DNA from: Aradus depressus
Taxonomy: Eukaryota; Arthropoda; Insecta; Hemiptera; Aradidae
NCBI GenBank assembly: GCA_963662175.1
Contig: OY759223.1
Location: 12,564,249 to 12,628,248 of the forward strand
Length of the DNA stretch: 64,000 nucleotides
Reading direction: 5' to 3'
Under the pieces are notes generated by a model. It saw only the letters and a program-made list of their open reading frames with translations. It was not told where the DNA came from and ran no database searches. Both the position numbers and the translations under genes were made by a program. Of the stretch, positions 1 to 64,000 are shown one piece after another. Position 1 is the stretch's first letter, and each line of letters opens with the position of its first letter.

Positions 1-293
1 GGGATTGGTACGACTGGGAATTATCCCGGACCAAGACTGCCTGATGGAACATGACGAGAATCTCGAAACTGAACAATCAACAGCTACATTCATCTCAGAT
101 TAGAAATTCTGCTTAAGTGACCATAATACAAACTTATTCTGTCCACGAAATATGACACATTTCTTTGTTGATAATTATTTATTAAGAATTTTGACTGGAA
201 TATGGAATTCGGCTCAATAAATTTCTTCTTCGTTCGTCGTATGTTTTTTAAAAAATATAGTCTATTTCACAGAATAAATAAAATATATGAGAG

Positions 294-638
294 GGCGCCG
301 GTAGCTCAGTGGTATGCGTGCTTGTTTTTTGAGCTCAAGATCGTAGGTTCGAAACCCGACGGAGGCCCTTAGTTTATTTTATCTGGGAGGTAAAATAAAC
401 TTAAGCACGCCGTCCTTCGGATGGGACACTAAGCGACGATCCCGAGCCTGTACGATGTCAGGTACTCGTTAAAGACCCCTACCCTAAGTGAATAAAAAAT
501 TTAGGGTAGGCAAAATTTATGAACTCCCACAGTGGAGTCGGGCTCATGTCCACCTGAGTGACGAAAGAGCGCTCTGGTAGAAGGCGATATGACCTCGTAG
601 TTAAAGCCCGGGCATGAGTCATAAAACCTAACCTAACC
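294..638 (+). mobile_element. tRNA-derived SINE, full-length copy 1
   Basis: The head has RNA polymerase III internal promoter motifs: A box TAGCTCAGTGG near 301-311 and B box GGTTCGAAACC near 347-357. A body follows with the conserved stretch around GCACGCCGTCCTTCGGATGGGAC, and the 3' tail is three CCTAA units near 626-640. Near-perfect direct repeats flank it (TAAAATATATGAGAG at 279-293 and 639-653), which is the target-site duplication of a LINE-mobilised element. The head does not fold into a convincing tRNA anticodon arm, so this is a SINE and not a working tRNA gene. Confidence 0.9.
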
Positions 639-653
639 TAAAATATATGAGAG

Positions 654-1150
654 TACTTTCGGTATTGACGACTTAACTTGGACTTATTTTTTTTATTAAG
701 TGTTTCACAATATCTCTGCAAAAAATACCAAGTACCTTGATAACTAACTATTTTAGTATCGGGTGGACTATTCCATACCGAGTACTCGATTCTGCCGGTA
801 AAATTTCCCCCAGTGACAAATTTTCTAACTGTAATTAAGGTAACCTGATAGGGAACTAGGAAATGAAGTTAGTATCGGGTGTCAGTTAATTTTTTTAACG
901 AGGTGCTAATATTTGGAGAGGTATTAGTAGAAGTAATTTGTTTGTTCATCAGGACCATGGCGGGGCTAACCTAATGATCCACTGATGAGAAAATTAGGGG
1001 CTTCAAACCTCGTTGTTAATGTGGTACACCAGCTTTACATAGACAAACGGAAGCTTAGCCAGTAAAAGCAGACGCTTATTCATAACAATGGGTACATTTT
1101 AAGTAATATCTCTCCCTCTAAACCATACTGCTAAGCATGATTTGACTGAA
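654..1150. other. intergenic stretch, nothing recognised
   Basis: AT-rich sequence between two SINE copies in opposite orientation. I see no ORF of note, RNA gene or tandem repeat. Confidence 0.5.
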
Positions 1151-1494
1151 TTAGGTTAGGTTTTATGACTCATGCCCGGGCTTTAACTACGAGGACATAT
1201 CGCCTACTACCAGAGCGCTCTTTCGTCACTCTGGTGGACATGAGCCCGACTCTACTGTGGGAGGCCTAAATTTTGCCTACCCTAAATTTTTTATTTACTT
1301 AGGGTAGGGGTCTTTAACGAGTACCTGACATCGTACAGGCTTGGGACCATCGCTTAACGTCCCATCCGAAGGACGGCGTGCTTAAGTTTATTTTACCTCC
1401 CAGATAAAATAAACTAAGGGCCTCGGTCGGGTTTCGAACCCACGTTCTTGAACTCAGAAGACTAGCACGCATTGACTGAGCTACCGGCGCCCTC
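1151..1494 (-). mobile_element. tRNA-derived SINE, full-length copy 2
   Basis: Same family as the copy at 294-638 but on the opposite strand. It starts with TTAGGTTAGG (the complement of the CCTAA tail) and ends with the tRNA-like head near 1430-1494. The A box region reads ATTGACTGAGCTA instead of ACCACTGAGCTA, so the polymerase III promoter has decayed. No clean target duplication is visible. Confidence 0.87.
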
Positions 1495-2739
1495 TATATT
1501 TTATTATTTCTTTTTTTAAACATTATTTTGAAATATTTCTTATGGAAATTTATTTTTCATTTTTTGAGGCGCTATAACTTTTGTCGTATTGATCCTATCT
1601 CAAATCTGAGGATTAGCAGGAATTGGAAGTGTAGTTAGAAACATTATTGGTACGAATCAATTTATAGATAGAACTAACCGTTTTCGGGTAAATCAAGGAA
1701 ATGTCTAAAAATATGTGTTTCAAAACTACAAATTTCCTAAAAACCGTATTCGGTCTGCCAGAAATTTTACTGAATTTTAAGCGGATGTTTTTCTTCTCAC
1801 TTTTTTTATTTGTATCTTGGTAAAATTTATTTAGGCCCGAAGTATCAATTATCAATAATATCAATTTTCGTTCGATTTCGGTCAAAATCTAATCAGATCT
1901 GAGTTAGCACATGTGATTTTCATATTCTGAATTTCAAGTTTATGGCTACAATCGTTTTTGCAGTAGAGCACTCGCAAATTTCCACAAAAGTTTCGCAAAA
2001 TCACACACGCACAGACTCCATCGCGAAAATGGTAAAAACGTATTCAGGGGACCTTGAAACATGAAAAACCGAAAAACTCTAAGATTTTCGCAAGATACTA
2101 GAAGTATAAAAAGTAAAAAAGAAGTAATTTCTTTGAGATAATATTTATTTAAGGTGAGTGGTTATTAGAGGGGTTGTTACACCATTTTTTTAAGGGTCTG
2201 TGGTGTAATAACCGAAAGACGACACCCTAAATAAATATCTTCTGCGGAAATAATAATAATTTTTCATTTATCTTATTCCATGAAAGATAGCATAACTCAA
2301 ATCAAGACCAACTAGAACAAATACAACCAAACGGAAACTCAAAACTTAATTGATAGTTTGTTAGTGTTCATACTAAGTACGAGGTAATTAAAATTGACAT
2401 ACTCAATAACTCGTATTCAAAGTACGATAATTAATTAATTATTTAATATCCATTACCAAGCTCAAAGAGAAAATTTAAATTTCTCTGACATTAAATTTCA
2501 CAAAGTTTTTACCAATCTTTTCATGGTTTTAATGAGATAATTCTAGTTCTTGTTTATCTTAATTTGTGTTAAGATGTATTTTATTAGTACGTTGCCTGTG
2601 ATTCACCGACGACTTTTTTTACTTATAGTATAAAAAAGTATTGTATTCGTGTCAAAATCCGAGATCGAATTTTCAACGAATTTCTACGATAAACACGTTT
2701 CGACCATCTTCCCGATGATGTTTGTGTGTATGTTATGAG
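1495..2739. repeat. AT-rich intergenic DNA with a 'family Y' repeat fragment
   Basis: No gene is supported; the longest ORFs are under 100 codons and low in complexity. The part near 1855-2100 resembles 37555-37720: both contain GATTTCGG-CAAAATCT, then an ATCGTTT-CAGT-GAG-GC block, then ACACACAGACT. This suggests an uncharacterised interspersed family. Near 2600 there is a TGATTCACCGACGACTTTTT block that ends copies of another repeat, family X (see 39535). Confidence 0.45.
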
Positions 2740-3066
2740 TTAGGTTTTATGAATCATGTCCGGGCTTTAACTACGAGGTCATATCGCCTACTACCAGAGC
2801 GCTCTTTCGTCACTCTGGTGGACATGAGCCCGACTCTACTATGCGAGGGAGTTCTAAATTTTTATTCACCTAGGGCAGGGGTCTTTAACGAGTACCTGAC
2901 ATCGTACAGGCTCGGGATCATCGCTTAACGTCCCATCCGAAGGACGGCGTGCTTAAGTTTATTTTACCTCCCAGATAAAATAAACTCATGGCCTCGGTCG
3001 GGTTTCGAAGCCACGTTCTTGAGCTCAGAAGGCAAGCACGCATACCACTGAGCTACCGGCGCCCTC
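2740..3066 (-). mobile_element. tRNA-derived SINE, full-length copy 3
   Basis: Minus-strand copy that starts at the remnant of the CCTAA tail (TTAGGTTTTATGA) and ends at the tRNA-like head (CACTGAGCTACCGGCGCCCTC). The A box is intact in complement. The tail is reduced to about one CCTAA unit. I did not find a convincing target duplication. Confidence 0.87.
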
Positions 3067-3691
3067 AATGTGTTGTTATGTAATTAGAACTTAGTTAACG
3101 CTTTACCATCAAAAATGATTGAAGCTATGATCTTGATATTTGAAATAAAGATGTCTTCAAGTGCTAACTGATTAGTTGTTGGTCAAAATTAGAGAAAAAA
3201 TGAGAACATTTTATTTATTATAATAATACGGTACATTAATAATAAATAAATTTTACAAGATCCCAGTCATACTATCTAATCAAAAAAAAAACACATAAAT
3301 GATGTGGAGAAAATAAAAATAGACATTTTAAATGAAATACGACTTCTCATTTCTCTTCCTTCTCTGGAAGGAGCCGTAGACAGGTTATGGTTTAACGGAA
3401 ATAAAAATTATTATTATTTTTACTAGGATAGAACCAAACACAGACCAAGAACACCGTAGAAGCTTCATGGCGGTCGAATTGAAACTAAAGCGAAATCCGA
3501 TTTCCGAGACCTAAATCCATGTTGATGCACACAAACACCATGAAACACAATCAGACCCACCTCCATCCATCTAAGGTACAAAATCCATTTTGAGGTCTTT
3601 CTCTTGGGCTCCCTTTATCATTTGTCTGGTTTGGAGCTCCCCCCCACACAAACATTTTATCTTGCCTCACCACAAAATGTATCATATATAT
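3067..3691. other. intergenic stretch, nothing recognised
   Basis: AT-rich DNA that ends in a CATATATAT flank, which serves as the integration site of the LTR element that follows. No coding or RNA feature was seen. Confidence 0.5.
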
Positions 3692-4713
3692 TGAAATGAT
3701 TCTTACTCTATGAATTTAATTTTATTTTTTAAATTGCCCCACGTTGGGCGCCAATGAAATGATTCTTACTCTATGAATTTAATTTTATTTTTTAAATTGC
3801 CCCACGTTGGGCGCCAATGAAACAACTTATCGTTCTTTGAATTTATTAATTTCCTACTTTAATTTATAAATCTAACAAAAAAAACAGGGGTGGCATTCTT
3901 TTCTTATTTAGAGTGTTTATGTGAAAATAAAGGAAAAATGATAACTACAATTTTAAATTATAATGCTTTATAATTTGTATATTTTAATTTCTTTTTGTAA
4001 ATGGTACAAAAAAAAAGGTTACTGGGTTAGTGAACTATTATAATTTTTTGACAATACATGAAATAAACCTCTTATGAGTTAATTTAGACAGAAAAAAAAA
4101 TGTACTCTTGGCAAATGACACCAAACTATATGGTTATAAATATGGATGACAAAAATTCTGGCAACTCACGGCATCCTATATCCTCTTTTGTATCCTTCCT
4201 TCCTGGTAACTTTCTTCTCAGTCTTTTCTTCCGTCCATATACAAAATTCAACCTTCTCGGGACTTTTCTTTATTCTTCTTCTACGACAATCCTTCATATA
4301 AATGTGCTATTTTCCATCTTCTACGCTACTTCTACACTCTTCAAAACACCCGACACCTCCTCCAAGTTCCTCCAAAAACAGACTACACCTCCTCCAAGAT
4401 GCTCCAAAACTCTACTACACCTCCTCCAAGCTGCTCTAAATCACACCACACCTCCTCCAAGCTCCTACCCAACTCTACTACCACGAGTCGGCTCCTTCTA
4501 CACTTCTCGCCATCTTTTCCCCCACCCAATGTCATCAGGTTAGCCTTTTCTTTTACAATTAATCATATTTTTTTTTCTTACTTGCTTTTAATATCTTTTG
4601 CCAAGATGTACCTACATTTTTATTTATTTGTACTTACTATTTTTTTCCTACTATTTTTATAAAGAATAACAATTTCTTTTATTCTTTGTGACCCCCCCAT
4701 TCTACACGTCACA
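3692..4713 (-). repeat. 3' LTR of the Gypsy-like element
   Basis: 1022 bp, almost identical to 7402-8423. In element orientation it begins TGTGACGTGTAG and ends ATTTCA. Its last 126 bp are two identical 63-bp units (3692-3754 and 3755-3817), each ending in a PBS-like motif. Within it, at about 4345-4480, there is a degenerate repeat of about 33 bp built on ACACCTCCTCCAAG. Apparent ORFs inside the LTR are present in both copies only because the LTR is duplicated. Confidence 0.9.
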
Positions 4714-4725
4714 TATCCCCTTCCT
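4714..4725 (-). promoter_or_regulatory. polypurine tract of the LTR element
   Basis: The minus strand reads AGGAAGGGGATA directly before the TG of the 3' LTR. This is the expected place for the plus-strand DNA primer. Confidence 0.8.
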
Positions 4726-4799
4726 ATATACAAAGAAATCTGTTATTCTTTACAGCCCTATGCATACAAATACTTTGAACCTTTTGACACATATTTTAT

Positions 4800-5100
4800 G
4801 TAAACATTTTTTTTTTTTTTTTTTTTTCATTAATACACTATTTTCTTTCTAACATTTTTAAATACTTATGCAATCAATCCTCTAACCAATATTATAATTA
4901 TAACATGTACAATTTCATAGAAACCATTTTTTTTTTTTTTTTTTTTTTTTTATAAAGGTAACTAACAAACAAATTTTTTTTTTTTTTTTTTTTTTTTTCA
5001 AAATATAAAATAATTTCAATAAATAATTTTGTTTTTTTTTTATCATAAAAAAACATTAAAATATCAAAATTTTTTTTCAGAGTGGAGAAGGCACTAAACA

Positions 5101-5151
<51 letters not shown>

Positions 5152-5330
5152 CTTTCTAACATTAACTAGCAAACAATTTTTTTTTTTTTTTTTCAAACTA
5201 TAAAATAATTTCAATAAATAATTTTTTGTTTTTTTTATCATAAAAAAACATTAAAATATCAAAAAAAATTTTTTCAGAGTGGAGAAGGCACTAAACATTT
5301 TTTTTTTTTTTTTTTTTTTTTAACAATATC
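4800..5330. repeat. homopolymer-rich internal repeat of the LTR element
   Basis: Long T runs (20-45 bases) separate two copies of a segment of about 100 bp containing TATAAAATAATTTCAATAAA and CAGAGTGGAGAAGGCACTAAAC (about 4998-5100 and 5192-5298). It lies between the 3' LTR and the gag-like frame, where pol would be expected. Run lengths in such DNA are error-prone in assemblies. Confidence 0.7.
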
Positions 5331-6104
5331 ACATATAACCATAAAATTTAAGAACATGTATAACCAAAAAAAAACAAATTCAATTTCATAAACTAAGACA
5401 GACTAAGCCGATCCACACACATATGGAGCAAGGTCTCTCATGATTTTGACATATAAGAGGTCATACTTGATCAAAAACAAAATTGCCATAGCAAAGACCG
5501 ACAAGTCACATAATGATAATTATTATGTTATTATTATTATTTTTACAACATGACACAAGACTTCAATAAATTCTCTCTACATCACAAATTCACAAAATAT
5601 CAAGAATCGAATTATATTACAATTTTTTTAGCTAGATATCGGTCATTAGGTCAGACCTACATGCATTGTTTATATGGGTCAAACTATCATAATCCTATTT
5701 GACGTGTGTACTACCTCTCTGTACCACAGGATCCCGTTAGTTGCAGTCCGTCTCTCCACCAGAATCTATCTTCCATCAACATGTTGGTTTAGTGATATCA
5801 GTTTTATAAGTGACCGTACTATCAATTCAGATTTTATTATATTTTGATTTTCATATTTCAATAGTTTCGACTTCTCAATTTAAGATTTTTTTTTTTTAAA
5901 TCCTTTTTTTTTCCAAGGTGAAAAACACACAACAAAGCTATTATTTGATACTTCGTAATAAAAACAATTTATTCATTAGCTGATTACTTTTAATTTATAA
6001 TTTAGTTTTATTTTTAATTATTATGATTTAAGAAAAATATATTTAAAAAACACAAAACCATCGCCATAAGTTCATTTAAAAGTCCAATTACGAGTTCCTT
6101 GTTA

Positions 6105-7220
6105 TCAAGAAAATATCCATCGGTTTATCTGACGGAAACTTTTTTTTTTTTTAAATTTCTTGTGATTTTTAATTTTCTTTAATTTAGTGTGATTTTTAAT
6201 TAACTTTATTAGTTCTGGGATTTTAAAGTAAGCACTTTGTTTCTGTTTATTTTCATATTTGTATAACTTTATCTTCCGATATCTAATTCTCCTCGACTTT
6301 GGCTGCAACATTACTTTAGCTTTTCTTTTATTAGTTTTCTTTAATTTTTTCTTATCACAACTTTCTTGGCAAATATGGCCCAAATTTCCTTTACAAATAT
6401 TCTTATAATTTATTTCTGTTAATTTTACTTTCAAGATAACAATATTTTTGTTTTTTATTTTATCTTTGGATATTTTTGACAATTTATAACTTTTTCTAAT
6501 AAAACCTAGCCGACATAATGTATTAAACGGAATATAATCTTTATTTATTTCTTTGTTCAATTTTATTTTTCTATTTTCCTTTCTATTTGATTTGCTTTTA
6601 CTTATTTCTAATTCATTTTTCTGAGCATTACCTATTTCATTTAATTTCTTTTTCTCATCTGTTATTAATTTATTTTCACATTTATTTTCAACTTCAATAA
6701 GATCTGTTTTTGTCTCCACTATTATTTCATTCGTGTTATTATTTTGTTGTTCCCCCCTTAGTTGCTCTATATTTTTACTTATTTGTATTTCAAAAAACTC
6801 AAACCTTTGCTCAACCGACTCGATTATTTATTTTTTATTTTTTTCATTTATTGTTTCTAACTTACAACTTAACTGTTCAAATTGATGGCCCATCTTTTCG
6901 AATGTTTTTTGCATGATACGATCCATCATTTGCTCAAATTGACTCGGATTATCGTCTTTATTTTTGTTTTCATCCTCATCCCCCGAATTCGACCTTCCTA
7001 TAAGCGGACTCGTGACTATCATAGAATTTTCTCCCGTTCCTTCTACAAATCCAGATTCCCGAACATCGCTATCTACGTTCCGGAGTCCTAATCCGCCGAG
7101 GCCACTCCCGATTCCGTCCATTCCTGCAGCTAACTCTCCCGCCTCCCCATCGTAAACAAACTCCGGACCTTGCTCTCCCGCCATGCTATGGGTCGACTCA
7201 CCTGTGTCCTCGTCCGCCAT
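6105..7220 (-). pseudogene. gag-like ORF of the LTR element, interrupted by one stop
   Basis: On the minus strand a frame opens with ATG at 7220 and runs about 130 codons to a TAA at 6828-6830. It then stays open in the same frame to the stop at 6105, giving 372 codons including both stops. The first part is acidic and glycine-rich, with a likely coiled coil near residues 95-130 (FEQMMDRIMQKTFEKMG). The second part is very lysine-rich and basic. Position after the PBS, the coiled coil and the basic tail suit a gag-like nucleic-acid-binding structural protein of a retrotransposon. No CX2CX4HX4C zinc knuckle is present; a cysteine/histidine cluster (CKGNLGHICQESC) near the middle of the second part does not fit that spacing. 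With one in-frame stop and no pol, the product is probably not made whole. Confidence 0.6.
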
Positions 7221-7328
7221 CTTGCTTCACAATGCTACTTATTCAACAAAAAAAATTACAAGATATTACAGATCAATTAGATTTCCCTTTATTCGCACAC
7301 TCTAATTGGCCACTTAGTTGGGCGCCAA

Positions 7329-7527
7329 TGAAACGATTATTGATCTAATGAATTTATTATCTGTTCAATTTTTTTAGCAAATGCCCCACGTTGGGCGCCA
7401 ATGAAATGATTCTTACTCTATGAATTTAATTTTATTTTTTAAATTGCCCCACGTTGGGCGCCAATGAAATGATTCTTACTCTATGAATTTAATTTTATTT
7501 TTTAAATTGCCCCACGTTGGGCGCCAA
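7329..7527 (-). repeat. tandem modules of LTR end plus PBS
   Basis: Three consecutive modules each start TGAAA and end in a TTGGGCGCCAA-type motif. There are two identical 63-bp units inside the LTR (7402-7464, 7465-7527) and one diverged 73-bp unit (7329-7401) inside the internal region. A further PBS-like core, GTTGGGCGCCAA, lies just beyond, at about 7317-7328. The two 63-bp units recur in the other LTR at 3692-3817. Confidence 0.85.
7383..7400 (-). promoter_or_regulatory. primer-binding site of the LTR element
   Basis: The minus strand reads TGGCGCCCAACGTGGGGC, one base after the CA that ends the 5' LTR. This is the usual position and sequence of a tRNA primer-binding site in Gypsy-type elements. 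The priming tRNA was not determined. Confidence 0.88.
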
Positions 7528-8423
7528 TGAAACAACTTATCGTTCTTTGAATTTATTAATTTCCTACTTTAATTTATAAATCTAACAAAAAAAACAGGGG
7601 TGGCATTCTTTTCTTATTTAGAGTGTTTATGTGAAAATAAAGGAAAAATGATAACTACAATTTTAAATTATAATGTTTTATAATTTGTATATTTTAATTT
7701 CTTTTTGTAAATGGTACAAAAAAAAAGGTTACTGGGTTAGTGAACTATTATAATTTTTTGACAATACATGAAATAAACCTCTTATGAGTTAATTTAGACA
7801 GAAAAAAAAATGTACTCTTGGCAAATGACACCAAACTATATGGTTATAAATATGGATGACAAAAATTCTGGCAACTCACGGCATCCTATATCCTCTTTTG
7901 TATCCTTCCTTCCTGGTAACTTTCTTCTCAGTCTTTTCTTCCGTCCATATACAAAATTCAACCTTCTCGGGACTTTTCTTTATTCTTCTTCTACGACAAT
8001 CCTTCATATAAATGTGCTATTTTCCATCTTCTACGCTACTTCTACACTCTTCAAAACACCCGACACCTCCTCCAAGTTCCTCCAAAAACAGACTACACCT
8101 CCTCCAAGATGCTCCAAAACTCTACTACACCTCCTCCAAGCTGCTCTAAATCACACCACACCTCCTCCAAGCTCCTACCCAACTCTACTACCACGAGTCG
8201 GCTCCTTCTACACTTCTCGCCATCTTTTCCCCCACCCAATGTCATCAGGTTAGCCTTTTCTTTTACAATTAATCATATTTTTTTTTCTTACTTGCTTTTA
8301 ATATCTTTTGCCAAGATGTACCTACATTTTTATTTATTTGTACTTACTATTTTTTTCCTACTATTTTTATAAAGAATAACAATTTCTTTTATTCTTTGTG
8401 ACCCCCCCATTCTACACGTCACA
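7402..8423 (-). repeat. 5' LTR of the Gypsy-like element
   Basis: Partner of 3692-4713 with the same length and TG...CA ends. As the upstream LTR on the minus strand it should carry the promoter, but I could not place a TATA box or start site with confidence. Two 63-bp units with PBS-like ends (7402-7464, 7465-7527) close the LTR next to the true PBS. Confidence 0.9.
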
Positions 8424-8879
8424 ATATATATTTTTTTTGTAGTCATAAAATCAGATCACATATCGTTGTGGCACTAGCCTTTTCGATCTTCTTTCATGGA
8501 CCTATCCTTTATAACGCAGAAAACATCTTGGACAGACAATATGGCTTCCATCTTTGCAAATTCTACTCCCGTAGTCCATAATAATAATAATAATAGTTAT
8601 TATTCCAGGGCTTTAACTACAATAATATTATATAATAGTAATAATTGTTAATGTTTAAGGGGCTCACCCCTATACAATGGAGTCAATGACCATTACATTT
8701 ACAATATTAACGTAATAATGACACTTATAAAAGAATACACATATAAAACAAGATTGATATATATTAAGGAACCTTTAACAAACTAAATAAATAACATAAA
8801 TAAATAAATAAAAAATATATAAATAAAATAAGTAATTACAAATTAATAATAATAATGTAACAAAGACAGTAAATATGGA
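8424..8879. other. AT-rich DNA with an ATA microsatellite
   Basis: Short ATA/TAA runs lie near 8578-8650 and 8780-8865. No gene, RNA or element border was recognised. Confidence 0.5.
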
Positions 8880-9135
8880 GTGGGGATGTAGGTATTGAAT
8901 ATCAATATAATATGGAAGTTAAAATATATTATTCGTTAACAATGAATGATTTAAGTTTCAGAGCGCTGATTAAATAATAGAAAATGTTTGAGATATCATT
9001 CTTATTATGGGCCAGGAGTAATGTATGAAAGTTGGATGGGTCTGTACTGATACTCTGAGGCAGGAAGTGGCTTCTAATGGGGGAGTAGATCGGACAGGAT
9101 ATTAACAGGTGGTATACGTCTTCCAATTCGGATTA
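8880..9135 (-). pseudogene. 3' end of a non-LTR retrotransposon (LINE), zinc-knuckle region
   Basis: The minus frame over 8929-9126 encodes EDVYHLLISCPIYSPIRSHF followed by about 45 residues and a stop. The H-L-L-x-C-P pattern is typical of the C-terminal end of LINE ORF2 proteins, downstream of reverse transcriptase or RNase H, in jockey, R1 and I-like clades. The related segment at 36360-36700 shares most of this sequence, so the family has several copies. It is truncated on the 5' side and has no catalytic domain here. Confidence 0.6.
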
Positions 9136-9170
9136 AGGGTGTATACATTATTTTTGTAACTGATTTTAAA

Positions 9171-9355
9171 CGGGCTTTAACTACGAGGTGATATCGCCTA
9201 CTATCAGAGAGCTCTTTCGTCGCTCTGGTCTTGAGCCAGATTGGGACTCCTAAATTTTTCCTATACAGGTTTAGTTTTACCTAGGATAGGCGTCTCGGAT
9301 ACCTGACATTGTACAGACTTGAGTTCATCACGTAATGTCCCATCCGACGACGCAT
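9171..9355 (-). mobile_element. tRNA-derived SINE, body fragment (copy 4)
   Basis: It has the body blocks of the family (CGGGCTTTAACTACGAGGTGATATCGCCTACTA at the left, GTCCCATCCGACGACGC at the right) but lacks the tRNA-like head and the CCTAA tail. More diverged than copies 1-3. Confidence 0.75.
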
Positions 9356-9615
9356 TTCCTGATGAGGAGTTTACAACGAAATTTCATTTTTGCCGACCTC
9401 CAGATTCCAAATATGAAAAAAAAAAATGTTTGTCTGTGAAGACAATAAATAACTCCCGATAGAATGAATGTATCAACATGAAATTTTATATATATAACCA
9501 GAACCCTATAAGGATAACACCTATCTATTTGCATCCAAATCGGAAAAAGGGAAGGGGGGATTCAGAGGGGGCTCAACTCAAAAACGTCTATAACTACCGT
9601 TATAATGAATGTATC
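9356..9615. repeat. family X repeat, left part of the hAT target
   Basis: It shares with 39535-39760, 42030-42290 and 43375-43700 the blocks TTTCAACRGAATTTCAT, GAATGAATGTATCAACA and ACTCAAAAAC-TAATAACTGCC. It breaks at 9615 in AATGTATC and resumes at 32607 with the same eight bases, so this repeat is the pre-insertion site of the hAT block. No coding capacity seen; the family is not one I can name. Confidence 0.65.
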
Positions 9616-9639
9616 CAGTGTTGCCAGATTCTTGACTAC

Positions 9640-9765
9640 AACATATCGTATCGAGATATCGAAAATTATCTTACGATTATCGTACGGTGAAAAATGAAAT
9701 TATCGTACGTTTTATCGTAGGTACATTTTTTTTTTTTATCGTACAAAAAAATCGTACTAAATGAT
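9640..9765. repeat. subterminal TATCGTAC repeats, left end of the hAT shell
   Basis: At least five copies of ATCGTAC or its close variants in both orientations follow the left inverted terminus. The counterpart at 32470-32600 has the same motif. Such subterminal motifs are transposase-binding sites in known hAT elements; that role is inferred here. Confidence 0.7.
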
Positions 9766-9903
9766 TATACAAGTTTCTTATTAAAATTAAAAATTAAAAA
9801 AATCATGTTTAATCGTGGACTATATGAACTTTGTTTATTTCAATAATAATTCTTACAAATCGAACAAATCTAGTTGCAATATTATTGTATTTCGTGCTAA
9901 CTT

Positions 9904-9990
9904 TTAATTAAAATCTCTCATTATTAAATTATTAATCTCTCTTAATCTCACTTTTAGTTCCGTATTACAAAAAACGTTTTCACATAGAAT
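9904..9990 (-). pseudogene. remnant resembling the hAT transposase C-terminus
   Basis: A short minus-strand frame reads ILCENVFCNTELKVRLREIN and then NLIMRDFN, ending in a stop. The C-E-x-V-F-x(2-3)-N...K-x-x-L-R...L-x pattern resembles the hATC dimerisation motif near the end of hAT transposases. Only 28 residues are considered, with no DDE region, so this is a suggestion supported mainly by its place inside hAT-type termini. Confidence 0.4.
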
Positions 9991-10159
9991 ATTGAATAAA
10001 TATATAAATATTTAAAAACTGATCTTATAAAAATAATACTTTAAATAGAATAATTTTATACGACCACAGTTCTTATCTATATTAATAAAGCTGAAACGGG
10101 GTTTGTTTGTTTGTTTGTATGTTTGTTCCAGCATCACGCCCAAACCGCTGGACGGATTT

Positions 10160-10720
10160 TTATGAAACTTCCCATGTAGCATTCTTTTGAGCCCGATTGA
10201 ATAATAGGCTATGTGGCGTTCCAAAATTTTGATCGGGAGGGGGGGTTGTGGGGGGGCCTAAGTATAAATATAGAGCTAACTCATTAACTAATGGGCGAAT
10301 CGTCATGAAATTTCACATGTAGTATTTTTAAAAGCCAAATAGGAAAAAAAAGTGTGTGGCGTCCCAAAATTTTGATCGGGAGGGGGGGTTGTGGGGGGGC
10401 CTAAGTATAAAAATAGTGCTAACTCATTAAGTAATGGGCGAATTGTCATGAAATTTTACAGGTAGTCTTTTTAAAAGCCAAACAAGAAAAAAAGGTGTGT
10501 GGCGTCCCAAAGTTTTGAACGGGAGAGGGGGTTGTGGGGGGGCCTAAGTAAAAATATAAAGCTAACTCATTAACTAATGGGCGAATCGTCATGAAATTTC
10601 ACATGTAGTATTTTTAAAAGCCAAATAGGAAAAAAAGGTGTGTGGCGTCCCAAAGTTTTGAACGGGAGGGGGGGTTGTGGGGGGGCCTAATTATAAATAT
10701 AGAGCTAATTCTTTAACGAA
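10160..10720 (+). repeat. 143-bp G-rich tandem repeat (Helitron A)
   Basis: About four units with a period of 143 bp (CGTCATGAAA-type landmark at 10301, 10444, 10587). Each has a CATGTAGTATTTTTAAAAGCC part and a G-rich part of the form GGGAGGGGGGG-TTGT-GGGGGGG. The same unit recurs at 27600-28857 in Helitron B. Confidence 0.85.
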
Positions 10721-10759
10721 TTATTATTAATTAATTCTTTATCGCACTGTTGCAATACA

Positions 10760-12997
10760 TTTAATAGCTGTGATGTCCAGCGTTCCTAATATCGTACTAG
10801 CTGTGGGGTCCGCTGTTGCAAGGCACTTACTAGCTGTAGTGCTCAGCCCCAGCGTTCCTAACTATGTACTGGCTGTGGGGTTCGCTGTTGCAAGGCACCT
10901 ACAAGACATTTACTAGCTGTGATGCCCAGCGTTTCTAATTACGTACTAGGTGTGGGGTCTGCTGTTGCAAGGCGCTAGCAGTGTGGCCCAGCGTATTTCA
11001 CTACGTAGGTACTAGCTGTGGGGTCCGCCGTTGCAAAACTCATACTAGCTGTGATGCCCTGTGGTTCTAACTACATACTATCTGTGGGGTTCGCAGTTGC
11101 AAGGCACCTACTACCTGTAGGGCCCAGCGTTCCTAAAAACGTACTAGCTGTGGGGTCCGTCGTTGCAAAAGCATACTAGCTGTGATGCCCAGGGTTCCTA
11201 ATATCGTACTAGCTGTGGGGTCCGTTGTTGCAAGGCATTTACTAGCTGTAGTACCCAGCGTTCCTAACTTCGTACTAGCTGTGGGGTCCGCTGTTGCGAG
11301 GCACATACTAGCTGTGGTGACCAGCGTTCCTAACTACGTACTAGCTGTTGGGTCCGCCGTCGCAAGGCACATACTAGCTATGATGCCCAGCATTCCCAAC
11401 TACGTACTAGCTGTGGTGCTCAGCGGGTAATCGGATTGTCATGAATTTCACATGTAGTAGTAGTAACTATGTATTCACTGTGGGGTTCACTGTTGCAAGA
11501 CATTTACTAGCTGTGATGCCCAGTGTTCCTAACTATGTAGTATCTATGGGGTCCGCTGTTACAAAACACTTACTAGCTGTGTTGCCCAGCGTTCCGAACT
11601 TCGTACTAGCTGTGGGGTCCGCTGTTGCGAGGCACATACTAGCCGTGGTGACCAGCGTTCCTAACTACGTACTAGCTGTGGGGTCCGTTGTTGCAAGGCA
11701 TTTACTAGCTGTAGTGCCCAGCGTTCCTAACTATGTACTAGCTGTGAAGTTCGCTGTTGCAAAGCACTTACTAACTGTAATGCCCAGCGTATTTAACTAC
11801 ATACTAGCTGTGTGGTCCGCTGTTGCAAGTCACTTAATAGCTGTGATGCCCAGCGTTCCTAACTTCGTACTAGCTGTGGGGTCCGCTGTTGCGAGGCACA
11901 TACTAGCTGTGGTGACCAGCGTTCCTAACTACGTACTAGCTGTGGGGTCCGTCGTTGCAAAAGCATACTAGCTGTGATGCCCAGGGTTCCTAATATCGTA
12001 CTAGCTGTGGGGTCCGTTGTTGCAAGGCATTTACTAGCTGTAGTACCCAGCGTTCCTAACTTCGTACTAGCTGTGGGGTCCGCTGTTGCGAGGCACATAC
12101 TAGCTGTGGTGACCAGCGTTCCTAACTACGTACTAGCTGTTGGGTCCGCCGTCGCAAGGCACATACTAGCTATGATGCCCAGCATTCGCAACTACGTACT
12201 AGCTGTGGTGCTCAGCGGGTAATCGGATTGTCATGAATTTCACATGTAGTAGTAGTAACTATGTATTCACTGTGGGGTTCACTGTTGCATTTACTAGCTG
12301 TGATGCCCAGTGTTCCTAACTATGGAGTATCTATGGGGTCCGCTGTTACAAAACACTTACTAGCTGTGTTGCCCAGCGTTCCGAACTTCGTACTAGCTGT
12401 GGGGTCCGCTGTTGCGAGGCACATACTAGCTGTGGTGACCAGCGTTCCTAACTACGTACTAGCTGTGGGGTCCGTTGTTGCAAGGCATTTACTAGCTGTA
12501 GTGCCCAGCGTTCCTAACTATGTACTAGCTGTGAAGTTCGCTGTTGCAAAGCACTTACTAACTGTAATGCCCAGCGTATTTAACTACATACTAGCTGTGG
12601 GGTCCGCTGTTGCAAGGCACTTAATAGCTGTGATGCCCAGCGTTCCTAACTTCGTACTAGCTGTGGGGTCCGCTGTTGCGAGGCACATACTAGCTATGAT
12701 GCCCAGCATTCCCAACTACGTACTAGCTGTGGTGCTCAGCGTTGCAAGCCACATACTAGCTATGATGCCCAGCATTCCCAACTACGTACTAGCTGTGGTG
12801 CTCAGCGTTGCAAGCCACATACTAGCTGTGGTCACAAACGTTCTTAAGTACGCACTGACTATGACGTCCAGCGATGCTAAGTATTTACTAGGTGTGGCTT
12901 CCGCCGTTGAAAGGCGCATACTAGCTGTGGTGCCCAGGAGTCCTAAAAACTTACTAGCGTTACAACAGCTGAAGGACTATAAGCCTTATTCCGTATG
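10760..12997 (+). repeat. 66-bp tandem repeat array (Helitron A)
   Basis: About 33 imperfect units of 66 bp around GTACTAGCTGTGGGGTCCGC. As 66 is a multiple of three, one frame stays open for long runs (up to 245 codons at 12261-12998), giving a 22-residue repeat like VPNYVLAVGSAVARHLLAVM. A block of about 790 bp starting near 11160 is repeated near 11954 (offset 792 bp, 12 units). Stops, frame breaks and the occurrence of the same array in other Helitron copies make a protein-coding role unlikely. Confidence 0.9.
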
Positions 12998-13109
12998 AAT
13001 AATTGAAAATTATAACATCATGAATGTACTGTCGAGGAACTGAATAGCGTTATAGAAGATATTGGGACAAAAATCAAAGTTCCCCGGGCACCGCCGGGTA
13101 TTACTGCTA

Positions 13110-13330
13110 TAGATTTAATATTTGTTAAAACTGATAGAGAACGACCGGATTATCTGAATCCTACACAAAAATCAAAATAAAAATGTTTTTCAAAAAATTC
13201 ACGCTATTTAACGGTTTATAGGCTTAATAATTGTTAAAACTGATACGACAGAATCGAATATATCCGAAAAGTCCCATCCGACGGACGACGTGCTCAAGGC
13301 TATTTTCAACCTAAGTGAAATTTCACCTAA
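13110..13330 (+). repeat. 440-bp satellite, partial unit left of the palindrome
   Basis: It follows Helitron A directly and breaks off at TTTCACCTAA, where the palindrome is inserted; the unit continues at 25777. See 25777-27355 for the repeat. Confidence 0.85.
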
Positions 13331-13449
13331 GTAGAAGGGAAATGGGGACTCTGGCGCAGTTGCCCCACATGACCTTTGACCCCACGGGGTCACGTGACCC
13401 ATCACTCCCCACCACCACCCCCCCCCCCCCTCCACGCTCCGAATCACCC

Positions 13450-13830
13450 ACCATCGTACATCCCCAGCTCAATAAGTTTCCACTCTCCCTCTAAACCTCA
13501 ATAAGTTTACACTCTCCCTCTAAACCTCAATAAGTTTACACTCTCCCTCTAAAACTCAATAAGTTTCCACTCTCCCTCCTAACCTTAATAAGTTTCCACT
13601 CTCCCTCTAAACCCCAATAAGTTTCCACTCTCCCTCTAAACCTCAATAAGTTTCCGCTGCCCCTCTTAACCTCAATAAGCCCCCCCCCCCCCCCCCATTT
13701 TTTCATCTCAATTTTTGTCCTTTGAATCACTACCAATCTACTTCCCCATCTAAATAAGTTTCCACTCTTCCTCTAAACCTCTATAAGTTTCCGCTCTCCC
13801 TCTAAACCCTGCTTTACATTTTTATCTCAC
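13450..13830 (+). repeat. 29-bp minisatellite, left palindrome arm
   Basis: About ten units of AAGTTTCCACTCTCCCTCTA with AACCTCAAT, broken by a poly-C run at 13680-13696. The mirror copy is at about 25280-25660 on the other arm. A second poly-C run lies at about 13418-13430. Confidence 0.8.
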
Positions 13831-14034
13831 CCCTCGCCTGTGCCCCTATATTTTTTTTAATTAGCCCACTAGTAACAATTTTTATATTTTTAAAGACTGA
13901 TTTCGTGACCTTGAACAGGCACTTTCGTGATCTAACATGTCGAACCCTGCATTCGTGTAGCCTACCATATCATGTCCTAGCATGATCATCATCATCATTG
14001 TATTCAGTATTATTTTAAACTGAAGTATAATGAT

Positions 14035-14410
14035 GGAATAATCGCCTACCTACAATTCTGAGCATGCCGTCCTTCGGTGCCTTGAAAAGTATTGCATTTA
14101 AAAATATAACTCAAAGCTCGTCATATTGAGTATGTTGTCCGATTGGAGTAATATGATGGAAAAATCGCCTACCTACACTTTTGAGCATGCCGTCCTTCGG
14201 TGCCTTGAAAAGTATTGCATTTAAAAATATAATTCAAAGCTCGTCATATTGAGTATGTTGTCCGATTGGAGTAATATGATGGAAAAATCGCCTACCTACA
14301 CTTTTGAGCATGCCGTCCTTCGGTGCCTTGAAAAGTATTGCATTTAAAAATATAATTCAAAGCTCGTCATATTCAGTATTATTTTAAACTGGAGTAATAT
14401 GATGGAAAAA
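14035..14410 (+). repeat. 123-bp tandem repeat, left palindrome arm
   Basis: Three units with TCGCCTACCTACA landmarks at 14042, 14165 and 14288, each holding GAGCATGCCGTCCTTCGG, a motif also present in the SINE body. The mirror copy lies at about 24700-25080. Confidence 0.85.
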
Positions 14411-14639
14411 AAAAAAAAGCATTTATCTTCAATTCCGAGCACGCTGTCCTTTGGTGTTATTTGTGAATTATTGTTTTTTTTTTTATTTCAACAATCATTT
14501 ATTAGTAATTTTGCGTTTTCTCCAATCTGAAGACATCCTAGACCTTGAAATGGTTTTTGCATGCATTATACATGTTCAAACATGTCGAGACCTGTTGTTC
14601 ATACTTCACCAATTTTTATTTCATGATTTAATCTTACAT

Positions 14640-17130
14640 CCCCACGTCAATTAACACATCCAATGTGCTTCCCCATCTCAATACCCCCGCTCTCCCTCCG
14701 ATTCACTACTCTCTATCTTCAGTATAGCGGCGTAGCCAATCCATCTCAATTTTCTCACTTATACTTCCCCACCTAATTCTCCCTTTAAACCTTTTACTCA
14801 GACACACATCCAAGCAATTTTCTTTAGATTTCATCATAGTCCACTACTCTTAGCACCATCATGCTTCGCCCCTGTTCAACACCTACAACCTCTCTAGATC
14901 GTCTGACATTTTCATCATAACCCGGTCAACCCATACATAAACCTACATTCTACGTCCATTAGCCTTTCCCTCTGAGTCAGTCAAACTTACCCACCTCAAA
15001 TCATCTTCAATGCACATACCCACATCAATTATTCTAAAACATAATCTTTAATTATAATAGTTCTACTTCCTGAGACCTATTAGACTTCTTCCAACCGGCA
15101 GAGACTTTGCAACCCACACCTAATCCTCAGGTCTTTCTCCTAATTTTTATGACTCACTTCTACTTCCCCACATCAATCGTCTAATTGTTTTTTCTCAACT
15201 TGTTCTTACCAATTTTCTGTTCTCTACTTCTAAAACCTTTTACTCATACATACACGCGGAGTAATCTTTAGATCTAGATGTACCTTTCCATGGATACATT
15301 CTTAGGCTAACATGCAGTATATTCAACTTACGTTATGTTACATACTACTTCTCATCTCCAGCACTTAACTTACTTAGCACCTCTACTGTATTCCAATCCT
15401 CGTTTAAAGCGGTCAAAACAATTTCTTTTTCCTTCCACCAACCGTCCTCTACTGTAATTGCTCTCCTAACCTTCTTAAACCCCCGCACAATTCTGACAAC
15501 GACCAATCCATCCCAATATTCTGCTCTCCACTTCTACTTCCCCAACATCATATCAAGTTAGAACCCTACAAGTGTAGACTACTGCCCCGTCAACATTTCT
15601 TTCTCATTCAAACCACTTCTATCCCACCTCTCACTCAGACATACCTGCACACTTGCATCACATGCAGAAAATCAAATTTAAATGCTTCTCCCTACCTAAA
15701 CCGCCAGGTCAACACCCCCACAGTTCTCGTCGATATTTAGATTCGCATTTCCAATATTACTTTACCATCACTATTTTTACGACTAATAACCTACAATCTA
15801 GCAGGAACTTAAATTATCCCCCTGCACAACACTACTCCGGATATATTCAGAACCCACTCCCACACATCTGAGCACCAATAGAACTCTAACCTAGGACCCC
15901 TGCTGTGTAGGCTCACTCACATTGGTACCTGTCAACCCATCTTTATAACTTCAAAAGCCGGGGGTAATTTCATATTCAAGTATTTTTCCTAAGATTTCAT
16001 ACTGATGAAGGCTCTAGACCCCTTCATCACCAACGAGATCAGTTAAAGAACTATTTTATAACACAGCCCCAACGTACATATAAGGTGTGTCCAATACAAT
16101 AGGAACTCTTCTTATATAGCTATCCTAAGAAGAAGTCATTGAAAACTTTACCCACTGAGCCGGATAATTATTTATAGTAGAGATACTAATATTTTTTGAA
16201 TGGGTAGGCGGCCTTGTGTAACATTTCATTATCAGAGATTAGCTGTGATGTACTTTTCTACAAATCAGAGACTATGCAGAGACAATAGAATCCTTCCGAG
16301 AGATCCAATATATCGTCACGACACAACACTTCACAAAAATACGGAATTGTTCACCTATCCCTATAAACATCACTCAACTGCAACTTCCCCAAATCTAAAA
16401 AACTTAGAAGTCGCTCGGACACATTTTAAAAACCCCACCACTCTTATATATACTTCCTCAGCTAAATTCTTTCCCTGGTTCCCCTCTATAGTATATCTTA
16501 AACTCTAAAGTAACCCCAACCCGAACACCATTCCTATCAATCTAAACTTTTATTTCTCAGTCATGCACCATAGATAGGGTTTTCTATAGGTGCTATCACC
16601 AATCTCCTACATGCATATATATATAATATATTTTCTATAGTTCCCCCGACATTTTTCTACAACTAACACTCAACCGTTCCTCAATTAATATTATAACGCA
16701 GCCCTCACACCCATACTCCATTGTATTTATTTTTCAAGTCCCAAGCTCTTCGTCTAATATACATCACAGTTCCCACCGGTATTTGAGAACCCATATAGTA
16801 TTATTGTTCCATCCTCACCCACATCTCATGGACCCCACAATTCACCCCTCCTTCCCCGCATATATGGTATTGAGAGCCAAAACACTTACGATGACCCAAT
16901 ACAACAGTTATTTTACCGATTCATCTTCATAGCCACAAAACCCGGGATTATTTAATATTTTAGTATATTTCTTTTTTCATTATTTTTCACAGGTTTTTTT
17001 TTTCCCCACATACAACGCCTACTCCACTCAACTGTGTTTTCTTAAAGTCCTATACATATCTTACATCCTTTCATATATTTATTTTTTATTTAGTCATATT
17101 ATTTTATATTTTATGCGATTAATATTTATT
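14640..17130. other. non-coding part of the left palindrome arm
   Basis: Poor in G on the plus strand, with many scattered CTTCCCCA and CACATCAAT motifs. No long frame was found; ORFs of 72 and 102 codons occur identically in the mirror arm but resemble no known family. The mirror is about 21980-24470. Confidence 0.5.
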
Positions 17131-17403
17131 TACATTTTCGAAAATTTACGTAAATTATGAAAATTTTGCAGCATATTCAGGAACATTTTTTGTGATGAAT
17201 GTGACTGCATAATAACTATCGTGATTATAAGAAAAATTGGTGAGTACAAGCTGGTCAGTATTAAGAAATAAAAATCGTATATAGGTTCCATATCATAGGC
17301 AGTTGTTGGGGCTAGGTGTATTGCTGGAAACCCATTAATGATCGGCTCTTCTCGGCTCGTCTCGGATTTTATCGGCTCCTTTCGTTGCATGTAGGATGAA
17401 AAA

Positions 17404-17599
17404 AACTATAAATACGTTCTGTTTGGTCAGTAGTTATCTGTTTTCATTGTGAACGTGTTAACAACTTTGAGATAAATACAATCTGATCATTCACTGTTTA
17501 TTGAACCGAAGTTGTCAACCCTGTTACAATAAATACGGTCTGTTTGGTGATTATTAGGCAGACTTCATTGATCTAGTAATCCACAGCAGGTTAGATACC
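17404..17599 (+). promoter_or_regulatory. putative promoter of the HTH gene, left arm
   Basis: Upstream of the ATG at 17600 a motif ATAAATAC is repeated three times (17408, 17472, 17529). Each copy is followed by a TCTG-containing stretch, GTTCTGTTTGG or GGTCTGTTTGG in two of them. The first lies in a TATA-box-like CTATAAATAC and has a TCAGT initiator-like sequence about 20 bases on. The same region is mirrored before the right-arm gene (about 21513-21708). The promoter role is inferred. Confidence 0.4.
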
Positions 17600-18129
17600 A
17601 TGGGGGTCAAACGAAACGCTCTCACTATAGAAAATAAAATAAAAATAATTAAACTTTTTGATGAAGGAGAAAAGGTTGGAGAAATATCGAAACATTTCAA
17701 GATTCTCAATCCACGATTTCTTCAATTTTAAAGAGGCGAGCAACCATTTTTCAATTGGATACATGTGGTAAAAGACATATTAAACGAATTAGAACTAATG
17801 GTGGAACACACTCCCAGAATACACCCCCACTTGCCTTCAACGGAGAGAATTACACACAACAACACACAGACTCTTCAGAGGACGATGTGGGTGAACACTC
17901 CAGTTCATCACAACAGCAAACGGTCTCTTCACAGCATGATTCGGGTGAAGACGGAAGTGAACGAATTCATTCAACAGAACACCAAAGAGTAGTATATGGT
18001 GATAAAAAACCAACAAAAAAGTTCAACCTTCCTAAACCCGTAAAAGGCTTAATACCTCTGTCTAAGGAAAATATGACGTTTTTACGTTTGGTCGGGTATA
18101 AAGTTCTGTCATCAACGTATAGATGTTAG
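17600..18129 (+). pseudogene. psq-type HTH protein, left arm copy, frameshifted
   Basis: The same gene as 20982-21512 on the mirror arm, but with one C missing in GATTC(C)TCAATCC near 17704. This shifts the frame inside the helix-turn-helix. Downstream, the original frame is open again from 17755 to 18129. The start ATG at 17600 and the upstream region are unchanged, so this copy broke after the arms were formed or escaped their homogenisation. A sequencing error in the assembly is another explanation. Confidence 0.65.
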
Positions 18130-18443
18130 ATTTGGATAGTTCAAAGAGGGGTTCGGGTATCATTTTCATTACCGAAGCCATCGGGGGTATAGATGGAATA
18201 AGAAAATCTGTTCGACATGAAAACACTCACACTTTGCCATCATATAGGTTTATCTATTTAAAAGGTAGATTTTTTCAAGGAGAATGGGACAACGACAGTT
18301 GCAACATTCTAAAAGCGGGTTTTGTTCAATTCCAGTGCTTCCTGGGTAATAACTCGGACTATATTTTGAAGGATATATCAATAATGGGCATTAACTTTAT
18401 TGGGAATAGGTACACAGCATATCACAAACGAAAAGATTATTAA
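18123..18443 (+). CDS. hypothetical 106-residue protein, left arm
   Basis: The ATG overlaps the stop of the preceding frame (AGATGTTAG), in a different frame. The sequence is identical to the mirror copy at 20668-20988. It has glycine and aromatic residues (FIYLKGRFFQGEWDND, FQCFLGNNSDYILKDISIMG) and no signal peptide or membrane segment. I do not recognise the family. It may be a second exon or frameshifted end of the HTH gene, or a separate small protein. Kept intact in both arms, it may be under selection or just young. Confidence 0.4.
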   Translation: MLDLDSSKRGSGIIFITEAIGGIDGIRKSVRHENTHTLPSYRFIYLKGRFFQGEWDNDSCNILKAGFVQFQCFLGNNSDYILKDISIMGINFIGNRYTAYHKRKDY

Positions 18444-18898
18444 AAAGAATCAAATCGAATGCTGTGAGGTTGAAGGCTTGGAGAGGCTATAAACGCACGC
18501 AGGTCGTATGAGTGAAGGTTTGGAGAGGATATAGATGCCCGCAGACCAGTGTGATCACCAGCAGTTCTAAATGTTGAAAACATTGATTTTAGGAAAAGTA
18601 GGAGAGTACAATCGTGTTAATATGCCTGTATTTTTGATTTGCAGGAAAGGGCCTTGCCCCTTTTTATTCATGCTTTGTATCCAAAAGTATATATATTTCA
18701 GTTTTCATTTGACTATATGCTTATATCATCTCTTTGTGAGAGCGGTTCTAAATCTGCTGGGTAAGTTTCGTTCTTGATCAGTGTATACATGTACCCCCAA
18801 AATCCTGTTTCTTTGAACCAAATTCAACTCAGTCAAATCGATTCAAATCCCTATATTATACTGCAATATTCTCGCTCAAACATCACTACACTCTCCTT

Positions 18899-20212
18899 CT
18901 AGTTATAACGATATCGTTATAAATATAGCGATATCACAGTAGTTATAACGATATCACTGTAGTTATAACGATATCGCTATATTTATAACGATATTACTGT
19001 AGTTATAACGATATCGCTATATTTATAACGATATTACTGTAGTTATAACGATATCGCTATATTTATAACGATATCACAGGAGTTATAAAGATATCGCTAT
19101 ATTTATAACGATATTACTGTAGTTATAACGATATCGCTATATTTATAACGATATTACTGTATTTATAACGATATCGCTATATTTATAACGATATCACAGG
19201 AGTTATAACGATATCGCTATATTTATAACGATATCACAGGAATTATAACGATATCGCTATATTTATAACTATAGCGATATCGTTATAACTACAGTAATAT
19301 CGTTATAAATATAGCGATATCGTTATAACTACAGTAATATCGTTATAAATATAGCGATATCGTTATAACTACTGTGATATCGTTATAAATATAGCGATAT
19401 CGTTATAACTCTTGTGATATCGTTATAAATATAGCGATATCGTTATAACTACTGTGATATCGTTATAAATATAGCGATATCGTTATAACTACAGTAATAT
19501 CGTTATAAATATAGCGATATCGTTATAACTACAGTAATATCGTTATAAATATAGCGATATCGTTATAACTACAGTAATATCGTTATAAATATAGCGATAT
19601 CGTTATAACTACAGTAATATCGTTATAAATATAGCGATATCGTTATAACTACAGTAATATCGTTATAAATATAGCGATATCGTTATAAATATAGCGATAT
19701 CGTTATAACTACAGTAATATCGTTATAAATATAGCGATATCGTTATAACTACTGTGATATCGTTATAAATATAGCGATATCGTTATAACTACAGTAATAT
19801 CGTTATAAATATAGCGATATCGTTATAACTCTTGTGATATCGTTATAAATATAGCGATATCGTTATAACTACTGTGATATCGTTATAAATATAGCGATAT
19901 CGTTATAACTCCTGTGATATCGTTATAAATATAGCGATATCGTTATAAATACAGTAATATCGTTATAAATATAGCGATATCGTTATAACTACAGTAATAT
20001 CGTTATAAATATAGCGATATCTTTATAACTCCTGTGATATCGTTATAAATATAGCGATATCGTTATAACTACAGTAATATCGTTATAAATATAGCGATAT
20101 CGTTATAACTACAGTAATATCGTTATAAATATAGCGATATCGTTATAACTACAGTGATATCGTTATAACTACTGTGATATCGCTATATTTATAACGATAT
20201 CGTTATAACTAG
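18899..20212. repeat. 40-bp tandem array at the centre of the palindrome
   Basis: About 33 units of 40 bp. Each has two related 20-bp halves, GTTATAACTACAGTAATATC and GTTATAAATATAGCGATATC, themselves near-palindromic with GATATC ends. Orientation flips near 19262-19270: before it the units read in one direction (about 0.37 kb), after it in the complement (about 0.9 kb). The array joins the two arms and makes the loop of the predicted hairpin. Confidence 0.92.
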
Positions 20213-20667
20213 AAGGAGAGTGTAGTGATGTTTGAGCGAGAATATTGCAGTATAATATAGGGATTTGAATCGATTTGACTGAGTTGAATTTGGTTCAAAG
20301 AAACAGGATTTTGGGGGTACATGTATACACTGATCAAGAACGAAACTTACCCAGCAGATTTAGAACCGCTCTCACAAAGAGATGATATAAGCATATAGTC
20401 AAATGAAAACTGAAATATATATACTTTTGGATACAAAGCATGAATAAAAAGGGGCAAGGCCCTTTCCTGCAAATCAAAAATACAGGCATATTAACACGAT
20501 TGTACTCTCCTACTTTTCCTAAAATCAATGTTTTCAACATTTAGAACTGCTGGTGATCACACTGGTCTGCGGGCATCTATATCCTCTCCAAACCTTCACT
20601 CATACGACCTGCGTGCGTTTATAGCCTCTCCAAGCCTTCAACCTCACAGCATTCGATTTGATTCTTT

Positions 20668-20988
20668 TTAATAATCTTTTCGTTTGTGATATGCTGTGTA
20701 CCTATTCCCAATAAAGTTAATGCCCATTATTGATATATCCTTCAAAATATAGTCCGAGTTATTACCCAGGAAGCACTGGAATTGAACAAAACCCGCTTTT
20801 AGAATGTTGCAACTGTCGTTGTCCCATTCTCCTTGAAAAAATCTACCTTTTAAATAGATAAACCTATATGATGGCAAAGTGTGAGTGTTTTCATGTCGAA
20901 CAGATTTTCTTATTCCATCTATACCCCCGATGGCTTCGGTAATGAAAATGATACCCGAACCCCTCTTTGAACTATCCAAATCTAACAT
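20668..20988 (-). CDS. hypothetical 106-residue protein, right arm
   Basis: Mirror copy of 18123-18443 with identical translation. The start overlaps the last bases of the upstream HTH ORF in another frame, which suggests translational coupling, a spliced or frameshifted continuation, or chance. No family recognised. Confidence 0.4.
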   Translation of the reverse strand: MLDLDSSKRGSGIIFITEAIGGIDGIRKSVRHENTHTLPSYRFIYLKGRFFQGEWDNDSCNILKAGFVQFQCFLGNNSDYILKDISIMGINFIGNRYTAYHKRKDY

Positions 20989-21512
20989 CTATACGTTGAT
21001 GACAGAACTTTATACCCGACCAAACGTAAAAACGTCATATTTTCCTTAGACAGAGGTATTAAGCCTTTTACGGGTTTAGGAAGGTTGAACTTTTTTGTTG
21101 GTTTTTTATCACCATATACTACTCTTTGGTGTTCTGTTGAATGAATTCGTTCACTTCCGTCTTCACCCGAATCATGCTGTGAAGAGACCGTTTGCTGTTG
21201 TGATGAACTGGAGTGTTCACCCACATCGTCCTCTGAAGAGTCTGTGTGTTGTTGTGTGTAATTCTCTCCGTTGAAGGCAAGTGGGGGTGTATTCTGGGAG
21301 TGTGTTCCACCATTAGTTCTAATTCGTTTAATATGTCTTTTACCACATGTATCCAATTGAAAAATGGTTGCTCGCCTCTTTAAAATTGAAGAAATCGTGG
21401 ATTGAGGAATCTTGAAATGTTTCGATATTTCTCCAACCTTTTCTCCTTCATCAAAAAGTTTAATTATTTTTATTTTATTTTCTATAGTGAGAGCGTTTCG
21501 TTTGACCCCCAT
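20982..21512 (-). CDS. psq/CENP-B-type helix-turn-helix protein, right arm, intact
   Basis: 176 residues. Residues 1-50 (MGVKRNALTIENKIKIIKLF, then DEGEKVGEISKHFKIPQSTI and SSILKRR) match the helix-turn-helix psq/CENP-B N-terminal fold, which in pogo/Tigger transposases and their domesticated relatives binds DNA at element ends. Residues 60-135 are polar and rich in S, H, Q, T and E, probably disordered. Residues 137-176 are basic to hydrophobic with KKPTKKFNLPKPVKG. No DDE catalytic domain follows, so it could bind DNA but not cut it. The start at 21512 follows a repeated TATA-like region. It could regulate or mark the palindrome, or be a fragment of an inserted Tigger-like element; the first is inference. 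Confidence 0.65.
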   Translation of the reverse strand: MGVKRNALTIENKIKIIKLFDEGEKVGEISKHFKIPQSTISSILKRRATIFQLDTCGKRHIKRIRTNGGTHSQNTPPLAFNGENYTQQHTDSSEDDVGEHSSSSQQQTVSSQHDSGEDGSERIHSTEHQRVVYGDKKPTKKFNLPKPVKGLIPLSKENMTFLRLVGYKVLSSTYRC

Positions 21513-24500
21513 GGTATCTAACCTGCTGTGGATTACTAGATCAATGAAGTCTGCCTAATAATCACCAAACAGACCGTATTTATTGTAACAGGGTTGACAA
21601 CTTCGGTTCAATAAACAGTGAATGATCAGATTGTATTTATCTCAAAGTTGTTAACACGTTCACAATGAAAACAGATAACTACTGACCAAACAGAACGTAT
21701 TTATAGTTTTTTTCATCCTACATGCAACGAAAGGAGCCGATAAAATCCGAGACGAGCCGAGAAGAGCCGATCATTAATGGGTTTCCAGCAATACACCTAG
21801 CCCCAACAACTGCCTATGATATGGAACCTATATACGATTTTTATTTCTTAATACTGACCAGCTTGTACTCACCAATTTTTCTTATAATCACGATAGTTAT
21901 TATGCAGTCACATTCATCACAAAAAATGTTCCTGAATATGCTGCAAAATTTTCATAATTTACGTAAATTTTCGAAAATGTAAATAAATATTAATCGCATA
22001 AAATATAAAATAATATGACTAAATAAAAAATAAATATATGAAAGGATGTAAGATATGTATAGGACTTTAAGAAAACACAGTTGAGTGGAGTAGGCGTTGT
22101 ATGTGGGGAAAAAAAAAACCTGTGAAAAATAATGAAAAAAGAAATATACTAAAATATTAAATAATCCCGGGTTTTGTGGCTATGAAGATGAATCGGTAAA
22201 ATAACTGTTGTATTGGGTCATCGTAAGTGTTTTGGCTCTCAATACCATATATGCGGGGAAGGAGGGGTGAATTGTGGGGTCCATGAGATGTGGGTGAGGA
22301 TGGAACAATAATACTATATGGGTTCTCAAATACCGGTGGGAACTGTGATGTATATTAGACGAAGAGCTTGGGACTTGAAAAATAAATACAATGGAGTATG
22401 GGTGTGAGGGCTGCGTTATAATATTAATTGAGGAACGGTTGAGTGTTAGTTGTAGAAAAATGTCGGGGGAACTATAGAAAATATATTATATATATATGCA
22501 TGTAGGAGATTGGTGATAGCACCTATAGAAAACCCTATCTATGGTGCATGACTGAGAAATAAAAGTTTAGATTGATAGGAATGGTGTTCGGGTTGGGGTT
22601 ACTTTAGAGTTTAAGATATACTATAGAGGGGAACCAGGGAAAGAATTTAGCTGAGGAAGTATATATAAGAGTGGTGGGGTTTTTAAAATGTGTCCGAGCG
22701 ACTTCTAAGTTTTTTAGATTTGGGGAAGTTGCAGTTGAGTGATGTTTATAGGGATAGGTGAACAATTCCGTATTTTTGTGAAGTGTTGTGTCGTGACGAT
22801 ATATTGGATCTCTCGGAAGGATTCTATTGTCTCTGCATAGTCTCTGATTTGTAGAAAAGTACATCACAGCTAATCTCTGATAATGAAATGTTACACAAGG
22901 CCGCCTACCCATTCAAAAAATATTAGTATCTCTACTATAAATAATTATCCGGCTCAGTGGGTAAAGTTTTCAATGACTTCTTCTTAGGATAGCTATATAA
23001 GAAGAGTTCCTATTGTATTGGACACACCTTATATGTACGTTGGGGCTGTGTTATAAAATAGTTCTTTAACTGATCTCGTTGGTGATGAAGGGGTCTAGAG
23101 CCTTCATCAGTATGAAATCTTAGGAAAAATACTTGAATATGAAATTACCCCCGGCTTTTGAAGTTATAAAGATGGGTTGACAGGTACCAATGTGAGTGAG
23201 CCTACACAGCAGGGGTCCTAGGTTAGAGTTCTATTGGTGCTCAGATGTGTGGGAGTGGGTTCTGAATATATCCGGAGTAGTGTTGTGCAGGGGGATAATT
23301 TAAGTTCCTGCTAGATTGTAGGTTATTAGTCGTAAAAATAGTGATGGTAAAGTAATATTGGAAATGCGAATCTAAATATCGACGAGAACTGTGGGGGTGT
23401 TGACCTGGCGGTTTAGGTAGGGAGAAGCATTTAAATTTGATTTTCTGCATGTGATGCAAGTGTGCAGGTATGTCTGAGTGAGAGGTGGGATAGAAGTGGT
23501 TTGAATGAGAAAGAAATGTTGACGGGGCAGTAGTCTACACTTGTAGGGTTCTAACTTGATATGATGTTGGGGAAGTAGAAGTGGAGAGCAGAATATTGGG
23601 ATGGATTGGTCGTTGTCAGAATTGTGCGGGGGTTTAAGAAGGTTAGGAGAGCAATTACAGTAGAGGACGGTTGGTGGAAGGAAAAAGAAATTGTTTTGAC
23701 CGCTTTAAACGAGGATTGGAATACAGTAGAGGTGCTAAGTAAGTTAAGTGCTGGAGATGAGAAGTAGTATGTAACATAACGTAAGTTGAATATACTGCAT
23801 GTTAGCCTAAGAATGTATCCATGGAAAGGTACATCTAGATCTAAAGATTACTCCGCGTGTATGTATGAGTAAAAGGTTTTAGAAGTAGAGAACAGAAAAT
23901 TGGTAAGAACAAGTTGAGAAAAAACAATTAGACGATTGATGTGGGGAAGTAGAAGTGAGTCATAAAAATTAGGAGAAAGACCTGAGGATTAGGTGTGGGT
24001 TGCAAAGTCTCTGCCGGTTGGAAGAAGTCTAATAGGTCTCAGGAAGTAGAACTATTATAATTAAAGATTATGTTTTAGAATAATTGATGTGGGTATGTGC
24101 ATTGAAGATGATTTGAGGTGGGTAAGTTTGACTGACTCAGAGGGAAAGGCTAATGGACGTAGAATGTAGGTTTATGTATGGGTTGACCGGGTTATGATGA
24201 AAATGTCAGACGATCTAGAGAGGTTGTAGGTGTTGAACAGGGGCGAAGCATGATGGTGCTAAGAGTAGTGGACTATGATGAAATCTAAAGAAAATTGCTT
24301 GGATGTGTGTCTGAGTAAAAGGTTTAAAGGGAGAATTAGGTGGGGAAGTATAAGTGAGAAAATTGAGATGGATTGGCTACGCCGCTATACTGAAGATAGA
24401 GAGTAGTGAATCGGAGGGAGAGCGGGGGTATTGAGATGGGGAAGCACATTGGATGTGTTAATTGACGTGGGGATGTAAGATTAAATCATGAAATAAAAAT

Positions 24501-24699
24501 TGGTGAAGTATGAACAACAGGTCTCGACATGTTTGAACATGTATAATGCATGCAAAAACCATTTCAAGGTCTAGGATGTCTTCAGATTGGAGAAAACGCA
24601 AAATTACTAATAAATGATTGTTGAAATAAAAAAAAAAACAATAATTCACAAATAACACCAAAGGACAGCGTGCTCGGAATTGAAGATAAATGCTTTTTT

Positions 24700-25080
24700 T
24701 TTTTTTCCATCATATTACTCCAGTTTAAAATAATACTGAATATGACGAGCTTTGAATTATATTTTTAAATGCAATACTTTTCAAGGCACCGAAGGACGGC
24801 ATGCTCAAAAGTGTAGGTAGGCGATTTTTCCATCATATTACTCCAATCGGACAACATACTCAATATGACGAGCTTTGAATTATATTTTTAAATGCAATAC
24901 TTTTCAAGGCACCGAAGGACGGCATGCTCAAAAGTGTAGGTAGGCGATTTTTCCATCATATTACTCCAATCGGACAACATACTCAATATGACGAGCTTTG
25001 AGTTATATTTTTAAATGCAATACTTTTCAAGGCACCGAAGGACGGCATGCTCAAAATTGTAGGTAGGCGATTATTCCATC
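24700..25080 (-). repeat. 123-bp tandem repeat, right palindrome arm
   Basis: Mirror of 14035-14410 with three units on the complementary strand. Confidence 0.85.
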
Positions 25081-25279
25081 ATTATACTTCAGTTTAAAAT
25101 AATACTGAATACAATGATGATGATGATCATGCTAGGACATGATATGGTAGGCTACACGAATGCAGGGTTCGACATGTTAGATCACGAAAGTGCCTGTTCA
25201 AGGTCACGAAATCAGTCTTTAAAAATATAAAAATTGTTACTAGTGGGCTAATTAAAAAAAATATAGGGGCACAGGCGAG

Positions 25280-25660
25280 GGGTGAGATAAAAATGTAAAG
25301 CAGGGTTTAGAGGGAGAGCGGAAACTTATAGAGGTTTAGAGGAAGAGTGGAAACTTATTTAGATGGGGAAGTAGATTGGTAGTGATTCAAAGGACAAAAA
25401 TTGAGATGAAAAAATGGGGGGGGGGGGGGCTTATTGAGGTTAAGAGGGAGAGCGGAAACTTATTGAGGTTTAGAGGGAGAGTGGAAACTTATTGGGGTTT
25501 AGAGGGAGAGTGGAAACTTATTAAGGTTAGGAGGGAGAGTGGAAACTTATTGAGTTTTAGAGGGAGAGTGTAAACTTATTGAGGTTTAGAGGGAGAGTGT
25601 AAACTTATTGAGGTTTAGAGGGAGAGTGGAAACTTATTGAGCTGGGGATGTACGATGGTG
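25280..25660 (-). repeat. 29-bp minisatellite, right palindrome arm
   Basis: Mirror of 13450-13830. The poly-G run is 14 against 17 in the other arm, and one unit differs by substitutions (GAGAGCGG against the complement of CCGCTGCCCC). Confidence 0.8.
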
Positions 25661-25776
25661 GGTGATTCGGAGCGTGGAGGGGGGGGGGGTGGTGGTGGGG
25701 AGTGATGGGTCACGTGACCCCGTGGGGTCAAAGGTCATGTGGGGCAACTGCGCCAGAGTCCCCATTTCCCTTCTAC

Positions 25777-27355
25777 TCACCTAACCAGGTTTATTTACAT
25801 AACATACGTCTCATTATCGAGTACCTCACATTCGAAAAAGCCCTGGATCCTTGCTTAATGTCCCATCCGAAGGACGACGTGCTCAAAGTGTTTTTTAACT
25901 TCCCGATTGAAACATCTGACCTAAGTGCCTCAGCTAAATTTCTAAGTGGCGATCCTGAGCTCGGTAGACTCCATTCTTCAAATTTCTCGCTTTTTAACGG
26001 TTTATAGATTTAATATTTGTTAAAACTGATAGAGAACGACCGGATTATCTGAATCCTACACAAAAATCAAAATAAAAATGTTTTTCAAAAAATTCACGCT
26101 ATTTAACGGTTTATAGGCTTAATAATTGTTAAAACTGATACGACAGAATCAGATATATCCGAAAAGTCCCATCCGACGGACGACGTGCTCAAGGCTATTT
26201 CCAACCTAAGTGAAATTGCACCTAACCAGGTTTATTTACATAACATACGTCTCATTATCGAGTACCTCACATTCGAAAAAGCCCTGGATCATCGCTTAAA
26301 GTCCCATCCGAAGGACGACGTGCTCAAAGTGTTTTTTAACTTCCCGATTGAAACATCTGACCTAAGTGCCTCAGCTAAATTTCTAAGTGGCGATCCTGAG
26401 CTCGGTAGACTCCATTCTTCAAATTTCTCGCTTTTTAACGGTTTATAGATTTAATATTTGTTAAAACTGATAGAGAACGACCGGATTATCTGAATCCTAC
26501 ACAAAAATCAAAATAAAAATGTTTTCAAAAATTTGCGCTATTTAACGGTTTATAGGCTTAATAATTGTTAAAACTGATACGAGAGATTCAGATTTATCCG
26601 GAAAGTCCCATCCGAAGGACGACGTGCTCAAGGCTATTTTCAACCTAAGTGATATTTCACCTACCCAGGTTTATTTACATAACATACGTCTCATTATCGA
26701 GTACCTCACATTCGAAAAAGCCCTGGATCATCGCTTAAAGTCCCATCCGAAGGACGACGTGCTCAAAGTGTTTTTTAACTTCCTGATTGAAACATCTGAC
26801 CTAAGTGCCTCAGCTAGATTTGTAAGTGGCGATCCTGAGCTCGGTAGACTCCATTCTTCAAATTTCTCGCTTTTTAACGGTTTATAGATTAAATATTTGT
26901 TAAAACTGATAGAGAACGACCGGATTATCTGAACCCCACACAAAAATAAAAATGAAAACGTTTTTCAAAAAATTCGCGCTATTTAACGGTTTATAGGCTT
27001 AATAATTGTTAAAACTGATACTACAGATTCAGATATATCCGGAAAGTCCCATCCGAAGGACGACGTGCTCAAGGCTTTCAACCTAAGTGGAAATTGACCT
27101 ACCCAGGTTTATTTACATAACATACGTCTCATTATCGAGTACCTCACATTCGAAAAAGCCCTGGATCATCGCTTAATGTCCCATCCGAAGGACGAAGTGC
27201 TCAAAGTTATTTTTATCTTCCCGATTAAAACATCTGACCAAAGTGCCTCAGCTAGATTTCTAAGTGGCGATCCTGAGCTCGGTAGACTCCATTCTTCAAA
27301 TTTCTTGCTTTTTAACGGTTTATAGATTTAATATTTGTTAACTGACAGAGCCATA
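25777..27355 (+). repeat. 440-bp dimeric satellite, block right of the palindrome
   Basis: About 3.5 units with AAAGTCCC landmarks at 26163, 26602 and 27043 (439-441 bp). Each unit consists of two diverged halves that both start AACGGTTTATAG and hold GTCCCATCCGAAGGACGACG. The stretch CGAGTACCT-ACAT...CATCGCTTAA-GTCCCATCCGAAGGACG-CGTGCT matches the SINE body almost throughout. Short frames of 87 codons recur in each unit only because the unit is repeated. Confidence 0.88.
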
Positions 27356-27512
27356 GAGTGTGCTGGTTTCGGATTATGCCAACGTCAGCACAACGTTCAG
27401 ACTGACTTTAAATATGGTGACACCGATCCACTATGGAAGAAAAATGCCAAAAAAAAAAAGATGTATGTATAGATATGAACACAAATTAAAACTTGTGTAC
27501 ATTGTGATATAA
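27356..27512 (+). other. unique insert between satellite and Helitron B
   Basis: This 157-bp piece occurs nowhere else in the window. A 40-codon open frame reads TDRAIECAGFGLCQRQHNVQ, then TDFKYGDTDPLWKKNAK, and ends in an A-rich run. Codon composition is less AT-biased than the surroundings. It may be a captured exon or cDNA piece, but no source gene is established. Confidence 0.35.
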
Positions 27513-27599
27513 TCTATATAAATAAAGCTGAAACGGGGTTTGTGTGTGTGTTTGTTTGTATGTTTGTTCCAGCATCACGCCCAAACGGCTGGACGGATC

Positions 27600-28857
27600 T
27601 TCATGAAACTTCATATGTAGCATTCTTTTGAGCCCGATTGAATAATAGGCTATGTGGCGTCCCAGAATTTTGAACGGTAGGGAGGGTTGTAAGGGGGGCC
27701 TAAGTATATAAATAGTGCTAACTCATTACGGTTGGTCGGATTGTCACGAAATTTCACATGTAGTATTCTTAAAGACCAAATAGTAATATGAGGTGTGTGG
27801 CGTACCAAAATTTTGAACGGGAGGGGGGGTTGTGGGGGGGCCTAAGTATAAATATAGAGCAAACTCTTTAACGGTTGGTCGGATTGTCACGAAATTTCAC
27901 AAGTAGTATTTTTAAAAGCCAAATAGGAAAAAAAGGTGTGTGGAGTCCCAAAGTTTTGAACGGGAGGGGGAGTTGTGGGGGGGCCTAAGTATAAATATAA
28001 AGCTAGCTCATTAACTAATGGTCGGATTGTCACGAAATTTCACATGTAGTATTTTTAAAAGCCAAATAGGAAAAAAAGGTGTGTGGCGTCCCAGAGTTTT
28101 GAACGGGAGGGGGGGTTGTGGGGGAACCTAAGTATAAATATAGAGCTAACTCTTTAACGGTTGGTCGGATTGTCACGAAATTTCACATGGAGTATTCCTG
28201 AAGACCAAATAGAAAAATAGGCGGTGTGACGGCTCAAAATTTTTTACGGGAGGGGGGGGGGGTAGCTGGGGGGCCTAAGTATAAATATAGAGCTAACTCA
28301 TTAACTAATGGGCGAATCGTCATGAAATTTCACATGTAGTATTTTTAAAAGCCAAATAGGAAAAAAAGGTGTGTGGCGTCCCAAAGTTTTGAACGGGAGG
28401 GGGGGGGGGGTTGTGGGGGGGCCTAAGTATAAATATAGAGCTAACTCTTTAACGGTTGGTCGGATTGTCACGAAATTTCACATGGAGTAATCCTGAAGGC
28501 CAAATAGAAAAATAAGGTGTGTGGCGTTCCAAAGTTTTGATCGGGAGGGGGGGTTGTAAGGGGGGCCTACGTATATAAATAGTGCTAACTCATTAACTAA
28601 TGGTCGAATTGTCATGAAATTTGACATGTAGTATTCCTAAAGGTCAAATAGAAATATTAGGTGTGTGACGGCCCAAAATTTTGAACAGGAAGGAGGGTTG
28701 TAGGGGGGGCTAAATATACATATAGAGTTAGCTCATTAACGGTTGGTCGTATTGTCACGAAATTTCGCATATATTATTCCTGAAGGCCAAATAGAAAAAT
28801 AAGGAGTGTGGCGTCCCGAAGTTTTGAACGGGTGGCGGGGTTGAGGGGGGGGGGGGG
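27600..28857 (+). repeat. 143-bp G-rich tandem repeat (Helitron B)
   Basis: About eight to nine units like those at 10160-10720. Each has a run of the form GGGAGGGGGGG followed by GGTTGT and another G run; one unit has a run of ten or more G. Confidence 0.85.
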
Positions 28858-29806
28858 TAGTATACATAGTAGTAACTATGTATTCGCTGTGGGGTTCACT
28901 GTTGCAAGACATTTACTAGCTGTGATGTCCAGCGTTCCTAATATCGTACTAGCTGTGGGGTCCGCTGTTGCAAGGTACTTACTAGCTGTAGTGCTCAGCC
29001 CCAGCGTTCCTAACTATGTACTGGCTGTGGGGTTCGCTGTTGCAAGGCACCTATAAGACATTTACTAGCTGTAATGCCCAGCGTTTCTAATTACGTACTA
29101 GCTGTGGGGTCTGCTGTTGCAAGGCTCTAGCAGTGTGGCCCAGCGTATTTCACTCGTAGGTACTAGCTGTGGGATCCGCCGTTGCAAAACTCATACTAGC
29201 TGTGATGCCCTGTGGTTCTAACTACATACTATCTGTGGGGTTTGCAGTTGCAAGGCACCTACTACCTATAGGGCCCAGCGTTCCTAAAAACGTACTAGCT
29301 GTGGGGTCCGTCGTTGCAAAAGCATACTAGCTGTGATGCCCAGGGTTGCTAATATCGTACTAGCTGTGGGGTCCGTTGTTGCAAGGCATTTACTAGCTGT
29401 AGTGCCCAGCGTTCCTAACTATGTACTAGCTGTGAAGTTCGCTGTTGCAAAGCACTTACTAACTGTAATGCCCAGCGTATTTAACTACATACTAGCTGTT
29501 GGGTCCGCCGTCGCAAGGCACATACTAGCTATGATGCCCAGCATTCCCAACTACGTACTAGCTGTGGAGCTCAGCGTTGCAAGCCACATACTAGCTGTGG
29601 TCACAAACGTTCTTAAGTACGCACTGATTAGGACGTCCAGCGATGCTAAGTATTCACTAGGTGTGGCTTCCGCCGTTGAAAGGCGCATACTAGCTGTGGT
29701 GCCCAGGGGTCCTAAAAACTTACTAGCGTTACAACAGCTGAAGGACTATAAGCCTTATTCCGTATGAATAATTGAAAATTATAACATCATGAATGTACTG
29801 TCGAGG
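28858..29806 (+). repeat. 66-bp tandem repeat array 1 (Helitron B) with partial 3' tail
   Basis: About 14 units of the 66-bp repeat, then a tail ending TACTGTCGAGG at about 29806. That tail belongs just before the Helitron 3' hairpin, but here it runs into the 440-bp satellite. Confidence 0.88.
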
Positions 29807-31521
29807 TTTATAGATTTAATATTTGTTAAAACTGATAGAGAACGACCGGATTATCTGAATCCTACACAAAAATCAAAATAAAAATGTTTTTCAAAACATT
29901 TGCGCTATTTAACGGTTTATAGGCTTAATAATTGTTAAAACTGATACGAGAGATTCAGATTTATCCGGAAAGTCCCATCCGAAGGACGACGTGCTCAAGG
30001 CTATTTTCAACCTAAGTGATATTTCACCTACCCAGGTTTATTTACATAACATACGTCTCATTATCGAGTACCTCACATTCAAAAAAGCCCTGGATCATCG
30101 CTTAAAGTCCCATCCGAAGGACGACGTGCTCAAAGTGTTTTTTAACTTCCCGATTGAAACATCTGACCTAGGTGCCTCAACTAGATTTCTAAGTGGCGAT
30201 CCTGAGCTCGGTAGACTCCATTCATGAAATTTCTCGCTTTTTAACGGTTTATAGATTTAATATTTGTTAAAACTGATAGAGAACGACCGGATTATCTTAA
30301 CCCCACACAAAAATCAAAATGAAAATGTTTTTCAAAAAATTTGCGCTATTTAACGGTTTATAGGCTTAATAATTGTTAAAACTGATACGAGAGATTCAGA
30401 TTTATCCGGAAAGTCCCATCCGAAGGACGACGTGCTCAAGGCTATTTTCAACCTAAGTGAAATTTCACCTACCCAGGTTTATTTACATAACATACGTCTC
30501 ATTATCGAGTACCTCACATTCGAAAAAGTCCTGGAACATCGCTTAAAGTCCCATCCGAAGGACGACGTGCTCATAGTTATTTTTCACTTCCCGATTAAAA
30601 CATCTGACCTAAGTGCCTCAGCTAGATTTCTAAGTGGCGATCCTGCGCTCGGTAGACTCCATTCTTCAAATTTCTCGCTTTTTAACGGTTTATAGATTAA
30701 ATATTTGTTAAAACTGATAGAGAACGACCGGATTATCTGAATCCTACACAAAAATCAAAATAAAAATGTTTTTCAAAAAATTCACGCTATTTAACGGTTT
30801 ATAGGCTTAATAATTGTTAAAACTGATACGACAGAATCAGATATATCCGAAAAGTCCCATCCGAAGGACGACGTGCTCAAGGCTTTCAACCTAAGTAGAA
30901 ATTGACCTACCCAGGTTTATTTACATAAAATACGTCTCATTATCGAGTACCTCACATTCGAAAAAGCCCTGGATCCTTGCTTAATGTCCCATCCGAAGGA
31001 CGACGTGCTCAAAGTTATTTTTAGCTTCCCGATTAAAACATCTGACCTAAGGGCCTCAACTAGATTTCTAAGTGGCGATCCTGAGCTCGGTAGACTCCAT
31101 TCTTGAAATTTCTCGCTTTTTAACGGTTTATAGATTTAATATTTGTTAAAACTGATAGAGAACGACCGGATTATCTGAATCCTACCCAAAAATCAGAATA
31201 AAAATGTTTTTCAAAAAATTTGCGCTATTTAACGGTTTATAGGCTTAATAATTGTTAAAACTGATACGAGAGATTCAGATTTATCCGGAAAGTCCCATCC
31301 GAAGGACGACGTGCTCAAGGCTTTCAACCTAAGTGGAAATTGACCTACCCAGGTTTATTTACATAACATACGTCTCATTATCGAGTACCTCAAATTCGAA
31401 AAAGCCCTGGATCATCGCTTAATGTCCCATCCGAAGGACGAAGTGCTCAAAGTTATTTTTAACTTCCCGATTAAAACATCTGACCAAAGTGCCTCAGCTA
31501 GATTTCTAGGTGGCGATCCTG
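29807..31521 (+). repeat. 440-bp dimeric satellite, block inside Helitron B
   Basis: About four units in the same orientation as 25777-27355. It enters at TTTATAGATTTAATATTTG and leaves in mid-unit at GGTGGCGATCCTG, where it joins the 66-bp array at CACTTACTAACTG. Confidence 0.88.
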
Positions 31522-32136
31522 CACTTACTAACTGTAATGCCCAGCGTATTTAACTACATACTAGCTGTGGTGTCCGCTGTTGCAAGGCACATACTAGATG
31601 TGGTGCCCAGCGTTCCTAACTTCGTACTAGCTGTGGGGTCGGCTGTTGCAAGGCACATACTAGATGTGGTGCCCAGCGTTCCTAACTTCGTACTAGCTGT
31701 GGGGTCCGCTCTTGCAAGGCACATACTAGCTATGGTGCTCAGCGTTCCTATTTTCGTACTAGCTGTGGGGTCCGCTGTTGCAAGGCACTTACTAGCTGTG
31801 ATGCCCCGCGTTTCTAACTACGTACTAGCTGTGGGGTCCGCCGTTGCAAAACACATACTAGATGTGATGCCCAGTGGTTCTAACTACGTACTAGCTGTGG
31901 GGTCCGCTGATGCAAGGCACTTACTAGCTGTGGGGCCCAGCGTTCCTAACTACGTACTAGCTGTGGGGTCCGCCGTCGCAAGGCACATACTAGCTGTGGT
32001 CACAAACGTTCTTAAGTACGCACGGGCTAGGATGTCCAGCGATGCCAAGTATTCACTAGCTGCGGTTTCCGCCGTTGAAAGGCGCATACTAGCTGTGGTG
32101 CCCAAGGGTCCTAAAAACTTACTAGCGTTACTATAG
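31522..32136 (+). repeat. 66-bp tandem repeat array 2 (Helitron B)
   Basis: About nine units, open in one frame for 208 codons because the unit length is a multiple of three. It is followed by the 3' tail and hairpin of Helitron B. Confidence 0.88.
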
Positions 32137-32278
32137 CTGAAGGACTATAAGCATTATTCCGTATGAATAATTGAAAATTATAACATCACGAATGTACTGT
32201 CGAAAAATTGAATAGACTTTTAGGAGATATTGGGAGTAAAGTCAAAGTTCCCCTGGCAACGCCGGGTATTACTGCTAG

Positions 32279-32606
32279 TATTTTATAAGATTAGCAGGAT
32301 AAGATTAGCAGAGGACATTCAAATACTTTGCTCTTTGAATACAACTATGAAGATTGTGTTGAATCGATACTCTGAACATCGATCTATCGCTGCATATAGA
32401 CACCTACAGTTACATAAAATAAGCGGGAAATTTTGAAATGGTTTGAATTTGAATAAAGTAAAAATTTTTATTTTTTATCGTACAATATCGTACTTTTTTT
32501 GTTATTATCGTACAAAAATTGTACTATTATCGTTTATCGTACATTTTCCTAATTTTGCTTGAATTATCGTATATGTACGATAATTATCGTACGTCTGGCA
32601 ACACTG
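32279..32606. mobile_element. right end of the hAT shell
   Basis: Sequence between the 3' end of Helitron B and the right inverted terminus. It holds TATCGTAC subterminal repeats at 32470-32600. No transposase frame recognised. Confidence 0.75.
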
Positions 32607-32838
32607 AATGTATCGAGATGAAATTTTATATTTGGACTCAAAACCCAATGAGGACATAACCTGTCAAATTGCAGCGACATCGGTTCTGATGTCAGAGCAA
32701 ATGCTTAGAAGGGAAACGAAGCCAGGTGAACAAAAAAAAATAGTTAAAAAACTAATACCAGGCTATAAAAATGAAGATCATATACAAAAAACTTGAAATG
32801 AGTTCATCCTCAGATTGGTATTTTTTAGTTAGTTATTC
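32607..32838. repeat. family X repeat, right part of the hAT target
   Basis: It continues the family X text broken at 9615 (AATGTATCGAGATGAAATTTTATATTTGGACTCAAAACCC in shorter pieces). Joined across one AATGTATC, the two flanks match the order of blocks in other family X copies. Confidence 0.6.
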
Positions 32839-32952
32839 TGACTCATGCACGGGCTTTAACTACCAGGACCAGCGCCTATTACCAGAGTGCTCTTTCGTAG
32901 CTCTGGTGGAAATGAGCCAGACTACCGTGGAAATCCTAAACTTTGCCTACCT
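32839..32952 (-). mobile_element. tRNA-derived SINE, 3' body fragment (copy 5)
   Basis: Contains CGGGCTTTAACTACCAGGACC, CCAGAGTGCTCTTTCGT and GAGCCAGACTACCGTGG of the SINE body. Lacks the tRNA-like head and tail. Confidence 0.7.
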
Positions 32953-33141
32953 TGAATGTATCAAAGTGAAATTTTATACTTTTTTTTTTTTTTTTTTACA
33001 AAAAGCTATTTACAACTGTCTACACATAAATACAACAAGCAAATGTGCTAATATAGAGGTAATGGCAATGTCAAAATGTCATGAGGGGAGAAATCACCCA
33101 GTTGTGACACTCCCTAGTCACTGTTTTTCTCTCGTTTTAAG

Positions 33142-33876
33142 CTAGTCACTGTCACTGTCACTGCTTCTGATCAGGAGATCTCGTTGGGGAAGTATGGCAG
33201 AATGGAGGGCACGGACTAGAGGATTATTGTGGGAACTAAGAAGGGAAAATAATTTTTTATACTTGGATTTAGCGACTTCAGTGATGAAAGGTACGTTAAG
33301 GTCTGTGTGAAGGGTTTTGTTGGAGACGTAGTAAGGAGCATTGGCTATTGTACGAAGGATTTTGGATTGAAGGGATTGGATGCGCTGGAGATTGGAAGCC
33401 TTGGCAGAACCCCAGAGTTCAAGTCCGTAAGTCCACATAGGTTTGAGTATTGAGTTGTATATAAGTCGTTTTGTTGTCAAAGTTAGTTTGGATCTTTTGT
33501 CTAGTAGTCTTAGTAGAAGTTTATATCGTCTGTTCATTTCTTGTCTTTTCAGTCTCGTGTGAGGATTCCAAGTTAGTCGTTTGTCGAGTATGAGGCCTAG
33601 ATAGCGGACTTGGTTTTTTAAAGGGATGGGATTTTTGTTAAGGTACACTGGAGGGCAGGTATATTTTCGACGAAGGGTGAAAACGATGTGAACTGATTTT
33701 GTGTCGTTCACCTTCACTCTCCACTTTTTGTACCAGGACTGAAGGGTTATCAGGTGTTCTTGTAGGTGTCTGGGTGATAGAACAGGGTCGGGATGAGGAG
33801 AGAGGATTGCAGTATCATCTGCAAAGGTGTGGAGTTGTGTTGATGGATGGGTGGGGAATTTTATACTTAAATTCAA
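33142..33876 (-). pseudogene. jockey-clade LINE reverse transcriptase, C-terminal half
   Basis: 244 residues. Near residue 18-23 is FADDTA, the Y/F-x-D-D catalytic motif of reverse transcriptase. Then come LQSWYKKWRVKVNDTKSVHI and LNKNPIPLKNQVRYLGLILD, typical of the palm/thumb boundary in jockey-type elements, and a thumb region with LKPMWTYGLELWGSA and ILRTIANAPYYVSN. Endonuclease and the N-terminal half of the polymerase are missing, as in 5'-truncated LINE copies. The frame ends in SDSDSD, partly from a short GTCACT repeat. The frame itself is open, so the copy is fairly recent. Confidence 0.88.
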
Positions 33877-34110
33877 AACTCTGTAAGGACAATTTTCTGC
33901 TAATCAATCGGATGTTAGCTAGAGATGGGGGACTCGATCAAAAACTCTAGTAATGCTCATGTAATGAAATTTAGTAAGAGGATTCAGAACGCTCAACTAT
34001 TGATTTTTAGTTCAAACGGTCCATGTGCTTTAGAGGGAGAGCGACAAATTACTTGATTAATTCGTTCTGGGCAAGTATACAGCTGGTAATTCACCGACGA
34101 TTTTTTCTTC
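33850..34110. repeat. family X repeat fragment
   Basis: Holds AAAACTCTGTAAGGACAATTTT, ATCAAAAACTCTAGTAATG and TAATTCACCGACGATTTTTTC, which recur in order in the copies at 42030 and 43375. The jockey fragment abuts it. Confidence 0.55.
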
Positions 34111-34722
34111 AAGTCTGTTCGTTTCACTCTGATGTAGTTTGTCCAAGACGTCTGTCTAAATGAAGTAGATATCGGACATAGTCGGGTGCAGGAATGGTTC
34201 ATACTTGACACATATCTGATACTGAGGGAAACAGTAGGAGAATTAATTGACATTCAGATGAAAGTTTATTGATATAAATGTCAATATCCTGTTAACCTCA
34301 CCAAATAGTCTTGTCTTCTCTTAGAATAGTCCCTAGTCTACCTTTATAGTTTGGCTGTCTCATCCTGAACCTAAGTACTCTCGTATATCGGCCATCTTCT
34401 TCAATGGTGTCCTTTCTTCCTTTCAATTTTCAGGATTCTTTTCTCTCATTTTGTTCCTTCTGTTGATTCTTTTTCTTTGGGATTCGATTTTTAAAACCTT
34501 TCACGGTACTCTGCAATGGGCGTTGTATATACAAGGCAATATCATATTATCTAAACCATCAGATGTTATTATTTTCGACAGCTTACCGTTACTAAAGGAG
34601 ACTAAATAGTTTGACAAGTGAGGACTAAAATATATTTTTTTATTATGTACATTTCCAATCGGACAAAAGAAACCATATGTAAATTTACTGTCATGTACAA
34701 CGTAATATATATATATATATAA
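34111..34722. other. intergenic stretch, nothing recognised
   Basis: AT-rich, with a short TA microsatellite at about 34706-34720 that serves as the target of Helitron C. No gene seen. Confidence 0.5.
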
Positions 34723-35612
34723 CTAGCAGTAATACCCGGCGTTGCCCGGTGAACTTTGACTTGGCTATTCAGTTCCTCGACAGTACATTCATGGTGTTAT
34801 AATTTTCAATTATTCATACGGAATAAGGCCTATAGTCCTTCAACTGTAGTAACGCTAGCTTTGGAGCTAAAACTAATTTATTCAAAAAGATTTCTCATTA
34901 ATCGTTGCAATGGTTTTCGAGTTACAAAGATTGCGTGAGTGGATGCTGGGATGGACCAGGGGTTGATTAAAAAATAGACCTTAACCTTCCGGTAGATAAA
35001 ACTTATCTATTCAAAAAGATTCCTCATTAATCATTGCAGTGGTTTTTGAGTTACAAAGATTGCGTGGGTGGATGCTGGGATGGACCAGGGGTTGATTAAA
35101 AAATAGACCTTAACCTTCCGGTAGATAAAACTTATCTATTCAAAAAGATTCCTCATTAATCATTGCAGTGGTTTTTGAGTTACAAAGATTGCGTGGGTGG
35201 ATGCTGGGATGGACCAGGGGTTGATTAAAAAATAGACCTTAACCTTCCGGTAGATAAAACTTATCTATTCAAAAAGATTCCTCATTAATCATTGCAGTGG
35301 TTTTTGAGTTACAAAGATTGCGTGGGTGGATGCTGGGATGGACCAGGGGTTGATTAAAAAATAGACCTTAACCTTCCGGTAGATAAAACTTATCTATTCA
35401 AAAAGATTCCTCATTAATCATTGCAGTGGTTTTTGAGTTACAAAGATTGCGTGGGTGGATGCTGGGATGGACCAGATATTGAGGTACTAATACGCCTATA
35501 ACCTTCCACAGACGATGACGAACAAATTAAAAAAAAAAAAAATCAAATCCATCAAGCCGTTCGTGAGTTATAGCGGTACAACGCACAGACATTTTCAGCT
35601 TTATATATATGA
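34723..35612 (-). mobile_element. Helitron copy C, non-autonomous, 890 bp
   Basis: On the minus strand the 5' end is TCATATATATAAAGCTGAAAATG after an A. The 3' end is a GC-rich hairpin with CCGGGCAACGCCGGG, then TATTACTGCTAG followed by T. About 110 bp before the hairpin match the 3' tails of copies A and B. The 5' end begins differently, and the inner repeats are 129 bp instead of 66 and 143. Confidence 0.85.
34843..35475 (-). repeat. 129-bp tandem repeat (Helitron C)
   Basis: Landmark TTGATTAA at 34963, 35092, 35221 and 35350, exactly 129 bp apart. The inner units are almost identical and the first is diverged. The unit ends in CACGAACGGCTTGA-like text of the Helitron 5' region at the right. 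Confidence 0.9.
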
Positions 35613-36180
35613 TAAGATCATTATATACATCATAATAAAATAATGAGTACAAATTAAAGAAATACTAAATAAGTAAATAATAATAATAATAATAATAAAT
35701 TAATTTCCGTTAAACCAATACATGGTAATGGGATACGTCAAAAGCATTTATACATTAAGATAGCTTATAAATTAGATTTATTAACAAACGTATAATTAGT
35801 AGTAATAACAAAACTATTAAAAAAAGTAAAATTAAATTAATAAAAACTGAACAAATAAATACTTTAAAATATATGGGTATGTAAAAAAATTAATACATAG
35901 ATACGTTTGTAATAAGTGGACACATTTTTCAATTTAATAAAAATTAATATAACTTCTTCAAAAATTTCTTCGGAAGTGTCTTTACCCCAACGATGTTTCA
36001 GGACGTTCATCAGGTGCCAATGTGCGAGATAAAAAAAAAGAAAGAAAACAATGTAACTATAAAAATATATGAAAAATAATATATATATAAATTAATTATA
36101 AATGAATAATTTAAAAAGTCTAAATAAATAAAAAATATATAAATGAAAAATTATAAATGAATAAATAAAACAATAACGTA
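35613..36180. other. AT-rich low-complexity DNA
   Basis: Short TAA, TA and A runs. No gene or element recognised. Confidence 0.5.
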
Positions 36181-36189
36181 TATTCGACT

Positions 36190-36345
36190 GACCTTTAAGT
36201 TGTTTCTCCGAGGAAAGTTTGCGGGTTCGAATTCCGCCCGGGAGTGAGTTTTATTTCGTAAATAGAACACCCTCTCGGAGCCATGGATGTCGTAAATAAC
36301 TAGATAACACAGTGACATGGCTAATATGCATCGTACATAAGACAA
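36190..36345 (+). mobile_element. fragment of a second tRNA-derived SINE
   Basis: GCGGGTTCGAATTCCGCCCGG contains a B box (GGTTCGAATTCC) followed by GTTTTATTTCGTAAATAGAACACC and ATGTCGTAAATAACT, which differ from the main SINE body. The A box is not recognisable. It is probably a different SINE family or a very diverged copy. Confidence 0.45.
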
Positions 36346-36359
36346 AAAAAAAATTGAGA

Positions 36360-36700
36360 ATATGTGAGATCTCATTCTTATTATGGGCCAGGAGTAATGT
36401 ATGAAAGTTGGATCCGTCATACTGACACTCTGAGACAGGAAGTGGCTTCTAATGGGGGAGTAGATCGGACAGGATATTGACAGGTGCTGTACGTCTTACA
36501 ATTCGTTGTTATTACAGATGGGGATTAAGGATGTATACATTATTTTTGTAACTTATTTTAAGACAATACTTGCCAGATATATGGAGTTGAGCCAGTGCTT
36601 TGATGTATGAGACAGGAGCATTCAGGTTTAGGTATGGCTGAAGTTGATCTGGGTTGTAAATATTAGGATAAAAAATGTTGTACCGGCATTCTAAAAGGTT
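36360..36700 (-). pseudogene. 3' part of a LINE, related to 8880-9135
   Basis: On the minus strand the right part encodes LQPYLNLNAPVSYIKALAQL, like the LN(I/V)P-VxxxI region after the reverse transcriptase thumb of jockey-type proteins. After frame breaks the left part repeats the ILSDLLPH-KPLPVSE...NFHTLLLAHNKN text of 8929-9126. Frameshifts and stops make it a pseudogene. It may share a family with the jockey fragment at 33142-33876, but the overlap is too short to tell. Confidence 0.55.
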
Positions 36701-37189
36701 TTGCTGTTTAGTTAGCCAGGCTTAAGATTTTTTTTTACCTCCTGAAACTAAGTTATTCCTTAGCATATCTTTTTACTAAATTATAGTCAGATGATGAGGG
36801 CAACCTCGAAAGCCGGCTAGCATATAATAATAAAATCAGTGACAGGTCATATTTTCATTTTTTAACCTGTGAAATTAGTGTTTACAATGTATTATCCAAG
36901 TTTGGAAGTACTTTTAAAAATTATTGTTGGTTTTAGGAGTTATTTAGGTGGTCGTGTCAACATGAAGGACACTCCATCATCAAACTCAACCGATCCATCA
37001 GTCTTGTCGATCCACATCTAGTCTACACAACTGGGAGACGAGGAAATATGTTGCAGAGGAAACACTGAGAAGAATCAGATATCTCGATTATAGTTGAAAC
37101 ACTTATAACGAGAGTCTATCCCTAAACTCTGTCACTAGATCTCACTCGTATTCTGATAACTCAGATTTGTTTTCGATGTCTCTAGAGAC
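36701..37189. other. intergenic stretch, nothing recognised
   Basis: No ORF, RNA or repeat that I can support. Confidence 0.45.
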
Positions 37190-37720
37190 GCTCTGGTACT
37201 CCGAGTTGAACTGACACAAATCCTCCTACCGCCGAGACAACCTCGTAAGTTCCTTCCTCATCCAAATGCTAAAATCCAGAGGATCCTACTACCTTTACCT
37301 AATGTTCCAATTCATGCCCTCCATCCACCAAAGGCACACCAGATTCTGTCCCTTCATCCCCACACATCGCTCCTCCCTTCCACGACTCGTTCCTTGTCCA
37401 AGCCTCCTCGTCTTGGAACTCACTGTCTTCCTCCATCCGTCACTCTCCATCCATGGATTCCTTCAAGTCTTCCGTCCACTAAAGACACACCAGATCCCGT
37501 CCTGAGGTCCTCTTCATTCTCTCTCATGGCTTCTCTGTCTTCCACAACTCACCCCGAGGTAAAATGGTCTTCATTTTCGTCTGATTTCGGCCAAAATCTT
37601 ATCAGATCCTCAGTTCGTTGCTAAAATCGTTTCTCAGTTGGAGTGCTTACTAAGCTATGCCCTCATCATATACACACAGACTGACAGACATCATCGAAAA
37701 AAATATATATATATACACAT
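37190..37720. repeat. C-rich duplicated segment and family Y fragment
   Basis: CCATCCACCAAAGGCACACC and CCGTCCACTAAAGACACACC mark two diverged copies of a C-rich unit of about 140 bp. From about 37555 the sequence resembles 1855-2100 (family Y). ORFs here are short and low in complexity. Confidence 0.4.
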
Positions 37721-38108
37721 CTATATATATTTTTTAATGACACTAGATAGGAGAGCATACTTCTAGAAAAGAATAAACCGGTACAATTAAATAATTTAAA
37801 ATTCTACTAAAAATGTTTCTGTTTGAGGAAACATATTTTGAAACGGAAAAATGTTTTCCTCGTTATTCAAAGAATGAAAAAAACATTATATAAATATTTA
37901 ATATAATCGTCTACAAAAGCATTATTACAAACTTAGCTTTCATTTTTATTTTCTGGCCGAGGTTCTTCACAAAAACATTACAAGTTCTGCAGTAATTACT
38001 TTTTGTTCAATATTTTTATTACTTACAACAATTATTATTATTTATTTATTAATTTATTATTTATTAACTCATTTATTTTATTTTTATTGGTTAGTTAGTT
38101 ACTTTAAT

Positions 38109-38287
38109 TACTGGGTCATATTGCCTACTACAAGAGCGCCCTTTCACATTCTTTTGTACATGAGCCCGACTCTACTATTGGAGTCATAAATTTTTATTCA
38201 CCAAGGGTAGCTTTGACGAGTACCTGACATCGTACAGGCTCGGGACCATCGCATAACGTCCCATCCGAAGAACGGCGTGCTTAATTT
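38109..38287 (-). mobile_element. tRNA-derived SINE, body fragment (copy 6)
   Basis: Holds TGAGCCCGACTCTACTA, CGAGTACCTGACATCGTACA and GTCCCATCCGAAGAACGGCG in the order of the full copies. No head or CCTAA tail. Confidence 0.78.
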
Positions 38288-38394
38288 ATATTGGTTTTAT
38301 TTATTTATTGTTATTTGTTTTTTCTATTTCTATTAAGCCCTTAGGAAGAATTATACAAAATATTTATTTATCCTAATTTTTTTTTTTTTTTTTG

Positions 38395-38660
38395 TCTTTT
38401 ATTTATAAATATGCAACTGTTACTATGATGTAACAACCAGCATCTATGATGGTATTGATATGTTGGCATGAAGGGCATGTGAGAGGAAGGCCACCCAGTG
38501 GTAGGTCCTCGGGACAAAAATTTATCTTAATTATTAGGACAAGAACAGAAAAAATTAATAAAAAAATAATAAAATAAAAAAATAAATAGAAAGGAATTGA
38601 AAGACAATTTTCTAGTAGAGGAAAATAATGTAAACAAAAAATAAAAAATATTAAGAACGA
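38395..38660 (+). repeat. dispersed repeat shared with 63590-63850 ('family Z')
   Basis: The segment GATATGTTGGCATGAAGGGC through GGCCACCCAGTGGTAGGTCCTCGG to a GAAAGGAATTGAAAGA block occurs in reverse orientation near the right end of the window. Translating its minus strand gives LPLGGLPLTCPSCQH, which might be the tail of a LINE protein, but I cannot place it. Confidence 0.6.
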
Positions 38661-39534
38661 ATAGGATTTAAGGTGGCAGTAAGTCGCGGTTCTATCTTCT
38701 ATTCAACCTTCGTGGGGGGTTTTGTGGTGTGTTGTGAAGATAAAGTACGTATTTCTGGGTTTGTATGTGTGTAAAGTTTTCTAAAAAAACCGTATGTAAG
38801 TAGTTTGTATTGTGTCGGGTACTGTGTGTATCATAAGATCGTTATGAAGTGTTCTGTTGTTTATATATGGGGTTGTTTATGTATCCTAATTTCAAGTATA
38901 ATTAATTTAAAATAAATTAAATAGAAGAACTCTATCTAAGGTTTTTGTTACTATTATTAATTATTATTATTCATCTGATATGTGTTCGTATTCAAAGATT
39001 TAATATCGGTTGACGTATATCATTTATAATCTTGATGTATACAATTTTATACGTATCCTATTAAATATATTATTATTATAAATTTTAAAGTGAAAAAAAA
39101 AAAATGAATGCTCATTATCAATCATTCAAAAAAATAGGGGAGGGGGGGGGGGGGGGGGGGGAATTTAGTGGGAGGAGAGGAGAAAGCAGATTTTGAAAAC
39201 AATTTTCCTTTCAAGAGGATCAGCAAAGCGGATAAGATGACGCTGAAAAATAGATAAAATGTAATCTCCTTTTTAAACCGAGATCGAGGAAACTGGGGTT
39301 AGAATAAAAAAAATATTAGCATTTATATTAAGGACAAGACCTTGAAAACTCGTTAATGGATTAAAAAGTGGGAGTAAGCCGCTGAATTCGTTAGAACGAG
39401 GCTAAGGGTTGAAAAAATATAATAGGGAGAATAGACTTTTAGAAAAAAATGAATTTGAGGAAAATTGCTGAAAATCGCTCAAAGCAAATAATTAAATAGA
39501 TAGGCGCCATTAAATTTTCAATGTATAGGAGAAG
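38661..39534. other. intergenic stretch with a G20 run
   Basis: AT-rich, with a homopolymer of 20 G at 39142-39161 preceded by GGGGA. No gene recognised. Confidence 0.5.
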
Positions 39535-39760
39535 TTATGCAATCGGTCAAAAATTTGATGCGGAGTTTTCAACGGAATTTCATGTTTTCCAACCTCTAGA
39601 TTCGAAATACGAAAAACAAATTTTAGTTTGTGTCTGTGAACTCGATAACTCCCAATTGAATGAATTTATCAACACAAAATTTTGCCAAAGGTAAAGGGGG
39701 GATTAGGGGGAAGACTGAACTCAAAAACTTTAATAACTGCCCTGGAAATGAATGAGAGAC
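39535..39760. repeat. family X repeat copy
   Basis: Blocks in order: GCAATCGGTCAAAAATTTGATG, TTTTCAACGGAATTTCATG, CTCAAAAACTTTAATAACTGCC. Same order as at 43375-43700 and in the flanks of the hAT shell. Confidence 0.65.
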
Positions 39761-40199
39761 AACCGGTTTCTGTGGTTCTTTGTGTTGTTTAATGAAAACG
39801 TTTTCTTTAAATTCATATTTAGGCCACCAGGCCTGATTTACAGCACGAAAAGTCTTGGAAACTGTTATAATTATTATGTTATTATTATTATCTATTGGTT
39901 GCCATCTAGTTTTAAACATTCCTCGGTAGTTTGCAGAAATATAAATTACAATTCATATGCCGATTTGAAACTAACTTGGTTCAACTAACTTCGAAAACAC
40001 TTTCTCATGCCCAAACTTATTCAATTATATATTGTTTTAATTGTCTAGTTTCTAACAACAGCCGCAAGTTTTAATTAACTTAGAATAAAAATAATTTTTA
40101 CAGTAAACCAAACTAAAATTTTCAAATTGAAAACTTACATTGCGAGACAGGATGTTGTCAAGCGACAACGTTATTTTATTCTAGAGTGGATGGTGGGAA

Positions 40200-40345
40200 G
40201 GGAAAGTGGAACGGTCAACATCCAATGAGAATCCTTCGCCGCTTCGTTCAGCCAATGAGAATGCTTCTCTTCTATATTCAGTCAATTAGAATGCTTCCCC
40301 TCTTTATTCAGCCAACGAGAACGCCTCATGCCCTTGTCTCTTTTC
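40200..40345 (+). repeat. short tandem repeat with CCAAT motifs
   Basis: Four units of about 32-34 bp of the form CAGCCAATGAGAATGCTTCTC at about 40219, 40251, 40284 and 40311 (the third reads CAATTAG, the fourth CCAACGAG). The CAGCCAATGA core fits the CCAAT-box consensus bound by NF-Y. It lies directly outside the hAT-like element at 40355. No downstream gene was found, so a promoter role is speculative. Confidence 0.5.
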
Positions 40346-40354
40346 AGCAATATC

Positions 40355-41757
40355 CAGGAGCGTACCCAGGGGGGGTAACAATCTTCAAATTTCCCGTTCG
40401 TCTGATTCCTAAATCAGCAATCAGCTGTTACATAAATGTACATGTACAAAACAAGTCATATTACATTTATTTATATATATTGTAACGGTAGTCATACTAG
40501 CTTACATTTATAATTAATTAAAATAATTGATAATTGGTATAAAAAAAATAAATAGAAAATAAGACGTACATATTAATTTTTTGACTGATATATTTTTTTA
40601 TGTTTAAGTAAACATTTAATTTAAAACGGGTTAGTCACATTTACACACATAAAATTACCCCAGTATTTTATAGGCCTATAAGCTGTATTGATGAATGATG
40701 AACGCTGTATTCATGTTGTATCATTTAGGGGATGGGATGACTCATATTCCACTTCAGATGTTTTCTTTTAGCTGATTTTTCTTTATGAGCCGTAATTTCA
40801 ACAATGGCCATAGGTTACTTCTGCACTCGTTGCTTCTTGGTGTCTACCTTCGGATCTTCATGATGCTGAAACACCTACTTGTACCGGCTATAAGTCCCAA
40901 GACCCGGCTAATCACTTCACTGCATAATTTCTACCTCTCTATCTACAGACATCCTCGCACATATACCACTCTGAACCACCGACACAGACTAGGCACCCTC
41001 CTCCGAACAGTTCTCTCATACGACATTCAAGTCTGCCTTCTCGGGACTCCATGCTCCTTTCATCTCGGCATTTGATTGGCTACCATTTTCATGGCCTTAT
41101 GTTTTTATATTCTTTAAACAATACAGATATATTTTTTTTTAAATCAATTTTCAGATACATCCATCCAAACTACAATAATACAGTATTGTTTTATACGCAC
41201 CAATCATCAATAAATATAATTAGCGTTATTACTTCTATGTAATCCGAATAACCTCCATGCAACCTTACTATCACTCCAGTAGGCGTGGTCTGTTTCGGCA
41301 GTATTACTCTCTCTCCACACGAGCTGTTTATGTAGAGTCAAACAGACCGCTACAATATATATGAATTCGATCATTTCATTTCCTCGCTCAAAATCGTCAT
41401 TTATGTTATACTTTATACTCTTAAAGCTGATTTTACATGCGCAGTAAAAATGCAAAGCGCAGCAGCAGCAAATGCACGCTATTGGATGTGAGTCATTTAA
41501 TTCTAAAAGCACAGAAACCACAGCGTGTATTTGCTGCTGCTGCGCTTTGCGTTTTTGCTGCTCATGTAAAGTCAACTTAAGTACAGTCAGTGGTTACCTC
41601 AGGGGGAGCTTCTAGAGGTCCGAGTCTCCCAAATTAATAACAAAAAGTCTGCAACGCTAACCATGGAAACTGCGGGCTGTGCCCCCGGAAGTCTATATCC
41701 CCCACCCTCGTAGCCTAACTTTGCCCCCTCCTGCTCAAAATCCTGGCCACGCCCCTG
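40355..41757. mobile_element. hAT-like element, 1403 bp, non-autonomous
   Basis: The left end is CAGGAGCGTACCCAGGGGGG; the right end in complement is CAGGGGCGTGGCCAGGATTT. This gives imperfect inverted termini of about 16 bp of the CAGxGGCGTAGCCAGG type that is widespread in insect genomes. Flanking direct repeats are GCAATATC (40347-40354) and GCAATAAC (41758-41765), 7 of 8 identical. No transposase frame was found. Confidence 0.65.
41425..41576. mobile_element. 152-bp MITE flanked by TTAA
   Basis: Inverted repeats of about 60 bp (GCAAAGCGCAGCAGCAGCAA and its complement) around a spacer of about 35 bp, between TTAA at 41421-41424 and TTAA at 41577-41580. TTAA duplication fits piggyBac- or Kolobok-type miniature elements; a TTA/TAA reading would fit Harbinger. 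It is nested in the hAT-like element. Confidence 0.75.
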
Positions 41758-41765
41758 GCAATAAC

Positions 41766-42029
41766 CATTTTTTAAACTGCAACTTGTACTAATTTAATTA
41801 TTTTCCTCATTTACTTAAGATATTTTCTCTATTCTGATTGCTCTTCAAATTTACAACTAATGCTCAGAGCCCAAAGAAAAAACTAGTAACAAATAAATAA
41901 AAGGAAAAAAAAATTATACCTAATGATGTATATCGATTGCAGACTCAATAAAAAAAATATAGTTGGTGAATCACTTCTCGAGCTTGAATTATTTTTAACC
42001 AACTAAGATTTCATTTTCTCGTACTTGGG
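41766..42029. other. short intergenic stretch, nothing recognised
   Basis: AT-rich, no supported feature. Confidence 0.4.
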
Positions 42030-42290
42030 TTCGATAAAATAAATATATCGACACGAAATTTTATATGCATTCAGAATCCCGTAAGGACGATTTTGATTTC
42101 AGCGAAAGGAAAAGGATTAGAGGATAGGGCACAATTTAAAAACTCTAGTAACTGCCAATGTAACAAATGTTCGCAAATTTTCGGACTTCAGGATTCAGAA
42201 GTCCCCGAGTGAGGCATCTAATAGGCTGCAGAAGGATTTGATTAGTTCGCGCTGGGGTAGTATATTGCCAGTGATCCACCTGGTGTTTTT
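42030..42290. repeat. family X repeat copy
   Basis: Contains ATATCGACACGAAATTTTATATGC, CCGTAAGGACGATTTT, AACTCTAGTAACTGCCAATG and AGTGATCCACCTGGTGTTTTT, in the family order. Confidence 0.6.
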
Positions 42291-42822
42291 TTTTAAATAT
42301 TTTATTAGTGTTATTATCCTTATTATATTATGTTCATCTCATCGGCAGTTATTGGAGTTTCTGAGTTAAGCCCCCCACCCTCCGTTTTTCCCATTTCCCT
42401 ATGGCTGATTTAGCTGAAAATCAATAGGGGTCGACCAATTGGGATTCTGGATACATATGGAAAATGCTGTCTAGATTAGACTTATTTCCATTGGGAGATA
42501 TTGTGTTCACAGACACACAAACGCAGACGTAAAGATTTTTTTTTGACGTGAAAATGTCTATTCGCTCGTTAAGCACAGTGATAGCCGGTCAAACTTTCTT
42601 GTGTTACAAAATCCCGTCAGATTTCAATCGATAATAACTACGAGACTAATAATGCGATAACAACAGTTGAGGTCACAATGGATAGAGCATGTCTGTACGT
42701 GTTTGTTTTGCCTGTGACGTTATCGGGCTAGTGTGGGCGCCGGTGGATGATTGTTGCGAATTAGCGTTGTGTAAAATTAGAAGTTAGTGTAGCGTGATAA
42801 CGCGTTTAGACAGGACGTTGAT

Positions 42823-43074
42823 TTGGGTGTCATTGTAAAGAGCTTGAGGACTCAAAATGAAACAATAAAAATTTTCGCCGAAATATATGTAAAAATCGGT
42901 ATTAAATTGAAAATTGCAAAAAAAATAAAGATGTCGTCTCATATGAATCGTAAATATGCGCGCAATTATAGAAAACGCAAATCAGAGCATAGCTCGCAAC
43001 AAAAGGAATTTAAAAAACCTAAAAAGTCTAGTGCCGAGCAAATGCAAGAGCTACTGCAGCATCGAAAAAAATGA
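42823..43074 (+). CDS. hypothetical small basic protein
   Basis: 83 codons from an ATG at 42823, with an inner ATG at residue 37 (MSSHMNRKYARNYRKRKSEH). The second half is very rich in K and R, ending QMQELLQHRKK. The region before it (42640-42822) is more GC-rich than its surroundings and free of the listed repeats, which is unusual here. No domain recognised. It could be the first exon of a transposon or host gene, or a chance frame. Confidence 0.25.
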   Translation: MGVIVKSLRTQNETIKIFAEIYVKIGIKLKIAKKIKMSSHMNRKYARNYRKRKSEHSSQQKEFKKPKKSSAEQMQELLQHRKK

Positions 43075-43374
43075 AAAATGATTTTATCCCGACTTTTTCA
43101 CGGAAAATCTACGGCGTGGACCTTGACTACGCCTTAATGTTTTTTTTTTTTTCATTTTTGGAATCACGGGTCGGAAAAGATAAAATGCCGATGAAAAATC
43201 AACATCGATGTTCTGACCGACTAAATGACTTACACTTCGTACAGCTGGGAAAGTAATAATTGTACTTTTTTGCAGGAAATGCACTCTACTCCCGATTAAC
43301 CGGGGTAATAATGTAGACGGGTACTACAGATAAAACAAAATCATGTTCACAGACACAGATTTTTTTACTTCCCC

Positions 43375-43700
43375 AGGCATACGAAATATAGTTATGTAAT
43401 CGGTCAAAAATTCGATGCTGCGTTTTCAACAGAATTTCATTTTTCAGATTCAGATTGTTTTTCAGCCTAATCGACCAAAGGGAAGGGAGGAATAAGTAAG
43501 AGACCTAACTCAAAAACTCTAATAACTGCCAATGTAATGAATCTATCTGCACAAAATTTAGTAGCCCCTTATGTAAATCAACTGTTGAATATTAGTGCAA
43601 ACAATTGATTGGTTTTTGAGGAGGAACAGTTAATTGATTGATTCGTTCTGGGGAAGTACATGTGCCGGTGATTCACCGCAACTTTTTTTTTCATTTTTTG
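43375..43700. repeat. family X repeat copy, best preserved
   Basis: Blocks TAATCGGTCAAAAATTCGAT, TTTTCAACAGAATTTCATTT, AACTCAAAAACTCTAATAAC, TGCCAATGTAATGAATCTAT and TGCCGGTGATTCACCGCAAC in order. The segment AATGAATCTATCTGCACAAA corresponds to the uninterrupted target of the hAT shell. Confidence 0.7.
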
Positions 43701-44111
43701 GAGTCAGTGGTCGGACATACATAATTTCTTCTGTAATTCATATAATAAAAAATATATTATACCAAACATTACAAGACTCGAACCTCCACATTTTTCTAGA
43801 ATAGAGATGATTTTTCAATATGGCCGAAGCGATGGCTAAAGCGAAAAAAAAAATGTTTTTTTCACCGCTATCCATGAAGATCATAAAGTGACCCGCGGAG
43901 GAGGAGAGAAAATCAAATTATACTATGCTAAGATAAACTAATTGTCAGTGGTTTATTAAAATTAAAATTCAGGTGGTAAAAAAAATTTAAAACTTTATTA
44001 AAAGTTAGGAGTCCTTAAGTTTCATTATCAAGAGCTTTTTGATAATGAGTATATTACAGAGTGTAAATAATAATTATATATCAAATTATTACCATATTTC
44101 TAAATATAATA

Positions 44112-44410
44112 GGGCGCAGGTAGCTCAGTGGTATGCGTGCTTGTCTTCTGAGCTCAAGATCGTGGGTTCGAAACCCGACCGAGGACCTTAGTTTATTTTA
44201 TCTGGGAGGTAAAGTAAACTTAAGCACGCCGTCCTTTGGATGGGACGTTAAGCGATGGTGGCCTGTACGATGTCAGGTACTCGTTAAAGATCCCTACCCT
44301 AGGTGAATAAAAATTTAGGGTAGGCAAAATTAAGGACTCCCACAGTAGAGTCGGGCTCATGTCCACCAGAGTGATGAAAGAACGCTCTGGTAGTAGGCGA
44401 TATGACCTCG
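44112..44410 (+). mobile_element. tRNA-derived SINE copy 7, 3' truncated
   Basis: Complete tRNA-like head with intact A box (TAGCTCAGTGG) and B box (GGTTCGAAACC), and a body with a 3-5 base deletion at GCGATGGTGGCCTG. It ends at TATGACCTCG before the usual CCTAA tail. Confidence 0.87.
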
Positions 44411-44625
44411 AAAAAATATTATGTGCTTTGAGATGAAGGATTTAGAAGGAGAGCGGAAACTTACTTTTGAGCGCTAAAAAGATTGCACACTCATTATCTT
44501 AACGGGAAGCCATTATTTATGGTTGCCTATTATCGTATCTGGTTGTAGCAGACATTACTGTATTAATGTTTTTCAGAAAATATGAGGGATCGGTACCACT
44601 TGGTCCACCTATATTTTACATTCCA

Positions 44626-44887
44626 GAACGGTGCACCCGGTTCCGGGTATCCATTTTTCGAAGTACCGATACCCAGTTCCGGGTCCAGAACGGTGAACCG
44701 GGTTCCGGGTATCCATTTTTCGAAGTACCGATACCCAGTTCCGGGTCCAGAACGGTGAACCGGGTTCCGGGTATCCATTTTTCGAAGTACCGATATCCAG
44801 TTCCGGGTCCAGAACGGTGAACCGGGTTCCGGGTATCCATTTTTCGAAGTACCGATACCCAGTTCCGGGTCCAGAACGGTGCACCGG
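44626..44887 (+). repeat. 62-bp minisatellite
   Basis: Landmark GAACGG at 44626, 44688, 44750, 44812 and 44874, exactly 62 bp apart. Four nearly identical units contain CCGGGTTCCGGGTATCC. GC content is well above the surroundings. The several overlapping ORFs are by-products of the repeat. Confidence 0.92.
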
Positions 44888-45590
44888 GTTCCTGGTCTAA
44901 AATGTCAATGTGCTCTTTCTCTACACCTTCGGGCTCCCTATTTGTTGATTTTTCTCTTTATAAGTCCCTTCGATCTCTGAACATGAAGCTATAACCTGAC
45001 TCACACGTAATTTTCCGCTCTCCCTTTAAACTTTCGATCTCTTTATTTCTTGGACCCTTATCTTCTGTCTTTGCTCGTTTAAGGGTCCTTCGGTCTTTGT
45101 GAAAAAATGATTCAGGAACAAAAGCAGCTTTTAAGACCGGGTATTGCAAAATTTATTTGTGTTTATGCAAATTTCTTCAGTGTATTATGGTGTATTATCG
45201 CAAAAATCTAGATTTAATCTGTCAGGAATCCCATTAAAGTTTTTGGCACAACGTAGACATCTAGTTGTCGTCGTCTGTGATCTTGGCAGAGCACCAAATT
45301 ATGCTACATGCACAGAGAGGACCATATATTCCAGAAAAAGGAGGGTCCCGTCCAGTCAGATAACCGTAAATGTCTCAACAGACAATAATGTCATAATGGT
45401 TATTAGCATTGGCGTAGCCAGCATTATTCTCTGGGGGGAGCAGGTCAACGCGACCGAGATAATAACACTATAGTTTACATTCCACAATCATATTTTTAGT
45501 TTAAGTTTAATTAAACTTAATTATCAGGTACCAGACACAAAATATTAGCGTGTTATAATAAAATAATCAACACAAATTTAAATCAACAAT
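44888..45590. other. left shoulder of the satellite, with a transposon-end-like sequence
   Basis: Near 45408-45445 ATTGGCGTAGCCAGCATTAT followed by CTCTGGGGGGAGCAGG resembles the terminus of CAGxGGCGTAGCCAGG-type elements (see 40355). No matching other end was found in the window. The last 100 bases are AT-rich and lead into the satellite. Confidence 0.4.
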
Positions 45591-48500
45591 TATAATTTTC
45601 ATCATTCTATTCATCCAGTCTTATACAATAAGCAGTAGTAAGTATCCTCAATTAAATAAGCCTTATATTAATTTTCATCATTCTAGTCATCCAGTCTTAT
45701 ACAATAAGAAGTAGTAAGTATCCTCAATTAAATAAGCCTTATATTAATTTTCATCAGTCTAGTCATCCAGCCTTATACAATAAGTAGTAGTAAGTATCCT
45801 CAATTAAATAAGCCTTATATTAATTTTCATCAGTCTAGTCATCCAGTCTTATACAATAAGTAGTAGTAAGTATCCTCAATTAAATAAGCCTTATATTAAT
45901 TTTCATCATTCTAGTCATCCAGTCTTATACAATAAGTAGTAGTAAGTATCCTCAATTAAATAAGCCTTATATTAATTTTCATCAGTCTAGTCATCCAGTC
46001 TTATACAATAAGTAGTAGTAAGTATCCTCAATTAAATAAGCCTTATATTAATTTTCATCAGTCTAGTCATCCAGTCTTATACAATAAGTAGTAGTAAGTA
46101 TCCTCAATTAAATAAGCCTTATATTAATTTTCATCAGTCTATTCATCCAGCCTTATACAATAAGTAGTAGTAAGTATCCTCAATTAAATAAGCCTTATAT
46201 TAATTTTCATCAGTCTAGTCATCCAGTCTTATACAATAAGTAGTAGTAAGTATCCTCAATTAAATAAGCCTTATATTAATTTTCATCAGTCTAGTCATCC
46301 AGTCTTATACAATAAGTAGTAGTAAGTATCCTCAATTAAATAAGCCTTATATTAATTTTCATCAGTCTAGTCATCCAGTCTTATACAATAAGTAGTAGTA
46401 AGTATCCTCAATTAAATAAGCCTTATATTAATTTTCATCAGTCTAGTCATCCAGTCTTATACAATAAGTAGTAGTAAGTATCCTCAATTAAATAAGCCTT
46501 ATATTAATTTTCATCAGTCTAGTCATCCAGTCTTATACAATAAGTAGTAGTAAGTATCCTCAATTAAATAAGCCTTATATTAATTTTCATCAGTCTAGTC
46601 ATCCAGTCTTATACAATAAGTAGTAGTAAGTATCCTCAATTAAATAAGCCTTATATTAATTTTCATCAGTCTAGTCATCCAGTCTTATACAATAAGTAGT
46701 AGTAAGTATCCTCAATTAAATAAGCCTTATATTAATTTTCATCAGTCTAGTCATCCAGTCTTATACAATAAGTAGTAGTAAGTATCCTCAATTAAATAAG
46801 CCTTATATTAATTTTCATCAGTCTAGTCATCCAGTCTTATACAATAAGTAGTAGTAAGTATCCTCAATTAAATAAGCCTTATATTAATTTTCATCAGTCT
46901 AGTCATCCAGTCTTATACAATAAGTAGTAGTAAGTATCCTCAATTAAATAAGCCTTATATTAATTTTCATCAGTCTAGTCATCCAGTCTTATACAATAAG
47001 TAGTAGTAAGTATCCTCAATTAAATAAGCCTTATATTAATTTTCATCAGTCTAGTCATCCAGTCTTATACAATAAGTAGTAGTAAGTATCCTCAATTAAA
47101 TAAGCCTTATATTAATTTTCATCAGTCTATTCATCCAGCCTTATACAATAAGTAGTAGTAAGTATCCTCAATTAAATAAGCCTTATATTAATTTTCATCA
47201 GTCTAGTCATCCAGTCTTATACAATAAGTAGTAGTAAGTATCCTCAATTAAATAAGCCTTATATTAATTTTCATCAGTCTAGTCATCCAGTCTTATACAA
47301 TAAGTAGTAGTAAGTATCCTCAATTAAATAAGCCTTATATTAATTTTCATCAGTCTAGTCATCCAGTCTTATACAATAAGTAGTAGTAAGTATCCTCAAT
47401 TAAATAAGCCTTATATTAATTTTCATCAGTCTAGTCATCCAGTCTTATACAATAAGTAGTAGTAAGTATCCTCAATTAAATAAGCCTTATATTAATTTTC
47501 ATCAGTCTAGTCATCCAGCCTTATACAATAAGTAGTAGTAAGTATCCTCAATTAAATAAGCCTTATATTAATTTTCATCAGTCTAGTCATCCAGCCTTAT
47601 ACAATAAGTAGTAGTAAGTATCCTCAATTAAATAAGCCTTATATTAATTTTCATCAGTCTAGTCATCCAGCCTTATACAATAAGTAGTAGTAAGTATCCT
47701 CAATTAAATAAGCCTTATATTAATTTTCATCATTCTATTCATCCAGTCTTATACAATAAGTAGTAGTAAGTATCCTCAATTAAATAAGCCTTATATTAAT
47801 TTTCATCATTCTATTCATCCAGTCTTATACAATAAGTAGTAGTAAGTATCCTCAATTAAATAAGCCTTATATTAATTTTCATCAGTCTAGTCATCCAGTC
47901 TTATACAATAAGTAGTAGTAAGTATCCTCAATTAAATAAGCCTTATATTAATTTTCATCAGTCTAGTCATCCAGCCTTATACAATAAGTAGTAGTAAGTA
48001 TCCTCAATTAAATAAGCCTTATATTAATTTTCATCATTCTATTCATCCAGTCTTATACAATAAGTAGTAGTAAGTATCCTCAATTAAATAAGCCTTATAT
48101 TAATTTTCATCAGTCTAGTCATCCAGTCTTATACAATAAGTAGTAGTAAGTATCCTCAATTAAATAAGCCTTATATTAATTTTCATCATTCTATTCATCC
48201 AGTCTTATACAATAAGTAGTAGTAAGTATCCTCAATTAAATAAGCCTTATATTAATTTTCATCAGTCTAGTCATCCAGTCTTATACAATAAGTAGTAGTA
48301 AGTATCCTCAATTAAATAAGCCTTATATTAATTTTCATCATTCTATTCATCCAGTCTTATACAATAAGTAGTAGTAAGTATCCTCAATTAAATAAGCCTT
48401 ATATTAATTTTCATCAGTCTAGTCATCCAGTCTTATACAATAAGTAGTAGTAAGTATCCTCAATTAAATAAGCCTTATATTAATTTTCATCATTCTAGTC

Positions 48501-51500
48501 ATCCAGTCTTATACAATAAGTAGTAGTAAGTATCCTCAATTAAATAAGCCTTATATTAATTTTCATCAGTCTAGTCATCCAGCCTTATACAATAAGTAGT
48601 AGTAAGTATCCTCAATTAAATAAGCCTTATATTAATTTTCATCAGTCTAGTCATCCAGTCTTATACAATAAGTAGTAGTAAGTATCCTCAATTAAATAAG
48701 CCTTATATTAATTTTCATCAGTCTAGTCATCCAGCCTTATACAATAAGTAGTAGTAAGTATCCTCAATTAAATAAGCCTTATATTAATTTTCATCAGTCT
48801 AGTCATCCAGTCTTATACAATAAGTAGTAGTAAGTATCCTCAATTAAATAAGCCTTATATTAATTTTCATCAGTCTAGTCATCCAGCCTTATACAATAAG
48901 TAGTAGTAAGTATCCTCAATTAAATAAGCCTTATATTAATTTTCATCAGTCTAGTCATCCAGTCTTATACAATAAGTAGTAGTAAGTATCCTCAATTAAA
49001 TAAGCCTTATATTAATTTTCATCAGTCTAGTCATCCAGCCTTATACAATAAGTAGTAGTAAGTATCCTCAATTAAATAAGCCTTATATTAATTTTCATCA
49101 GTCTAGTCATCCAGCCTTATACAATAAGTAGTAGTAAGTATCCTCAATTAAATAAGCCTTATATTAATTTTCATCAGTCTAGTCATCCAGCCTTATACAA
49201 TAAGTAGTAGTAAGTATCCTCAATTAAATAAGCCTTATATTAATTTTCATCATTCTATTCATCCAGTCTTATACAATAAGTAGTAGTAAGTATCCTCAAT
49301 TAAATAAGCCTTATATTAATTTTCATCATTCTATTCATCCAGTCTTATACAATAAGTAGTAGTAAGTATCCTCAATTAAATAAGCCTTATATTAATTTTC
49401 ATCAGTCTAGTCATCCAGTCTTATACAATAAGTAGTAGTAAGTATCCTCAATTAAATAAGCCTTATATTAATTTTCATCAGTCTAGTCATCCAGCCTTAT
49501 ACAATAAGTAGTAGTAAGTATCCTCAATTAAATAAGCCTTATATTAATTTTCATCATTCTATTCATCCAGTCTTATACAATAAGTAGTAGTAAGTATCCT
49601 CAATTAAATAAGCCTTATATTAATTTTCATCAGTCTAGTCATCCAGTCTTATACAATAAGTAGTAGTAAGTATCCTCAATTAAATAAGCCTTATATTAAT
49701 TTTCATCATTCTATTCATCCAGTCTTATACAATAAGTAGTAGTAAGTATCCTCAATTAAATAAGCCTTATATTAATTTTCATCAGTCTAGTCATCCAGTC
49801 TTATACAATAAGTAGTAGTAAGTATCCTCAATTAAATAAGCCTTATATTAATTTTCATCATTCTATTCATCCAGTCTTATACAATAAGTAGTAGTAAGTA
49901 TCCTCAATTAAATAAGCCTTATATTAATTTTCATCAGTCTAGTCATCCAGTCTTATACAATAAGTAGTAGTAAGTATCCTCAATTAAATAAGCCTTATAT
50001 TAATTTTCATCAGTCTAGTCATCCAGTCTTATACAATAAGTAGTAGTAAGTATCCTCAATTAAATAAGCCTTATATTAATTTTCATCAGTCTAGTCATCC
50101 AGCCTTATACAATAAGTAGTAGTAAGTATCCTCAATTAAATAAGCCTTATATTAATTTTCATCATTCTATTCATCCAGTCTTATACAATAAGTAGTAGTA
50201 AGTATCCTCAATTAAATAAGCCTTATATTAATTTTCATCAGTCTAGTCATCCAGTCTTATACAATAAGTAGTAGTAAGTATCCTCAATTAAATAAGCCTT
50301 ATATTAATTTTCATCATTCTATTCATCCAGTCTTATACAATAAGTAGTAGTAAGTATCCTCAATTAAATAAGCCTTATATTAATTTTCATCATTCTATTC
50401 ATCCAGTCTTATACAATAAGTAGTAGTAAGTATCCTCAATTAAATAAGCCTTATATTAATTTTCATCAGTCTAGTCATCCAGTCTTATACAATAAGTAGT
50501 AGTAAGTATCCTCAATTAAATAAGCCTTATATTAATTTTCATCAGTCTAGTCATCCAGTCTTATACAATAAGTAGTAGTAAGTATCCTCAATTAAATAAG
50601 CCTTATATTAATTTTCATCATTCTATTCATCCAGTCTTATACAATAAGTAGTAGTAAGTATCCTCAATTAAATAAGCCTTATATTAATTTTCATCATTCT
50701 ATTCATCCAGTCTTATACAATAAGCAGTAGTAAGTATCCTCAATTAAATAAGCCTTATATTAATTTTCATCAGTCTAGTCATCCAGTCTTATACAATAAG
50801 TAGTAGTAAGTATCCTCAATTAAATAAGCCTTATATTAATTTTCATCATTCTATTCATCCAGTCTTATACAATAAGCAGTAGTAAGTATCCTCAATTAAA
50901 TAAGCCTTATATTAATTTTCATCAGTCTAGTCATCCAGTCTTATACAATAAGTAGTAGTAAGTATCCTCAATTAAATAAGCCTTATATTAATTTTCATCA
51001 TTCTATTCATCCAGTCTTATACAATAAGTAGTAGTAAGTATCCTCAATTAAATAAGCCTTATATTAATTTTCATCATTCTATTCATCCAGTCTTATACAA
51101 TAAGTAGTAGTAAGTATCCTCAATTAAATAAGCCTTATATTAATTTTCATCATTCTATTCATCCAGTCTTATACAATAAGCAGTAGTAAGTATCCTCAAT
51201 TAAATAAGCCTTATATTAATTTTCATCAGTCTAGTCATCCAGTCTTATACAATAAGTAGTAGTAAGTATCCTCAATTAAATAAGCCTTATATTAATTTTC
51301 ATCATTCTAGTCATCCAGTCTTATACAATAAGTAGTAGTAAGTATCCTCAATTAAATAAGCCTTATATTAATTTTCATCATTCTAGTCATCCAGTCTTAT
51401 ACAATAAGTAGTAGTAAGTATCCTCAATTAAATAAGCCTTATATTAATTTTCATCAGTCTAGTCATCCAGTCTTATACAATAAGCAGTAGTAAGTATCCT

Positions 51501-54500
51501 CAATTAAATAAGCCTTATATTAATTTTCATCATTCTATTCATCCAGTCTTATACAATAAGTAGTAGTAAGTATCCTCAATTAAATAAGCCTTATATTAAT
51601 TTTCATCAGTCTAGTCATCCAGTCTTATACAATAAGTAGTAGTAAGTATCCTCAATTAAATAAGCCTTATATTAATTTTCATCAGTCCAGTCATCCAGTC
51701 TTATACAATAAGTAGTAGTAAGTATCCTCAATTAAATAAGCCTTATATTAATTTTCATCAGTCTAGTCATCCAGTCTTATACAATAAGTAGTAGTAAGTA
51801 TCCTCAATTAAATAAGCCTTATATTAATTTTCATCAGTCCAGTCATCCAGTCTTATACAATAAGTAGTAGTAAGTATCCTCAATTAAATAAGCCTTATAT
51901 TAATTTTCATCAGTCTAGTCATCCAGCCTTATACAATAAGTAGTAGTAAGTATCCTCAATTAAATAAGCCTTATATTAATTTTCATCATTCTATTCATCC
52001 AGTCTTATACAATAAGTAGTAGTAAGTATCCTCAATTAAATAAGCCTTATATTAATTTTCATCAGTCTAGTCATCCAGTCTTATACAATAAGTAGTAGTA
52101 AGTATCCTCAATTAAATAAGCCTTATATTAATTTTCATCAGTCTAGTCATCCAGTCCTTATACAATAAGTAGTAGTAAGTATCCTCAATTAAATAAGCCT
52201 TATATTAATTTTCATCAGTCTAGTCATCCAGTCTTATACAATAAGTAGTAGTAAGTATCCTCAATTAAATAAGCCTTATATTAATTTTCATCAGTCTAGT
52301 CATCCAGCCTTATACAATAAGTAGTAGTAAGTATCCTCAATTAAATAAGCCTTATATTAATTTTCATCATTCTATTCATCCAGTCTTATACAATAAGTAG
52401 TAGTAAGTATCCTCAATTAAATAAGCCTTATATTAATTTTCATCATTCTATTCATCCAGTCTTATACAATAAGTAGTAGTAAGTATCCTCAATTAAATAA
52501 GCCTTATATTAATTTTCATCAGTCTAGTCATCCAGTCTTATACAATAAGTAGTAGTAAGTATCCTCAATTAAATAAGCCTTATATTAATTTTCATCAGTC
52601 TAGTCATCCAGTCTTATACAATAAGTAGTAGTAAGTATCCTCAATTAAATAAGCCTTATATTAATTTTCATCAGTCTAGTCATCCAGTCTTATACAATAA
52701 GTAGTAGTAAGTATCCTCAATTAAATAAGCCTTATATTAATTTTCATCAGTCTAGTCATCCAGTCTTATACAATAAGTAGTAGTAAGTATCCTCAATTAA
52801 ATAAGCCTTATATTAATTTTCATCAGTCTAGTCATCCAGTCTTATACAATAAGTAGTAGTAAGTATCCTCAATTAAATAAGCCTTATATTAATTTTCATC
52901 AGTCTAGTCATCCAGTCTTATACAATAAGTAGTAGTAAGTATCCTCAATTAAATAAGCCTTATATTAATTTTCATCAGTCTAGTCATCCAGTCTTATACA
53001 ATAAGTAGTAGTAAGTATCCTCAATTAAATAAGCCTTATATTAATTTTCATCAGTCTAGTCATCCAGTCTTATACAATAAGTAGTAGTAAGTATCCTCAA
53101 TTAAATAAGCCTTATATTAATTTTCATCAGTCTAGTCATCCAGTCTTATACAATAAGTAGTAGTAAGTATCCTCAATTAAATAAGCCTTATATTAATTTT
53201 CATCATTCTATTCATCCAGCCTTATACAATAAGTAGTAGTAAGTATCCTCAATTAAATAAGCCTTATATTAATTTTCATCAGTCTAGTCATCCAGTCCTT
53301 ATACAATAAGTAGTAGTAAGTATCCTCAATTAAATAAGCCTTATATTAATTTTTCATCAGTCTAGTCATCCAGTCTTATACAATAAGTAGTAGTAAGTAT
53401 CCTCAATTAAATAAGCCTTATATTAATTTTCATCAGTCTAGTCATCCAGTCCTTATACAATAAGTAGTAGTAAGTATCCTCAAATAAATAAGCCTTATAT
53501 TAATTTTCATCATTCTATTCATCCAGCCTTATACAATAAGTAGTAGNNNNNNNNNNNNNNNNNNNNNNNNNNNNNNNNNNNNNNNNNNNNNNNNNNNNNN
53601 NNNNNNNNNNNNNNNNNNNNNNNNNNNNNNNNNNNNNNNNNNNNNNNNNNNNNNNNNNNNNNNNNNNNNNNNNNNNNNNNNNNNNNNNNNNNNNNNNNNN
53701 NNNNNNNNNNNNNNNNNNNNNNNNNNNNNNNNNNNNNNNNNNNNNNATCCAGTCTTATACAATAAGTAGTAGTAAGTATCCATTCAATTAAATAAGCCTT
53801 ATATTAATTTTCATCAGTCTAGTCATCCAGTCTTATACAATAAGTAGTAGTAAGTATCCTCAATTAAATAAGCCTTATATTAATTTCATCAGTCTAGTCA
53901 TCCAGTCTTATACAATAAGTAGTAGTAAGTATCCTCAATTAAATAAGCCTTATATTAATTTTCATCAGTCTAGTCATCCAGTCTTATACAATAAGTAGTA
54001 GTAAGTATCCTCAATTAAATAAGCCTTATATTAATTTTCATCATTCTATTCATCCAGTCTTATACAATAAGTAGTAGTAAGTATCCTCAATTAAATAAGC
54101 CTTATATTAATTTTCATCAGTCTAGTCATCCAGTCTTATACAATAAGTAGTAGTAAGTATCCTCAATTAAATAAGCCTTATATTAATTTTCATCAGTCTA
54201 GTCATCCAGTCTTATACAATAAGTAGTAGTAAGTATCCTCAATTAAATAAGCCTTATATTAATTTTCATCAGTCTAGTCATCCAGTCTTATACAATAAGT
54301 AGTAGTAAGTATCCTCAATTAAATAAGCCTTATATTAATTTTCATCAGTCTAGTCATCCAGTCTTATACAATAAGTAGTAGTAAGTATCCTCAATTAAAT
54401 GAGCCTTATATTAATTTTCATCAGTCTAGTCATCCAGTCTTATACAATAAGTAGTAGTAAGTATCCTCAATTAAATAAGCCTTATATTAATTTTCATCAG

Positions 54501-57500
54501 TCTAGTCATCCAGTCTTATACAATAAGTAGTAGTAAGTATCCTCAATTAAATAAGCCTTATATTAATTTTCATCAGTCTAGTCATCCAGTCTTATACAAT
54601 AAGTAGTAGTAAGTATCCTCAATTAAATAAGCCTTATATTAATTTTCATCAGTCTAGTCATCCAGTCTTATACAATAAGTAGTAGTAAGTATCCTCAATT
54701 AAATAAGCCTTATATTAATTTTCATCAGTCTAGTCATCCAGTCTTATACAATAAGTAGTAGTAAGTATCCTCAATTAAATAAGCCTTATATTAATTTTCA
54801 TCAGTCTAGTCATCCAGTCTTATACAATAAGTAGTAGTAAGTATCCTCAATTAAATAAGCCTTATATTAATTTTCATCAGTCTAGTCATCCAGTCTTATA
54901 CAATAAGTAGTAGTAAGTATCCTCAATTAAATAAGCCTTATATTAATTTTCATCATTCTAGTCATCCAGCCTTATACAATAAGTAGTAGTAAGTATCCTC
55001 AATTAAATAAGCCTTATATTAATTTTCATCAGTCTAGTCATCCAGTCTTATACAATAAGTAGTAGTAAGTATCCTCAATTAAATAAGCCTTATATTAATT
55101 TTCATCATTCTAGTCATCCAGCCTTATACAATAAGTAGTAGTAAGTATCCTCAATTAAATAAGCCTTATATTAATTTTCATCAGTCTAGTCATCCAGTCT
55201 TATACAATAAGTAGTAGTAAGTATCCTCAATTAAATAAGCCTTATATTAATTTTCATCAGTCTAGTCATCCAGTCTTATACAATAAGTAGTAGTAAGTAT
55301 CCTCAATTAAATAAGCCTTATATTAATTTTCATCATTCTAGTCATCCAGTCTTATACAATAAGTAGTAGTAAGTATCCTCAATTAAATAAGCCTTATATT
55401 AATTTTCATCAGTCTAGTCATCCAGCCTTATACAATAAGTAGTAGTAAGTATCCTCAATTAAATAAGCCTTATATTAATTTTCATCATTCTATTCATCCA
55501 GCCTTATACAATAAGTAGTAGTAAGTATCCTCAATTAAATAAGCCTTATATTAATTTTCATCAGTCTAGTCATCCAGTCTTATACAATAAGTAGTAGTAA
55601 GTATCCTCAATTAAATAAGCCTTATATTAATTTTCATCAGTCTAGTCATCCAGTCTTATACAATAAGTAGTAGTAAGTATCCTCAATTAAATAAGCCTTA
55701 TATTAATTTTCATCAGTCTAGTCATCCAGTCTTATACAATAAGTAGTAGTAAGTATCCTCAATTAAATAAGCCTTATATTAATTTTCATCAGTCTAGTCA
55801 TCCAGTCTTATAAAATAAGTAGTAGTAAGTATCCTCAATTAAATAAGCCTTATATTAATTTTCATCAGTCTAGTCATCCAGTCTTATACAATAAGTAGTA
55901 GTAAGTATCCTCAATTAAATAAGCCTTATATTAATTTTCATCAGTCTAGTCATCCAGTCTTATACAATAAGTAGTAGTAAGTATCCTCAATTAAATAAGC
56001 CTTATATTAATTTTCATCAGTCTAGTCATCCAGTCTTATACAATAAGTAGTAGTAAGTATCCTCAATTAAATAAGCCTTATATTAATTTTCATCAGTCTA
56101 GTCATCCAGTCTTATACAATAAGTAGTAGTAAGTATCCTCAATTAAATAAGCCTTATATTAATTTTCATCAGTCTAGTCATCCAGTCTTATACAATAAGT
56201 AGTAGTAAGTATCCTCAATTAAATAAGCCTTATATTAATTTTCATCAGTCTAGTCATCCAGTCTTATACAATAAGTAGTAGTAAGTATCCTCAATTAAAT
56301 AAGCCTTATATTAATTTTCATCAGTCTAGTCATCCAGTCTTATACAATAAGTAGTAGTAAGTATCCTCAATTAAATAAGCCTTATATTAATTTTCATCAG
56401 TCTAGTCATCCAGTCTTATACAATAAGTAGTAGTAAGTATCCTCAATTAAATAAGCCTTATATTAATTTTCATCAGTCTAGTCATCCAGTCTTATACAAT
56501 AAGTAGTAGTAAGTATCCTCAATTAAATAAGCCTTATATTAATTTTCATCAGTCTAGTCATCCAGTCTTATACAATAAGTAGTAGTAAGTATCCTCAATT
56601 AAATAAGCCTTATATTAATTTTCATCATTCTATTCATCCAGTCTTATACAATAAGTAGTAGTAAGTATCCTCAATTAAATAAGCCTTATATTAATTTTCA
56701 TCATTCTATTCATCCAGCCTTATACAATAAGTAGTAGTAAGTATCCTCAATTAAATAAGCCTTATATTAATTTTCATCAGTCTAGTCATCCAGTCTTATA
56801 CAATAAGTAGTAGTAAGTATCCTCAATTAAATAAGCCTTATATTAATTTTCATCAGTCTAGTCATCCAGCCTTATACAATAAGTAGTAGTAAGTATCCTC
56901 AATTAAATAAGCCTTATATTAATTTTCATCATTCTATTCATCCAGCCTTATACAATAAGTAGTAGTAAGTATCCTCAATTAAATAAGCCTTATATTAATT
57001 TTCATCAGTCTAGTCATCCAGTCTTATACAATAAGTAGTAGTAAGTATCCTCAATTAAATAAGCCTTATATTAATTTTCATCAGTCTAGTCATCCAGTCT
57101 TATACAATAAGTAGTAGTAAGTATCCTCAATTAAATAAGCCTTATATTAATTTTCATCAGTCTAGTCATCCAGTCTTATACAATAAGTAGTAGTAAGTAT
57201 CCTCAATTAAATAAGCCTTATATTAATTTTCATCATCTAGTCATCCAGTCTTATACAATAAGTAGTAGTAAGTATCCTCAATTAAATAAGCCTTATATTA
57301 ATTTTCATCATTCTAGTCATCCAGTCTTATACAATAAGTAGTAGTAAGTATCCTCAATTAAATAAGCCTTATATTAATTTTCATCAGTCTAGTCATCCAG
57401 CCTTATACAATAAGTAGTAGTAAGTATCCTCAATTAAATAAGCCTTATATTAATTTTCATCAGTCTAGTCATCCAGCCTTATACAATAAGTAGTAGTAAG

Positions 57501-60500
57501 TATCCTCAATTAAATAAGCCTTATATTAATTTTCATCATTCTATTCATCCAGCCTTATACAATAAGTAGTAGTAAGTATCCTCAATTAAATAAGCCTTAT
57601 ATTAATTTTCATCAGTCTAGTCATCCAGTCTTATACAATAAGTAGTAGTAAGTATCCTCAATTAAATAAGCCTTATATTAATTTTCATCAGTCTAGTCAT
57701 CCAGTCTTATACAATAAGTAGTAGTAAGTATCCTCAATTAAATAAGCCTTATATTAATTTTCATCAGTCTAGTCATCCAGTCTTATACAATAAGTAGTAG
57801 TAAGTATCCTCAATTAAATAAGCCTTATATTAATTTTCATCAGTCTAGTCATCCAGTCTTATACAATAAGTAGTAGTAAGTATCCTCAATTAAATAAGCC
57901 TTATATTAATTTTCATCAGTCTAGTCATCCAGTCTTATACAATAAGTAGTAGTAAGTATCCTCAATTAAATAAGCCTTATATTAATTTTCATCAGTCTAG
58001 TCATCCAGTCTTATACAATAAGTAGTAGTAAGTATCCTCAATTAAATAAGCCTTATATTAATTTTCATCAGTCTAGTCATCCAGTCTTATACAATAAGTA
58101 GTAGTAAGTATCCTCAATTAAATAAGCCTTATATTAATTTTCATCAGTCTAGTCATCCAGTCTTATACAATAAGTAGTAGTAAGTATCCTCAATTAAATA
58201 AGCCTTATATTAATTTTCATCAGTCTAGTCATCCAGTCTTATACAATAAGTAGTAGTAAGTATCCTCAATTAAATAAGCCTTATATTAATTTTCATCAGT
58301 CTAGTCATCCAGTCTTATACAATAAGTAGTAGTAAGTATCCTCAATTAAATAAGCCTTATATTAATTTTCATCAGTCTAGTCATCCAGTCTTATACAATA
58401 AGTAGTAGTAAGTATCCTCAATTAAATAAGCCTTATATTAATTTTCATCAGTCTAGTCATCCAGTCTTATACAATAAGTAGTAGTAAGTATCCTCAATTA
58501 AATAAGCCTTATATTAATTTTCATCAGTCTAGTCATCCAGTCTTATACAATAAGTAGTAGTAAGTATCCTCAATTAAATAAGCCTTATATTAATTTTCAT
58601 CAGTCTAGTCATCCAGTCTTATACAATAAGTAGTAGTAAGTATCCTCAATTAAATAAGCCTTATATTAATTTTCATCAGTCTAGTCATCCAGTCTTATAC
58701 AATAAGTAGTAGTAAGTATCCTCAATTAAATAAGCCTTATATTAATTTTCATCAGTCTAGTCATCCAGTCTTATACAATAAGTAGTAGTAAGTATCCTCA
58801 ATTAAATAAGCCTTATATTAATTTTCATCAGTCTAGTCATCCAGTCTTATACAATAAGTAGTAGTAAGTATCCTCAATTAAATAAGCCTTATATTAATTT
58901 TCATCATTCTATTCATCCAGTCTTATACAATAAGTAGTAGTAAGTATCCTCAATTAAATAAGCCTTATATTAATTTTCATCATTCTATTCATCCAGCCTT
59001 ATACAATAAGTAGTAGTAAGTATCCTCAATTAAATAAGCCTTATATTAATTTTCATCAGTCTAGTCATCCAGTCTTATACAATAAGTAGTAGTAAGTATC
59101 CTCAATTAAATAAGCCTTATATTAATTTTCATCAGTCTAGTCATCCAGTCTTATACAATAAGTAGTAGTAAGTATCCTCAATTAAATAAGCCTTATATTA
59201 ATTTTCATCAGTCTAGTCATCCAGTCTTATACAATAAGTAGTAGTAAGTATCCTCAATTAAATAAGCCTTATATTAATTTTCATCAGTCTAGTCATCCAG
59301 TCTTATACAATAAGTAGTAGTAAGTATCCTCAATTAAATAAGCCTTATATTAATTTTCATCAGTCTAGTCATCCAGTCTTATACAATAAGTAGTAGTAAG
59401 TATCCTCAATTAAATAAGCCTTATATTAATTTTCATCAGTCTAGTCATCCAGTCTTATACAATAAGTAGTAGTAAGTATCCTCAATTAAATAAGCCTTAT
59501 ATTAATTTTCATCAGTCTAGTCATCCAGTCTTATACAATAAGTAGTAGTAAGTATCCTCAATTAAATAAGCCTTATATTAATTTTCATCATTCTATTCAT
59601 CCAGTCTTATACAATAAGTAGTAGTAAGTATCCTCAATTAAATAAGCCTTATATTAATTTTCATCATTCTATTCATCCAGCCTTATACAATAAGTAGTAG
59701 TAAGTATCCTCAATTAAATAAGCCTTATATTAATTTTCATCAGTCTAGTCATCCAGTCTTATACAATAAGTAGTAGTAAGTATCCTCAATTAAATAAGCC
59801 TTATATTAATTTTCATCAGTCTAGTCATCCAGTCTTATACAATAAGTAGTAGTAAGTATCCTCAATTAAATAAGCCTTATATTAATTTTCATCAGTCTAG
59901 TCATCCAGTCTTATACAATAAGTAGTAGTAAGTATCCTCAATTAAATAAGCCTTATATTAATTTTCATCAGTCTAGTCATCCAGTCTTATACAATAAGTA
60001 GTAGTAAGTATCCTCAATTAAATAAGCCTTATATTAATTTTCATCAGTCTAGTCATCCAGTCTTATACAATAAGTAGTAGTAAGTATCCTCAATTAAATA
60101 AGCCTTATATTAATTTTCATCAGTCTAGTCATCCAGTCTTATACAATAAGTAGTAGTAAGTATCCTCAATTAAATAAGCCTTATATTAATTTTCATCAGT
60201 CTAGTCATCCAGTCTTATACAATAAGTAGTAGTAAGTATCCTCAATTAAATAAGCCTTATATTAATTTTCATCAGTCTAGTCATCCAGTCTTATACAATA
60301 AGTAGTAGTAAGTATCCTCAATTAAATAAGCCTTATATTAATTTTCATCAGTCTAGTCATCCAGTCTTATACAATAAGTAGTAGTAAGTATCCTCAATTA
60401 AATAAGCCTTATATTAATTTTCATCAGTCTAGTCATCCAGTCTTATACAATAAGTAGTAGTAAGTATCCTCAATTAAATAAGCCTTATATTAATTTTCAT

Positions 60501-62626
60501 CAGTCTAGTCATCCAGTCTTATACAATAAGTAGTAGTAAGTATCCTCAATTAAATAAGCCTTATATTAATTTTCATCAGTCTAGTCATCCAGTCTTATAC
60601 AATAAGTAGTAGTAAGTATCCTCAATTAAATAAGCCTTATATTAATTTTCATCAGTCTAGTCATCCAGTCTTATACAATAAGTAGTAGTAAGTATCCTCA
60701 ATTAAATAAGCCTTATATTAATTTTCATCATTCTATTCATCCAGTCTTATACAATAAGTAGTAGTAAGTATCCTCAATTAAATAAGCCTTATATTAATTT
60801 TCATCATTCTATTCATCCAGCCTTATACAATAAGTAGTAGTAAGTATCCTCAATTAAATAAGCCTTATATTAATTTTCATCAGTCTAGTCATCCAGTCTT
60901 ATACAATAAGTAGTAGTAAGTATCCTCAATTAAATAAGCCTTATATTAATTTTCATCAGTCTAGTCATCCAGCCTTATACAATAAGTAGTAGTAAGTATC
61001 CTCAATTAAATAAGCCTTATATTAATTTTCATCATTCTATTCATCCAGTCTTATACAATAAGTAGTAGTAAGTATCCTCAATTAAATAAGCCTTATATTA
61101 ATTTTCATCAGTCTAGTCATCCAGTCTTATACAATAAGTAGTAGTAAGTATCCTCAATTAAATAAGCCTTATATTAATTTTCATCATTCTATTCATCCAG
61201 TCTTATACAATAAGTAGTAGTAAGTATCCTCAATTAAATAAGCCTTATATTAATTTTCATCATTCTATTCATCCAGCCTTATACAATAAGTAGTAGTAAG
61301 TATCCTCAATTAAATAAGCCTTATATTAATTTTCATCAGTCTAGTCATCCAGTCTTATACAATAAGTAGTAGTAAGTATCCTCAATTAAATAAGCCTTAT
61401 ATTAATTTTCATCAGTCTAGTCATCCAGCCTTATACAATAAGTAGTAGTAAGTATCCTCAATTAAATAAGCCTTATATTAATTTTCATCATTCTATTCAT
61501 CCAGTCTTATAAAATAAGTAGTAGTAAGTATCCTCAATTAAATAAGCCTTATATTAATTTTCATCATTCTAGTCATCCAGTCTTATACAATAAGTAGTAG
61601 TAAGTATCCTCAATTAAATAAGCCTTATATTAATTTTCATCAGTCTAGTCATCCAGTCTTATACAATAAGTAGTAGTAAGTATCCTCAATTAAATAAGCC
61701 TTATATTAATTTTCATCATTCTATTCATCCAGTCTTATACAATAAGTAGTAGTAAGTATCCTCAATTAAATAAGCCTTATATTAATTTTCATCAGTCTAG
61801 TCATCCAGTCTTATACAATAAGTAGTAGTAAGTATCCTCAATTAAATAAGCCTTATATTAATTTTCATCAGTCTAGTCATCCAGTCTTATACAATAAGTA
61901 GTAGTAAGTATCCTCAATTAAATAAGCCTTATATTAATTTTCATCATTCTATTCATCCAGTCTTATACAATAAGTAGTAGTAAGTATCCTCAATTAAATA
62001 AGCCTTATATTAATTTTCATCATTCTAGTCATCCAGTCTTATACAATAAGTAGTAGTAAGTATCCTCAATTAAATAAGCCTTATATTAATTTTCATCAGT
62101 CTAGTCATCCAGTCTTATACAATAAGTAGTAGTAAGTATCCTCAATTAAATAAGCCTTATATTAATTTTCATCATTCTATTCATCCAGTCTTATACAATA
62201 AGTAGTAGTAAGTATCCTCAATTAAATAAGCCTTATATTAATTTTCATCAGTCTAGTCATCCAGTCTTATACAATAAGTAGTAGTAAGTATCCTCAATTA
62301 AATAAGCCTTATATTAATTTTCATCATTCTATTCATCCAGTCTTATACAATAAGTAGTAGTAAGTATCCTCAATTAAATAAGCCTTATATTAATTTTCAT
62401 CATTCTAGTCATCCAGTCTTATACAATAAGTAGTAGTAAGTATCCTCAATTAAATAAGCCTTATATTAATTTTCATCAGTCTAGTCATCCAGTCTTATAC
62501 AATAAGTAGTAGTAAGTATCCTCAATTAAATAAGCCTTATATTAATTTTCATCAGTCTAGTCATCCAGTCTTATACAATAAGTAGTAGTAAGTATCCTCA
62601 ATTAAATAAGCCTTATATTAATTTTT
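45591..62626 (+). repeat. 76-bp satellite array, about 17 kb
   Basis: About 220 visible head-to-tail units of 76 bp with the core CATCCAGTCTTATACAATAA and GTAGTAGTAAGTATCCTC, over 95% identical to each other. Two linked positions define monomer types (GTCTAGTC or TTCTATTC), combined with CAGTC or CAGCC six bases on. Rare units carry AGCAGTAG. The mix of types is patterned: a run near 47.7-48.6 kb repeats with an offset of 1520 bp (20 units) near 49.2-50.1 kb. The unit is not a multiple of three and holds stops, so it has no coding capacity. A centromeric or heterochromatic role is possible but not shown. Confidence 0.97.
53547..53746. other. assembly gap, 200 N
   Basis: Exactly 200 N inside the satellite. 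Both sides are the same 76-bp repeat, so the round length is a placeholder and the true array is longer or of unknown size. Units beside the gap have single-base insertions and deletions that look like lower consensus quality. Confidence 0.95.
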
Positions 62627-63111
62627 TTCGGCAAATCGGTCCAAATACTTTTTCAGCTGAAATTTTAATTTTTACTATTTCATTCTCGTTCAGCGGATAG
62701 CACTAAATATACCTTAAAAACAATTATTTTCCCTTTTTACGGCTTTCATTGAATACATTCTAAAATATGCAGTTAGTCTTAATAGTATTTTTATTTTAGA
62801 TAAACATTGCACCGCCGTGCGTTGTTTTTGGGAGAGATTTTAAAATTTACGCTCATTTTGTTGTGACACCCATGACGATGCGTTCGCTAAACTCTCATAC
62901 TTGGCCGATTGGCAGCATTCGTTGGAGTCCAAACTTTAAGAAAGAGTAATTTGAATCCGAATAACGTTTGACTGGGAACTAAGCTCTCTATATCCTTGTT
63001 TTGACAGTAATGTTTGACGGTAGTGGAGTTGTATATAATAATATTTTTTAGGTATATTATATTATACATTTTTTTAAATTTAACAAATACTGAGTATGGC
63101 TGAAGATGGTA
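62627..63111. other. intergenic stretch, nothing recognised
   Basis: Right shoulder of the satellite. A frame of 60 codons on the minus strand resembles nothing known. No repeat shared with the rest of the window was noticed. Confidence 0.45.
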
Positions 63112-63121
63112 GCAATATTTT

Positions 63122-63470
63122 ATAGGTTAGGTTAGGTTTTATGACTCATGCCCGGGCTTTAACTACGAGGTCATATCGCCTACTACCAGAGCGCTCTTTC
63201 GTCACTCTGGTAAACATGAGCCCGACTCTACTGTGGGAGTCGTAAATTTTGCCTACCCTAAATTTCTATTCATCTAGGGTAGGGGTCTTTAACGAGTACC
63301 TGACATCGTACAGGCTCGGGACCATCGCTTAACGTCCCATCCGAAGGACGGCGTGCTTAAGTTTATTTTACCTCCCCGATAAAGTGAACTAAGGGCCTCG
63401 GTCGGGCTACGAACCCACGACCTTGAGCTCAGAAGTCAAGCACGCATACCACTGAGCTACCGGCGCCCTC
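63122..63470 (-). mobile_element. tRNA-derived SINE, full-length copy 8
   Basis: Minus-strand copy from the tail (AGGTTAGGTTAGG, complement of CCTAA units) to the tRNA-like head (CACTGAGCTACCGGCGCCC). A target duplication GCAATATTTT flanks it (63112-63121 and 63471-63480). The B box in complement reads GGGCTACGAACCC, with one change from the consensus. Confidence 0.92.
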
Positions 63471-63589
63471 GCAATATTTTTTTTTTTTTTTTTTATATAT
63501 AATTTGTGAAAAAGACAATATTTTAAAAAACATAAGTTTTTCATAATTTTTTTATACTATTATTTATTTTATTATTATTTATTTTTTTA

Positions 63590-63850
63590 CATTATTTTCC
63601 TTTACTTTTATCATCTCTCTTACCCATCCATCAAAATTATCTTTCAATTCCTTTATATTTATTTTATATATATTTTTTTTTCACTTATTTATTTTATTTA
63701 CTTATTTATTTATTTTTTTCTGTTCTTGTCCTAATAATTAAGATAAATTTTCGTGCCGAGGACCTACCACTGGGTGGCCTTCCTCTCACATGCCCTTTAC
63801 GCCAACATATTGATATTGATGCTTTAAGCTTTTTGTTATTTTTTCATATT
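63590..63850 (-). repeat. family Z repeat, second copy
   Basis: Reverse orientation of 38395-38660: GAATTGAAAG block, CTGTTCTTGTCCTAATAATT, GAGGACCTACCACTGGGTGG, CACATGCCCTTTACGCCAAC. Both copies sit next to long T or A runs, as 3' ends of retroelements often do. The last 150 bases of the window hold nothing I recognise. Confidence 0.6.
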
Positions 63851-64000
63851 TTTATTTTATATGTATACGATGAAGACATAGTTGCATTGAAAGGCGGTTG
63901 TGGTTGGAAATGAAACAGTGAAAAGAGGACGTCTCTATTTCTATGAGAAATGCTTGGTCACACAACAGCTTACTATTTCATTTCATTTTATAAGTAAATT

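Follow-up and report, generated by a model that had tools for sequence, protein, structure and literature searches.

A 12.4-kb palindromic element with foldback structure inserted in a 440-bp satellite

Galileo copy 112 of Drosophila willistoni is 9021 bp long and consists of two TIRs of 4246 and 4680 bp, and in the accessible part of the report it is described as having tandem repeats and no transposase (PMC4168063). Vertebrate Mavericks, as far as the available text of their description goes, present 6-bp duplications, (AGT)2//(ACT)2 or (AG)3 ends, and TIRs of 46-1447 bp (PMC8097293). For AAV, the available text describes snap-back genomes of both the symmetric and the asymmetric kind (PMC8235507).

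The locus described here lies in a window of 64 kb (the whole stretch of Aradus depressus DNA that was analysed, 64,000 nucleotides). The initial annotation had described it as a 12.4-kb near-perfect palindrome with two inverted arms of 5.57 kb, and this description was confirmed. The whole element, which has no strand of its own, spans positions 13330-25777 (12448 bp, AGTAG...CTACT) if its target duplication is read as 6 bp, and positions 13331-25776 (GTAG...CTAC) if it is read as 8 bp. On the basis of the repeat search and the arm alignment, the left arm was placed at 13330-18903 (+ strand) and the inverted right arm at 20209-25777 (- strand). In the repeat search, the arms gave inverted matches of 4023 nt (100% complementary) and 1849 nt (94%). 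The alignment of 13331-18903 (5573 bp) with the reverse complement of 20209-25776 (5568 bp) showed 10 differing columns, which correspond to three substitutions, one 1-base indel, five columns due to length differences in two C-runs, and one edge column. Furthermore, 11930/12419 30-mers inside the element have their own reverse complement within it, against 538/51523 in the rest of the 64-kb window; three Markov-2 controls gave a count of 0 each.

The ends of the element and the target duplication are both perfect, as had been claimed, and can be read in two ways. The duplication is either 6 bp, CACCTA (13324-13329 on the left and 25778-25783 on the right, both + strand), with AGTAG...CTACT as ends, or 8 bp, TCACCTAA (13323-13330 and 25777-25784), with GTAG...CTAC as ends; the single copy of the element is compatible with both. 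In either reading, the first 30 and the last 30 bases of the element are complementary at 30/30 positions.

The empty site expected in other units of the 440-bp satellite was also found. We joined the two flanks with one CACCTA (260 + 300 bp) and compared the obtained sequence to the satellite units: it matched seven other units across the junction, with 92.9-98.7% identity and no gap at the junction. The hexamer at the junction is CACCTA in 4/7 units and GACCTA in 3/7, and the exact 8-mer TCACCTAA occurs in 0/7, a comparison that cannot choose between 6 and 8 bp because the original site is identical in both readings. The host satellite continues in direct orientation on both sides of the element. 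As the joined flanks align to seven satellite units without a junction gap, the insertion of the element into the satellite is well supported. The duplication proves only the insertion of something bearing these two ends, and this may have become a palindrome later; the initial reading as one transposed unit is thus partly supported.

The foldback structural class is characterised by long and internally repetitive inverted arms, a small or absent middle, a target-site duplication, and an empty site, and all these features are present here. The long inverted arms and the exactly complementary ends thus support the foldback structure of the element. Assigned from its structure only, it looks like a very large new foldback element of 12.4 kb, and we are highly confident that it is a foldback insertion, whatever its origin.

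Other repeated sequences are present in the window. An element of ~350 bp occurs in several copies and in both orientations (265-640, 1151-1520, 2739-3079, 44100-44480, and 63123-63470); it has a tRNA-like start (GGTAGCTCAGT), ARAGORN found no tRNA, and we presume that it is probably a SINE. The SINE-like sequence near 44.2 kb has 35 bp at 91% in common with the 440-bp satellite. At 3692-8427, two direct repeats of 1026 bp (99.8% identity) surround ~2.7 kb containing minus-strand ORFs, with 63-bp tandem units near the repeats; we interpret it as a probable LTR element of young age, with no recognisable domain. Finally, a 76-bp satellite forms a 17-kb array at 45593-62625 (about 224 copies, 97% matches).

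Each arm presents, from the outside in, a GC-rich end, 29-bp repeats, 123-bp repeats, a C-rich stretch, a CENP-B-type gene, and a 106-aa ORF. The GC-rich end contains a GGGTCAAAGGTCA-like motif and a TCACGTGA motif, which we take to be DR1 and E-box, respectively; the 12-mer and the 8-mer of these terminal motifs are confined, within the 64-kb window, to the two ends of the element. The 29-bp subterminal tandem repeats are at 13468-13679 (+) and 25430-25641 (-), with 7.3 copies on each side. Single sequences similar to this unit are found outside the element at 44437-44472 and 45008-45031 (23 matching positions over 24-27 bp); since such copies lie outside, the 29-bp unit may be host-derived. 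The 123-bp tandem repeats, at 14030-14410 (+, 3.1 copies) and 24702-25111 (-, 3.3 copies), hold a 25-bp motif that the host 440-bp satellite also has. The motif CCGAAGGACG..TGCTCA has 16 matches in the host satellite (window positions 25777-27341 and 29805-31521) and three per arm in the 123-bp repeats. The C-rich, G-poor stretch covers ~2.5 kb at 14580-17080 (+), mirrored at about 22030-24530, and C exceeds G in 9/10 of its 250-bp windows. It is non-repetitive and gene-poor, its longest ATG ORFs being of 69 and 102 aa; the 102-aa ORF (16200-16508) had no match at its Pfam cut-off.

The gene of the inner arm is intact on the right, where an ORF of 176 aa (20982-21512, - strand) encodes a CENP-B N-terminal DNA-binding domain (Pfam E 6.5e-12; E 1.3e-5 against human CENP-B, 1bw6). 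In the arm alignment, its left copy (17600-18129, +) carries a one-base frameshift. The end of this HTH gene is overlapped by the 106-aa ORF, present at 18123-18443 (+) in the left arm and as an identical copy at 20668-20988 (-) in the right one; its single-sequence fold has a pLDDT of 32.8. For the 176-aa ORF, the protein database yielded 47 candidate relatives, and for the 106-aa ORF three, with 0 at E 0.01 or better in both cases. Pattern matches in IMG/VR (21 and 7, respectively) were not confirmed, and the NCBIfam matches were to HTH families only, all of them weak and under the curated cut-offs. After the CENP-B HTH there is no DDE match, and at the element there is no TA duplication, i.e., the Tigger/pogo features that were looked for. 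We also considered a TATA/initiator promoter upstream of the HTH gene, and discarded it since the distance from TATAAATA to TCAGT is too small. The 64-kb window contains 0 human-type CENP-B boxes (0.07 expected), and thus there is no sign of this box in the host satellite. As a candidate for binding the inner array, we propose the CENP-B-like protein that each arm encodes.

This array, announced in the initial annotation as 1.3 kb of 40-bp units between the arms, was found at 18904-20208 and consists of palindromic sites in two opposite orientations with a 40-bp period (no single strand can be given). It contains 65 sites centred on ATAT, mostly 20 bp apart, with GATAT-box spacings of 20, 26 or 40 bp. 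The dyad symmetry of the sites is on average 13.1 of 20, against 6.0 in shuffles, and two of them are perfect 20-bp palindromes. The array turns strand at 19246-19285, where a 16-bp stem encloses an 8-nt loop; the centre of the turn, 19265.5, is off the midpoint of the arms (about 19556), and the turn itself belongs to neither strand. When each side is followed from its outer edge towards the centre, the initial 16 half-units have the same order in the left and right array, including the variants G, H, and I, each present once per side. Beyond these, the left array has two more half-units and then the turn, and the right array has 30 more. In other words, the left array matches the right one over the outermost 366 bp of the latter, with 364/366 bp in agreement in the outer-edge register (95% in the next-best register). 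This layout fits a strand that folded back inside the array. The left array also contains a unit, J, missing from the right one, and two changes in 366 bp have a probability of 0.017 at the rate of the arms. These two observations hint at changes of the array that are later than the palindrome itself; the turn may have shifted, and its one-sided position may reflect array turnover and not the original junction.

We searched the six frames of the right arm for genes of mobility. No transposase, integrase, polymerase, capsid, ATPase, or protease was found, and Pfam at E 0.5 returned HTH families only. More specifically, the MULE transposase, the P/THAP transposase of the Galileo/P superfamily, and the Polinton core genes (pPolB, integrase, ATPase, protease, and capsid) were sought in these frames and not found; within this scope, the earlier statement that no FB/MULE or Galileo/P transposase and no Polinton gene set was seen holds, and for this reason the element was not assigned to Polinton, MULE, or P. 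In IMG/VR, no sequence was identical to the short DNA patterns taken from the end, the array, or the 29-bp unit; a pattern from the end was likewise absent from prokaryote-only genome contigs, and Rfam gave 0 matches at gathering score. Among the titles and abstract openings listed, mainly from outside subscription journals, there was no report of a palindromic or snap-back Polinton.

As to the origin of the element, we tentatively favour, with a confidence that stays below even, a non-autonomous foldback DNA transposon in which both arms represent one parental end and whose insertion took place in trans, perhaps through an integrase of Polinton type. The parent would have been longer, and both arms would have been copied from a single one of its ends. 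During the replication of this parent, the polymerase would have reached the palindromic array, where the new strand would have folded back or switched strand; the folded strand would then have copied the arm back to the end, generating a snap-back molecule with the same parental end on both sides. A recombinase supplied in trans could have joined this molecule into the satellite with a 6-bp stagger. In favour of a snap-back are the near-identical arms, the target duplication, the empty site, the off-centre turn in a palindromic array, and the 16-bp stem at the turn. The AGT...ACT ends and the 6 bp would point to an integrase of Polinton/Maverick type and to protein-primed replication, a mode that is well suited to snap-back products, and the AGTAGA end, which exists in the 6-bp reading only, matches (AGT)2 at 5/6 positions. 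Against this route stand the duplication, which can be read as 6 or 8 bp, the six frames of the right arm, in which no Polinton gene was found, the possible later change of the array, the negative searches for relatives (of the two ORFs in the protein database and IMG/VR, and of the three short DNA patterns), and the 5.57-kb arms, which far exceed the 46-1447 bp of vertebrate Maverick TIRs; a snap-back product, however, would not retain the parental TIR length. A snap-back origin with Polinton-type machinery is possible, if somewhat doubtful, and the ends of the element give a hint of a virus-like origin. The more specific proposal of a germline-fixed, defective-genome-like snap-back of a Polinton/Maverick-type virus-transposon, folded in a protein-binding palindrome array and inserted by a helper integrase, appears rather unlikely.

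The main rival to the snap-back reading is an ordinary cut-and-paste foldback element, MULE/FB-like or of another 8-bp superfamily, with GTAG...CTAC ends, TIRs lengthened stepwise, and arms homogenised by conversion. The 8-bp duplication is as perfect as the 6-bp one, and the accessible parts of the literature offer a close precedent in form, Galileo copy 112 (PMC4168063), as well as 8-10-bp duplications and repeat-filled TIRs in Tetris and Tm1 (PMC4079207, PMC3169594). Yet a complete gene in the inner arms at ~99.9% needs a recent large inverted copy or efficient conversion, and the six frames of the right arm contain no transposase domain. Moreover, no P, hAT, or Merlin consensus is known to fit these ends. 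We consider such an element a possible explanation, to be held with reservation.

The palindrome could also have formed in place, if an ordinary element was inserted and the sequence of one of its halves was subsequently replaced by that of the other, in inverted orientation, through gap repair after cutting, conversion, or break-induced copying ending in the array. The target duplication and the empty site fit this history equally, the copied tract stops within the repeat array, and aborted or template-switched gap repair has been invoked for defective P-type copies, in the accessible part of PMC4168063. Nevertheless, short complementary ends would have been required on both sides of the parent beforehand, and no positive evidence sets this route apart from the snap-back one; we regard it as improbable. 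Assemblies often go wrong at long palindromes and at low-complexity arrays, and an artefact could be an adapter-missed fold-back read or a longer element collapsed with the loss of its core at the array. An artefact is highly improbable overall, although the array may have been collapsed. Real substitutions separate the arms, and the two flanks are directly oriented portions of a single satellite unit and carry a target duplication. The fold-back read was rejected because it would mirror the host flanks too, and these are not mirrored.

If the element is a plain foldback, it ranks with the larger palindromic elements of the compared literature, and it indicates that a gene can be doubled within the arms. 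If it is a true snap-back Polinton, a replication intermediate of a virus-like transposon would be recorded in a chromosome; this would be direct sequence evidence for snap-back replication in the Polinton/Maverick group and would suggest that defective genomes are made there as in AAV. In both readings, double-stranded RNA could arise from this 5.5-kb hairpin in satellite DNA if it is transcribed.

The comparison with known systems, limited to the accessible parts of the sources, gives likenesses to several of them. Like Galileo copy 112, a foldback of the P superfamily, the element is nearly all inverted arm, with tandem repeats, a target duplication, and no transposase; unlike it, Galileo copy 112 has unequal arms of 4.2-4.7 kb and 7-8-bp duplications, and the available text does not mention for it a gene with a CENP-B-type domain such as that in the arms of this element (PMC4168063). 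The foldback shape, the repetitive arms, and the existence of non-autonomous copies are shared with the Mutator/Foldback element Tm1 and with the foldback Tetris, which have 8-10-bp duplications, apparently shorter arms, and different repeat units (PMC3169594, PMC4079207), of 14 bp in Tm1 (PMC3169594) and about 220 bp in Tetris (PMC4079207). With Polinton/Maverick, the element may share the 6-bp duplication and the AGT...ACT ends, and its 12.4 kb are just below the 12.7-24.6 kb of intact vertebrate copies (PMC8097293, PMC6431247); it differs in its arms, far above the 46-1447 bp of vertebrate TIRs, and in the core genes, not found in the six frames of the right arm. Finally, the resemblance to the snap-back genomes of AAV is one of form only, AAV being a small ssDNA virus and the element an integrated dsDNA: in both, the structure is self-complementary, would be built from one end, and is either symmetric or provided with a one-sided loop (PMC8235507).
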